64,000 nt of DNA from contig NC_080567.1 of NCBI RefSeq assembly GCF_030253575.1, positions 37,167,501-37,231,500 of the forward strand, given 5' to 3'. Of the stretch, positions 1-64,000 are shown piece after piece. The notes under the pieces are model-generated. The model saw only the letters and a program-made list of their open reading frames with translations, had not been told where the DNA came from and ran no database searches. The stretch's first letter is position 1. Every line of letters starts with the position of its first letter. This DNA is from Rhododendron vialii (Eukaryota; Streptophyta; Magnoliopsida; Ericales; Ericaceae). The translations under genes and the position numbers were made by a program.

Positions 1-796
1 CTTGTTTCACGGTGAACACACCACGTGTCCCTTTATTTGAGTAATTTTTTTTTGGTTCATTGGGTAACTTGGTTTGGTTTAGATAAAACGGCTCTTATCA
101 GAATACTCATTGGCTAGGCGATGGACGATAACGATTGGCACACCCAAGCCCAAACGGCAAAGAAAATCTAGTTTCGCCTTGCCAAAACCAGAATAGGTGA
201 AACACTTATTTTTTGTCCGTCATCACTCATCTTCATTTCCTTTTTAATTTTTTATCTATCCTATCCGTTGATAAATATATAGGTCTTCATTTCCTACATT
301 TATACTACTCCATGGAAGATTATCAATTTCTTCTTTACAAGATAATATCTGGGTAAGTTCTAGATTTTACATATGTAAAAAATACTTACAACAAATATCT
401 AGAATATTTCTAAAAAATTTTCTAGATATCTTCAAGAATCTAAATATTCTAGAACTCTTCTAGAAACAACATACTTATATCTCCTTCCACAATTAAAATT
501 TGATTTTTTTTTCTTGAGCAATTAATGCTACCAACACAATTTCAAAACACAAGTGTGTTCAGAGATGTTGGATTCACATGCATCAAACCGCTTCGAACGC
601 AATTATTTTCGGAGTTGCGTTTTATAGTTGTGTTTGTATACTTTTTGTTTTCGTTTTCAAAAGGGAGAGGCTGTTCAAACGATTACAAGGGCATTGGGTT
701 CAAATAAATAGAGTTGGACTCAGCTAATTTTGGTTTGAGACTGAGAAGATTGGGTGCCTAAAATGGCCCATGGCAGGCCCAGGAAGTGAGTACCAA
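1..796. other. intergenic, no gene seen
   Basis: AT-rich DNA with only short open frames lacking coding character. A TCTAGA-rich stretch at about 300-500, starting with CTCCATGGAAGA, resembles one at 12105-12300, so both may be remnants of one repeat family. I recognise nothing else. Confidence 0.5.
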
Positions 797-890
797 ATGA
801 AGTACTGTATAGTGGGAGTAAACTTTTCTGGTGAACCTCAGTCAAACCAATCCAATCGAAACTCTAATTGCATGTGACACATTAAAATAT

Positions 891-1278
891 GAACGATGCT
901 ACCCACACATATAAATAGGTACATATTTTACACAGATTTTTTGTGGGGTCCACATCGGGTCTCACACAAACAATCCGAGCCGTTCATTAAATGTTAAATA
1001 TTTTTTTAAGGGCTTATGCAAAAAATCAGCTCAATTTGATACCTATAGATGCTCAATCCAATCATCCAATTTTTCATTTTGATTTCCGGATAATGAATAG
1101 CTAGATGATTGGATCAAGCATCTATTGATATTGGATTGAGGTGATTTTTGTGGGGGCCCTTGAAAAAACGTTTTACATTTAATGAACGACTCGGATCGTT
1201 TGTGGGGATCCGAGGTAGACACCACAAAAAATCTGTGTAGAATATGTACCCTATTTATATGTGTGCTTAGACTTTTCG
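891..1278. mobile_element. fold-back MITE, Mutator-like 9-bp TSD
   Basis: The two arms are inverted copies. The left arm has CACACATATAAATAGGTACA, then ACACAGATTTTTTGTGGGG; the right arm carries the complement. The direct repeat TTAAAATAT flanks it at 882-890 and 1279-1287, a 9-bp target duplication typical of Mutator-type elements. It has no coding capacity. The same family occurs at 2553-2879. The outermost bases of the inverted repeat are degenerate. Confidence 0.75.
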
Positions 1279-1287
1279 TTAAAATAT

Positions 1288-1731
1288 TACAGAAAGGATA
1301 TCAACACAGATTTGTTTTGAACCCGTTTTGTATTTTAAAAAATGACTGGAGCCGTTCATTTTATTTAAAATACTTTGCTTAGGGGTCTGGTAAAAAATAA
1401 GTTCCATTGAATACCGGCAAGGCGCCAATTTTTCTTTAGAATTCAGGTCTGAATTCTGAAACAAAGTTGGATGTATCGTAAACGCTTTTACCGGTATCCA
1501 GATAAACCTATTTTACAGGAACCCTAAATAAAGTATTTTGAAAAAGATGAGCGGCTCCGATCATTTTTCAAAACCCGAGAAGGGTGCCCTAACCATTTGT
1601 ATGCGGGGTCTGTGTTGATAAAGTATTTTGAAAAAAATGAGCGGCTCCGATCATTTTTTAAGACCCGAAATGGGTGTCCTAACAATTTGTATGCGGGGTC
1701 TATGTTGCTACATCTGTACGGGTAGCATCTC
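1288..1731. mobile_element. second fold-back MITE at the same target
   Basis: This related but diverged fold-back element contains GAGCGGCTCCGATCATTTTT and ends near GGGTAGCATC. It lies against the right target repeat of the 891-1278 element and is closed by TCAAAATAT (1732-1740), which differs at one base from TTAAAATAT. The other promoter copy has no insertion here. It contains the 90-bp tandem repeat listed separately. Confidence 0.55.
1531..1710. repeat. 90-bp tandem repeat, two copies
   Basis: Units 1531-1620 and 1621-1710 have the same 90-bp length and differ at only a few bases. Both start AAGTATTTTGAAAAA and contain GAGCGGCTCCGATCATTTTT. The repeat is an internal duplication of one arm of the 1288-1731 MITE. 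Confidence 0.85.
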
Positions 1732-1952
1732 TCAAAATATTATTGTTACCATTTGAAATATATACTATATAACAAATATACAATGTACAAACAGACTATA
1801 TAGTTGATAAACAAGAATTGCCACGCATTGCGTTGTCGCCAATCCGAACTCGCGGCATCTAAACCGAGTAACAAAATGGTTTGAGGACTGGATCGAGTAC
1901 TTTATTGTGGAAGTTTAGGAATAATATATTATTAGGATATTTTATTTAGGTT

Positions 1953-2358
1953 TTGTTTGTTTGGGCGTAAAATATTTTACCTATTTTTTAGTGTTTGGCT
2001 GCGTAAAAAATTAGGAAAATATTTTACATGTAAAACATTTTCTATCAATTGGATGAAATGACTTACCCTTAATCTTCCGTAAGTTATTTTCCGAAATGAA
2101 CCCGCTGTCTTCTACTGCAATTTTCTTTGCTCAGTGTCCTCGATCGCCAGTCCTGACCCACGTTCAATTTCAATATTCTCAAATCTCTCTACTGTTTAAG
2201 CCCCTCTCTCTTTACATTATTTTATTGATTTTTAAAAAAAATTTCAAGTACCAACCAAACACCGGAAAATAAAATTTTGAAGTTTGTTTTCTAAAAAGAC
2301 ATTTTACATAGAAAATATTTTACATTGTGAAACATTTTACATCGAAACAAACGGAGCA
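1953..2358. mobile_element. MITE with GTTTGTTT termini
   Basis: This stretch is missing at the matching point of promoter copy B (around 3405-3425). Its ends are inverted: GTTTGTTTGGGCGTAAAATA on the left and, read on the other strand, CCGTTTGTTTCGATGTAAAA on the right. GTAAAATRTTT motifs repeat near both ends. No coding capacity. Superfamily not assigned; exact ends uncertain by a few bases. Confidence 0.6.
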
Positions 2359-2552
2359 TTAGTGTTACTTGTTTTGCATGTTTCTAAATTAGTTTGGGAT
2401 AAGATTTAATTTATATTTTCTCTCTCTTATAGTCTTGGTTTCCATGTTTAACTTTTCTTGAAGTACTGTATAGTCGACTCTTTTGCGGGAATGTCTTGGG
2501 CCTCTGTTTTGGGCTAGGCTTAGCAAAAAATGATAAGTGGAGCTTTGAAAAA

Positions 2553-2879
2553 CAGTAATGCTACCCACACAGATTTTGTGCACAGATTTTTTGTGGGGCC
2601 TACTACGGGTCCCACACAAATAATCCGAGCCGTTCATTAAATGTAAAACGTTTTTTCAAGGGCCTCCGCAAAAAATCAGCTCAATCCGACACTCATAGAT
2701 TCGAATGAAAAGTTAAATGATTGAATCAAAGACTTATAGATATCGGATTGAGCTGATTTTTTTAGGGAGCCCTTGAAAAAACGTTTTACATTTAATGAAC
2801 GGCTCGGATTATTTGTGTGGGACCCGTAGTTGGCCCCACAAAAAATCTGTGCACAAAATCTGTGTGGGTAGCATTACTG
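2553..2879. mobile_element. complete fold-back MITE, 9-bp TSD
   Basis: A 327-bp element starts CAGTAATGCTACCCACACAG and ends with the exact complement. It is flanked by identical 9-bp direct repeats TTTGAAAAA (2544-2552 and 2880-2888). Most of the element folds back on itself. The TSD length points to the Mutator superfamily. It is non-autonomous, and the clean ends and matching TSD suggest a fairly recent insertion. Confidence 0.88.
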
Positions 2880-2923
2880 TTTGAAAAATGGGCCAAGGCC
2901 TACTTGAACCTCAGTCAAACCAA

Positions 2924-3168
2924 CGATAAATTTTTTTGGGTGCCAATTGAGTACCAAGTGGTGGTATCTACCGCCCATCCGATCCTTCCAAACGTATTTT
3001 GGATGGTCCAAATTCAAACACTCTCTCTTCAATTTAGCCGAGCACTCTCTTTCCTCTTTCCATTTGCTTATATCTTGGCCGTTCAAAACATGTTCGAACG
3101 GCTCGGATGGGTTGCTGGGTATTCATAAAACGTGCACTATATACACAATTTGCACACAAAAATTTCTC
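2924..3168. mobile_element. short insertion with 8-bp TSD, hAT-like
   Basis: A 245-bp insertion is flanked by CAAACCAA at 2916-2923 and 3169-3176. The corresponding place in copy A (about 848) has no insertion. An 8-bp TSD suits hAT elements. The terminal inverted repeats are weak, so the superfamily is only a suggestion. Confidence 0.5.
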
Positions 3169-3574
3169 CAAACCAACCCAATCCAAACTATATTTGCATG
3201 TGGCAAATTTAGGTATTATTGTTACCATTTGAACTGTTTTTAGTTGATAGGAACAAGAATTGCCACGCATTGCGTAGTCGCCGATCCAATCTTTTTTTTT
3301 TTCACGAGTCGTCGATCCAATCTGGTGGCCTCTAAACATGGTAAAAATTATTGTTGAGGACTGGATCGAGTCTTTTATTTTTGGAAGTTTAGGAATGGTA
3401 TTATTATTAGGAATTTTTTTTTTAGTGCTACTTGTTTAGCATGTTTCTAAATTAGTGTTGGATAAGATTTAGTTTATATTTTCTTTCTCTTATTATAGTC
3501 TTGGTTTCCATGTTTTACTTTTCTCGACCTCCATTCCGAATAAGTTACCTTACTGTTGGGACCGCTGCTACTAG

Positions 3575-3582
3575 TATAAATA
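3575..3582 (+). promoter_or_regulatory. TATA box of the RGL gene
   Basis: TATAAATA lies about 30 bases before a plausible transcript start near 3605-3610. The leader would have an exon ending at 3752 (AGAG before GTAAGT), an intron 3753-4026, and a second exon that carries the start codon at 4045. Confidence 0.6.
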
Positions 3583-4044
3583 GGGTGTAAGCCCGGAGAC
3601 AAAAGCATCGATTCATTCAACAAAATTTCTAGCAATTTTCTAAAGCCATAAAGGGAATTCTTTGCCTCATATATTTTAGTTCAAGGAAAGCCTTAGCACC
3701 AAACATAGCCCTTCACGTCCCTACTAGCTAGCTACTTCAAGACTTCAGAGAGGTAAGTAATACTTGAGCAACAATTCTTTTACAGAATCATTGCATGCAT
3801 GGGTGCTTGAAATAAAAAAAACACTCGTACCGGTTTATGAAAAATGCTTTTTTCGCGTAGAAATTAGTTTCCTTTGATTCGAGAACATCGATATCTCTAA
3901 ACAAAACTGGTGGTTTTCCGAATGTTTCTTCAGACAAAAGGTTCCAAAATAAAATAAAATTGCCGAGCACGTTTGATATGTTTTTTTGCTTGTGCCAGAA
4001 TGAAAATTTTTCTACTATATATGCAGGAACCAGTGGGCATAAGA

Positions 4045-4668
4045 ATGGGTTCTGGATCAATGTCACCTCCGGGGGTGAAACTGCAGATTCAAGATCACCA
4101 TGTAAATAACTTTCCTTTGCTACTAACTTTAATTTGTTAGCGCGCTGTTATTGCTTTGATGTATAGCGGTGTTCCGAAATATAGTGTTGTTCTGATGCTC
4201 ATTTCCAAGCAATGGAAACGACACAACTTCATTTAAGTAATTTTTTTAACAGGGAAAAAAAGATGACTTCGATCAATATTTATGTTGCAAAAGTCATTTA
4301 ACTTTTCCCACCATCTGATTCAGGTGGTGATCGATAACGGCATCCTTCAAGTTACACTATCGAAGCCTGAGGGCATGGTCACTGGAATCAGTTACAAAGG
4401 CATCGATAATTTGCTCGAGGTCAAGAACGGTGAAACTAAAAGAGGGTAAACAACTGCTTTCTAAACTTTTTTTGATGCGCCAAATAAAATTCTAGGACTT
4501 TTATCGTGAACTGTAATTTAAGGAACTAGTTTTCCACTTTAGCTTCTGTTAGATGGTACTAATTTAATTACTACACAAAGATTTGCTAATTCTTTGTGTT
4601 AAACATGTAGTTACATGGTGGTTGTTTGGGATTCACTTGATGGACGCAAACAACCTCCGCAATGGTAT

Positions 4669-4712
<44 letters not shown>

Positions 4713-7700
4713 GCGAAGGAGGTATCCAACGACCAACGGATCATTGTGCAGGATTTTCGGAACAAAGTTTGAAGTAATAAAGGAAACAGAGGAACAAGTG
4801 GAGGTGTCCTTCTCAAGAACATGGGATTCTTCTCTCAAGGGCAAGCTTGTCCCCCTGAATGTAGACAAAAGGTTCTTTCTTCGTATTGTAATGCTACTAT
4901 TTAGATGAGAGTGCATGGTTTTGTTACTATTGTCCTAATTACTACATTGTTTTTTTTCCAGGTTTATAGTGCTTCGCGGTTCCTCAGGCTTCTACTGGTA
5001 TGCCATTTGCGAACATTTAGGTTTGCCAGAATGGCCGGCTTTCGGCCTTAATGTGGCCATGAATGCATTCGTGCTCCTAAAAGAGAAGTAAAACCATTCT
5101 CCTACTCCATCTCTATCTTTATTTTGTCATTATATAGCACAAAATAACTCGCGTTTTCTTTTCGAAAAATATGGGAATGGAACGAAAAGTAATGTTGTTT
5201 TGAACTATATCTAGGTTTCACTACATGGCAGTGGCAGATAATAGGCGAAGGTTTATGCCGTTGCCAGATGATCGGGACCTCAAAAGATGTCAACCCCTGG
5301 CATACGAAGAAGCTGTCCTCCTTGTCGACCCTAAAGAGCCCGAGTTTAAAGGACAGGTTTAATTCCTATGCAGTTGCTAAATACGGACCAAAACTTATTT
5401 TTGGAGCCCATGAATTCAACTGAAGTGTTTACGGAATAAATGCCCATGAATTCAACTGAAGTGTTTACGGAATAAATACCGAGTAGTGCTTGAGTTGGTG
5501 TGGTCATTATCATGGATCGAATACATACCCATTCGAATTTCTGGTTTGCTAAAAAGCAACAAAAATGAATGTTGCTGCGACTGATAACTATAATATGCTC
5601 ACAGGTGGATGACAAGTATCAGTATTCATGCGATAACAAAGATCTCCGTGTCCACGGTTGGATATCCATGGCGTCTCCTGACTCTCCTCCCGTGGGCTTC
5701 TGGCAAATTACGCCCAGCGATGAGTTCCGGACGGGTGGGCCCCTCAAACAAAACCTTTCCTCCCATGTGGGTCCCACTTGCCTTGCTGTAAGTAACTTTT
5801 ACCTTCCAAAGCTGACTATGGAGATCCTTAATTTGTTCTGCTCTAGGACTGAAGAAACATATCTCCAAGTTGGTTAATTACCTGCACTGTTAGGAGTTGT
5901 GGTTTTATTGACAGGAAATTAACGGGTAAAACATACAGAGAATTTATGAATTTGGCCTTTTAGGATGACCTGACTACATCAAAGTTGATGCTATTAACAG
6001 GTGTTTATCAGTCCTCACTATGCTGGGGAAGATCTCGAGCTGAAAATTGGACAGGGCGAGGCGTGGAAGAAAGTTTTTGGTCCCGTTTTCGTACATCTCA
6101 ATTCTGTGGAGGGTGGAAAATCTGGGGATGAGGCACTTACGCTATGGGAGGGTGCCAAAAGACAGGTTTGACTTAGCAAGTTATAAATACATTGATATTT
6201 GATAATATGAGACAGACTAGATTTTGATAGACATCAATTTTCAGATGATGGCCGAAGTCCAAAGCTGGCCCTATACTTTTCCAGAATCCGATGACTTTCC
6301 ATCATCAGATCAACGCGGCAATGTTAGTGGTAGATTAGTCGTACGAGACAGGTACATAAGCAAGGATTATATATCAGCAAACGGTGCCTATGTCGGGTTG
6401 GCCCCTCCTGGGGATGTTGGATCATGGCAGAGAGAATGCAAGGTGATGACTTGTGATGCTTAACTGTATCATTCTACAATGCTAGCTATAATACTGAGGA
6501 ATATATGAACTACGTACCCTCAACCGAAATCGCATCTAAAGTCATAATAGTAATATCTTTATTTGCGACAGGGCTACCAATTCTGGACGAGAACAGATGA
6601 GCATGGCTATTTTTCCATCAACCATATACGTACCGGTGACTACAATCTTTACGCATGGGTTCCTGGATTTATTGGAGATTATCGAAAAGATAATGTTGTC
6701 ACCATAACACCAGGTTTCTAATAATTTCTACCTTTTTCTTTGTCGTAATAGATTAATTATTACAATTTGCCTTAGCATTTTTATGTCCATTGGAAAGCAG
6801 GCTGTCACATTCCCTTGGGTAATCTTGTGTATGAGCCTCCTAGAGATGGACCTACGTTGTGGGAAATTGGCATTCCCGATCGCTCTGCTGCAGAATTTTA
6901 CGTACCCGATCCTGATCCGAAGTATATTAACCCGCTTTTTGTCAACCATCCTGACAGGTTAGTTTATAGGAATTGATTATCGAATGATTTCTATAGCACA
7001 GATATGAAAAAAAATCTCGCTTAAGCTTATGTTTTGAACCTTGAATCGAAAGCACTATCTTTGACCTGAAATAATCAGCTGCTTCTTTGATTTTCTTTCA
7101 GGTTTAGGCAGTACGGATTGTGGGAGAGATATGCAGAGCTATACCCTAAGGAGGATTTAGTCTACACCGTCGGCGTTAGTGATTATAGAAAAGACTGGTT
7201 CTTCGCTCAGGTCACCAGGTATGGTTCAAGGACTTTCGGTCATTGCAATTTCCACCAAATTTTCTGTTATTTTCCACATAAAAGTTCTTCGGAAATTTTC
7301 AAGCACTAGTCTACGCACTCCCATGATTGATTCTACGTAGTCCAAATAAGCTTGCTAGAAATTTTTAAGTAGTGAAATACACGGGTGAACATGTAAAAAT
7401 AGTCTCGAATTATCATCAAACTAGGCACAACTTGTCATTTCTTTTAGTAGTTCCAACGATGAACAAAGATGGCACAATATTCCGTTAGTTAGCAACGGCA
7501 AACTAGGAGCAATCTTCACTTATCTTACTATTTACTTTCAAAATTTGGCATTTGCATTTGCAGGAGGAAAAACGACAACACATATCAAGGGACCACATGG
7601 CAGATCAAGTTCAAACTCGACATGGTAGATCAAACCGGAACCTACAAACTAAGAGTGGCACTAGCAGCTGCAAATCTCGGCGAATTGCAGGTTCAAAACA

Positions 7701-8045
7701 TCAACTTAAAACCCACTACGGAATATATCTCTCTCTTCATGTATGATTAAACTCTTTACTGAATAAGAATAACTTTTCTAGGTCCGCGTTAACGATCCAA
7801 ACCCAACACGACCTCTGTTTTCAAGCGGACTAATCGGAAGGGATAACGTGGTGGCTAGACATGGCATCCACGGACTATATTGGCTGTTCAACGTGGAGAT
7901 TCCAAATGCTGCTTTGGTGAAAGGGGAGTACAATACGATTTATCTGACGCAGCCAAGGGGACAATCATCTTTGCAGAATCTCATGTACGACTACATTCGC
8001 TTGGAAGGTCCCCCGACCAAAGGCCACCAAATGAGTTACCTTTAG
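4045..8045 (+). CDS. rhamnogalacturonate lyase, PL4 (14 exons)
   Basis: This enzyme cleaves the rhamnose-galacturonate backbone of rhamnogalacturonan I by beta-elimination in pectin turnover. Exons: 4045-4101, 4324-4445, 4611-4664, 4752-4871, 4962-5087, 5215-5356, 5605-5787, 6001-6165, 6245-6442, 6572-6713, 6801-6957, 7102-7218, 7564-7690 and 7782-8045. All introns are GT-AG and the frame holds throughout, giving 657 aa, the usual plant length. The N-terminal PL4 beta-sandwich covers about residues 10-320 (RGSSGFYWYAI, VGFWQITPSDEFRTGGPLKQ). An fn3-like domain spans about 347-430 (GNVSGRLVVRDR, NLYAWVPGFIGDY). A CBM-like C-terminal domain spans about 455-655 (LWEIGIPDRSAAEFY, ending SLQNLMYDYIRLEGP). 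Residue 1 is followed by polar sequence with no signal peptide, as in some family members. Intron 3 holds a CT microsatellite and intron 6 a 36-bp tandem repeat. The gene looks intact. Confidence 0.95.
4668..4710. repeat. CT microsatellite in RGL intron 3
   Basis: A run of about twenty CT units starts a few bases after the exon 3 donor. The intron is only 87 bp, so the repeat fills about half of it. Confidence 0.9.
5406..5477. repeat. 36-bp tandem repeat in RGL intron 6
   Basis: Two adjacent identical units, 5406-5441 and 5442-5477, contain CCCATGAATTCAACTGAAGT. Their identity suggests a recent duplication. Confidence 0.9.
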
Positions 8046-8900
8046 AGAAGTGCTGAAATGGGACCTAAGAGGCTGTTTGGATCAGCCCTTATATATAATA
8101 TAGTAGTTTTTTTAGTATTTGGTAACACTATATATAGTCCAATATAGTTGTTTTCGGTTGTTCCAAAACAGTGTTATTTCCAGTTTTAGTATTGACATTA
8201 CACGTCTATATATGTGTTCTCTCGGTGTTTTTTGTTTGGGGAAGCGTTAAGTGAATTTTTTTTAACCGGCGCATTAATGAGTAGTTAGATTACTAACTAG
8301 CTACGAAGGACCAACTGTTGCTGCATCAAGTCAAACCTACTACATCACCGTAAGGGTTGGTGTGGAGTGGCTCAACCTTGTTCTCTGGGGTTATGATTTA
8401 AAAGCTTCTGTAGCAAGAACAAGGGTTGGTCTAGTGGCTCACTTTTAACCTGATGTTTTGTGATGTATGAGGCGTGATTCCTAGAAAACCTTCCGAATTG
8501 CACAATTTTTCATCTCCAGCCCATTTCCAAAAAACTCCAAAATGGAGAATAGATGTTGAGGGGAGATTTGTAATTTATCTTCCTTCTTCTTCTTTTTTTC
8601 AATTTTTTGTACTTTATGAGAATCTTGGAGGGATCCATCGTCTTTTATAAATATTCGGTCTCCAAAATAGAGGTATAGTGTCTCTCCAAAATTCTCCCAT
8701 AAAATAAAAAAATTTGAAAAAACTAAGGGATAAATTACAATAGCATCATCAATATGTCACTTTCATTCTCTATTTTGGAGTTTTAATTGGCTGAATCTAG
8801 GTGCTGTGGGGGAGTATTTTATTTGTTGGTTGGTACTGAATTTTACTATATCACGGGTTGGTATTAACTTCTCATTTGTTGGCCTTTCGGGCAACGGTTC
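8046..8900. other. 3' flank of RGL gene, no gene seen
   Basis: AT-rich DNA that begins with the 3' untranslated region of the lyase gene. No open frame with coding character and no recognised repeat were found. Confidence 0.5.
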
Positions 8901-8902
8901 AG

Positions 8903-9274
8903 AGCAGTTGGTTTCCAACCAATGTGGACCCTTTCCGGACTTACAATAATGATCGGAATCGTCCATTTTTTAGAGATCGTTGAGAACATTGACCCTACCA
9001 AAAGTCACGTTGATTGGATATCGTTTGATATGATATCGAAATGCATTAAGTTTGAAAAAAAGAAAGAATGTGCAACACTAGATTGCAACCCTTTTGACAC
9101 AATTATCCAAAGATAAATGCATTTCAATATCATATCAATGAATATCCAATCAACGTGATTTTTGGCGTAATCAATGTTCTCGACGAGCTCTGAAAAATAA
9201 ACGGTTCTGATTATTGTTGTGGGCCAAAAAAAGGGCCCACAAACAGTCCAAAACTGGACCAAACTGATTGGAAC
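8903..9274. mobile_element. fold-back MITE
   Basis: Long inverted arms lie at about 8903-9045 and 9115-9274. The left arm carries GAGAACATTGA, CACGTTGATTGGATAT and GATATGATATCGAAATGCAT; the right arm carries the complement with few changes. The centre is a short unrelated spacer. No target duplication was recognised and there is no coding capacity. Confidence 0.65.
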
Positions 9275-9279
9275 TCCAA

Positions 9280-10140
9280 CTTATTTAAAATGGAAGAACT
9301 TATTTACCCTCAAAACAAGTGACAATCCAATCTGGGGTATAAAATAAAAATAAAAAAAATACCAAAGTTGGTGTATATAATTTCAGTGAGCAGGCACAAG
9401 AAATTAACCTCACTGATCTCCTTCTCAATCTCTGCTAGAAGGAAGCTCACCAAAATCTCACCAAAATACTTGCCCACAGAAAGAAATCTCACCAAAATCC
9501 TTGCCCACATATGCAGCTCACCAGGATGCAGCTACTGTTCTTCTCCACCGGTTTGTAGTAATCCAATTAACTGTCTCAAACTCGTAACGACACTTCTTGG
9601 TCCACAGCTCCCACATCAAACACGAACAGGGTAAGTGCGCATCAGTTGAAACAAAACTGTAAACCACAGGAACATTCAACTTCACAAAATTCAAAATTCA
9701 TCATCTTCAACATGAATCGAATTCCCGTAGCGGGGAGTTCTTGGCCACCATTTAACCATTTTATTATCCTCGATATACGACTCAAGCAGAAAACGATCAA
9801 ATTTGTCCACTAAACCAAGATGCCTCATCCTAACAAGATTTCTTATAATAGCTTCATCACAGATAGCATTACATTTGTGAGCCATGCACCTAATACGCTT
9901 ACTCTAACCCTCATCTATCTTCACAATAAAATGCTCTGTCCAACCTAAAAGCAAGAACCTAAATATATGAAACATAAACCCCAATACAAATTATATGTTT
10001 TAGAATGATATTTCCGCAATAAGTTTTATTTCTAAACAACCTAGTAGTAAATACACTCCCCAACAAGAAGTTTAAAACTCCCGAGGAAGGTAGTTCCCAA
10101 CTATCGAGTAAGTAGAACAGTAGTAGGATCCTTAAATACA
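9280..10140. other. no confirmed gene; one unassigned small frame
   Basis: The stretch contains repeated CTCACCAAAAT blocks (9440-9510). On the minus strand an ATG-started frame (9691-9885, 64 aa, including MRHLGLVDKFDRFL) could be a remnant exon linked to the F-box relic at 10141-10674, because it lies downstream on the same strand. I do not recognise it. Confidence 0.3.
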
Positions 10141-10674
10141 ATAACTAGATCCTTTTTCCTTGTACCGAAAATTGAAGGCCTAGCATTTCATATCTTTTTG
10201 TTGTGCTGATAATTTGCTTCCCGGGTGCTGTCCTTACACGGTAGTCTCGCGTTCATTCCACAAAGACATTCAAATGAACCCACATTCTCTCCAACCAAGG
10301 ACTCCATTTAGCATCCATAACCTTGGACAGCTGAAAAGAGAGATCAGTAGAGTTAGATTTATCAATTGAGATACAATTTACACTACTATAGGCAGTGCAG
10401 AAGTTACCTTTTGCTCGGGGTGGCAATATTGCCCCAAGTGCCTAAGCAACTGCGATGGCAAAAGGTAGTATTGAATTTGGAACTCGCACTCATCTTGCAA
10501 GATGCTTATGGCGCCAAACATCCTTTTGGATGTCAGTTGAATCTGGATTTGTTCGGGCCTTGGCAGCCAGGACACGATTTGCCAGATGACATCATCCGGC
10601 AAATATGTGTCCAAAGCTGGAGTTGAACGAGGGGCGGGGCGCCGCTGCCACAAAAGGAGAGGCAATGTTACCAA
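10141..10674 (-). pseudogene. F-box gene relic, copy A
   Basis: F-box proteins are substrate receptors of SCF ubiquitin ligases and bind SKP1 through the F-box. Exon 10408-10674 (minus strand) encodes YLPDDVIWQIVSWLPR followed by IQLTSKRMFGAISILQD, a clear F-box core. It ends at a GT donor and joins in phase to a second exon starting at 10330 (LSKVMDAKWSPWLERMWV). That exon meets an in-frame TGA at 10253-10255 and stays open beyond it to about 10145. The position matching the ATG of copy B reads TTG here. Lost start plus early stop suggest a decayed gene, though a short protein with another start cannot be excluded. It is paralogous to 18897-19348. Confidence 0.6.
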
Positions 10675-10818
10675 ACTTCGGTTTGCAGCGCAAATGAATC
10701 TTGTTGAATCCTAAAAACATATAAGTGCACACAAGTACAACAAATGTTCAAAATTTGTTACAATAAAACAGGGACAGGAAAGTGTGGGTAAAGCAAGTGA
10801 TTTCAGTTTAAGACATAC

Positions 10819-10912
10819 CTTAAGATCATCTTTCAACGTACACAAAATCATGGTCACATTCATCTAGCCCCTCTCTTACAAGTTCATCAGGTACAGGATC
10901 TTCAGTAGTATC
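10819..10912 (-). pseudogene. SNF2 (DRD1/CHR35-like) exon relic, copy A
   Basis: The minus-strand exon has good splice signals on both sides and reads VPDELVREGLDECDHDFV. It then needs a one-base shift to read LKDDL, the order known in plant DRD1/CHR35-type SNF2 remodelers (silencing by RNA-directed DNA methylation). The following intron (10721-10818) is about 90% identical by eye to 19972-20069 of copy B. No ATPase exons are present. It lies just upstream, on the same strand, of F-box copy A. Confidence 0.5.
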
Positions 10913-10919
10913 CTAAAAG

Positions 10920-11868
10920 ACACAAGAAAAAAAATGGGACTTTATAGAGGAAAATTGAAAGAACAAAAATAATTCAACCTAAGTCAAAGGTGGTGTCCAG
11001 TTTAGGAAACATGATACAAGCAAATTTCTATTTCCAGTACAAATTACATAAGACTTATGTCCGATTGTCCATCATTTCATCAACAATTCAACCACAAAAT
11101 ATGTACAACCAAACATTTAACTAAAAAAATTAAAGCACTGATAATCTTAAGCTCGCCTTTCAAAATTATCTATCCCGCAAACATGCAAGTAACTAAAAGG
11201 AAAAGACATGGCACAATTTTCCTTAAAAGAAAAACATCCTTGATGCGAAGCCTATCTCGTGCCCCAAGTTAATTTCGATGGAAATATGGCAATGGAACTT
11301 TTCCGAGGCTATGACATGTGATGATATAAAATGTGAAATACCTTGTAACATTCAAATGCCACACTCATCTCCTTTCTGGATTAGGAAGAAATTTTGGAAC
11401 TGATCAAGCTTAAAATCATATTCTAGGCAAGAACAAAATGGGGCTCCAACACCTACTCAACTGAAGACTCTCTTTTCAGACTAGACAACATCATATTTTC
11501 GTTGAATTTTGACACTATTCTACTTGGTTTGCACTAGTTTCTAACTAACGTTAGAAGTTCAACAATGCAATATCCACGATGAGTCATGAGTACAACAATA
11601 ATGCTTCTATTTAGATGAAACTAAACTAACAAGATACAAATAAACAAAAAACAAGAAAATAGAATCACAATCTTCAAATACCCTAAGTCAAGGTTTTCAA
11701 GAACTCGAAAGGAAGAACGAAATGCACAATATCAAAGTCTATAAATACCCTAATTCTATTTTACCCTAATCCAAGGTGTCAACAAGAAGAATCCTAATTG
11801 TATCTTCCCCTAATTCGAGCAAATAGAATCGGAGTCTAACCAACCCCTAATCCGAGGCATCAATAACC
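10920..11868. other. intergenic, no gene seen
   Basis: AT-rich DNA. CCCTAATTC-type phrases recur at 11740-11850. No coding frame or RNA gene recognised. Confidence 0.4.
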
Positions 11869-11879
11869 AATGTTTTCAA

Positions 11880-12854
11880 ATCGGGATACGTATCATTTAT
11901 CATTTTTTCACTTGTATAGTTCATATCGAGATACGTATCGTGTATCTTGAGATACGTTTGCTGGGAGAGTATGAGTTTCTATTATGTAGTTAGACAATAT
12001 TTGTAGAAGAGGTAGAATACTAAAGACAAGAGTGGAGAATGAGAATATTTGTATTATACTTTTTTCAGCTTGGTACAAAATAGTTAGAACCCATCCCTAT
12101 TTGTACTTCTCCATGGAAGACTCTAGTACAAAGATATTTTCATACAAGATAAACTTTGAGGTAATTCTGGAATTATACAAGAGACTAATTCTCACAAAAA
12201 AAATTCTAGATATTTTACAAGGAAATTCTAGAGCTTCTATATCTAGATATTTTAAAGTTTCTAAAAACTAGATATTTATATCTTTTTCAATAATATCTAT
12301 TATATTTGGGTTTTGTTAATTGAAACTGTCAAAATACTAAATTTAGTTTATATTTTAGCAACGTTAATCATAATTAAAATATAATTAAGAAGTAGATACA
12401 CCTAATAACACTAACAAACTATGCTTACATTTAAAAAAAAAATTAAGATGCAAAATTTCAAGTCTCTAAGCCTATTATATTAAGGTTTTATGTTCCCTTT
12501 ATTAGGAATAGAAAAGTAAGACAAAATACAATCGAAGTATGGTTCTTTCTTTTATACAAGACCTAGATTGAGGTTGAGTTTCTATCAAAGGGTTTGAAAG
12601 ATGTTCTAATTAGATCAAACAGCTTAGATTAATACATTTGGGGTTTCGCTTATTGAAATAAGGTCCAACTTTTTTCGAATAAGTAATCGTAGGATATGTA
12701 TAGAATTAGGATATACGTATAAATCGTAGGATACATGGTCATATCGTAGGATATTTATACAAAAAGTATACATGATAAGATACGTATCATTCTTCGAAGA
12801 AGACGATACAAATCGTAAGATACGTATCGTGTATCATAAGTTTTTAACAACTAT
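11880..12854. mobile_element. non-autonomous element with GATACGTATC ends
   Basis: The palindromic decamer GATACGTATC and close variants (GATACGTAT, ATACACGATACGTATC) cluster near both ends (about 11885-11950 and 12715-12835), while the middle is AT-rich filler. The outermost parts are loosely inverted. The flanks ATCAATAAC (11869-11877) and ATCAATAGC (12855-12863) match in 8 of 9 bases, compatible with an aged 9-bp target duplication. No coding capacity. The superfamily is uncertain. Confidence 0.45.
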
Positions 12855-12865
12855 ATCAATAGCAA

Positions 12866-14600
12866 TGTAGACACCCCAATCCGGACCTCGGAGGTTCTTT
12901 AAATGCCTCGATGATGAAATGAAGGAAACAATACTTTTGAGAGCTTGAATAAAAGATCCCCCCAGCCCAAAAGCCCAGAACTGAAACCAAAAAAAGACCA
13001 AAAAATCCAAAAGCCCGGAATTAAGCCTTTAGCGCCCCATGGTACATCTCTACACCGTGCGGTGTAATAAATTTGTTACACCATGCGCCGTCATGTAGTA
13101 AACCACACGGCATTTTGGGTAAAGTTCTGACTGGCTCAGGAAGCTATCGGCCACGTCCACTTGAGCCATAGTTACAAATTGGCTTAGCTGAAAAAACACT
13201 TCTAGCCCGCCCAGAAAATACCTCCCCCATTTGAATTCAAAATCCTTGGCTCTTACCTATAAATACACCTCTCCACTGAAGAGAAAAAGGGCCTTGGTCC
13301 CTAATCTCCTAACCTTTCTCTCTCTTCTTGCCTTTACATCCACTTTTCATTTCCAAGGCTTGAGAAGTGTTATACTAAAAAGACATTCTCTAGGCACTTT
13401 TTTTCTCAAGGTGTCCTATTTTTCTCCTCACAATCAAAATTAGTCTCTTACTCACTTTGAGACCTTACCAACCAAAACACCCAAAACCTCTCACATCCAC
13501 ACTCATTCTTTCTCACCTGATCTTGCCCACACTCATCCATCGTCGTCATCCGTCCTCATTGAAACTCAAGACCAAAGGTAAAAACCAGGTTTCCTTAGGC
13601 TAGGCCCTGTCCTGGCCCCTGAGGGAATTTTTCTGTAGTCAGGTTTAACCTCTTTTGGTTAAAGACTGACTTAAAAACCATTTTTGAAAACAAAAACAGT
13701 CACTGTATTGGACATACCACACCGTGCGGCGTTCTGATGCGTCACACAGCGTAGTATATTCAGGCGCGCGGTCTTTTATTAGTTACTATTTGTTTGTTTA
13801 AACAGTCTAGATCATGGCCATCCTTCATCAGACATGTTTGTATTGTTGAAATACTGTCATCAATACTTTTCAGAATAAGACTATATCTACAAGCCATGTT
13901 TTATGTCCAAAAGAGGTTTTCTCGTTCATCCCAAGTGATTAAATGCATTGAAAATTGTTTTACGTTCATGGCTTGAAGAGATGGTACTGTTTCAAGACGG
14001 ATCAGCGGTTGTGTATCTTCCGATATCTTTAAGGAATGACGCACGGGATATATAACACACCGCACGCTGTTCTAGGTATTGATGATAATCTGATAGCAAA
14101 ACAGGTAAACCGCACGGCATACCATAAGGCCGTGCGCGACATTATGGTAAGCCGTGTGAGAATGGTTCTGATCTAAACAGTTTATTGATTACTTATTTCA
14201 TCTCATAACATCATACTCTTATCATTTTTGTACAGGTAGCACCATGTGCACGCCAATGTGATATATTTCCCCATGACCCTTCCCCTTTTACTTATTTATT
14301 AAAAAGTTCTATTTTTCAAAAGATGTACGAAATTTTTTCCCTTTGAAAATGTTTAGTAGAGACCGATTTTACCGGGCAAATGAGGTGCTTTTTCAACAAA
14401 ACATTTCCCGTTCGTAATGTGGCTCCCGAACCCAATGTCTCGACGTTTTTGCTTGATCAAAACCCTTTTTCAAACGAGTTCTCGATTTCTCGGATCATCC
14501 ATCTCAAAAATCCGGGCGACGACTCTTCGAGGACGCGCCGGGCAGGGAGCCCACAAACAACAACCACCAAACGCACAAGGGAAAATCAAACGGTAAAAAG
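12866..14600 (+). mobile_element. probable Gypsy-type LTR fossil
   Basis: The stretch begins TGTAGACACCCC, a common start of plant Ty3/Gypsy LTRs. It has a TATAAATACACC promoter-like box near 13258 and ends in a segment with GGGCGACGACTCTTCGAGGA, of the kind seen near the LTR/leader end of Tat/Athila-like elements. No gag or pol coding was seen, so it is a fossil LTR or LTR plus leader. Age cannot be judged because no partner LTR was found. Confidence 0.4.
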
Positions 14601-14640
14601 ATAAATAATCAACAAGATCAAAGGGACAAAGACCAAACTA

Positions 14641-14935
14641 TCATGACATCAAAGAGGCAGACATCGAAGAGGCAGGCCAGGTCTACTCTGACGAACTTGG
14701 AGTCAAAATCTTTCAGTTCATATTTAGAAGTTGAATATTGAGCGTGCTTCTTGCAGTATTCGATGACCGTGGCCAAGATCTCGCCGGTGACCTTTCAAGA
14801 ACGATTTTCGGATCAGCACAGTTGGCTTTGATCATGCTCTTGATGAGCTATGACTTCTCGGCCACCGCATGTGGGACCTCAAAGATCTCACCGTCGGAGC
14901 TTCAGAGGAAGATACTTCTTGAGGTCTAAATGCTC
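14641..14935 (-). pseudogene. SKP1-like (ASK) pseudogene
   Basis: SKP1 links cullin to F-box proteins in SCF ubiquitin ligases. The minus strand reads SSDGEIFEVPHAVAEKS, then LIKSMIKANCADPKIVL. After a frame change it reads KVTGEILATVIEYCKKHAQY and KYELKDFDSKFVRVDLACLF. This is the N-terminal BTB/POZ-like part of plant SKP1 in the right order. At least two in-frame stops and one frameshift interrupt it, the start codon is not preserved, and the C-terminal F-box-binding helices (NIKNDFTPEEE type) are missing. It is a dead partial copy, perhaps retroposed. Confidence 0.75.
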
Positions 14936-15069
14936 TGGAACCCTAGCTAACTGAGAGAGAAAGAGAGAGAAACCAATAACTGTCACAGAAAGAGAGAGAA
15001 GATGGGTATGGTATCTGTTACAGACGGAGGCAAGGGGAGGGCGGGAAAAGTTGTTACTATTTAGGTGAA

Positions 15070-15238
15070 ATCATACAATACTTCGAGAGTACCACGTGAT
15101 GGTATTCCGGAATACTTTATAACCATACATTTCTGTGGGGTTTACCACTAAGTGTACTATGGACCTCACAGAAATATGTAGTTGTAAAATGGTCTGAAAT
15201 ACCATGTAACGATACTCCCAAACTATTGAATAATTACT
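15070..15238. mobile_element. small fold-back MITE
   Basis: The inverted arms contain GAGTACCACGTGATGGTATT on the left and AATACCATGTAACGATACTC on the right, around a core with ACATTTCTGTGGGG and its complement. The size is about 165 bp. Similar phrases (TACCACGTAACAGT) occur in the repeats at 39940-40540. Confidence 0.5.
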
Positions 15239-15307
15239 CGTCACTATGTATTATGTTGGGTATCTCTCTTGAATTCCGTATTCTTGTATTTCATATTCTT
15301 TAGTTAG

Positions 15308-15440
15308 TTAATTGATTGAGGTTGCGTTTGTGTAAACTTGTAAGTCTTGAAACTTATAATTGATTGAGGCTGCATTCTTGTAAACTTAATTGATTGAGGT
15401 TGCGTTCTTGTACACTTAATTGATTGAGGCTGCGTTCTTT
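15308..15440. repeat. degenerate minisatellite
   Basis: Four imperfect units of about 30-40 bp contain AATTGATTGAGGYTGCRTTC followed by TTGTAAACTT or similar. Confidence 0.75.
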
Positions 15441-16160
15441 AGTTAGTTATAAAGTAAATAATTTTTTTGCCCCAATTTTTCAACACAGTTCATTTTTAGT
15501 CCTTACAGGAAAAAACTTACAAATCTGAAACCTTTGTAGGTATGTCCCATATAGTCAAATTGCAATAAAACAAAATAGAATTAAAATCAAAATAAAATAG
15601 GAATGGATAGGTTCTTTTATCTCATCCAATATTGTAATCGTCTAATTTCAAAAATTTCACCATATCAAATACTAGTATAGTTGATGTCAATGGACGAAAC
15701 ATTGATAGGTTACTTTTGCTCCATATAACCAATTAAGCAAATAAGTCAATGACAATGCTGTCGTGTGATATAAAGCTGGAGAAGTCGTGATTTTACCAAC
15801 ATGATAACAATAAAAAATCTATAAAAGGTATATATGCGTCATTTGTGCCATGAAATAGTTATGTGAACTCCGTAATGATACAAACTTTCAAAATGAAAAG
15901 AAAAAAACAACTTAACATATGGAGTTTCTAAAAATAAGTTGAAACTAATACATTATGACTCAACATATCCTCTTTTTTTCATTGTTATTTCTGATATTCC
16001 TTCAACCTTCTTCTTTTCTGTTTTTATCGGCAAAGAAAATTTTATCCAAGAACCAAAGTTACAAAGATTAAAAGGAAACGGAAAAAAATGGCATCACAAC
16101 GACCACCAACCTACGTTCCAACTATATTGACTCTTAGGTAGTTAGGTCGAGGACAATCAT
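15441..16160. other. intergenic, no gene seen
   Basis: AT-rich DNA with no feature I can support. Confidence 0.4.
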
Positions 16161-16189
16161 ATGCCTCCGGCTACCCAAGGGGAAAAGGT

Positions 16190-16627
16190 TGGCCATGGTC
16201 ACTTGCTTGCATCATCTGTGGCGCTGGCGCATGCAGGTAGTGGAGAACTAACTTGCTCACACACAGCAACTCCAGCAGCAGCCGCCAAAGCAAGAGAATG
16301 CAAATAGGGATCAGAGGTAAAGCTATTCAGTCAAGCGCATAACAAAACTTTTCCACTCTGAGTTTCTTGGGCCGGTCTTACCATTCCATCGTGGAGTCGA
16401 TCCGCTTCGTTCTATACTGTAAACCCGACTCCTTCACTGCAACTTCGAACCAATCCTATCAATAACTTCACTACACCGGGAAATTGCCCTGTTATCACGA
16501 GCTTGGAATTCGAGTTAGTAAGATTAGATATCTCTATTAGTCTAGCGCTAACAGAGTCGAAGTCGATGACGAGATTTCCATCAGGCCGCGGTAAGAAAGG
16601 TAGATAGCTTCTCATTCACAAAACGAT
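16190..16627. other. higher-GC island, possible organelle-derived DNA
   Basis: Base composition rises clearly above the surrounding AT-rich DNA, without a microsatellite or transposon structure, and ends at the Copia fossil. A minus-strand frame (16412-16615, 67 aa) spans part of it and matches no family I know. The style recalls plant mitochondrial spacer DNA, but this is only an impression. Confidence 0.25.
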
Positions 16628-18896
16628 TGAGGACGGAGGTCCCAATGAACAACATGGAAAAAAAAAGGGAAATATTTGACAAAAAAGGAGAGAAATATAT
16701 TTTCATTGGATATAGTGATGAGTCCAAGGGATATCGTCTCTATAATCCAAACACAAATAAATTTACGATTTCTCGAAATGTGATATTTGATGAAGCTGCT
16801 GCGTGGAAGTGGGAGGACAATTCCTTTCAAGAGCCAAAGTTTTTTGAGCATGATGATGCAGGACATAAACGAGAAACTTTGACTCCAGACCCAAGTCCAA
16901 CTCAAAGCCCACGGACCAGCCCAGAGAGCTCATCATCGGATGATCTCAATCCAACAAGAAAGGTACATTCCTTACGGGATATATATGACTCGTGTGATTT
17001 TGCCTTCTTTACTTGTGAACCACATAATTTTAAGGAAGCTGCAAAAGAAGAAATTTGGCTAAAAGCAATGAATGAAGAAATTGCAACTATTGAGAAAAAC
17101 CACACATGAGAGCTCGTTGACTTGCCCAAAGGAAAAGACGTAATTGGTCTTAAATGGGTTTACAAGACCAAGTACAAAGAAGATGGATCCTTCCAAAAAC
17201 ACAAGGCCCGCTTAGTGGCAAAAGGCTATTCCCAACAACTTGGAATAGACTTTAATGAGACTTTTGCTCCAGTCGCAAGGATGGAGACAATACGGGCAGT
17301 CTTGGCCTTACCCGCACAAAACGAGCTTCTCGTATATCAGCTCGATGTCAAATCTGTCTTTCTCAATGGTAAACTAGAAGAAGAGGTTTATGTGGAGCAA
17401 CCACAAGGCTATACAGTCAAAGGAAAAGAAGGCAAGGTGTATCGACTTCGGAAGGCCCTCTACGGCTTGAAGCAAGCACTGTGAGCTTGGAATAACAATA
17501 TTGACAAGTACTTCTGTCAAAGCGGATTTCAAATAAGCCAAAGCAAACCATCCCTATATGTCAAAAAAGGAGGTACGCAAGATTTTCTCATTATTTGCCT
17601 TTATGTTGATTTAATCTACACAGGCACCAATGTAGCAATGCTCGATGAATTTAAAAATGCTATGATGATGGAATATGAGATGACAGATCTAGGCCTTATG
17701 AGATATTTTCTCGGCATTCAAGCAAGGCAGTCCAAAGGAGAGATTTTTATCTCTCAAGAAAAATATCTTGAAGACTTATTAAAGAAATTCCGCATGAGCA
17801 ACTGCAAACCAGTCTCTACTCCACTCTCTTTAAATGAGAAGTTGCAGTTAAATGATGGAGCGAAGAAGGTCGATGCTATGGCCTACCGAAGATTGGTTGG
17901 ATCGCTCAACTATCTTACTCATACAAGGCCTGATATTGTGTATTCTGTAAATCTTATCTCGAGATTTATGCATGAGCCGAGCAAGCTACACTATGCAACA
18001 GCCAAGCGGATCCTTTATTATCTCCAAGGGACGAAGAAATTCGGCATCATGTACACAAAAGAAAAAGACAGCAAGCTTATTGGCTACACCGATAGTGATT
18101 GGGCTGGATCAATCGACGATCGAAAGAGCACATCTGGCTATGTATTTTGTTTGGGTTCTTAAATAATTTCTTGGAGTTCTAAAAAGCAAAGGACAATTGC
18201 ACTATCATCGGCAGAAGCAGAATATATGGCAGTTACAGATACAACTTGTGAAGCAGTATGACAGAGAAGGATTCTGTATGATATGGAGCATAAAGAGGAA
18301 GGCCCTACAATTATCTTCTACGACAATATGTCAGCCATAGCAATGAGCAAAAATCCAGTTTTTCATGCAAGGACAAAGCATATCGAGCTTCGTCATCATT
18401 TTATCAGAGACTTGGTGCAGAAAGGTGAAATTCAGCTTGAATTCGTCAACACCGAGGAGCAGCCTGCGGACATCATGACCAAATCAGTAGCATCAGAAAA
18501 ATTCTCTCAGTTTCAAGAGATCATGAAGATTACAAATTAAGGAGGAGTGTTAGAACAAGTAATTTGTAATCTTCTAGAATGATGTAGAATGAGTATTTAA
18601 ATATCTAAGTTTAAAATAATTAGAAGTGTGTAGAAGTAATAATTACACTAGAAGATATTTGTATGGGTAGGACTAGATAATTCTAAAAGAAGCATGAAAG
18701 ATGTTTTGTAATTAAGCACTAGAGAATTCTATGTTGGTGGAAGTGCTCTATAAATAAAGCCTTGTTGTACTCACTTTGATGCAATGAAAATCTACTAAAA
18801 GCCTTTTACAACTTGTAACATCTCTTACCCATCCTTTCTTTATAAATCTCATTCTCTTGTCCAATTTACTTCAAAATCTAACCTAGCACCCCAACA
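16628..18896 (+). mobile_element. 5'-truncated Ty1/Copia fossil
   Basis: Parts present in order are the end of the integrase region, reverse transcriptase, Copia-type RNase H, a purine-rich tract, and a 3' LTR. The 5' LTR, gag, protease and most of integrase are missing. The element is broken, with roughly four breaks in the remaining coding part. The amino-acid signatures are still easy to recognise, so it is not very ancient, but with one LTR its age cannot be estimated. The 3' LTR end lies inside an F-box gene exon. Confidence 0.9.
18548..18896 (+). repeat. 3' LTR of the Copia fossil
   Basis: The 349-bp LTR runs from TGTTAGAACAAG to CACCCCAACA, giving the TG...CA termini of Copia LTRs. 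It is preceded by the purine-rich tract AAGGAGGAG. No second LTR was found in the window. Confidence 0.8.
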
Positions 18897-19348
18897 ATTA
18901 CATGATACCAATATGCTCGCTGGAGCTGTTCACGTGCCTCTGCCTTGGCAAGCAGGTAATCTGGCAAATCCATCCCCTTAAAAAGCTGCCAAAGAAAAAA
19001 CAGTCAGCGGACATAGATTAGAACAATCTGACATTGATTAGAACTGAATATGCAGTGAAACTGAATATGCAACATACATACCTGTTGCTCCGGGCGGCAG
19101 AATTGACCCAAGCACCTTAAAATTTGAGACGGCAATAGGTGGTACACAATCCTGAAATTCTGCTCCTCTTGTAGATGGCTGATCGCTCTAAACATCTTTT
19201 TAGAAGTCAATTGAAGCTGAAGATGTTGCTTCCATGGCAGCCAAGTGACGATTCGCCGGATGACGTCGTCTGGCAAGTACACGTCGAATGCCGGAGTTGT
19301 ACGGCGAGGGGTGGGCTGCCGCCGAAGAGAAGGGGGCAGCTTCACCAT
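18897..19348 (-). pseudogene. F-box gene copy B, cut by Copia LTR
   Basis: Exon 19082-19348 (minus strand) starts with a true ATG. It encodes MVKLPPSLRRQPTPRRT, then YLPDDVIRRIVTWLPW and LQLTSKKMFRAISHLQEE, an F-box core, and ends PEQQ at a GTATGT donor. A second exon begins at 18985 after a CAG acceptor, in phase, and reads LFKGMDLPDYLLAKAEAREQ and onward to AYWYHVI, where the Copia 3' LTR begins. The remaining 3' part was not found on the other side of the element, so the gene is 3'-truncated. It is paralogous to 10141-10674 and better preserved. Confidence 0.65.
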
Positions 19349-19640
19349 TCTTCTATTTGCAGAGCAAATGAAGCTAGCAAACTCTTAAAAAAATGGAACT
19401 ACAGAGATTAGAACCAACCACAAATTTACTTATTGAGGAAATGGCATTTTATACCACTGGAATACTGAGCAAAATCAAAGGACAGGACTAGACATTTAGA
19501 CGCATAGTAATTGCTTATGCAGTTATGCGCACACATCTCAAATTAGTGGTCGATGTGCACCATCTATATCATGAAAATGTCCATTCATAACTCCCAAATT
19601 CACCAATTGATATGGCATGCTTCCTACTTGATAAACTTAC

Positions 19641-20162
19641 ATCACGACGGATTTCAGTAGGTTCCATGTCCTTCATGGTCCGGGCTTCATAACAATATGT
19701 TCGTGTAGTCCTTGTACTCTAAATAAGACAAAAATAGAATATATTCCTCAAAGAATTTCCAAATGAGAAAAGCAGTACTTTCTGACAAAATGTTTTGCAG
19801 GGGAAGAAGAATGGATGTATCACTTACCCAAAAAAAGAAGAAAAGAATGGATGTATCAGAAACAACGTCCATGTAATGAACATATAGAAGTCATTGCGCA
19901 CAAAAACAACAAACGGAAACAATTATTCAAGTAAACAAATAAATGCGTAACAATTAGAGAGAAAAAAAAAATTAAGTGCACACAAGTACAGCAAATGTTC
20001 AAGATTTGTTACAATAAAACAAGGACCGGAAAGTGTGGGTAAAGCAAGTGATTTCAGTTTAAAACATACATTCGCATTCGCGTACTGGTAGTCATTTATG
20101 GTTTTGATTCCTGTCACACCACAAATTCGGCAAACATAACCAAGATCATCTTTCAACACCAA
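19641..20162 (-). pseudogene. SNF2 (DRD1/CHR35-like) exon relics, copy B
   Basis: Two minus-strand exons carry the non-ATPase N-terminal signature of plant DRD1/CHR35-type remodelers. Exon 20070-20162 reads HTLVLKDDLGYVCRICGV, a CxxC signature, followed by NDYQYANAN. Exon 19641-19718 (26 codons, clean AG and GTAAGT borders) reads RTYCYEARTMKDMEPTE, matching the STRTY..E.R..KD order of that family. The SNF2 helicase exons are absent; the F-box exon of 19082-19348 follows instead on the same strand. The first exon lacks a convincing upstream acceptor, so I call it a relic. Confidence 0.55.
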
Positions 20163-20503
20163 AGTATGATATTAAACATAAAATACCGTGAATCACACTG
20201 TAACAAATACTACAAATTGTTCTAGCTAACCTTTTTTCCAAGAAGTGATTTTTCCTCGTTCCTTTTGACCCAGAAATTTTCATTCTTGAAAACAATGCTG
20301 CTGGCAAGAAGGCAAACAAATTAAAGGCCATCATAGTTACGAGTGTTAGAGCATTTAGTGGAATTTATAGTTTAAAATACCGTTCCAAAAATTCTGGAGC
20401 ATTTAGTGTTAGGCCATCAGAATCCAACTTTCTCTTCATTCCCCTGCTTTCCGACATTTTCTTGATTTTTCTTGAATGTGGTAGTGCTTACTGAAGATAT
20501 ATA

Positions 20504-20514
<11 letters not shown>

Positions 20515-20555
<41 letters not shown>
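20515..20555. repeat. GA microsatellite
   Basis: About twenty perfect GA units. Confidence 0.95.
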
Positions 20556-20557
<2 letters not shown>

Positions 20558-20699
20558 TCGTCTCTTTTTATAGTTAACGCCTTAACAGTTATAGAACCAA
20601 CCTCCCAAATTCACCCATATTATACAATTAAGGGTCATCATTTAGCCCGAAGCTCATGACCCGCCCAAAATCCGTCCGGCCTATCGGACTTCATCAATT

Positions 20700-21645
20700 A
20701 AACCCCTACCCTTAACCTCCGTCCAAAAACTAATGGAAAATATGTTTCCCTCTACAATTTTGCTACCCATACTGACTTTTTTTTCTACATATTTTGCACA
20801 AATTTTTTGTAGGATCTATTTTTGGGTTCCACACAAATTTTTTGATCTGTTCACTAATTCTAAAATATTTTTTCAAGCGATCTTGCAAAAAAATCAACTC
20901 CATAAAATAAATGTAAGTGTATGATCCAATCGTACAGCTTTTCATTCATAATTATGGATTAAAATTTTGAATAAAAAGTTGTAAGATTTAATTAAACGCT
21001 TACATTTACCCAGTTGAGTTGATTTTTTTTATAGGGTCACGCAAAAAATATTTTAAAACTAATGAAATGATCAAATCATTTTTAGGGACCCAAAAAAAAA
21101 ATCTATGTAATACTAATCTGTGTGGGTACACTGGGTAGTGTTAGTTGCTCCGGCAAAAAATAAATTAAAACAAAACAACTTAGCACTATGTGGGAAAGAA
21201 AAAAGGAAAATAATAAAGCAAAAGAAAAGATTTGTATTACAAATTTTTTTGTGGAGACCTAAAAGTGAACCGATCTGCTCATTAATCTTTTTTTTTTTTT
21301 TTGCATGACCCCATAAAAATCAGCTCAACGGGGTAAATGTAAGTGTTAGATCAAATCTTGCAACTTTTCATGCAGAATTTTAATCCGAAATTCTGAATAA
21401 AAAGTTGTACGATTGGATCATACACTTACATTTATCCAATGGAGCTGATTTTTTGCAAGGGTTCTCAAAAAAATATTTTTGACATAATCAATGGATCAGA
21501 TAATGTGTGGGACCCAAAAATGGGCCCCACAAAAAAATGTGTAAAATCTATGAAAAAAAGTCGATCAGGTAGCAAAATTGGAGAGAGAAACATGTTTTCC
21601 ATTTGTTTTTTTACGGAGATTGACGGTAAAGGTTTAGCCTAAATT
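20700..21645. mobile_element. large nested fold-back element
   Basis: The outer arms are inverted copies. The left has CTAATGGAAAATATGTTTCC and CAATTTTGCTACCCAT; the right, read on the other strand, has CAAATGGAAAACATGTTTCT and CAATTTTGCTACCTGA. Inside are two further palindromic MITE units (about 20760-21130 and 21235-21560) built from CTTACATTTAYCCAR..GAGCTGATTTTTT and their complements. The arrangement suggests a MITE inside a related MITE, or an inverted duplication of one. Confidence 0.6.
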
Positions 21646-21960
21646 TTGAAGCAAAAGTTAGATGATTCGTAAACACCCTTCCCGATATCGGATTGAGGTG
21701 ATTTTTTACAGGGACCATAAAAGAAGTATTTTGAACAAAATGAGCGGCTCCGATCATCTTTGCGAGACCCGAAACGGGTGCAAAACTGGTCTGTGCACGG
21801 CTACTGTGCAGCCTTTGCTGTGCAAGTAGCGGTGCTCAACTTTTAAATTCCCCGACATGTATTCGTGTTTACCAAATTGAGTTTGGAAAATTCTAACTCC
21901 ACACACATCTATACACCCACTTACACACCCATACTCACAATAGGGATGGGTCCCACACAC
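21646..21960. mobile_element. partial MITE arm and flank
   Basis: GATATCGGATTGAGGTGATT and GAGCGGCTCCGATCAT match the arms of the elements at 891-1731, but no second arm is present, so this is a fragment. The rest (21830-21960) shows ACACCCACTTACACACCC-type simple sequence. Confidence 0.4.
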
Positions 21961-22119
21961 ACTGAGTGTGTAGTGTGTGCGTACTCCACCCCTATTATAG
22001 GGTTAAATTGAGCTTCCACTGTTATTCAAAAAACATTGTCTTTACTTATTGGAAATTATCTTGAAAAGTATTTAAGTAACGTGTCTGAAAATCGGGACAT
22101 TACATAATCCGTCAAAAGA

Positions 22120-22340
22120 CACTCGCTCCGTCCCAAATTCTTTGTCCGGTCTGCAAAACGGAGTGTTAAAAATAATGCAATTTTTTCAAGAAAAAATTCA
22201 AACTTTTTTCACAAATTAAAAATACTCATTGATATCTAGTAAGTCATTGAAAAATTTTAGTTTTTTCTTGCAAAAATTGTATTATTTTTAACACTCCATT
22301 TTGCGGATCGGACAAAGAATTTGAGACAGAGGGAAGACCA
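22120..22340. mobile_element. Stowaway-like MITE (Tc1/Mariner)
   Basis: The termini are CTCCGTCCCAAATTCTTTGT on the left and ACAAAGAATTTGAGACAGAG on the right, the well-known Stowaway-type inverted ends. Internal arms with AACACTCC and ATTATTTTTAACACTCC pair as well. The size is about 210 bp. The TA target duplication is not clear. Confidence 0.75.
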
Positions 22341-22373
22341 AGATACTTGATTGGCAGGGATTCAACCTTACTT

Positions 22374-23468
22374 CTTTTTTTTTTTTTTTTGATCCGCAAA
22401 ACACGCCTTAAGGACTTTCATTAACATCCTTTTCCAAAACTGGTACAAGAGAAATGGGAGGATTAACAATCCAATTACATGGAAGAGAGTTTCTTGAAGC
22501 TAAAAAAGCAACTTTATGTGCCACTCTGTTTGCGGCCCTTCGAACCCACTTGAAAAGAAGATTTCCTTCCTTTGCAAAATGTCTAATGTCTATCACCAAA
22601 GCTCTGACATCCCAAGGAGGCACTAATTCCGACACACTTAGATGGATTGCCTGCTGGCTATCGGACTCCGCCTCCACTTCCTTTAGGCCCAAACTGATCA
22701 GCATCTCGCAGGCAGCTCTAATGGCATGGAGCTCCCCTCCAAGACTGGTCCTAACATGAACTGACTTTGCAAGGCCATCCACAATCTTTCTTTTCCAATT
22801 TCGAAGCACAACAGCAGCGATACTCCTAAGCCCGGAGGCAGGAATGGCTGCGTCACAATTTGCTTTAAATCTGCCCTTGTCCGGAGCCCTCCAGGTGGAT
22901 AAATCCTCCTGATTAGCTGGGTTATCCATCTGGACTTTAGGAATCTCAAAAGCTTTTAAAAACTCCATCTCAGCATGGAGAAATGATGTTATTGTATGCT
23001 GTGGGTTAACCTTTGTTTTGTTAAAGACAAAATCATTCCTTGACTTCCATATGTTCCACGCTATGAGAGCCACTCTGCCCATGAGATTAATTACCTCCTT
23101 TACTGTCAAGTTTTCCATCATATCAGCTACCCATGTGATCACAGAGCCATTACCACCCAAATCCCCCAGCGGTTTAATGTTGCACCCAAACCATACCATT
23201 TTGGCCCATGGACACAGAAAAAACAAATGTTCTGTAGTTTCTACTTCCTTCTCGCAGATGGGACACAAATTGTCTACTGAACATCTCCTCTTGAACAGAT
23301 TTTCTTTTGTTCCTAAAATGTTCTTGCAAGCCCGCCACCAAAAACTCCTTATCTTATTAGGCACTTTCATTTTCCACATAACTTTCCAAGCTTCTTTTTT
23401 CAGTTTGAAAGACGATTCAGGCTTCTCTCTTTGACTCTCCAAAATCGCTTGGTGAGCGATATGGTAAT
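22374..23468 (-). mobile_element. 5'-truncated LINE (non-LTR retrotransposon)
   Basis: The minus-strand open frame (stop at 22408-22410) encodes the C-terminal part of a plant L1-type pol. A zf-RVT zinc-binding domain (VPNKIRSFWWRACKNIL, CPICEKEVETTEHLFFLCPW) is followed by an RNase H domain of the RVT_3 type. Its acidic residues can be seen in FKANCDAA, GGELHAIRAACEM and VEAESDSQQA, and its end in ANRVAHKVAFL. Endonuclease and reverse transcriptase are missing. A 16-base poly(A) tail (Ts at 22375-22390 on the plus strand) and 7-bp direct repeats CTTACTT (22367-22373 and 23469-23475) mark both ends. The remaining frame is uninterrupted, so the insertion looks recent. Confidence 0.88.
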
Positions 23469-23475
23469 CTTACTT

Positions 23476-24180
23476 GAATGAGATACTTGCTGCGCGTTGC
23501 TCGAAACCGCTGCTGCTCCTGATGCTCTCTCTCTCTCTTTTTTTTTTTTTGGTAAACCAGGAACATAACATGCTCTCTCTCTCATCCCGTGGTCTCTCTT
23601 TCTCCTCCCTCTCACTCCCATATGTAAGCGCTCTCTCTTCCTAAAACTATTTTCTGGGAAAAACTAAAGAGTAAAGACCCCCTGCGTAACCACGGAGGCC
23701 TGACCCGTTATCTTATATTCCTCATTGGTTCACCGTTTAAGTGGGTGTATACGGAGGGACCGTATATAACTTAATCTTGCTTGATACATGAGAGCGAACT
23801 ACATTTGATGCCTTCCAAGGTCGTCGTCCGTGGGATTTATATGATGTCGATTATCTGATACTGTCACCAAATTCCCACTTGATATCCAGGTACTGTTTGC
23901 AAAAGATTCTTGCATGGGCTTTTTACTACTAAGTATAGAAAATTGTACCATAATATCCATTACGGTATAACACTCTTTTTAATTATTCTTTTCGTCCCTA
24001 TTCTTTTGTCCCCCGTTCTATTCTAACCGGATAGAAAATTGATTATAAATTTTAATTGGTAATACTTTTTATATGTAATATGGATCTTGTTTCATAGATC
24101 TCAAAGAGTTTTTTTAAATAAAGTTTTCAAAATCATCTTAAAAATTAAAAATTATAAGATATAATCAATAAAAAAGTGAC
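23476..24180. other. intergenic, pyrimidine-rich then AT-rich
   Basis: 23520-23640 is rich in CTCTCT and T runs. The rest shows no gene or recognised repeat. Confidence 0.4.
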
Positions 24181-24620
24181 ATGTAAGTCTAAGCATATGC
24201 TGATAATGTTCTAAGAGCTAAGAACATCAGAGAACAAATTACCACTAAGTTTAGGCCATATTTTCAGTGCTGAGAACATTGGAGAATGAATTACCTCTAA
24301 GTCTAGGCGTATGTTCTCAGTGTTGAGAATGTTCTGGATCAGTGCTGAGAATGTATGAGAATGTTCTCAGAATTGAGAATGTCTGAGAATGAATTACCAC
24401 TAAGTCTAGGCGTGTGCTGAGAATCTAAAATATTCAGAGCTGAGAATAGTCGTGTGCTGAAATCTGGGCGTGTGCTGAGAACGTTCTCAGAGCTCTCAGC
24501 ATTGAAATATCTAGAGTTGTTAGTATTACCATTAAGTCTAGGCGTGTGCTGAGAATGTTCTCAAAGTCGAGAACGTTCTCAATAGTCAACGTTGGTGGTC
24601 AACGGTCAACACCGATATTT
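24180..24620. repeat. degenerate GAGAATGTTCTC dyad array
   Basis: Imperfect direct repeats share ATTACCACTAAGTCTAGGCG, then TGTGCTGAGAATGTTCTCAG. They hold many GAAnnTTC dyads, two of them perfect palindromes GAGAACGTTCTC (24477-24488 and 24569-24580). Unit length varies, and smaller steps of CTGAGAAYG are interspersed. Confidence 0.75.
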
Positions 24621-27130
24621 GATCAACAGTCATCAATAGTGATAGAGGAGTATTTTTAGTATAAAATTTTGACTTATCTTAAGAGTGTATTTAATGATTT
24701 GGGCCTGAGTGGGTGGGAATTACTTTGGCTTTTATGTACCTACATGTAAATGGCCTGTTACCAAAAATAGTGGTAAAGAAAATCAATTTTCCTCCAAATT
24801 AGATCCTGCAAAAAAATGAGGGATTCTAGCTTTCCTGCGAAATTATTTGTCGAGAGAACAAACACAGTAAAATAAATTTTGATTTTTTTACCTCGCTCAA
24901 CTTCAATGCTTTTGGGAAAACACTTTCACACATCATTCTCAAAACTGAACGGACCCTTAAAAGAATATTTCCGACAAATTACATATGTCGTATCCGACAT
25001 GGTTTGCTGATCATGTCAGAGCTTGGTTATTCTTGGATTTGCTTATTTTGAGATTTTTTTGATCTCTGCTCTCTCTTTGGTATTCTGTCCTCGTTTTGCG
25101 ATTTGTGCTATTCCTCTAGAAAGTCATTAAAATTTTGCAACGTTTTGTATGTTAACGTCAAATGTCAACGTCTTTTCTAAATGGTTAGTTTAGTCTTTTG
25201 ACAGTTGTTCAAGGACATAATAGAAGGAGTAAGATCCGACATGACAAATTAAGAAGAGATTTCAAAACTTCAATGAGCTTAATTTACCTCAACAACTACC
25301 GCAATGGCTCGACATTTTTCCTGCTGCTCGCTCAAGCGACGGGGCGGGATTTCACCGAAATTAAAGGCCTCGTTAGAGAATGTGTGTACCATGGTATGAT
25401 CGATAACCTTCTGGCCGGGTTGGTGTCTCTTTGATGGACCAGCTTCGAGATCTTGGACTAGAGTAAGATTCTTATAATCCTATCGATAAGAGTACGTACT
25501 GACAAATGAAACATGTTATAGTCAAATTCGAAATCGTATTTGACTTGTTAAAAAGCATATTTGAGATCGACTCGTGAACATAGTTTGTAACACTCCAGAT
25601 TTCGGACATGTTAATTTAAAAAAATTTCCATAAGAATTTATTTAATTAATGCAATTCTGTCAAATACCTAGTTGGGATGTTATCCTTGGATAGCGATGTT
25701 GTTGTTAAAAATAAAAAACAACCAAAGTAAATTTGGTTCGTCAATATTATTAATTTCTGTCACCTACTTGATCTTTCGAACTTTTGTAGGCATATAGTAC
25801 GTGCTAGCATCACGTAATTTTTCTATCGAGCCATACAAATTGTTCTTTCTTTCTTTCTTTTTCCTTCAAGTTTTTGGTAACCTACACTTCGGATTTCTTT
25901 CTTTATGGCGCAAGGATGGGGAGAATATATCTTCCACAAGTTGAGCTCTTAGCTGCTGGGTTGTCCGACGACAATGTATTAGAGGCAAAATTAACCGACA
26001 AGCGGAGGAAATTCATGAAAGGCCACATAAAACAAGCGAATGTGTTAATAGATGAGGGTGCGTCGTCGATGATACCAGAGCTGAACGTTGATGCGAGATG
26101 GGCTGTTTGGGCATTTACGTTAGTGCCTAAGCAATCTTTGGATGTCATAGAGGCAAAAACCTTCAGGCAGCATACTGCTAGGTGCCTACGATAGCTATCG
26201 CTTACACCATTATCACTCTCACTCTCGTGATAGGGCGTCCACCCCAGTACTTGTTTCTACTCCCCTGGTGAAGGGGGTGAGCTTATACAAATTTGTTAAT
26301 CAAACGGTGTAAAGGAGTCACCTAGTTCAGTTAGTTGCTAAGGGTGTAAAGGAGTCACCTAGTTAGGAAGCTAATTGTACTCGTCTTTGGATCCATCAAG
26401 ATGTGAAATGAAAACCTATATTAATGAAGGATTCTTCTATATGTTTTTCTCTGGAATTTTAATTCTAGGGCTTGGCAGTGTTTTTGGTTTGTTTCACTGG
26501 GCATTTTTTGGTTTTCTTTGGGCTTTAGTTGGTTTGGGTGTATGTTGTAGAGTATGGCTGTGGCTAAGCGCTAAACTTAGTTTAATATTGAAGAAACTCA
26601 TGCACTTTCTAACTTCTTGTCGGTATGACTGCATTGAGAGTGATTTATTGGGTTCACTCTAGTTTTGTATACACAATATAGCTCCGTACCAGTCGAAAGG
26701 CATTGAGAAGGCAACCGAACTTTTTGTCTGTCGGAACCCGATCGATAGTCGAAAACATTGAGAAATGTCCTACTCTAGATTATTCGCCAAATGGTATGTC
26801 GTGTTGACTTTGTTTTCTGCTACTTGGATGTTTCATTATTGATTAGAGGTGTGGAAAGTTGGGAATTCCCTATGCAGTTGGGAAGTGTTACACTAGCTAG
26901 ATTTCTAATTGGTAGTCGGTGCGAAAACATTGTGTTATGTCATGGTGAGGGTCAAGGTAGTGTGGTTCATCAGACCACTTCTAAACGGTTGACATTCGTC
27001 ATGGTCCTTTCACTGACACCATCAGGTCCGTTAAACCTTATTCATTGACTTGACAAGTTTAGTTGTTCATGCAAAAAATTCCTTTCCATTGTAGGTTAAA
27101 GATCACTTTGTATGTATTTTTCTAGCTTCT
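24621..27130. other. no supported gene; unassigned frames
   Basis: Plus-strand frames at 25198-25434 and 25874-26194 (including PQVELLAAGLSDDNVLEAKL) have some coding look but match nothing I know and lack clear exon context. They could be decayed retrotransposon gag/pol or host gene pieces. A duplicated phrase GTAAAGGAGTCACCTAGTT occurs at about 26310 and 26346. Confidence 0.3.
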
Positions 27131-27360
27131 ATTTACCCGTTATGAAGTTTGGAGGACGGTGTGGGCACTGGGCCTACCTCCTAAATTTCAATTGTTTTTG
27201 AGGAAAGTTTTGCATTGTATCCTTGCGGTTAAGGATGCCTTGTTGAGAAGGAAAATGAATGTCGGCCCAGATTGCCCCATGTGTGGGGAGGCATTGGAAA
27301 CCTTGGAGTGCTCTTTTTCTAAACTGTTAAAAGAACATGTGGCTCACATATGAAAGGTAT
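27131..27360 (+). mobile_element. LINE zf-RVT fragment
   Basis: The frame reads LGLPPKFQLFLRKVLHCILA, then VKDALLRRKMNVGPDCPMCG and EALETLEC. This is the zinc-binding zf-RVT motif that follows reverse transcriptase in plant LINEs. No reverse transcriptase or RNase H was seen nearby, so it is a small degraded fragment, unrelated in position and strand to the LINE at 22374-23468. Confidence 0.6.
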
Positions 27361-27589
27361 CGAGAAGTTTTACGATGAGGGTTAGTTGCAAGCGTAGGGA
27401 AGAATCTGTTCCGGTTGGGGAATGGCTAGCTTATTGGTTCTCTAATAGTCCAAGCTCAGAGTTTTTTGCGTAATGATGTTTTCATTTTTCAAGGGTTGTA
27501 AGTGTAAAGTGAATGGTGCGCTAGCTCGATTTGTAGGTATTAGAAGTTCTTTCAACTCATGTTGTTTCAAATTGTTGCATGTCAACAAG

Positions 27590-27880
27590 AATGACAAAGA
27601 CTTACACATAAGCCAAGTCGAGTCAAGCCGAGCTATGTAGTATTTGAGCTCGGCTCATTCCCTAGACGAACTTAAAATCAAGCTCGCTCCATTAGAAACA
27701 AGCCAAGCTTGACTAATTTACTCAACGAGCCTCTTAAACAAGACGAGCCTTTTTGAACTGAACAGAAATTTGAAGTGTTAAATTTGATTTGTTTAGTAAA
27801 CAAGCTAAAAACTCAAACTTAAGTTTAGTTCAATACTAAATGAGCCGAGCCGGACCGTGAGGAGCGACTAGGAATTCAAT
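27590..27880. mobile_element. GAGCTCGGCT-type dispersed repeat
   Basis: Repeated AAGCCRAG, GAGCTCGGCTC, CAACGAGCCT and AGCCGAGCCG phrases give a loosely inverted structure, like short non-autonomous elements common in plant intergenic DNA. The ends are not defined. A related weak copy may lie at 62690-63010. Confidence 0.35.
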
Positions 27881-28155
27881 TTGTTTGCGGACCTAGGCCT
27901 CACCAGCTTTTGCCAAATGTAGCCAATCATCTTTCTTTCCAACAAGCTCCTCGTACACGGTGTATCGTGTCACAAACTCACACGCGGCTAAGGTAACCGG
28001 AAGTCACCACGTTTCGAATCCCCACGCGTCGAACCCCAAATTTAATTAATTACCAACAGCATCAAAGATCCATCATATATCTACACCAACCTCCAATTAT
28101 GTTTTGGTTTTTGTTCCAGAATATTGGGAGCCTCAGATTGATTTAGCCATTGACT

Positions 28156-28175
28156 CTCTCTCTCTCTCTCTCTCT
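28156..28175. repeat. CT microsatellite in dnaJ 5' region
   Basis: About ten CT units lie upstream of the likely leader exon of the DnaJ gene. Such CT tracts near plant transcript starts are common and may act as core promoter elements. Confidence 0.8.
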
Positions 28176-28833
28176 GTGGCTCGCTCGTACGCATACCCTA
28201 TTCTTGTTTTTTGTGAGAAATCTTCATATTTCGTTGCCACAACCCCCTTGAGCTGCTAATCCTTGCTCTGATCACCTCAATTACTCAAAGGTACGTCGGT
28301 TCTGTACTGTAATCTTTGTGGGTTTCAGTTCTTGTTCTCGGCTGTGTTTGGTTTAGCTGTCAATTTGTTGCGATTGTCTTTTCCTTTGCAATTGTACCCA
28401 AATAACCCCGCGATCTGTTTTAGGCCGCTGCTGCTGATTATTATTGTCATCTTTTCGAGATTCTAAGAATTTGTCTTCCTAATTATTCACTTTATTCACC
28501 TGTCATTAAAGGTACCAATTTTCTATCACCTCTATTAGATCGATTTATTTCTCTTTATTTTCTAGAAATTGGGTATCTTGTAATAAGTATTGTTTTCTTT
28601 TTTTGTTATAATTGGGTATCTTATACTAATAAGTATAGTGTAAAACAAAGAATACATGGGAGATTAATTTATGCATCTGATTCCATATTAACAGATGTGG
28701 GAACAGTAGTTTGAGTTTTTGTTCTGTCTGTGGATACAAAAATCGATTCGTATGTCGCATTACTGGTCTCTCGTTTTTCATTTAAGCGATTTAGAGTTTG
28801 TTTCTGTTACCTGCACTAGTAGGCTTCAAAGCT

Positions 28834-31800
28834 ATGGCGAAGGACAGTGAGTACTATGACATATTGGGCGTCGGTGTGGATGCATCTGCAGCTGAGATTA
28901 AGAAGGCTTACTACATAAAGGTATGACCTTTACCTTTCTGTATAATGAGGTTGATTACAGTGAGGTTTCAGTAAAATGTTTGTGTTTTCAAAAACTTTTA
29001 GACAATAGTAGCTTGCAAGTATGGTAGGAGAGAAATTCTCTGTCATCATGTGCAGTGAGTGTGGAGCCCCCACCCATGTGAGTGTGGAGGGGTCAGAGGT
29101 TTTCAGGAGAGAGCTATTGAATTGGCTGTTAATAACCCAGGGCCTTCGGCATGATTCCACGACTTCGTAAAATTTCTGAGATCTTTGGGTACCTCGGGCA
29201 ATAAGCTAAGATCTTTGGGGTGCCTCGGGCGATAAGCTAAGTGGCCCAATTGTTATGCCAGCATGCAAGAAAACAAGACTTAACACAAATATGGGGCACA
29301 CACATCCTTGTTCTTTCACTCCGCATACATGCATGTGGAGTTAGGATCATCCACTTTTTTGGTCACTTAAGAAAATGGGGATCTTAATTATGTGCATTGT
29401 GCAATCTACCACTTAGCCAACAAAGCTAGTCGCATGAGGCCAATTAATTGGTTCTGGAAACAACCGAGCCATCATTGTGATAACTTCGGGAGTCACAGTG
29501 ACTGTAATCCAGAGCAAAGGAGCTCTTTTGAGATTTTTTCTTTCTGTGGATTCTTTGGCCTTCATCGTTATAATTTAATAATCTGGCAGACATATACTCC
29601 ATCAACATTCTTGTCAGCATTTCTAGTAACTAGTAAGTAATAATTTAATGTCTGGATTCTGGTGTTTTAGGCAAGGTCAGTTCATCCCGATAAAAATCCA
29701 GGAGATCCAAAGGCTGCCCACAATTTCCAGGTAACGATTTGATGTTCAATTACTTTACTTGTTCTAGTTGCAACCTTTGTATCTTACACACAACTACTTA
29801 TGTGGATATGCTTCATGTGTTCAGGTCCTTGGGGAGGCTTATCAGGTTCTAAGTGATGCAGAAAAGCGTGAAGCATATGACAAATATGGAAAGGCTGGAG
29901 TACAACAGTAAGTGTTGAAATTGGAGAGAAGCTTCTTTGTCATTTGCTTTATAATGTTTGGCACGAGAATCATGCTCCAATTTCTTCAAGCACCCCATTT
30001 TTGTTCATTAAATCTTTTTGGTTCTAGCCTATTGGAAAAACAGATGCGGAGAAGGATAATTGCATTTGGTTTTGAATTCCTTTTGCTAGGGACTCAATGC
30101 TGGACCCAGCAGCGGTATTTGGAATGCTTTTCGGGAGTGAATTCTTTGACGACTATGTTGGCCAACTTGCACTGGCTTCCATGGCAACTGTTGAGCCTGA
30201 GGAAGACCCACACCTTCCTCCTGAAGTACGGAAGCAAAAAGTTCATGACAAGTTGAAGGTATACTTCCTGTACTGGTATTCTGGGTATAATACTGTTTGA
30301 ACTTGATGTACTTGGGGTAAAATCTTTGCCTGCTTCCAATGTACAGGCATCTCAAAAAGAAAGAGAAGAAAAACTGACAACTTTTTTAAAAAAACGCCTC
30401 GAACCATTTGTTGAAGGTAAAACAAAGGAGTTCGTGGATTGGGCGCAATCAGAAGCTCGACGTCTTTCGCAAGCTGGTAAGTGAAACCTTTGCCCTTCTT
30501 ACTCTCGAGTCTTTATATGTCTATGCATGTTTCACTTGTTGAAAAAGTGCATAAATAGGAATTCCTAATTGTTAAACTCTTTCTTCATTAGCATCATTAA
30601 AAAAAAGTTTGTATGTGATGTGCAAGATTTTAAGTAAGGCAGGACTAGATGTGCAATGTCTCTAGTTCATGCATAAACGTATGCGACTATAGCTAGTGTT
30701 GTACACTCCAATCATTTGCGGACTATTCTAATATGCCCCGTAGAGTAGGGGACTTGTAGTTTGTAATTTTTGTTAATAAAGTCATTGGTCATCAAAATAT
30801 TATGTTTTTGATGATACCTATTGCTTTAGATTCTTGATATTGTCATGGGTGGAAAACTGCCCTGGGAAATCATATAGAAGCTCCTAGACCCTATTTTAGG
30901 TGGAAATGCAGATGCCGAGGGGATGACCAGCCAAAAGCATCACTAGCTTTCGCTCTGTCTAATGAGAATGTTGTGGCTTCACACTTGGCAAAACAATGCT
31001 ATGCCCAGAAACACATGGTCCTTCGTGTTGCTTTTCACCTCATATGGTATTACTCGAACTTGAACTTGTTTTTTCACGTTAAATGCAGCTTTTGGTGAGG
31101 CTATGTTGCACACTATCGGGTACATTTACACAAGGCAAGCCGCAAGAGAACTAGGGAAGGACAAACGGTATATGAAGGTCCCATTTATTGCAGAATGGGT
31201 AAGAGATAAAGGACACATGATAAAATCACAGGTTATGGCAGCCTCAGGTACGATATTACTATTACTGCAAACAAAAGGTTTAATCTTAGTAACAGCTTCA
31301 TATCAAAGTATTTATTCTCCCTGATTTGCTATGTGTAGGTGCTGTATCATTATTGCGGATGCAGGAGGAGTTTAAGGAGGCTAACCAAGGAGAAATCAAA
31401 GAGGAGAACTTAATGAAAGCCATTGAAGATAAGAAAGATGCAGTGCTTCAGTCCCTTTGGCAGATCAACGTGGTTGATATTGAGACAACTCTAACACGCG
31501 TTTGCCAAGCAGTAAGTTCCTACTTTGAATTTTCATTGTTCTTTACCCATAAATAGTGAGTTTTGTGTTCTTACGACAACATATGAAACAAACTTGTCGA
31601 TTCATGCCATACACCTTGATGGTCCATTAAAAGTGAACACTCTTATCTTCTCCCATTTAATTTAAGTTTCTACTGTTAAATTTTTTCCCGTACGTTGAAC
31701 TTAATCATGCGAAACAAAAACAACGATAAGAAACAAAATTGTATACTATTCTGGTTGCTTGAAACTGGGGGAGTTCAAAATTTTGGTAACTGGCTTTGTA

Positions 31801-32768
31801 GCATTTTATTTGGTAAATAGTTTCACATGGTTTGGCATATGGAGAGTGGACAAACAGCAAACAGTTGGCATCTTGCTTGGGGATAACCCGAAATGTCCTC
31901 AGCCTTTTTTAGGTTTAGTTTAGGCAAGACATGTAGTTAGAAATGACCAACAATTAAAGATTTGCTGATTTCTAATTCCGTTTCAGGTTCTAAAAGACCC
32001 TAGTGTTACAAAGGAAGTTCTCAAGCTCCGGGCGAAAGCGATGAAAAAGCTTGGCACTATTTTCCAAGTAAGCGTTTGTCTGCTTTACATCTTTATATGT
32101 AATTAGTTTTTAGTACTGCATCTGAAACAATCTTGCTCCGACACTTCATGTCTTAGATGTAATTAGTGCTACATCTGAAACAATCTTGCTTCGAAACTTC
32201 ATGTCTTCATATGAACAACATCTGCCGATTGTGTGCATGGAAACATGAAGTTGAATTTACATTTGTCTTTTAGTGTTTGATGATACGATTTTTAAGACAA
32301 AAAACAATGTAAAAGATCAAAAGGATGTCAATGGGACCATCAATTTTGTGGTAAGGAAACTAAAAAAGGGTAACAGAAATACAGGGCAGAGTTGGGATGA
32401 AATTCTCACTGGAAACAAAAGATGAATTGCTATTTTAAGGTAGAGTAAGGATGCACGTCGTAGTCGGGAATTTTGACGCTATCTACATAGATAATTAACG
32501 GATAACAAGTTATTTGAACAAGTAAAATGTTGTAAGCTCTAGAATCTGTGTGTCTTGTTAGCGTGCAGAAGTTAACTTTCCGTTGTAGTTGCCGACGGCG
32601 TAAGGTTGCATCTGTATCCCCATAAAACCCGAAAGGTTTAGTTCATTGTAAGCTTATGCATGAAGTTTCTCAATTGCTTTTCAGGGTGCAAAGGCTATTT
32701 ATAGCAGAGAGAACAGTTTACGCCATGAAACAACCGGTATGGTACATGCCGATACATCGTCCAAGTAA
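28834..32768 (+). CDS. DnaJ/DnaJ-X co-chaperone, dnaJ 10-like
   Basis: This J-domain co-chaperone would stimulate the ATPase of an HSP70 partner. Exons: 28834-28920, 29671-29730, 29825-29907, 30090-30258, 30347-30476, 31089-31247, 31339-31511, 31987-32067 and 32685-32768. All introns are GT-AG in continuous frame, giving 341 aa. The J domain covers residues 5-71, with YYDILGV, the catalytic HPD at 34-36 ([13 protein letters not shown]) and [18 protein letters not shown]. The rest is the DnaJ-X domain ([65 protein letters not shown]). A leader exon probably ends at 28290, with an intron 28291-28822 before the start codon. There is no transmembrane segment or signal peptide, so a cytosolic or peripheral location is likely. 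It is shorter than some relatives, which carry longer tails. Introns 1 and 8 contain small tandem duplications. Confidence 0.94.
29181..29241. repeat. 30-bp tandem repeat in dnaJ intron 1
   Basis: The units 29181-29210 and 29211-29241 share ATCTTTGGG, CCTCGGGC and ATAAGCTAAG with a few differences. Confidence 0.8.
32097..32208. repeat. 50-60-bp tandem repeat in dnaJ intron 8
   Basis: Two neighbouring units contain ATGTAATTAGT and CATCTGAAACAATCTTGCT, then CACTTCATGTCTT or AACTTCATGTCTT. They differ by a short insertion. Confidence 0.8.
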
Positions 32769-33425
32769 TGCTGATTTTACTACCTTTTTCTGTTTGTTTG
32801 TTTTCCTGGGTTGTACACCGTGTATGTATCGGTAGTGGTTGGTCTCTTGTCAAATCCTGTTTAGTATGCTCTGGTCTTCAAGTTTGGTTCAATACATGAA
32901 CTTTTTATACTCTAATCTATCACTAGGCCTATCAATGAACCGGATCCAATCTGGATTATGGTAGATTCATTTCAAGCTCGAGTTTTGGTGTTAGCCAGCT
33001 TTCGACACTATTTATATCTGTCGCTTCGATCATATCCTGATTGTTGTTACTATGTATGGTTTTTCTATGACATTTTAAATCACTGAAGAAATAGATATAC
33101 CACGGCAACGATGCTAGCGCCACGAAAGAGTGCACAAACACATGCACAAGTTAAAGTATTTCGAGAAGAACTCAACCCGAATCTCACAAATAAAATCAAA
33201 GACAACAGTGAAGATTTTTACTTTATCTTCTTTTTTCAATCACACTTTACTGTTTGATTATTTCGAATAAAAAATTTGACAATTTTTTATCAGTTTTGGG
33301 TCAAATTTGTTTGAATTATTGGTTTTTCCACTAGAAATCTAAAAGTAAAAAATTTTGAAAAAATATTAAAGAAGTGAACCAAAGACAAAACATGTTTATT
33401 AAAACAATTTAAAATTTCTGCCTCT
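32769..33425. other. dnaJ 3' flank, no gene seen
   Basis: The 3' untranslated region of the DnaJ gene and AT-rich spacer. No other feature recognised. Confidence 0.45.
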
Positions 33426-33429
33426 GGTG

Positions 33430-33776
33430 GCATGAGCGAGAGATGGTGGCACATTATTAGTAGACAAAATGAAGAAAGCAAAGCCAGGGTGACCCATGGC
33501 ATGAAAGAATGGAAAGAAAAAAAATCCGTTTTCCCCTATTTATTTTCAAGATCCATTAGGTCTTCAAGGCCTTTTATTCCTACTCATACGATGGATGTGG
33601 GAGCATCAACTTGGCATAGAATTTGTCCTATGAACACCCGAGCAATCTCAGGATGGGGTTGTCCCCTTTCTCTTTATTCTCAGGTGGACCGTTTTTTCGT
33701 CCATAAGAGCCTGAGTGCCCTTTACATTCAGTCATTTCCAAGGGGTGGCTCGATGGACGGACAGACAAGTTAATAA
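33430..33776 (+). other. possible plastid-derived segment
   Basis: A 113-codon open frame (33432-33773) is embedded in AT-rich nuclear DNA, with sharply different composition from about 33480 to 33770. Its wording recalls plastid inverted-repeat spacer sequence, but I cannot place it on a plastid gene. It is not similar to any nuclear family I know. Confidence 0.3.
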
Positions 33777-34214
33777 TCCACAAAAATTGACTCAATATTA
33801 TCAAAAAAAAAATTACAAGATTGAAGATTTAATAAAGAAATTTTTTTTTTTGGCAAGTAAAAATTTATATAACCAAAAAACGTGCACAAAGCTACAAGAA
33901 ATCAACAAGGACATCCCCTGGCCACCTATATATCAAAAGGACCAAGAGACGCAGGATCCCATAAAGAATTACTCGGTAATAAAGTTAGGCCATACTATTT
34001 ATTCTCATGTATGCACTGAACACTTCTTCCTTTGAGGCAGCAAAAGAGGTGCAGGATCCCATATCTCATTAGAATTGGGCACAAGTAATGTACAGTACAG
34101 TACAATAGGGCATGAGACAGGGATGAAGCACCAATGAGTGACAAAACTACCCAACCATTTACTTCTTTGTCAATGTTGGAAGAAGTACTTATGCTGATCT
34201 ATATCCAGAGGGCA

Positions 34215-34330
34215 AGAGAAAGGTGAAGTGGGGTACACCACAACACTATCTCATCTAATGCGAGGGTCGAACCTGAGACCTCCCAGTTGAAAAGTCAAGG
34301 AAATGTCATTTGGGCTTTAGCTTGGCAACT
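34215..34330 (-). mobile_element. candidate SINE fragment
   Basis: The minus strand contains TTTCCTTGACTTTTCAACTG, then GGAGGTCTCAGGTTCGACCC, a good tRNA-like box B with the spacing of plant SINE heads. The tail and target duplication were not identified. Confidence 0.4.
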
Positions 34331-34725
34331 ATCCAAACATTCGCAAGAAAGGAAGTATTTACCTAATTGTGGGGGGACGTGTCCCAACCCTAACTTTATT
34401 TGGAAAAGATAACAAATGGGCATTTAAATTAAACCTCGATCCATAGTGCTTCTCTAGCTTTATTCTCCACCAGAGTCCTATCAATGGCGTTTGGTGGGTT
34501 GTGCTTGTCTTTATCGATAATTGAAGGCACTAGTCATCCACAAAAGCTATTTTATGCCTCCCTAATCATCTACCAAAGATTATAGTAGGACAACCACGAA
34601 AACCCCACTCACTAAGCATTGTTTTCAACTCTCCACTGTAAATTGTAAACCCTTTGAGCCGACAGTTATTTGAAATTAAAGCACTAAATCCAATTCTAGC
34701 CTCAGTAGAGACTTTTGTTAACACT
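34331..34725. other. intergenic, no gene seen
   Basis: AT-rich spacer between two SINE-like pieces. Nothing recognised. Confidence 0.4.
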
Positions 34726-34900
34726 AGTTTGATAACTCAGGGTGTTCGAGCCAGTTGTTTACGTTCATCTCAACTAATATTTGAGGAAACCCGTCTACTT
34801 GTGGGGGATCATTATGAAATCGGAGCAAATTAAAGTTTCATGTGGGCTAGACCCACAAGAGTTAGTAATACTTAGGAGGTTTCGAACTTGAAACTTAAGC
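34726..34900 (-). mobile_element. Au-type SINE
   Basis: The minus strand shows a tRNA box-B-like AAGTTCGAAACC near the head. Towards the tail it shows ATATTAGTTGAGATGAACGT, then AACTGGCTCGAACACCC and GAGTTATCAAA. That tail matches the conserved 3' end of the Au/TS family of plant SINEs (ATTAGT..AGGTG..CGTAAGCTGGC..GGACACC). The copy is diverged and no TSD was recognised. Confidence 0.6.
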
Positions 34901-36048
34901 ATCTCCAATGGACTCAATTAAGTCACTCATTAAGGTGGGTGGCTAAATCTTTAACTAGTGGGTGTGAAAAAAACTGTTCCAATGGATTAGCTAATTGAGT
35001 CCGCAACTTTGTTGATTAATAAGTGATCACTCAATAATTTTGGTCATTCACTTATGGAGGGAGAGAGAGTAGAGGAGGGGGTCTAACTCCTATCACATTA
35101 TTAGATTTATTGTATTTTTATTTAATCACTAATCAATTCTTTTTAGCCATTCTATTGGGCAGACATTAACTCTTTAAATTAACCATTACCTATCATCACT
35201 TGATAAACGGTCTCACTTTAATCAAAAAGTGCATGTTATCCAGCCATTTTGGCCTCTCTATTGGAGATGTTCTTAGAAAATAGCAAATTCCTAAGTTCCA
35301 AAGCCTTGACAATGTGACTAACTCTTTTGAGGTTAACACTATAGCTACTACTCAAATGTCTAAAAAATGACTAAACTACCCGCAATGGGTACCACAAATT
35401 TCTCAACCATTTTTTTTATCGGCAAAAGAAAATTCATATATCATGAAGAAAAAAACGTGAAGACAAATTCACAACCGTTATATGTGGGTTGGGTGGATGA
35501 CACTTCGTCCAAGTTTCCAACCTATTGTAGGAAATATTGTTGCCTTCCACTCGGCATCTTAATTATGACATGGTCCTCAAAGCCCTGTAAAAGTATGAGA
35601 TAATGTATTAATTTAGTGCTGTTAAAGAAAAGTGACTCCAAAGTCAAGAATAACTGAAGTAGTTTGCAAAGAATTTCAAATTTACATTGCAAGTAAGATG
35701 TCTGCATGGGGGCCATAACGTATATGGGTTTTTTACTTGAGGGGCGGTATGATAATTTTGATTAATATTAGGGTTCAGATTAGTATATGGTCTTTACTTT
35801 AAAGTTGATTAGATATATTGATCGATCCACTAACTTCTTAGACTTAGAGTGCCCCAACAACAGCAAAGTGGTCTGGCCTCGCCTTTTTTCTCTTTCGAAT
35901 TTAAAACGAAAAAGTATTAAGATGACATTCTTTGCAATAATTAAACTGTCAAATCTCATGATTTTTTCTCTAAGACTCCCACTTTAAGTAAATTTAATGT
36001 CATCCTCAAATATAATTCGTTAAGGAAGCATCATTTGTTCCATTCTCT

Positions 36049-36050
<2 letters not shown>
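34901..36050. other. intergenic, no gene seen
   Basis: AT-rich DNA upstream of the CIF-type gene. No gene recognised. Confidence 0.4.

Positions 36051-36118
<68 letters not shown>
36051..36118. repeat. compound AC/AG microsatellite
   Basis: About fourteen AC units (36051-36079) pass directly into about twenty AG units (36079-36118). The repeat ends 37 bases before the start codon of the CIF-type gene, inside its leader or core promoter. Confidence 0.95.
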
Positions 36119-36119
<1 letters not shown>

Positions 36120-36155
36120 CAACTCAATTGAGAAGATATCAAAGTTGATGAAAAC

Positions 36156-36892
36156 ATGGGTATGATGATGGTGATCAAGAAGATTAGTCTCCTCTTCCTC
36201 GTCGTTTCTGTATCACTTCTGCCAACCTCATTTGCAGGTGTTTGTCTTCTGTAACTGCAGCTTTAGTTAACGAGAGAGAGAGAGAGAGAGAGCTGTATTT
36301 GAGTTACACTGTGTGCAAAACTATAATATATCAAAGAGTTACTGGACGCTCATAAACCTACCCATAACTTAAACTGAGCCCCATGTCGCATACAGAAATT
36401 CTCTTTTGCTTTTAGTTAGATTTTCAGGGGTTTTAATCACTTTAATTCTTGTACTTATTTCTTAGTTTTTAAGGTTTTGAAACTTTTGTCAGCACAAGTC
36501 TGACCTTGTTACCTTATGTTTTGCTAGTACATGGCATGTGGTCTTAATTCTAAATTAATTTTCTACTCATTCTTTTTTACTTATACAAAGTTCGCTTACT
36601 AATTTCGCAGGCCGACGATTGGTTGACAACATGGCCGATGAAGTAGACGCAACTCATGAGGCACGGCACCCCTCTCTCTCTCTCTCTGATATGTCATGTG
36701 TCTGGGCTAGTTTACGTACATTTTTCTAATGCTACATTATTTGTGTCGTTAATCTGTTTCCAATGCATATGTATATAGGAAGTCAGTGGAATTCACGTGG
36801 AAAGGCTGCTGAGAATGAACGCAAAGGACTACGGGAAATATGATCCAGCACCAACTTTCGTCAAACCTCCTTACAAACTCATTCCCAACTGA
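36156..36892 (+). CDS. CIF-type secreted peptide hormone precursor
   Basis: The 81-aa precursor is encoded by exons 36156-36237, 36611-36660 and 36779-36892. Residues 1-27 form a signal peptide (KKISLLFLVVSVSLLPTSFA). An acidic linker follows (VDNMADEVDATHEEVSGIHV), then RLLRMNAK. The last 21 residues begin DYGKYDPAP and end FVKPPYKLIPN. This is the layout of CASPARIAN STRIP INTEGRITY FACTORs: a C-terminal 21-mer opening with Asp-Tyr (Tyr sulfated by TPST in the known peptides), a proline-rich middle and an end close to PPFKLIPN. Known CIFs are perceived by SGN3/GSO1 and GSO2 and control the endodermal barrier or embryo and pollen surfaces. Intron 1 is GT-AG and holds a GA microsatellite; intron 2 seems to use a GC donor. 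The Tyr in PPYKLIPN replaces the usual Phe. The tissue cannot be told from sequence. Confidence 0.86.
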
Positions 36893-37977
36893 TCAAATAT
36901 ACCTATATATGTATAAGGGAAGCAATTTACCCTTACCCCCATGCATATATATGCATGAATGCATCAAGCTTCAAGAAAAAGGTTCGCGGCCCATTTACTA
37001 TGATCTTATATATGATCGATGAAACTCCAAATAAAAATTGATGTCCAACCTCTGTATATGTAAAATCCAGAAGCGTTACTAGATGTATTACGCGCTATAT
37101 ACGTATGCTTTTATGCTAAGTTTTGGAGATGTTATTAGATGCTAAAGACTAGAATAAATACGTGCTCGTCCTCCCGAATAGAAACCGGAACTATGTGTTG
37201 TATGGGTTTCTCGGAAGAAGCTGTTTGTGTAATATTGTGGCATGTTTTTTTAGTGAAAATCCTATTATGTCAACAGTGTTATGTAAGTATGTAGTAGTTA
37301 TTAGTTCACCAAAAAATAAAAATAAAGTATGTTGCTATTATAGTTGTGTATTTGTGTATGTGTATTCTCATGCGAATCTATCGATGCTACGTGGGATTGG
37401 TAACTATTTGGGAACGAGGATGCTGTCGAGCATCTCGACGCGGACGGCTTGAATTGAATCTAAACACAAATAAAATGGAATTGTGCCATTTATGGTAAGA
37501 AAGGGCAAGCAAGGGCGACTATAAAATGCATGCGGTAATGCAACAAAAATGGAAATTTCTTCGTGAAAAAGGAGAACTAAAAAGTAGCTTCAGTGACGTT
37601 TCTCTCATGCGACTTTCGTACAACGTAAATTGAGGGAGACCCTCCACGATAAAATTGAACAATCCTAGCTTTCAATTTTTAGGTCTCAAGAAAAAAAATC
37701 GAATTGATCAAACATCAAAATTTACATGAATGAAAGATAATTATCACAAGAGAAATAGGCGGCAGTGTCTCAACGTATATTTCTCTTATGGCTAATACAA
37801 TTATATCAAGCTTTTACTGATGACCGAAGTAGGACCTTGGTAGGTCTCATTTTATGTTAAAATTAATTGAGCATCACATTAGATGATCACAATACTTTCG
37901 CAATCTATTTCGATCCTTCGGACAGGGATAATTGGTACTTACTACACCACCATTGGGAGGGTGTCCAGCATTTTAGC
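36893..37977. other. CIF gene 3' flank, no gene seen
   Basis: The 3' untranslated region of the CIF-type gene is followed by spacer. No other gene recognised. Confidence 0.4.
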
Positions 37978-37991
37978 ACGTACCCAAAGTT

Positions 37992-38207
37992 TTTTGTTTT
38001 CTGGTTTGACGGTCAGCGGTATCTGGACCAGCTTATGAGCACCTCAACTAATCCCCTTCCCGATCGGTTCAAAGGCAGACCATGCACTTCAAGACTAGAA
38101 GTTTCACAAGCAATTACGTACTTTCTTATAGCCTATCCCAGGAATCGAACCATGACTTATTGTCTAGGAAGCAAATCCACCGACCAGACGGACTAATCCT
38201 CGGGACT
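37992..38207 (-). mobile_element. Au-type SINE with 14-bp TSD
   Basis: On the minus strand the element starts AGTCCCGAGGATTAGTCCG, a box-A-like region, followed by box B ATGGTTCGATTCCTGGG. It ends with GGGGATTAGTTGAGGTGCTC, then ATAAGCTGGTCCAGATACC and an A-rich tail, the conserved Au SINE 3' end. Identical 14-bp direct repeats ACGTACCCAAAGTT lie at 37978-37991 and 38208-38221. The perfect TSD argues for a fairly young insertion. Confidence 0.88.
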
Positions 38208-38317
38208 ACGTACCCAAAGTTAATGCCACAACCATTTCAACCTACAAAAGCTACTACAGTAATTTTCCTCGATTTTATCACACAGTATTCTGGGTTCCAA
38301 TCCAAATCAGAAGGCCT

Positions 38318-38467
38318 TGGACTGAGATAGAGCCCAGCCCAGTATTAGTGGGCCGGATGAACATGAAACTCAACGTGATTGATAAGACAAACATAATATA
38401 CAACAAATACAACTGGACTGAGACCGAGCCCAGCCCAGTATTAGTGGGCTGGGTGAGCCTGAAACTA
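38318..38467. repeat. direct repeat, 54 bp, spaced 95 bp
   Basis: GGACTGAGA, GAGCCCAGCCCAGTATTAGT and GGGCYGGRTGARC occur at 38318-38372 and again at 38413-38467 with few changes. Confidence 0.8.
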
Positions 38468-38469
38468 GT

Positions 38470-39935
38470 GCGGTAGATGTTTTGGGCCAAATAAAGTGGA
38501 AAAAGTTTGGCTTTTATGAATATATGGTTATCAAATAATTAGGGATTTCTGAATAGCTTTTGTTTGTTAAACGTAATGCTTAATTCACATGTGAAATTTT
38601 CATATTATATTATTGGTTTGTGTTATCTAAGTGTATGGACCCTGGCTACAGAAATATGTCGTGTTAAGAGGTACCGGGGCACATATGATGCCCCCGAGAT
38701 TGCTAATAAGCATTACATATAAGATACAGGTTGGTGTAATCTAAAAATATCATGTAATCCGCTTTTTGGAATTTTTTCCTTTTGAACAGAAAAAAAAGGA
38801 AATTTATTAGTAATCAACTGTAAATATCTTTTTTTTCGAAATTTTAAGTACGGTAAGTTGGACTGCTATTATATATATCCGCTTATAAAAAGCGGGGTCA
38901 TTTATCCTCTGACAACTTAAAATGTTTCAGCGCTAGAAATTACGCTAATACAGTTGGTCTAATTAATACGTTTGGATCTATAATCAGCTTTAATTTCCAA
39001 TCACGTCTGCTTGTTCGATTTGGGTCTCAAAACCCCTGTCCACTCATTACTCCTAAAAACTTCACTCAAAATCCATATCCAACAGGATATTTTGCATCCC
39101 TACATGTTTATTCAAAGTTCTTGGAGGAAAGTCAGACAGGAAATCAGGAGCATTATCTTTGTTCTTTAAGGAATGGTGGGATCGGAACGCAATTAACCCA
39201 GATGAATTGGATAGATGATTATTCAGTGCTCCTCGAGCATTTGTTTTTGTATTCCGAAAGATCGATCTGGCATATACAAATTAAACATAGAAAATTAACA
39301 TGTCATATCAATAAATAAATAGAAAACCCTTTCTTGAAAATATTAACCGAAGTGTTGTTTCCCTTCGTGTGTAATCTAGACAATGCTACTATCGCATATA
39401 TGCACAATATATGTCTTGACACGTGCTATATATGATTCTTGAATCATTTTCAAATTTATAGAAGGAGAAAACCAGCGTAACAATAGGACTTTTGTTTATA
39501 GGCTTTTTAAATTTAATATTGGCTTTCTTTCAGTCAGCTGTTATAGTAATAGTATTTATTTTATGGCGTTTTGGTTTAGTTTTTGCGTTTAATTGGAAAA
39601 CAAATATAAAAACTAGTATATGAAAAAATGCAGAATTAAAAGGGAAGAAAGTACAAGTAGTTAATAAGTTTATCCAAACGAAGTCTATTAGGGCTTTGTT
39701 TTATCCTTCACTTTAAGTAATCAAATAGTGATCACCTGACTAACCACTGATTTTGACAGTTTAATTACTCAATTAATTAAAGATGACTTGCGTCTGTTAA
39801 TCGCAACACGGCAACGATTTTATGGCACTCACCAGAGTGGACCCTTTCTGAAGGTGAAATGACATTTGCATCCGCCACTCCCACTTGTCTTTGAGGCTGG
39901 AATAATTATTCAGTGCTTGTGCCACCACCACACAT
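38470..39935. other. intergenic, no gene seen
   Basis: AT-rich spacer with no supported feature. Confidence 0.4.
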
Positions 39936-39939
39936 CAAT

Positions 39940-40540
39940 GTAGGGTTCAAGACAAATGTATGAGTTCAACATAAAAATGTAATGTTTGAGGAATTTAGAA
40001 TACCACGTAACAGTGTCCTAAAACAATGATTTACACGTCAAATCATGACAGGTAGGAGGGTATATCTGGATAATTTATTCAGTGTCTTCAACGTACTGTC
40101 ACGTGATACCCCGGACTCCTTCTTCACTAAATATTAATATGACTTCGATATTAAGTATATAAACCTAACATCAATGTGGTAGGGGAGGAATTTGGGGCAC
40201 CAATGGCGGAGCCATGTAGAGATTGGGATAGAGCTCGCCTAACCCTTGTAGCGTTCAAGACAAAGGTATGAGTACTTCAACAGAAAAATGTAGTGTTGGA
40301 GGAATATAGAATACTACGTAACAGTATTTCAAAGCATTGAATAATTACTTGTCAAAACAGTATGCTTATTGGGACAAGTAGGAGGGTACGTTTGGAAGAT
40401 TAATTCAGTGTTTCCGGAATACCATCACATAGTACTCCCGACTTCTTTTCAATAAAACGTAAACGTGGCTCTGATATTAAGTGCATAAACGACCTAACAT
40501 CAACGTGTGGTGCGAGAGGAATTCGAGCGGGCACAATAAT
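39940..40540. repeat. tandem repeat of about 300 bp, two copies
   Basis: The two units (about 39940-40245 and 40246-40540) run in parallel. Each has TTCAAGACAAAGGTATGAGT-like sequence, then RGAATACYACGTAACAGT, GACARGTAGGAGGGTA, ATTCAGTGT, a GATATTAAGT block and AACATCAAYGTG. They are diverged by several substitutions and indels. Terminal-like phrases (TACCACGTRA) suggest that each contains an old MITE. Confidence 0.7.
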
Positions 40541-40544
40541 ATTT

Positions 40545-42180
40545 TTCATATTAGGCCACGTGGTACCCCGGGATACTGAATAATGTTTCTCATGCATATT
40601 TGGCATCATTGTGACTCATACTGTATCACCTTCGTTGACCGCCGAGATCAAAGATCATAGTGTGTGGTACTTATTTTTTTATTCAACCATTTGACATTTA
40701 TGTGCCAAATTCAATTTCCCATTGATGCTTTTCTTTGACTTCGTGGGGTCTCTTTGATATTGCCACCTGGTGCGCAGTGGGAACTTGACATCTGGGCTGA
40801 GAATGAATTCCAGTAAATTATTAGGGGCAGAATGATTGATGACGGAAAGACTTTAACACTATGATCATGTGATTTCAGTTAAATTCTTAATTAGCACACG
40901 CAAGAGCTAGCTAGCTGAGCTAGCTAGGGGCAGAATGATTCAGTTTGGAAGTGGCGGAAATTGAATATATATTGATTACTCGATCGTAATAATAACGGAA
41001 ATATGTTATACTACTGTACGTATTTATTTAACATTCAAGTACACGTGTTCTAATGTCAATCACGCTCATATTATATTTCTAAAATAATTCACATGCTAAT
41101 CGTCGATCAACATATGTCAAAAATAGTTTACCGACATACTGATCTCAATTCTTTCAGCGTGACTTTTTTTATTAAATTTTGGACCTTTTGTCTCTCGGTG
41201 GTTAATTTAATAAGACTTTAAGATACAGAGAAGAAACAATATGATCGAGTGAAAAAGGATATAGAAATAAATCAGGGTTGATACAAGTAGTCAATTACTA
41301 AAATAAAAATAAAAAAATCATAACGGGAGGTGGCCCATGCCAAAGAGTCGTTCACATCGATTCAAGAAAGTAAGCAATTAAGTAGTGTTCGAGGAAAAAA
41401 ATAAAGCATAATGTAGAATTAAGGTCTGACCAGAAACTTTTTCATTAATTTTCCGTTGGGTCGATGTGGAAGAAGAAACCCGTACCAATAAAAAGGTAAC
41501 TTTGAGTAGGGGAATTACTTTTCGCACTTCTTTCTATTATTATATTTTATTCTTAATCTTTTATTTTTATTCAGGCGAATTTACTAGATTAGCTCGAGTG
41601 GATCCTTAATTTGTTGTTGGACTAGAGATTGATTATGGATTCGAGCTGATGGAATAGTGTCAGTTATCGTAGGAAAATAATAATAATTCACATGTATTGA
41701 GACCCAAAAAAAAAATTTCGGATCCATACAAAATAAAAGGTGAGAGAGTAAACTTCATTTTCCTTTATTATTGTCACACAAATAGAGCAATTAAAAGTTT
41801 AAAACATCGTTCATTACCAAAAAAAAGTTTAAAAAACATTGTTAGGGGTTTACTCAAGTTTAAAACATTGTTCATGAGATCACATGTTTTATTCTCACGG
41901 AAGCCAACTATTTCAAATCTTGGGGCCACTGGAATTTATGCTCGGTCGTTATCTTCAGGGCTTCGAAATTAGTCGAGGTGCGCGCAAATTGCCCCGGACA
42001 TCCATTTATCGAAATAAAACTGTGGATTACTTTAATTTGGGTGGGTAATTATGGATAAAAATCTATGAAACTGTATGTATTTTTTTTCTTCTTAATTAAA
42101 ACACATATATTAGCAAGACATGCAAGGGTCTTAATTTAAGGTTTGGTCGGTCAAATATGTATATAAATTAACAAAAAAAC
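40545..42180. other. intergenic, no gene seen
   Basis: AT-rich spacer. No gene recognised. Confidence 0.4.
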
Positions 42181-42185
42181 TAAGA

Positions 42186-42528
42186 GCAGAGACAATCCGC
42201 AGGGACAAACGCGTTTGGCCCCATTTGGATTCCGAAAAAATCTAAAAAAATATCCATAAATTTTTGAATATTATTTTATAGGGCCCTGTAAAAAATCAGC
42301 TCCAGTGGATATCGGTAAGTATTACTTTTGGATAAGTAGGGGCGAAACTGTCAATTCGCCCTTACTTATCCAAAAGTAATACTTACCGATATCCACTGGA
42401 GCTGATTTTTTACAAGGCTCCATAAAATAATATTCAAAAATTTATGAATATTTTTTTAGATTTTTTCGAAATCCAAATGGGACCAAACGTATTTGTCCTT
42501 GCGGATTGTCCCGGCGGATTGTCCCTGC
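42186..42528. mobile_element. near-perfect palindromic MITE
   Basis: The arms of about 160 bp are almost exact complements around a loop near 42350 (GGGCGAAACTGTCAATTCGCCC). The left arm has CAGCTCCAGTGGATATCGGT and AAGTATTACTTTTGGATAAG; the right arm is its complement. The termini read GCAGRGACAATCCGC. The right end has a duplicated terminal block (GCGGATTGTCC twice, 42501-42528). No target duplication is clear. The high arm identity suggests a recent origin or arm-to-arm conversion. Confidence 0.8.
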
Positions 42529-42529
42529 T

Positions 42530-45440
42530 AGTAACAGGACTCATAAATTAATTAGTAAGTACTAATGATGTTTCAGGAAAAGTGGGTCAATTCTTCATTT
42601 TACCTAGGACTAGGAGTATTTTGGTTGTCTACCTAGCACAGTGTACCTCGGATCGTCCCTACCAACCGAATGATTCGTAATTGCGACCTTGGAAATAAGT
42701 CCAGTCCGTTGATTCGTGGAACGGTCAAGCGTGGTGGCTTTGATCGACGGCTGCAACTTCGGAAAAGAACTTTTGGTGGGGCCGGTATGTCTTTGTCCCC
42801 ATTTATAGTAGTCGTGATGCACGTGAGAACACGGTGCAGACTGCTGCAGAGGTGGGGAATCGCGGGTCTTATTAGTGACCAACCCTGCGGTCCGCATTTG
42901 GTCTGTTCGTGTCAATAGTTTGGATGCATTTGTTAATTTTTATCGATTAAAAATTAATTTTGACCGATAAAAATTTTCGACCAACTGAAACCATCGATTG
43001 CAAAAACGAACAGTGTATATGATGACTACATGGTGCACTAGAGGACCCCGGGTCCGCAGGGGTCAAAGCATACTGATTCCTGAAAAATGATTTTTTAACT
43101 CCTTTCCCTCTTATGTAAAAACCTCATTTTTAGTCTTAATTATGTGAAATTACAGTGGTATATCTGATTTATTTATTCGGGATATGCTTTTTAATGGAGT
43201 AGATGAAAAGGTGATTTCGTGAATTTTCGTGAATAAAGTTTTAAGTTAACTTTTTATAAGCGAGATGTGCAAAAAACAACCCATTTATTTTTCTCAACAA
43301 ATTAACAATTGTTTTTACAAATTACGCAACCCCGACTTGATTAAAGGGATAATAAGTTTTTTCCTTTACGTTGTTGAAATTTGGGTTAGTGTTGAGCTAG
43401 TCAAAACGAACAATACTACTAAGCGAGAGTAAAACCATACGTCATATAATGATACACCATATCAGAATCAAACCCATTTTAAACATGGAGTTCACAAGGA
43501 CAAACCCGTAAGGCCAGTTGTTGGGTTGGGTAAAAAACAAATAATAATTTCAAATATGGACTAGATTGTTCAAAAAATTGTGGCTGAAAATTGAAATGCA
43601 AGATGATCGTTTTGGGATTAGTTTGCGGGTTCTAAGCTTCTTAGATTAGTTTGCGGGTTTGTCTTATGGCTCCAAAATATGTTTATTATTTAGAGATGCT
43701 ATTCCACCTTATTTGCAACACACGGCTACAAAACCAAAACATAATTATGGATTGTTTGGTGCTAAGGGTCTCTTGACCTAACTTTTTAGAAAGACTTTGG
43801 CACGGTCTTTTGGATTATTTTCGCTTAATCTTTACAGGATGCGGGGCAAATTTTGACTTTACAGTTGTCGTCTAGATGAGAAAAACGTATTTTTCAAGTC
43901 GACTTATATGATTTTTTTAAAATTTTGTCTATATCTTTATACTTTTTAGATTTTTCTCGTCAAGCCGAAAAATATGACCCGAATTCTGTAAAAACTATAA
44001 GAACATAACTAAATGTTGTACCGAAAAACATTGCTAACTTTAATAACCTTTAAATGAATAATAAAAATTTGATGCGACAAATTCACTTTTAATTATTACA
44101 TTGTGGATGCTCTAAATACTTGTTTTTGGAGACCACTCAATGTCAATAATAAAATATTACTACTAATGCAAGGGAATCAGGTTTTATTTGGATAATGCTC
44201 CACTCCTAAAACCAAGCAGAAAAGCATATATAGGAATCTTTCTCCAAATTAAAATTCCTTTGATACTTCGCGTCGACAAGAAAAGCAGGGCATGCGTACT
44301 ACGCACTCCGCTTACTGCAGAAGGCATCAGTAGTAGCCCTTGCATTTTTTTAGTTTTCATTTCTGCCCTTCTCGTTTACGCCAAAGGCCCATTTTAAAAA
44401 ATCACACGGCATCAGGTCATACAGCATTTACAGATTTTCACTCGAATACAGAGATATAGAGACACAGCAAAGCCTAAAGCAGCTAACGATATACAGGTAA
44501 AGCCAATTCGTTTCTCTAAAACATTCTAACGTGATTTACCGAAAACAACTAACTTTTTAGCACTTCTACCCAATTCAGTTCTCTAAAAAACCCTTTAGCA
44601 CTTTTAAGAAATACATAAATAATAGGTTCATTATCGGCCTCCTGTATGATTCAAGAAACGCAGATTATAAGCTTTGTTGGGTGGATTAAAATTTTTAATA
44701 GTATATTAGATTGATTGTACATCAATAATTCATTGTTATAGAACATTAATTCGGAAAATTGATGATTAATTCTATCATTGACTATTTTTATGAAATAGAA
44801 AATAAAATCTTGATATTTAATTATTTTCATTTCACATGTGTGATATATCGAAGAAGTAGGTGGTTCAATTCATAAAATTGAGATTTGTCAGGCCTGCCCC
44901 TGAGAATTTAATCCTTCATTATGAGCTGAAAATTTAAATTGGACCCTTAATTAATGTTGTAATTAATAAAGCTTAATTGAGGATCACATGAATCCATGAT
45001 CACACGAAACTTGTTTGAAGTACAAAATCCTGTTTGGTGTTCACTTTTCTGAGAACAAAATGTACTGCACAAAGTTATTAATGTCTTTTAAATATAAAAT
45101 TTGTTTAAATGATCTACTCATTAATCTCTTTCTACAAGATGAGCCGTGCATAGATAAAAGTTTCGGTTAAGGATGCAACTCATTTTAGTATAGACATGTT
45201 GTGCTCCACGAGGACCAATTGTGTAAAAATACTGTAGTGGGGTTCACAACTGCAAATGACACTTTATACGTCAAGCCCGGATAATTACTATATATTTAAT
45301 AGTCTTGTGACACTGCCACGTAATACAGTAATATTAATATTGTGCTCGTAATAAATTTTCCCGATATTGTAGTATGAGAATTTTGGAATTTTGTGAAATA
45401 TATAAAAGTGAGTCATCAACTCCGTCAATAATTAACGGTT
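42530..45440. other. intergenic, no gene seen
   Basis: Mostly AT-rich. A GC-richer stretch (42610-42920) contains an 82-codon frame without recognisable motifs. A sequence ending ATATACAG before GTAAAG at about 44495 looks like a leader-exon donor, but no gene follows. Confidence 0.35.
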
Positions 45441-45505
45441 GCCGTGTTGATGCGGAGACACACCAATAGACACCGACGACGGAGTGATTCGAACCGTCTA
45501 AAACG

Positions 45506-45509
<4 letters not shown>

Positions 45510-45542
<33 letters not shown>

Positions 45543-45682
45543 ACACACAAGTTTCAAGCAGTCCGAAGAAGAAGAAGAAGAAGAAGAAGAATCAGACCTG
45601 ATATTCTCTCTCTCTCTCTCTCTCTAGATATCTCTCTCTCCACAAGACTTTACTCTCTTTGTGGTTCTCTCTCTCTCTCTCT
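45510..45682. repeat. CT and GAA microsatellites in RING gene leader
   Basis: CT runs lie at 45510-45539, 45605-45627 and 45668-45682, and a GAA run at 45565-45591. They fall in the likely promoter or first leader exon of the RING-H2 gene, which seems to end near 45712 at a GTACTG donor. Confidence 0.8.
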
Positions 45683-47074
45683 CTTCTTCATCGGTCTTCG
45701 CGGTTAAAAAAGGTACTGTTCGATCACGTCAGTGTCGGTCTCATTTGTTGTCTCTATAGCAACGGTGCATCTGCGCCATGACGATGTACATCTAACTCAG
45801 GGTTCAGTTAGTTCTAGGAAAATATGGAAATCATGTGGTTTCCCTTTTTGTTTTTGTTCAATTAATGGCTCTTTCTTCGCCTCCAATTCCGGATCTCTCT
45901 GGCTTCTTCTTATTTTTACAATTTTGGCTCACTCTAGTTTCCCTTGCAACGTAGCAGAAAATCGACTTGAAGGTTGTGTATTTTTCGTCAATATTATTTC
46001 TTTTCTTTTTTTCTTTCTGTTCAATGTTTGTTTGCTGTTTGGTGGCGGCTGAAAATACAGAACTCTTTTCAGATTCAGATATGCTATAAGATAGGGATAA
46101 TTATTTCTGGAGATCGAAATGTTTTTAAAGTATCAAATTACTCCGAGTAGGCTTTTGTTAAACGGTAGGTTGTTGATTTGGACTTGACTGTCATTATTGT
46201 TCTTGACTTGTAATCCATTTCCAATTATTGTGTTATGTCTCTGGATTATTTGGTGTCTGGTGAAGTTGGAAGCCGTAAATTCCATCTTTCTTATGAAACT
46301 GTTGCAGATGGAGATTCTAGAAAAATATTACTCCATATTTTGTATTTTTTTTTATAATAACTATTTTGTTAGGAATCATGCAATTCTAGAAATAGGCTGA
46401 TTTGTTAGAAGCGCATTCCTTTGTTATCAGAGGTGAGATTTATTTGTTACGGTACCGCAATGTTTTGTTTGTGTTTTGGCCTTTTTACTTTGCGTTTTCG
46501 TGTTTCATTTTGATGCTTAGATGGGTGTGATCTTCTTAATATTCTAGATTGTATTCGGTAGAAGTCTCAGCAACTCACTTTGTCTAGTTAAGAAGGTTTC
46601 ATTCTAAAGTCTAGCGAAATCTTCAGAAAGAATGAGAAAATGAGGCGTTGAAACTATTTCTGTAGTCTCTTCATTGATTTCTTTCTGGCTGAAATGACTA
46701 GAGGGTGGGCGTTATTCAATATGTGGAGAATCATGTTTCAATGAAGATTTATTTACCGGGAAAGCAAAAAATGTTTCAATGAAGATTTCTTTTTGTTTTA
46801 ACAAAACTTGGGGTTTATTTTCTTAGATTTTCATCAAATGTTTGGTGTTTGTGCTGGCACTTGTCATCTTTATCATAGTACATGTATGGTTTTGTCTCTA
46901 TACTTTAGTGCGTAATTGATCTTCATACTAATGGTTGACTAATTCTATTTTATGCTATTTTTCGAACAACTAGGTAGGTTTTCAAAGGTCCTGACATAGC
47001 AATTCTTCTGAAGTATCAGTGCAAGTGATAGTTTCTGTTTGAGTTGATTTATCTGGTGCATATGAGTGATTATT

Positions 47075-50000
47075 ATGGGGTCTGCTTGTTGCGTGGCTTC
47101 TAGAGAGACAACTATAGTGGCTGCTAGGGAGACAACTATAACGAATGGACCAACCAGCGAAGTTGTACAAAGGAATGTTAGGTATTCACCATCATGGAGT
47201 TTCCGGTGGGATAACAGAAGGCGAGTGGCAGGGGAAGAGACTGTGAATTGGCTTTCTGATGGAGTGAGCAGGAGTGGAGGATTGGGAGTTAAATCTGGAA
47301 CAACAGTAGAAACTGCTTATGCATCAGAAGAAGGAAGCCCATTGGATAGCTCTCAGACACTGACAGGGCCGAGGTCTCCAATCTCGGAGAGAAATTCAGG
47401 AACTTCGAAGCTTCCTTCATCAGGTAAATTTCCATCTGCTGAGCACTGCTGTGTGCGAAAAGATTCCAAAAGCCATCCCTTCCCCTAAAATGTTGATACC
47501 TTGGGAGGTCTATTGCAGGCTCATTAACCTTTTGAGCTACATGGCAGAAATGGAACTCGTTATAAAATTGTAGTTAAGATTATTGGTGCATGACGTAATA
47601 TATGACTGTATAATTGATGTATGTGAAAGGATGAGAAGATAGATGCGTGGTTCAGATGAAGCCAAAAATACCAAAGGCATGCCTATCTTAAAAGCGAGCA
47701 AATGAAGGGTTGTACGATATTTTAAGTTTTATGTTATTAGGTTTTTATTCCTTGGCAACTTGGCATATTGTTGCTTTAGCCTTGAAAAGTAATTTGAGAA
47801 TCTACATCTATTTAGTCTTGATTAACATCTATTGAAAATCAACATTTATGTTAAATTAATGTATTAGTTTTTTTTATGCTTTAAGATGACCTAGCTGGAA
47901 AAAAAATTAAGATTTCCTGTGTGTGAGCACGTGCTGGAGTACTTTTTGGATTCTATTGAACAAGGGAGACATAGAGCTTTGTTCGCTCCACTCAACAACC
48001 CTCGTATTCTCAACCTGTGTCTATGGATGCTGAGATTCTGTAGTAACAACATTCTGTAATTCTGAAACAATTCCTGGAGGACAGGCCTTAGGATCATGAA
48101 TTTGCGTAGAGGTTTGTGTAGGTAAAGATAAAAGGATCTAACGGCGCATAATTGATCTTTTTCCTTAGTTATCCCTTGCCAAATCCCTACCCAAATCCAT
48201 GATCCAAACACAGGCTAAAGGTTGGGCTATTGATAATATCGCAGTGATGAGAGTGACATGTTGATGCAAGTTACGACTTTGATGATAGTGATGAGCGATG
48301 ACATAGATAGTGACCATGATACTGAGCTGGAAGAATGTGCTAACTACTAACTGTGAATATGATGTCGGAAATAGACCTGTTTCATATCACCGTTCGATAA
48401 GGAGTACCAAAAACGATGTCTTTGCATAATATGGAATCCAAACATTCATTCACACTTCATTAATGATCGTAATGTGCAATGAAATTGCAACACATGTAAC
48501 AATTTTATGAGATCCTCTTGTTTTACATATGAAGTTCGTATTGGCAGACATGAACCTTTGGCTTGCATTAGATTTTGCTGATGTTATACCTTTTAAGGTG
48601 AAGCTGTTTTCTCACTCTGGAGATGCAATAGTGCCTATGTTACATTGATCCTTCATTTTGGCTCAAGTACCCGTGTCGATGTGTTGGACACCCGTATCCG
48701 TTTGGACACTCGGATCCTTTAATTGTTATGATTCTTACAGAAAGTAATGTCAAATTAGCTAGAAAAGCGTTATTACGAGTATTTCACATGAACAGGAAAT
48801 AGCAAAAACATATTTTTCTTAACCCCTTCTTGTTTAAATAAACTTCTAAATATAATTCACGATACAAAATCTGAATAATTATGCAATAATACTACGAATA
48901 AGTGTTCAGGAAGATTCCTGGTACCCATACCCAATCTGGGGACACATATCCTAGTATCCTAAGATTTAAGTTTAGGAAGGTCTGATGCTTGGATTTGCAC
49001 ACGCACCTGATACTCGCACCCGAGTCCATGTAACATAGGTGTCGACAGCTAATTACAGGGATGGGACTTGGAATGTTGATATATTTTATGTATATATTAT
49101 CTTTGAGAGCTGGAAAAAAATATAATGATGGCTCCATTGTTAAACACACTGTTGCTTGCAATCCATTTGCTGCTATCTTCAATAACTTGATGCCCCTGCT
49201 TATTTTTCTATCTACTGCCCTATTTATTTGCTTTCTTTATCTGTGCAATGCCTTCTGAAGTTTAAAGTGCCTCTCATTGTATTATGAGAATCTTGCCTGC
49301 TTCTTTCGTGAATATTCCCCAGTTTTGAATAGTATGGGAGCTGACTCTCAGTAAGAAATGTGGCCTGGGATGTTTTGTGTAGGGCCATAACAGTGGCCTG
49401 ACGTGGGTCTTTTACTCTTTGGCACTATATTTGATTATTTTCCAATGCATTGGCATTATCGTTTGTTGTGTTGTATTGATATGTTCTCTGCTTGTGTACA
49501 GCGGATCAATCACATTTTAGAAGTGTTCCGTTAGAGGTATGTGCTGTACAATGATGGACTTCAGTGCACTCCACTATATTTGCAAATATCATTTTGTTGG
49601 GCTCACATAGTCCTTTTATGCATATTAGGTGAAGGAGCCAACAGAATCTCCAGCAGTTTCAGATCCGTCTCCCATGAAACTGCCACCTCCTTCGGTGCAT
49701 TCAATATCATCATTATCTCCATCCCCTGTGTCCTCCAAAAACCACCTACTTCCTGTGAGCCCAAATCCATCACGGTGGTCCCATAGTTCCCCAGGACACC
49801 ACCTACGACAAGGGTCTGATAGCCGGATTCCAGGACATAAGTCACCAAACTTCTCAATCTCCGAAGAACCATCTTTTCGATGGAGCAATGAGTCAACCGG
49901 GGCGTCTAACCATGGATCCTCAGATGGTTGGTCCTTGCCTGCCTTCTCTGAGCTCATGGCAAATTCTCACAGAGAAAGGTGGTCTTTTGACAGTGAGTCA

Positions 50001-50573
50001 TTGGGGTTCAATTTTGATAAGGTAACCAGGTCTAGTAGCCGACTTTCATCATCTGTGTCCATCGATATGCGAACCTGTGGTGTTTGCTCCAAGCTGTTGA
50101 CTGAGAAATCTTCATGGGGTAGCCAGAAAATTATTGCTACTAATGAGTTAGCCGTGGTTGCTATTCTAGTTTGCGGACACGTTTACCATGCTGAATGCTT
50201 GGAGAATATGACACCTGAAATCAACAAGTATGACCCTGCTTGCCCGGTTTGTACTTTTGGGGAGAAGCAAGTTTTGAAATTGTCTGAGAAGGCCTTGAGA
50301 GCAGAAATGGATTTAAAGGCTAGAAACAAGAGATGGAGGAATCAGATTGTGAGTAGTGATCTTGGCAGTCATTCTGGTGTGCTTGAGGGTCGGAAAAGTG
50401 GTGGAATTGAAGAGAAAGGTCTCAAGATGGTCTCGAGTTCCAGCATGAAGAGCTCATTTGGGAAGCCTTTCTTGACGCGACACTTCTCGTTTGGGTCAAA
50501 AGGGACTAGATCCTTGTTAGAGAATCACTCTACTCGAAAGAAGGCATTCTTCTGGTCAAAATCTAGCAAGTAG
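47075..50573 (+). CDS. RING-H2 zinc finger protein, putative E3 ligase
   Basis: Exons 47075-47423, 49502-49536 and 49629-50573 give 442 aa in continuous frame. The protein is a probable ubiquitin ligase. The RING-H2 domain spans about residues 278-336: C278 and C281 (CGVCSKLL), C310, H312, H315 and C318 (VCGHVYHAEC), then C333 and C336 (CPVC), all eight ligands present. The N-terminus MGSACCVASRE has Gly2 for possible myristoylation and Cys5-Cys6 for possible palmitoylation, suggesting membrane attachment. Residues 130-270 are Ser/Pro-rich and probably disordered. The C-terminus is basic (STRKKAFFWSKSSK). Leader exons lie at about 45500-45712 and 46973-47074. An intron 50599-50973 splits the 3' UTR, 25 bases after the stop. 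Intron 1 holds a MITE-like element (48630-49042). The substrate is unknown. Confidence 0.9.
48630..49042. mobile_element. MITE-like element in RING gene intron 1
   Basis: The ends are inverted: CCTATGTTACATTGA on the left and, read on the other strand, CCTATGTTACATGGACTCGG on the right. Inside are CCCGTGTCGATGTG and GATACTCGCACCCGAG, typical of a family of short plant elements rich in CGTGTC and ACCCG words. No coding capacity and no clear TSD. Confidence 0.5.
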
Positions 50574-51240
50574 TGAGCTGCATTAAGGCCTTTGAGAGGT
50601 GAGCATTTTCCTCTTTCCCAGATATCAGTTTTATCTTATACCAATTGAGAGAAATTTGATTTTTGCTTTGCATAATTCAGCATTCGTTTTGTGTTCTGCA
50701 TTTCCACTCTTGTGCCATGACTGTCCATTCCCCAAACATTCAAATTTGATGAACTATTAGCGTTTACAGACTTTCTTGCAAATTTTCTCAGCTAAGTGTT
50801 ATACACGCTTTTGCAGCTTTGCTCCTGAAGTTGGAATCCTGAATCCGTCTTTTTTTTATAATAGTTCTATAATCTAGTACTTAATATTCTAGTGCTCAAG
50901 TATTAATTTAAATTGTTGGTTTTATGCATACAGATTCCATGATTGATCTTCGTGTGTAAATCTGGTTGGTCAGGGAGCTACGAAGGAAGCAGGACGTTGG
51001 TCATCTGGATGTTTATGAACTTCTCCATTCATATAGTCTGAATTTCAAGCAGGAATAGCTTTAGCTTCTGAAGTTACACTGTAAAGAAGGGGGAAATAAT
51101 ACGAAAAAAGAATTAATCGTTTGGATATATACAAGAAAAAAAGAAGGGAAATGGACGATTGATTGCTCGTCAGTCTTCTATTTTGTACATTTTAATTTGT
51201 TCTGTTGCCTGGATTAGTTCATGAAAACATCCAGAAGAAA
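50574..51240 (+). other. 3' UTR of RING gene with intron
   Basis: GAGAG before GTGAGC at 50599 and TTGGTCAG at 50966-50973 form a plausible GT-AG intron downstream of the stop codon. The transcript may end near 51240. Confidence 0.45.
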
Positions 51241-52250
51241 ATTTGTACGACTTTAGATAACTTGGTTCTTCCTGAAAAGTGAAGTTTGCAAATCCCTTCT
51301 TTGTTTTTGTTTTTGTTTTTGTTTTTTTTGTTTTTGTTTTATTTATTTATATTGAGAGTGTCCTCGTCCAGACACGTTAATGTGGACATCCTTTGGGATG
51401 AAATCTGAAATACTAGCAGCATAACTTTGTTGTGTAATGGGAGGAGATATTATCATTGTCCAATCACGACAAGACATGACACATACTGTGCATGCATAAT
51501 CTAATACAGTCGGTTTTGGTACATACTTGTGTCTCCTCATGTGGTCCAATCATGGTCTATTTTAGGGTTCATTTCATAAGGTGATTAAGGGTATGTTTGG
51601 CACTTCATGTTACCATCAATCCAATCAAGAAAACAAATAAGCAAGTGTAGCCAAACAAACAATTTTCCTTGTGAGTTTTGCTAATGGCTATATATGTGAT
51701 AAGAAATAAGGCGTCATTAAGGATAAGAAATAAGGCGTCATTAAGGAACCGAAGCAGGTCCTAAAATGTGATACCAAGATGATCACAATAGCATTGTTCT
51801 TCAGATGACCTGATGAGTACAAGATCGATCGACGATGGCTACTCTATCTGGGCAATGACCACGCGCCTATTCAGCCATATGTAGGCCTAGGATGAGAGCA
51901 ACAAGGAAAAGAGGTAGGTATTATTTGCCCACTGCCCTAAGGGGCTCTAGCATGATTTAAGGGCTCATCTGAACTGCCATCTTCTCCACTGGGACGACTC
52001 TACATGTCCGAGACATAATCCTAATGCGATTCAATCCCTAATACTATCATTTTCTGTCAGTTTCAATGCGTGATTGATACACCTAATATTCAAGCTCCTA
52101 AGCTTTCTACCTTCTTTTCTACATATAAATTCGCCTGAATTAGACATCCGATGAGTGTTGGTTGATTGTCGTCCTTTGTGTTCTTGGACGATGGGACAAT
52201 GGAGAAGCTCAAAACTGCTCCATCATGATTCATGCCCCCACACCCAGAGT
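51241..52250. other. intergenic, small repeats only
   Basis: A TTTTTG-rich run lies at 51298-51345, and a perfect 24-bp tandem repeat (GATAAGAAATAAGGCG...) at 51698-51745. No gene recognised. Confidence 0.5.
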
Positions 52251-52463
52251 GCAATTTTGTTCACCCTCCTTAAATGAGGATGAATATTATCCTCAATTTT
52301 ATTGGTTGAAATGGTGTGGAGCCCACCACAAGTGATGTCATGCTTACCTTTGCAATACACTTTTTGGTAAGCATGACATCACTTTGTGGTAGGATCCACA
52401 TTACTTCAACCAATAGGAAGGAGGGTAATGTTCACCCTCTTTTAACGAGGGTGAACCAAACTC
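52251..52463. mobile_element. fold-back MITE
   Basis: The arms are inverted: TTGTTCACCCTCCTTAAATG, ATTGGTTGAA and AGTGATGTCATGCTTACC on the left, with complements GGTAAGCATGACATCACTTT, TTCAACCAATAGG and AGGGTGAACCAAA on the right. About 213 bp, loop near 52355. No coding capacity. Confidence 0.75.
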
Positions 52464-52784
52464 AACTCCCCACACCCATGTATTCTTATTAATAGTTTGG
52501 AAACATAAAGGAATGTGCCAGATATGAATTCCATGAGCACAGATAGAAACTTAACCTACTTATGGTGGGGAATGACATGCACCTCCTGTGATGCAAGAAA
52601 GAAAGCATTAGCGCGCGGTTGTGACTCGCTCTAGTCTCTCCCAATTGGTTATCTGAATGCTTAGTCCTGGGGCAAAAGTTCCACCATCTCATGTCCCATA
52701 GCTTTTGGAAAAGTTTTCCTTTTTTCCACGAAACAAAGTGGAACATGTGAGAATCCATATCTTCCTCAACTGTCTTCGTATCAG

Positions 52785-52975
52785 TTTTTTTTTTTTTGTA
52801 AATGGAGAGTGTCCCGACCTAGCTTACTTATGCATACCGCGAACTAATTCCTACAGTCTCCCCCATAGTCCTTTCCACGCTTACATGTGAGGTGAGGGTG
52901 ACTTCAAGAGTTATTAGTAATGAGAATCGAACCTAATATCATAAAAGGAGGCAAACCCCAAGTCCCAGCAATATT
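52785..52975 (-). mobile_element. Au-type SINE
   Basis: The minus strand has box B AGGTTCGATTCTC near the head and a 3' end TTCGCGGTATGCATAAGTAA, then GCTAGGTCGGGACACTC. A poly(A) tail follows, seen as a T run at 52785-52797. The tail matches the conserved Au SINE end. The TSD was not found. Confidence 0.65.
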
Positions 52976-52979
52976 TTGC

Positions 52980-53866
52980 TTGTGTTGTTGGCTTTAATTT
53001 GTTAACACAACGAAGTTAGGATTAATGTGGGTGGGAAGTTTGTTTTCCAATTTTGTGAATCTTAAGAACAATGAGTGTATAGTACAAAGAAATAACCCTC
53101 AATTTGGCCCTGTTTATGGGACCAAATAAATTCATACCCAAGGAGTGTGAGAAAGGGCATGCATACATTTTTGATGGGGTGAATCAAACTACAAAGACTG
53201 CTCACTAGGGCAGGAAAACTACCCTATTTTGATGGGCTAGTGTATTTTGATGGGAAGAAATACACTATTTTCATCTCGACGCATGCAAATACATTGGACA
53301 TAAAATTAGCGTTTTGATCCTAATATACTACATTGGTTAAGTATAAAGGTGACTCTATGCATGTGTTTATATATGTACAAATCAAACGAGGGTCTTGATA
53401 CTAAACTAATGTAATTTATCAAAACTAAGATTTAAGGTTTTTTTACGATATTAGTGGCGATCAGAAGTGATGTCAAATGGTAGCTACGAAAAAATCTAAT
53501 CTTTCTTTATGCTAACTTTATTTCTCTCATATGTAGACAATATTGGTGATGCAGATGATGATGATCATGGAAGATATCAACGACAGTTATTAATTCTAAA
53601 TGCAAAATTAATTTTGACATGAATTTTTTTTTCATTCTCTAAATACACACGTGATGAAGTGTAAAAATAGAGCAGGGTCACGTGACCTAACCTAACCCCA
53701 CCGTGACCGCCAAAAAGCCGTGCCTGTGCCCACCGACACAGACGCCCCGCTTCGTCTTCTCAGTTTAGAACCGTGCAAATACAGTCAACCTCTCCACTCT
53801 CTCTCTCTCTCTCTCCACTTCCACCAGAACTCTCTCTCTCCTCTTTCCCGCCTATTTAATCCTGCA
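52980..53866. other. intergenic and IMPL2 promoter
   Basis: AT-rich spacer, then from about 53690 a GC-richer, CT-rich leader. A frame from 53720 is open into the CDS but has no ATG before 53867. Confidence 0.5.
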
Positions 53867-56800
53867 ATGCTCTCTCAATCCCACTTCCTCTCTCTCTCCT
53901 CGAATCCCTCCCGCTCTCTCCTCACCCGCCAATTCCCCTCCCCTCCCTCAACCCTAACTCTCCCGATCCCTCGCCGCACCAAATTCACTCCGACGACAAT
54001 AATGATCTCAAACTCAAAGTTAGCTGATCACACGGAACCAATCCATCACTTCGACCTCGACCGATTCGCCGGGGTCGGCAACGAGCTCGCCGACGCCGCC
54101 GGAGAAGTTATTCGCAAGTACTTCCGCAAGAGCTTTGACATTCTCGATAAAGATGATTTGAGTAAGTTCTTTTTAGAGAAATTGGTATCTTTATTAGTTT
54201 TTAGTGTTTGTGTGTTTGTTTGATGTGAGTGTGGTGAATTTTTTGATTAGGTCCTGTGACGATTGCTGATCGGGCGGCTGAGGAATCGATGGTGTCGATT
54301 ATAGAAGAGAATTTCCCTTCTCACGCAATGTAAATGAAATTTTCAAGTGTTTTTGGATGCTTTATTGCAACATTTTCATTTCATTTTGAATCTTCGATCA
54401 CCTGCATATTGGAGGAAGGACATACCTAGGGGCGGTAAGCCCGGGCGACTGTACTCACGTTTCAAATTTTATTTTTATTAGCATTGTAGTAGTTTTTTTC
54501 TCAAGAACTTTGAATTTGTATTATTTCACCTGCCCAACCTCGCTTTGAACAATTAAACACCCAACACCCTCCCAACAAAGAGTTTTTTGGGACAAAAAAT
54601 ATATTTTTAGCAGTACTCTTATTTTCCTATACTATTTCGCTTTTTAATATGAATAAGAATGCACCATATTGCATGCAGCTATATCGCAGATGAATATATC
54701 TTAGTAATTGAGCATGGTGATCGAGAATGTACATGATAATCTTTCTTAAAGTATTTGTAAATTTTTTGTTGGCAAAACTAAATATAGTTTTCTAAATTTT
54801 TTTTAATGTTTGCCCAACCAAAATTCCTGCGTCCATCAACTCCATCCATGTATTGGAGGCAATCCTAGTGGGGATGTTTTTAGAAACGAAATAAAATTGG
54901 CATTATCTGATCGGCTAAACTAATTAAGTTGAAAATGATTGTGTTATGCAATTCCTTCCCATCGAAAAGGGACGTTATTTACAGTATCATAATCAAATAT
55001 GATGTAAATCAAATATGATGTATCTTTCTATATCAAATGAATAGAGCTGATAGAAAAAAATTGTGCTTCATGCTTATCTTAAAGGGAAAAGAGGGATTGA
55101 AAATGTTTTATTTAGTACAACCATGTAATCAGGATCAGTAATGTGGGTGTGCTTATTTTCTTGATATGATTTATGTATGTATTTTCCTTCACTCCCTTCA
55201 CTTATGAATGTGGAGCAGAGGGAATCAGGTGCTTATATGAGACACTTGTATCTGAACTTTGTAGTTTCATTGTTTTTACTGAAAAGTATTTGATTATTCA
55301 AATTGCAGTTTCGGAGAAGAGAATGGTTGGAGATGTAAGGAGAAATGTGCAGAATATGTTTGGGTTTTAGATCCGATAGATGGAACTAAAAGTTTTATTA
55401 CTGGTATTTCTTCTTAACTTTTGGGTTGAGGTTGAACTTATTGAGTATGAACCTAAACTATCCGCGAAACTGATTCCTTCTTGGACCATATTCCAGGAAA
55501 ACCCTTGTTTGGCACTCTCATTGCTTTGCTACACAGAGGTAAACCGGTATGCATCATGAGCCATCTCATTTTCTGCAGAAAATGGGGACTAATTTAGAAA
55601 TTAAGATGTAATCTGAACATTAGAATGGGTACAAGGTTATCAATTAAGATGCTTTGGATGTCATTATGCGCTTATTCTGCTGATTATGTATAGTTACAGA
55701 TATGCAAAGCACCATAACTACGTTTGATGGGGTGATTCCCCCTGAGACCTCTACTGTTTGTCGTGTATCAATACGGTGTGACTGTTATGAAGTAGGTAGT
55801 ATTTTGAAAGGAACAAAGTGTTTTCCTTGATCTGTTTACATCCTAAAGTAGTCAAACTATTTCTCATGACAAATGCCTAGATTTTTACCTTTTCTTAGTG
55901 TCACATGGCTTGAGCCTTTCAACCGGGATTAGTTCATGAAGGATGGGTGGTTCCAATTTTAGAGTAATCGTTGTAAGGTTTTAAAACCAACTTCTCCTGG
56001 CATCGCTTTTTCCCTTTCTTCAGACAAGTAAGAAAGGTAAAATTCTGAATTGAACTCTCACTAGTTATGTGTATAACGGATCAATGAAAACCTCTTGTTT
56101 TTGCATTGTGATTCAACAAGGACTTACTTGTGTATTGTGTTACGGAGTGATCCTTTTGGTTGTAGGTTGGAAAGTGCTCTCCTATGTAATCTTTGCTTTT
56201 AATTTGGAGTGTTTCCGTAAGTCAGACTGTGCCAAATTGTACTAGATAGGTGAATACAGAATATTTCTCTATGCTTTAAAGTGATGTTACCATCATTTTA
56301 TCTGCGGGTCATTGATTGGTTAAGTTTCTTTTATCCTGTACTTAAACATACAGCAGTTTGGATGGACTACATCGGTGGAAATCTCCGTCCTTGTATCCTG
56401 TCCTTTAATTATGCTAAACAAAGAGATTGCTGATTGAGTCTAAGTGATTGCTTGTTACGTTGTTCATAGCGCTTCACCATCTTTACAAAAGATCATAGTT
56501 TCTTCCTCATTTCGTTTTCCTCCAGATTCTTGGCATAATTGATCAACCTGTTTTAAGAGAAAGATGGATTGGGATAAATGGAAGGAAAACTACGCTGAAT
56601 GGGGAAGAAGTATCCACACGCAATTGTGCAAAGCTTTCACAATCCTATCTGTATGTTCTTTCATTGCTAATAGATTGCTTTTCTGGAAAAAAAAAATACA
56701 GATTAATAAGGAAGAATTTTGTTGCAGGAAGCAAACCCATAATCTCTGTTTTAAAAGCCTGCACTTTTGAGCGAAGTCTTTATCATTGTGCCTTTCAAGT

Positions 56801-58366
56801 TCGAGGTGTGGTAAATTTGTGGTTTCTCTCTTTTTTCTCACATTTGCTCTTTTCTGATTTAGGTACACAACTAGTCCTCATCTTTTTAGTGGAGATGCTG
56901 AAGTGGCGTTTGCTCGAGTTAGGAGTAAGGTATGCCCAACTTTTATATCATTTAGGGAAAGAGAAATTATAAGGTATGCCCAACTTTTATATCATTTAGG
57001 GAAAGAGAAATTATAATCTCACTTGGCATCAAGAAGCATGTTTCCTTCAGTGCTGGTGAATGATGATTCAGTGTCATGTCCCAAGAAACACCTGATCATT
57101 CCATAGCTCAGATCATACTGTTGTGAATTATGACCATATATATGCAATTACATTCGATGCCATTTTGTCTTGTGAAGCTTCTGCTGTCATTATAGCTAAT
57201 TGTTCAACCTTTGAGATCTAGAGATGTCTGAGGATCTTTGGATGGGACGCTTCATATTTGTCATGGGCATGATACTAGTTTGAGAAATGCAAGTCTTCCC
57301 ATTTCCCCCCCCCCCCCCCACCTGCCCCCCCTTTTTTTTTCCCAATTCTATAGATCTGTCCTTTAATTTTCTTCTGAAACCAAGTGGAGCTTGATTTGTT
57401 TGGTCTGTGGTCTTTTCATGATTTCTTTTCTGATATCTATTTTCTTTAGATAATTATATTGATGGTTCAGAGTAAATGAGGATCAAAGCTATTGCTTTAG
57501 GCATTTTCTAGTTTAGAGAAAAACTGAAAGCAAAATCGAATCAAATGTGTTTAGTTTATTTGACCACGCTGGCCAATTGGAAATATATTTAGAACTAAAT
57601 ATGGGAACTTATGAAGTTTTTACTAGTACTGATTAACAAGTTCATGTAATTGAACTTTTGCAAGTTAGCTCATGAGACCTTTTTTTTGGTAAGAAACCTT
57701 TTCATACCAGTGACAATACTTTATGATTTGGGGATCTCATTATGTATCTTATTGTTCTAACATTCAGGTATTATAGCTTTTCGGTACTCCTTTGATACTT
57801 GGGTATCCTATTTTGCTTTCAATGTAGAATACAACTTTCAGCTTATTCAACATGTAATTTTCCCCTTATCTTTGCCTTTTATGGTTACAGGTAAAAGTGC
57901 CTCTGTATGGCTGCGACTGTTACGCTTATGCTCTTCTCGCCTCAGGTTTTGTGGATCTTGTGATTGAGTCTGGTCTTAAGGTGAGTTGTACCCTTTCAGC
58001 TCTTTGCACTTTGTCCCATTTTGTGAAACCTTTGGTTATGTGTTCCACAAGAATTTCGCTCTCACATTTATTATATTGCATTCCTTTACAGCCATATGAT
58101 TTCCTTTCGCTAATACCCGTGATAGAAGGCGCTGGAGGCGTTATAACTGATTGGGGAGGGCATCAACTTCAGTGGGAAGCTTCTATAGATTCACTTCCAG
58201 AAAGTACGCTATTTATGTGGCTTACTTTCTGTATCTTACATGTGAAACTTGTTTTAGTTCACTCACAGCCAGTCCATACCTTGTGTCATTTCCAGGTTTC
58301 AATGTATTAGCAGCCGGAGGCAAAGAGCTTCACCAACAAGCTCTAGAGTCATTGGAATGGCAATGA
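53867..58366 (+). CDS. IMPL2: histidinol-phosphate phosphatase, plastid (IMPL2)
   Basis: An IMPase-fold, Mg-dependent phosphatase; in Arabidopsis IMPL2/HISN7 removes phosphate from histidinol-phosphate in histidine biosynthesis. Exons: 53867-54161, 54251-54329, 55309-55403, 55497-55546, 56526-56650, 56863-56929, 57891-57980, 58092-58203 and 58296-58366. All introns are GT-AG, giving 327 aa. Residues 1-47 are Ser/Pro/Arg-rich without acids (MLSQSHFLSLSSNPSRSLLT), as in a plastid transit peptide. Metal-binding motifs are all present: VTIADRAAE, GEENG (127-131), WVLDPIDGT (143-151) and the closing PVIEGAGGVITDW region. GKPLFGTLIALLHRGKPILG, LYGCDCYAYALLASGFVDLV and HQQALESLEW are characteristic of IMPL2 rather than of IMPL1 or VTC4. 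The start is the first ATG in frame. Exon 6 is followed by a 44-bp tandem duplication that repeats its splice donor. The gene looks functional. Confidence 0.95.
56927..57014 (+). repeat. 44-bp duplication copying a splice donor
   Basis: Two perfect adjacent copies (56927-56970 and 56971-57014) each begin AAGGTATGCCCAACTTTTAT. The first contains the last bases of IMPL2 exon 6 and its GTATGC donor; the second offers an equivalent donor 44 bases later. Use of the second would add 44 nt and shift the frame. Confidence 0.95.
57306..57340. repeat. C and T homopolymer tract in IMPL2 intron 6
   Basis: Runs of about 14 C, then seven C, then eight T, broken by short interruptions. This is a likely site of sequencing or assembly error. 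Confidence 0.85.
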
Positions 58367-59240
58367 AAATTTGACCGAAGCAATTTAAGATGGTAACATT
58401 TTTCAGCTCTATTAATGGTTCACCTACTTGTGCTTAGAATAGTTGTGGGCTCTGGAGACAGACACAGAATGACTTGAGGTGAACCGTGGAAGTCGAGATT
58501 AAACAAGTGGAATAGCGATTTGTTTTTCTGATTATGTCTTTTGATAAAGTTTTTAAGCAGTCAATTGCAAGGCAACCTGTCAAATGTAAGACCTATGATA
58601 ATCTATTCCCAATAAAAATAGGTTTAAAATAAGACTTGATTGGTGTTACCATGTTCATCGAAGTGTGACTGAATTGAACTTGTAGTGAATTAGTGGTAGG
58701 GGTAAAAAGGGTGGGGTTCTTTCTGTGCAAATTGGATCTTGTTCAATTTTAATGTCGAATAGACTCGAATCAATTTCAATATGCTGATAGTGAGAAACAC
58801 CACCATATGCCGTTGTTTGCTTAATCGTGATCTGCGGAAGCCCCCTCCGCCTCCGGCACACCGCATCATAATCCTGTTTTCTGCCAGAAAATAGAAAACA
58901 CTTAAAAGTTCACTAAGCCGTTGTTCAAGATGCTACTCTTAATTTGACCATTTCAAAAGAGTCCTCTTGCAATCATTGGTGTCTGTTATTTCTGTTGCAG
59001 AATGCTAATAATAGATGCCAAAACTAACGGAAGGTCAAAAATGGCCTGAAATCTTAGGAAATCCAAAATGTAATGTGGCTGCCACATTCTTCCTCCATTT
59101 CCGACCAAGAAAAACGCAGAAACAGAAAAGCGAAAAATAAACAAACCAGAAATAGAAAACCAGTCCCCTTTTTTCCTCACAATCATCCCTTAGTGGGTCT
59201 CTTTCGAATTCATCTCCCTCGCACAGGAGGGCTGCTAGAG
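58367..59240. other. IMPL2 3' end and RLK leader, no other gene
   Basis: The 3' UTR of IMPL2, spacer, and from about 59000 the leader of the receptor kinase gene. The leader contains an ATG at 59073 in frame with the receptor (see finding). Confidence 0.5.
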
Positions 59241-61802
59241 ATGGAAAAGAAGCCAATGGCAACCCTCCTGTTTGTTTTCTGCATCTTCACCACTGCCACC
59301 TCCTCCGCCGTCACCTTCACCCCAAAAGACAATTTCTTAATCGACTGCGGCTCCGGCGCCCAAACCACCCATTCTGACGGCAGACTCTTCTTATCTGACC
59401 TAAACTCCGGCCAATATTTAGCCTCACAGAGCCGTGATATTTTAGCCTCAATCCCATCAGGAAATGTGTCTTCCCCTATATACCTCTCGGCCCGAATCTT
59501 CACCGAGGAAGCCACTTACACCTTCCGAATGGCCCGACCTGGATGGCACTGGATCCGTCTCCATTTCTACCCATTTAAAACCAACGAATATAATCTCCAA
59601 AATGCGAGGTTCACGGTCACGACGGACAGTCTGGTCCTCCTCCATGATTTCGGTGTCGAAAACAACAACAATACCGATCAGTGGTTTTTCAAAGAGTACC
59701 TCGTCAATGTCACATCAGAGCGTTTTTCTATCAAATTCACACCCCTAAAAGGCGACCCTGCTTTTATCAATGCCATCGAGGTGGTCTCTGCCCCTGACAT
59801 TTTGATCACCGACTCTGTTTCCGCTCTGTTTCCTGTTGCCCAAATCGATGGGTTTTCAATGCAATCGTACCAAACGGTTTACAGACTCAATGTGGGTGGC
59901 CCAGAAATCACATCGAAAAACGACACATTGGGCCGAACTTGGGCAACCGACGGGAATTTTCTGGCACACAAGGAGTTGGGCAAGCAAGTTTCAGTTTCGC
60001 CGACGGTGATCAAGTATCCGGAAGCTGGGTCCCCCTTGATTGCGCCCCAATCGGTCTATGCATCGGCCGTGGAGATGGGCGATGCGAATGTCGCGGCCGC
60101 AAACTTCAATGTCACGTGGAATTTGGACATCGACTTGTCGTACCAGTACTTGGTACGTCTCCATTTCTGCGATATTATTAGTAAATCGATGGATGATTTG
60201 TACTTCAATGTGTTTGTCAATGGGAAGAAGGCCATTTCCGGGATAGACTTGTCGACTTTGACAGGGGGCTTGGCGACGGCTTATTACAAAGATTTCGTCG
60301 TCAATTCTTCCATGGTTTCTTCCCCACTTAGCATTCAGATTGGCCCGTGGACAGAGGGGACGGGAGCGATAGACGCACTTTTAAATGGTCTTGAGGTTTT
60401 CAAAGTGAACAATTCGGTTGGGAGCTTGGATGGGGAGTTTGGTGTCGATGGAAACACGGCCAATGGTGTTCACAAAGGCACGGTGGCTGCGGTTGGGTTC
60501 TGTATGATGTTTGGTGCCTTTGTTGGATTAGGCGCGGTGGCAGTCAAGTGGCAGAAAAGGCCTCAGGATTGGCAGAAGAGGAATAGCTTCTCTTCCTGGT
60601 TGCTCCCGCTTCATGCGGGAGACGCTAGCTTCATGAATAGCAAGAGTTCGATGGGCTCTCGAAAAAGCCAATTCTTTTCGTCCACAACGGGCTTAGGCCG
60701 GTACTTTTCGTTTAACGAACTGACCGACGCCACCAAGAACTGGGACTCGAAAGCAGTGATTGGCGTTGGTGGTTTCGGGAACGTGTATTATGGAGAGCTT
60801 GATGATGGGACGGTAGTCGCTGTCAAGCGTGGAAACCCACAATCCGAGCAGGGGATCAACGAGTTTCAGACGGAAATCCAGATGCTATCAAAACTCAGGC
60901 ACCGTCACTTGGTGTCTCTTATCGGGTATTGTGACGAAAACACCGAAATGATCCTGGTGTACGAATTCATGTTGAACGGGCCGCTCAGGGACCATCTCTA
61001 CGGCAAGGATCTGAGCCCGTTGACGTGGAAACAAAGGTTGGAAATATGCATAGGGGCAGCCCGTGGACTCCACTACCTCCACACGGGGGCGGCCCAGGGC
61101 ATAATCCACCGAGATGTGAAGACCACAAACATTCTGCTCGACGAAAACTTCATTGCCAAGATGGCCGATTTTGGGCTCTCCAAGGATGCTCCCTCGTCAG
61201 ACGGCCAAAACTACGTAAGCACCGCGGTCAAGGGAAGCTTCGGGTATCTGGACCCGGAGTACTTCCGAAAACAACAACTGACAGACAAATCCGATGTTTA
61301 CTCATTCGGGGTGGTTTTACTAGAGGTATTATGCGCTCGACCGGCGCTTGATCCTGGTCTACCGAGGGAACAGGTGAACCTGGCCGAGTGGGCAATGCAG
61401 TGGAAGCGGAAGGGGTTGCTGGAGAAGATCATGGACCCGGTTTTAATCGGATCGATCAACCTGGAATCGATGAAGAAGTATGCTGAGGCAGCGGAGAAGT
61501 GCTTGGCGGAGTACGGCGTCGATAGGCCTACAATGGGAGACGTGCTGTGGAATTTGGAGTATGCTTTGCAGCTGCAGGAGGCTTCGGCGCAGGGGAAGGC
61601 TGATGATGAGAACAAGGAACTTGCTGGCACTGCCGCCGCATCTCCTCCTTCCGCAGCGGTTGCCCCTGCTGCGGCTGCAACGACAGATAACCGTCGGATT
61701 TCTCCGCCTGAACAGAGTAGGAACCCGGCAGAAGTTCCGGTGATCGATGAGCACTCGGGGACTGCGATGTTCGCTCAATTTGCAGCCATCAATGGCAGAT
61801 GA
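59241..61802 (+). CDS. CrRLK1L malectin-like receptor kinase
   Basis: A single exon encodes an 853-aa plasma-membrane receptor kinase of the Catharanthus roseus RLK1-like family (FERONIA, THESEUS1, HERK1, ERULUS), which monitors cell-wall state. The signal peptide is residues 1-23 (TLLFVFCIFTTATSSA). An extracellular tandem malectin-like region spans about 28-400, with N-glycosylation sites such as NVTS and NNSV. The transmembrane helix lies at about 414-438 (VAAVGFCMMFGAFVGLGAVA). The kinase domain spans about 490-770: GVGGFGNVY (from 508), VAVK with K529, HRDVK with D625, DFG at 643-645 and activation loop TAVKGSFGYLDPEY. It is an RD kinase with all catalytic residues. The C-terminal tail is Ala/Pro-rich. 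LGRYFSFNELTDATKNWDSK and PREQVNLAEWAMQWKRKG suggest closeness to At5g61350 (ERULUS/CAP1) or At5g24010, not resolved. The ATG at 59241 was chosen because it directly precedes the signal peptide. Confidence 0.96.
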   Translation: MEKKPMATLLFVFCIFTTATSSAVTFTPKDNFLIDCGSGAQTTHSDGRLFLSDLNSGQYLASQSRDILASIPSGNVSSPIYLSARIFTEEATYTFRMARPGWHWIRLHFYPFKTNEYNLQNARFTVTTDSLVLLHDFGVENNNNTDQWFFKEYLVNVTSERFSIKFTPLKGDPAFINAIEVVSAPDILITDSVSALFPVAQIDGFSMQSYQTVYRLNVGGPEITSKNDTLGRTWATDGNFLAHKELGKQVSVSPTVIKYPEAGSPLIAPQSVYASAVEMGDANVAAANFNVTWNLDIDLSYQYLVRLHFCDIISKSMDDLYFNVFVNGKKAISGIDLSTLTGGLATAYYKDFVVNSSMVSSPLSIQIGPWTEGTGAIDALLNGLEVFKVNNSVGSLDGEFGVDGNTANGVHKGTVAAVGFCMMFGAFVGLGAVAVKWQKRPQDWQKRNSFSSWLLPLHAGDASFMNSKSSMGSRKSQFFSSTTGLGRYFSFNELTDATKNWDSKAVIGVGGFGNVYYGELDDGTVVAVKRGNPQSEQGINEFQTEIQMLSKLRHRHLVSLIGYCDENTEMILVYEFMLNGPLRDHLYGKDLSPLTWKQRLEICIGAARGLHYLHTGAAQGIIHRDVKTTNILLDENFIAKMADFGLSKDAPSSDGQNYVSTAVKGSFGYLDPEYFRKQQLTDKSDVYSFGVVLLEVLCARPALDPGLPREQVNLAEWAMQWKRKGLLEKIMDPVLIGSINLESMKKYAEAAEKCLAEYGVDRPTMGDVLWNLEYALQLQEASAQGKADDENKELAGTAAASPPSAAVAPAAAATTDNRRISPPEQSRNPAEVPVIDEHSGTAMFAQFAAINGR

Positions 61803-62270
61803 ATGAAATCTTTAGTTGTTATTCCCAAATAGATGAACTAATATGCTATGTTTTGTGCTCTCTCTTCTTTTCCGGTTTATCTACGTTGGGTTTCTTGTTG
61901 TATTGAAACTACAGGATGGATGTAAAGCAAATTCCTTGAAATCTTATGCACTATTTATATTTGTATTTATATACGTCGGTGTGTAGATATATATTGCTCT
62001 CAGGAGTGTGATTTTTCCAGTTTTGTAGTCCCGTTTTGCGTTCTGAAAATGATAAGTTGAATGAAGACGGCAAAAAAAATGCAAAGCTTGTTCTGAATTT
62101 GTATCTGTGAGTGCATTTTGTATGAATAACACCAGAAGATGGAAAGACTCGTTATAAGAAGACAGTGCACATAAACACACACAAAAAAAATATTACCAAA
62201 GCAGAAACAGCATAAAAGTTGAGGAGATCCTTCTGCAAACTCCAATATGTTGCAACCCGAGTGTGCGCGC

Positions 62271-62272
<2 letters not shown>
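61803..62272. other. receptor kinase 3' flank
   Basis: The likely 3' UTR and AT-rich spacer. No further gene seen. Confidence 0.5.

Positions 62273-62323
<51 letters not shown>
62273..62323. repeat. GA microsatellite
   Basis: About 25 perfect GA units preceded by GTGCGCGCGT. Confidence 0.95.
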
Positions 62324-62324
<1 letters not shown>

Positions 62325-62475
62325 CATTAGTCTGGTGTGTAAAGGAATGCTAGTAGAAAAAACAGAACTAGCCATAAGCTGCTCCAGCAAACTCAATTAG
62401 CGCAACCATTCAGTTCCCGTTTGAGCTTGTAGAGAAAATTGAAGTTTGTGGTGTCGAAAGGCATGTTTTAAGAGG

Positions 62476-62628
62476 AATGTTACGGGTACCGAAAAACCAT
62501 ACTGAAAATTTACTTCATACTCACAATAAGTGTAGGTCCCATCTCGGATGTTTATGGGCAAAGTATACTTATTATAAGTATGAAGTAGCCTTTTCGCTAT
62601 GCTTTTTCGGTACCCCATAGCATCACCA
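62476..62628. mobile_element. small fold-back MITE
   Basis: The inverted ends are GGGTACCGAAAAACCATACT on the left and, on the other strand, GGGTACCGAAAAAGCATAGC. Inner arms TACTTCATACT and AGTATGAAGTA pair too. About 150 bp, no coding capacity. Confidence 0.75.
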
Positions 62629-62689
62629 TCACCGTAGGAATAAGGTATTACTAGTAGTATTTTTGGGGGTTGATTCTCAAAATATCATG

Positions 62690-63010
62690 AAAGAGGGCCA
62701 AACTCCTACATGCGCCACAAGCATTGCTATCAAACAAACCAAGCTACTCGAACTCACTTAATGATCGGCTCATTAACAAATCATGTATTCGACTTTGTAC
62801 ATAAACGACTTGAGTTTAAACACTTTCTTTGAGTTTTGTTAATTGGTTAGCAAAACTTGAAACCACCACTATTCAGCTCGATAATTTTATTACGAGAGCT
62901 TGTTTCGTGATTGCTTCCATTATAAAACTAGTTCGAGATCAACACTTGATAATTGTACGAGTTCTAATGCACCTTAAAAGTTCATCAAAATTTCCAATTC
63001 AGCCAACTCA
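62690..63010. other. weak dispersed-repeat remnant
   Basis: ACCAAGCTACTCGAACTCAC, GATCGGCTCATTAA and similar phrases recall the GAGCTCGGCT-type repeat at 27590-27880. The similarity is loose. Confidence 0.25.
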
Positions 63011-63251
63011 CTCATTAAAACAAAAAATTATTTGTTGGTCTCGGGGCACCGCCACCATTATCCACCGTACATTGTTGTGGGGCCAGTTTATGACCCCACG
63101 AAAATGTGCGATGGATAAGGGTCAAAATACCAAACCAACCACATGCACGGTTGTAGTCACCTTTCTTGTCAACCACCAGTGAGAACAAAATGAAGGCCAC
63201 ATTGTGACTCTGTGAGGACTGAGGAGAGAGAAAGAGATGCCTCCAAATGGT

Positions 63252-63259
63252 ATAAAAGG
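63252..63259 (+). promoter_or_regulatory. TATA box of OXS3-like gene
   Basis: TATAAAAG lies about 210 bases before the start codon at 63465, leaving room for a leader of about 180 bases that contains the CT microsatellite. Confidence 0.5.
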
Positions 63260-63414
63260 GTTATTGAATGGACGAGAGCAAGTTTAGCTACGGCTGTGGC
63301 CACTTGCCTGCATTCTTCCGAATTCCAATTAGAACCATGCATGCCAACAGAAACGAACCATTTTCATTGTCCATATAACCGAACATCCTTTTTTTGTTTT
63401 GAACCCCAAAAGTT

Positions 63415-63415
63415 G

Positions 63416-63459
<44 letters not shown>
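63415..63459. repeat. CT microsatellite abutting a start codon
   Basis: About 22 CT units end five bases before the ATG at 63465 of the OXS3-like gene, so the repeat is part of its leader. Confidence 0.95.
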
Positions 63460-63462
<3 letters not shown>

Positions 63463-63464
63463 AT

Positions 63465-63873
63465 ATGGAGAAAGAAACTGAACGTAACATGAGGAGTTTT
63501 GACATGGATATGCAGAAGACTGATCTTACACAGAAGTAAGAAAAGAAGCTGTTTTTACATGGATTCAGTAATCCACCGCTTATCAAAAAAAAACAAAAAA
63601 AGTAATCAACCCATGCTTCATTCAAAGTGACCACAAATTGAATTTTCCTTTCTTTTCTTTTTTTCCTTGTACAGCAGGAGAGGACTGTCGAGGTACTATT
63701 CAGGTAAAGCACGCTCATTTGTGTGCATGGCCGAGGTTCGGTGTGTGGAAGATCTCAAGAAACAAGAACACCCCCAGAAGAGGAAGAAGCATTCTGAGAG
63801 GCTGGTTCCTCCCCTTCCGTGTCGGAGGGTGTCAAGTAGTGCCCAATTCGCTTCGCCCATTCTTGGAATGTAA
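63465..63873 (+). CDS. OXS3-like stress-related protein
   Basis: Exon 1 63465-63535 (MEKETERNMRSFDMDMQKT and a few more residues) joins across a GT-AG intron to exon 2, which starts at 63675 or 63678 because two CAG acceptors overlap, and ends at the TAA 63871-63873. The product is about 89 aa. The core RGLSRYYSGKARSFVCMAEV, then CVEDLKKQEHPQKRKK and LPCRRVSSS, follows the plan of plant OXIDATIVE STRESS 3-like proteins: a GLS..Y.GKS.SF motif, a VEDL-type motif and a basic, probably nuclear-targeting stretch. The usual Ser-rich N-terminus is short here. Family members are linked to metal and oxidative stress tolerance. Part of exon 2 is repeated downstream. Confidence 0.72.
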
Positions 63874-63894
63874 ATTATGTAATATATTATCGCA

Positions 63895-64000
63895 ACTCAA
63901 ACCAATAGGCTGGCTCCTCCTCTCTCGCTTCGTAGGGTGTTAAGAAACAAGAACACCCCCAGAAAAGGATGATGCATTCTGAGAGGCTGGTTCCTCCAGT
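63895..64000 (+). repeat. partial repeat of OXS3-like exon 2
   Basis: AAGAAACAAGAACACCCCCA at about 63940, then GCATTCTGAGAGGCTGGTTC, repeats sequence at 63758-63810 with a few changes. Before it, AGGCTGGCTCCTCCTCTCTC and TAGGGTGTTAAG resemble 63799-63834. This implies at least two further partial units and a tandem array cut by the window end. Confidence 0.8.

Follow-up and report, generated by a model that had tools for sequence, protein, structure and literature searches.

A probable CIF1/CIF2-class peptide gene with tyrosine at core position 16, and its collinear duplicate, in Rhododendron vialii

Introduction

The CIF (CASPARIAN STRIP INTEGRITY FACTOR) pathway has been described in Arabidopsis and rice (PMC10827307), and the AtCIF1, AtCIF2, AtCIF3, AtCIF4 and TWS1 peptides are listed in the table of PMC11534595, excerpts of which also place members of the family in the seed (TWS1) and in pollen (CIF3/4) and review AtCIF3 as a ligand acting through GSO receptors. 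In that table, Arabidopsis CIF1 and CIF2 start with DYG, carry Asn or Ser at position 5 without a second Tyr, have P7, P9, PP and Phe16, end in KLIPN, and derive from precursors of 83 aa; AtCIF3 and AtCIF4 carry Trp5. Outside Arabidopsis, the soybean peptide GmXAP3 (DYGRYDPSPSLSKPPFKLIPN; GmXAP3a/b, Glyma.13G201100 and Glyma.12G235600) contains Tyr5 and Phe16 and was detected in xylem sap, with some sap forms bearing Tyr2 sulfation and Hyp7/9/14 (excerpts of PMC9369194), and the tomato peptide SlCIF1 (Solyc01g109895; DyGRYDPTpALSKPPFKLIPN) also contains Tyr5 and comes from an mRNA detected in roots only (excerpts of PMC9028419). Wherever a sulfated Tyr is marked in the peptide tables of these two papers, it is Tyr2. 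The excerpts of PMC13074997, PMC8055973, PMC10741408, PMC10868138 and PMC9372746 hold neither a further CIF1/2 peptide from beyond Arabidopsis nor contact data.

Here we compare these systems with a locus of Rhododendron vialii that lies in a window of 64,000 nucleotides (the whole stretch analyzed, C11:37167501-37231500) from a genome of 532.6 Mb and 13 contigs. We read the locus, from sequence and with a probability of roughly 0.9, as a functional CIF1/CIF2-class precursor gene, probably orthologous by position to soybean GmXAP3a/b and tomato SlCIF1.

Results and discussion

Gene model and family assignment

From an ATG at 36156 to a stop at 36892 on the forward strand, three exons encode a product of 81 aa (MGMMMVIKKISLLFLVVSVSLLPTSFAGRRLVDNMADEVDATHEEVSGIHVERLLRMNAKDYGKYDPAPTFVKPPYKLIPN). 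Exon 1 (36156..36237, +, 82 nt) provides the start codon and the signal-peptide-like MGMMMVIKKISLLFLVVSVSLLPTSFA(G), ends at the donor CAG/GTGTTT (slash at the splice site), and is followed by a GT-AG intron of phase 1 (36238..36610, +, 373 nt; 339 nt and of equal phase in a duplicate gene on contig C5). Exon 2 (36611..36660, +, 50 nt, a length it also has in the C5 copy) encodes the pro-region RRLVDNMADEVDATHE, and a GC-AG intron of phase 0 (36661..36778, +, 118 nt) separates it from exon 3 (36779..36892, +, 114 nt including the stop), which holds the remaining pro-region and the mature CIF peptide, a predicted 21-mer DYGKYDPAPTFVKPPYKLIPN (36827..36889, +) delimited by homology to CIF2, GmXAP3 and SlCIF1. 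At the precursor N-terminus, 12-residue hydropathy peaks at 2.7 over residues 10-21, a hydrophobic stretch that is typical of a signal peptide as predicted from hydropathy alone. The precursor length falls within the 76-102 aa of the five Arabidopsis members (excerpts of PMC11534595), and the product carries, like the CIF1/2 class, a single C-terminal mature peptide in the range of 21-24 aa that starts with DY and would presumably be released by cleavage.

Three of the four splice sites of the window gene are canonical (CAG/GT, GCAG/G and ATAG/G), and the fourth, the exon-2 donor, is the uncommon GAG/GC (GAG/GCACGG), which fits the usual consensus in part only and on which the original prediction did not remark. 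A minority of introns are known to be of the GC-AG class, and the 81-aa model has its strongest support in the C5 duplicate, which has GAG/GT (GAG/GTATGT) at the matching donor position; splicing at the GC donor could nonetheless be weak. Enumeration of splice sites gave 173 three-exon combinations ending in KLIPN, among which those with donor 1 at or next to 36237 were viewed, together with two-exon combinations. One alternative exon-2 donor, at 36642 (GAA/GTAGAC), would yield 75 aa with an identical mature peptide, and the position of the C5 donor favours 36660; because the alternative joins the same exon 3, the mature peptide is independent of the GC donor.

As to family, the last 25 residues of the product matched a single molecule in the PDB (phmmer, E up to 10), Arabidopsis CIF2 (6s6q, E 8e-5), and a Pfam search of the gene at E up to 10 gave zero matches. 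The original prediction of a CIF-type precursor of three exons and 81 aa with a C-terminal 21-mer thereby stands on both counts: its coordinates were exact and its start is signal-peptide-like by hydropathy, and the family is borne out by CIF2 as the only PDB match and by the 15/21 agreement with the soybean and tomato CIF peptides.

A collinear duplicate under selection

Searches of the genome itself with the exon-3 query or with the tomato 21-mer returned two places each, the window gene and a site on C5 near 8358603, which is 77% identical to the exon-3 query over query residues 6-37. The C5 duplicate (C5:8360352-8358600) has three exons with the intron phases of the window gene and encodes 92 aa ending in DYGTYDPAPEFEKPPFKRIPN. 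It resembles the window gene in Tyr5 and Phe11, but differs from it in that Phe16 is kept, Leu18 is replaced by Arg (core PPFKRIPN), and the exon-2 donor is a regular GT. Its exon 3 again has CIF2 as sole, weak match in the PDB (E 0.0086). In a blastn comparison of the window with the C5 region, 16 of 31 rows aligned along a single collinear inverted diagonal that runs from 28.8 to 58.4 kb of the window, and the remaining 15, which were set aside, lay off this diagonal and resemble dispersed repeats, several of them matching both strands. Because the two copies sit in a collinear inverted block, they are most likely duplicates that arose by segmental or whole-genome duplication. Upstream of the window gene, 267-351 bp before its ATG, a block at 35805..35889 (+) that belongs to the diagonal is identical to the C5 upstream sequence at 69/85 columns (81%; E 1e-13 in a pairwise search), and would be a possible regulatory element. 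With a collinear duplicate of matching structure, the window gene looks real.

Evolutionarily, dN/dS between the two copies was 0.30/0.78 when 79 codons were compared, 0.17/1.02 for the last 29 codons and 0.18/0.79 for the mature 21 (Nei-Gojobori; few sites, and hence rough values), which points to purifying selection for the protein. It seems improbable to us that the pair, having left the core PPFKLIPN by separate changes (F16Y and L18R), has divided the work, for example by preferring GSO1- versus GSO2-type receptors, or has co-changed with its receptor. We consider it quite improbable that the window gene is in early decay, with its GC donor and F16Y reflecting relaxed constraint while the C5 copy does the work: this would suit the GC versus GT donors of intron 2 and the presence of Tyr16 in 0/5 published peptides compared, but the open reading frame of the window gene is intact, the last 29 codons show the low ratio given above, GC-AG introns occur as a known minority, and the C5 copy itself has a core change, L18R, and the weaker match to CIF2 (E 0.0086 versus 8e-5, with queries of unequal length).

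The mature peptide among published CIFs

The reading as a CIF1/CIF2-class gene was examined in a position-by-position table of five published 21-residue peptides out of seven, CIF4 and TWS1 being of other lengths. Against the sequences in the peptide tables cited above, the window 21-mer is identical to GmXAP3 and SlCIF1 at 15/21 positions each, to AtCIF2 at 13/21, to AtCIF1 at 12/21 and to AtCIF3 at 7/21. Tyr2 of the window peptide corresponds to the sulfation site of its homologues, and Pro7/9/14 to the residues hydroxylated in soybean; Pro7, 9, 14 and 15 and KLIPN are all present, and the core PPFKLIPN is kept at 7/8 positions, Phe16 being replaced by Tyr. With SlCIF1 it shares Tyr5 and the common plan DYG[R/K]YDPxPxxxKPP[F/Y]KLIPN, differing by Lys4, Phe11 and Tyr16 where tomato has Arg4, Leu11 and Phe16 (excerpts of PMC9028419). 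Residues that the window peptide shares with none of the five are Lys4, Ala8, Thr10, Phe11 (against Leu/Ile) and Tyr16; of these, only position 16 falls inside the KPPFKLIPN end.

Both tyrosines had originally been called unusual against CIF1 and CIF2. For Tyr16 this holds, as it is absent from 5/5 of the peptides compared, and Phe16 is kept in 4/4 of those of CIF1/2 type. For the second Tyr it does not, as SlCIF1 and GmXAP3 carry Tyr5 in their published tables and it is Arabidopsis CIF1/2 that differ; with Tyr5 in 2/2 published CIF1/2 peptides from outside Arabidopsis and in both copies here, Tyr5 rather than the Arabidopsis Asn/Ser is suggested to be the usual state. Little that may be new is left, namely Tyr16 in the window copy and Arg18 in the duplicate, Tyr5 being already published. 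The strings DYGKYDP and PPYKLIP did not occur in the main text of a library of 5.39 million papers, and Tyr16 may well have been recorded already, for instance in supplements or plant genome databases.

Other CIF members in the genome

Scanned at the DNA level for PP[FY]KxIPN, the 532.6-Mb genome gave two places, namely the window and C5 genes; the reversed pattern also gave two places, so that the count by itself is no evidence. This core-pattern scan of the 532.6 Mb turned up no gene with PPFKLIPN, though it would miss one whose core is split by an intron or that lies in a stretch withheld from the search. With AtCIF3 as query, the genome gave one weak match (E 0.9) on C6 (3248427-3248489), in an open frame of 121 residues that ends EEDYGIWNPTPYFGGDNSAPIPHGKVS and contains a CIF3/4-like peptide DYGIWNPTPYFGGDNSAPIPHGKVS followed by a short C-terminal extension. 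By inspection, this frame is a good CIF3/4-like candidate (DYGIWNPTPYFGGDNSAPIPH). The window peptide, with Tyr5 and its IPN end, lacks the DYG.W.P.P start and the ...PIPH or ...PVPH end by which the two Arabidopsis sequences define CIF3/CIF4.

Neighbouring genes

Downstream of the CIF gene, the frame at 49629-50570 is RING-like, with RING matches that stay under the curated cut-offs, and the one at 57858-58307 resembles an inositol phosphatase, again below cut-off. Further on, at 59058-61799, comes a malectin-like receptor kinase, assigned at family level to the FERONIA (CrRLK1L) type; the frames at 47066-47485 and 53696-54220 had no match in Pfam. In the complete blastn comparison of the window with 70 kb of C5, the kinase had no match, and the place expected for it is at the edge of that stretch. 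Excerpts of the soybean papers name Glyma.12G235600 and Glyma.13G201100 as CIF genes (PMC9369194) and Glyma.12G235900 and Glyma.13G201400 as BUPS1 and BUPS2 (PMC7397338; also PMC8012678), so that by gene number CIF and BUPS are three apart in both pairs. Likewise by locus number, tomato SlCIF1, Solyc01g109895, is near SlBUPS, Solyc01g109950 (excerpts of PMC9959574). As judged from gene numbers and a family-level kinase call, the order of CIF, a few genes and a CrRLK1L kinase appears to be common to the three plants. In Arabidopsis, we take BUPS1 to be adjoined by a RING gene and a histidinol-phosphatase.

These neighbours bear on a further proposal of the original prediction, that the peptide represents an extra CIF clade, functionally separate and acting at seed or pollen barriers. 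The change of Phe16 to Tyr, in a core constant across the 4 published CIF1/2-type peptides compared, and the existence of seed (TWS1) and pollen (CIF3/4) members in the family (excerpts of PMC11534595) would speak for it, but the peptide is closest to a CIF expressed in tomato roots and one from soybean xylem sap (both from excerpts), and the genome has a CIF3/4-like gene of its own on C6. Because the published Tyr5 form and the neighbours, by gene number, fit, and the sequence class and gene structure do as well, we take the locus for an ordinary CIF1/2 orthologue and the extra clade to be very unlikely. The gene appears mostly ordinary, an intact and slightly altered relative of the tomato, soybean and Arabidopsis CIF genes.

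There is next to no chance that a random open reading frame acquired a CIF-like end, short and broken into three exons as this frame is, because an equally structured duplicate exists on C5 and the best six-frame match to SlCIF1, 15/21 at the 21-mer, compares with at most 8/21 elsewhere in the window and 7-9 of 21 in simulated windows (first-order Markov, n=8). A six-frame motif scan of the window found KLIPN/DYG at this one site only, with no tandem copies, and no YIYTQ (PSK) site.

Putative mechanism

Functionally, the product of the window gene would most likely act, sulfated on Tyr, as a ligand of GSO1/SGN3-type receptors in the monitoring of the Casparian strip. Following the family, the precursor would enter the secretory pathway, where TPST would sulfate Tyr2 and P4Hs would hydroxylate prolines; a protease would release the 21-mer in the stele, from which it would reach endodermal LRR receptor kinases of the GSO1/SGN3 type by diffusion, and their activation would lead to lignification of gaps until the Casparian strip is sealed. 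The replacement of Phe16 by Tyr is a conservative change that would probably leave receptor binding intact. AtCIF3 has Pro16 and Pro18, and thus neither Phe16 nor Leu18, and because it is nevertheless reviewed as GSO-acting (in excerpts of PMC11534595), not every ligand requires these two residues; given the constancy of Phe16 in 4/4 published CIF1/2-type peptides, however, its change could matter. The pair of core variants, Tyr16 in the window gene and Arg18 on C5, amounts to a natural experiment on what the receptor requires of the PPFKLIPN end, residue by residue.

Other features of the window

Across the whole window, Rfam at gathering thresholds gave no match and ARAGORN no tRNA. Two F-box-like fragments on the reverse strand, at 10381-10710 and 19007-19384, are similar by eye, and copia-type domains (SH3_retrovirus and RVT_2, 16570-18159) lie between them. 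Domains of the zf-RVT and RVT_3 families occur in a non-LTR-type remnant at 22411-23469 on the reverse strand, and a squalene/phytoene synthase family gene fragment (PF00494, E 3.9e-7) lies at 25808-26191 on the forward strand.
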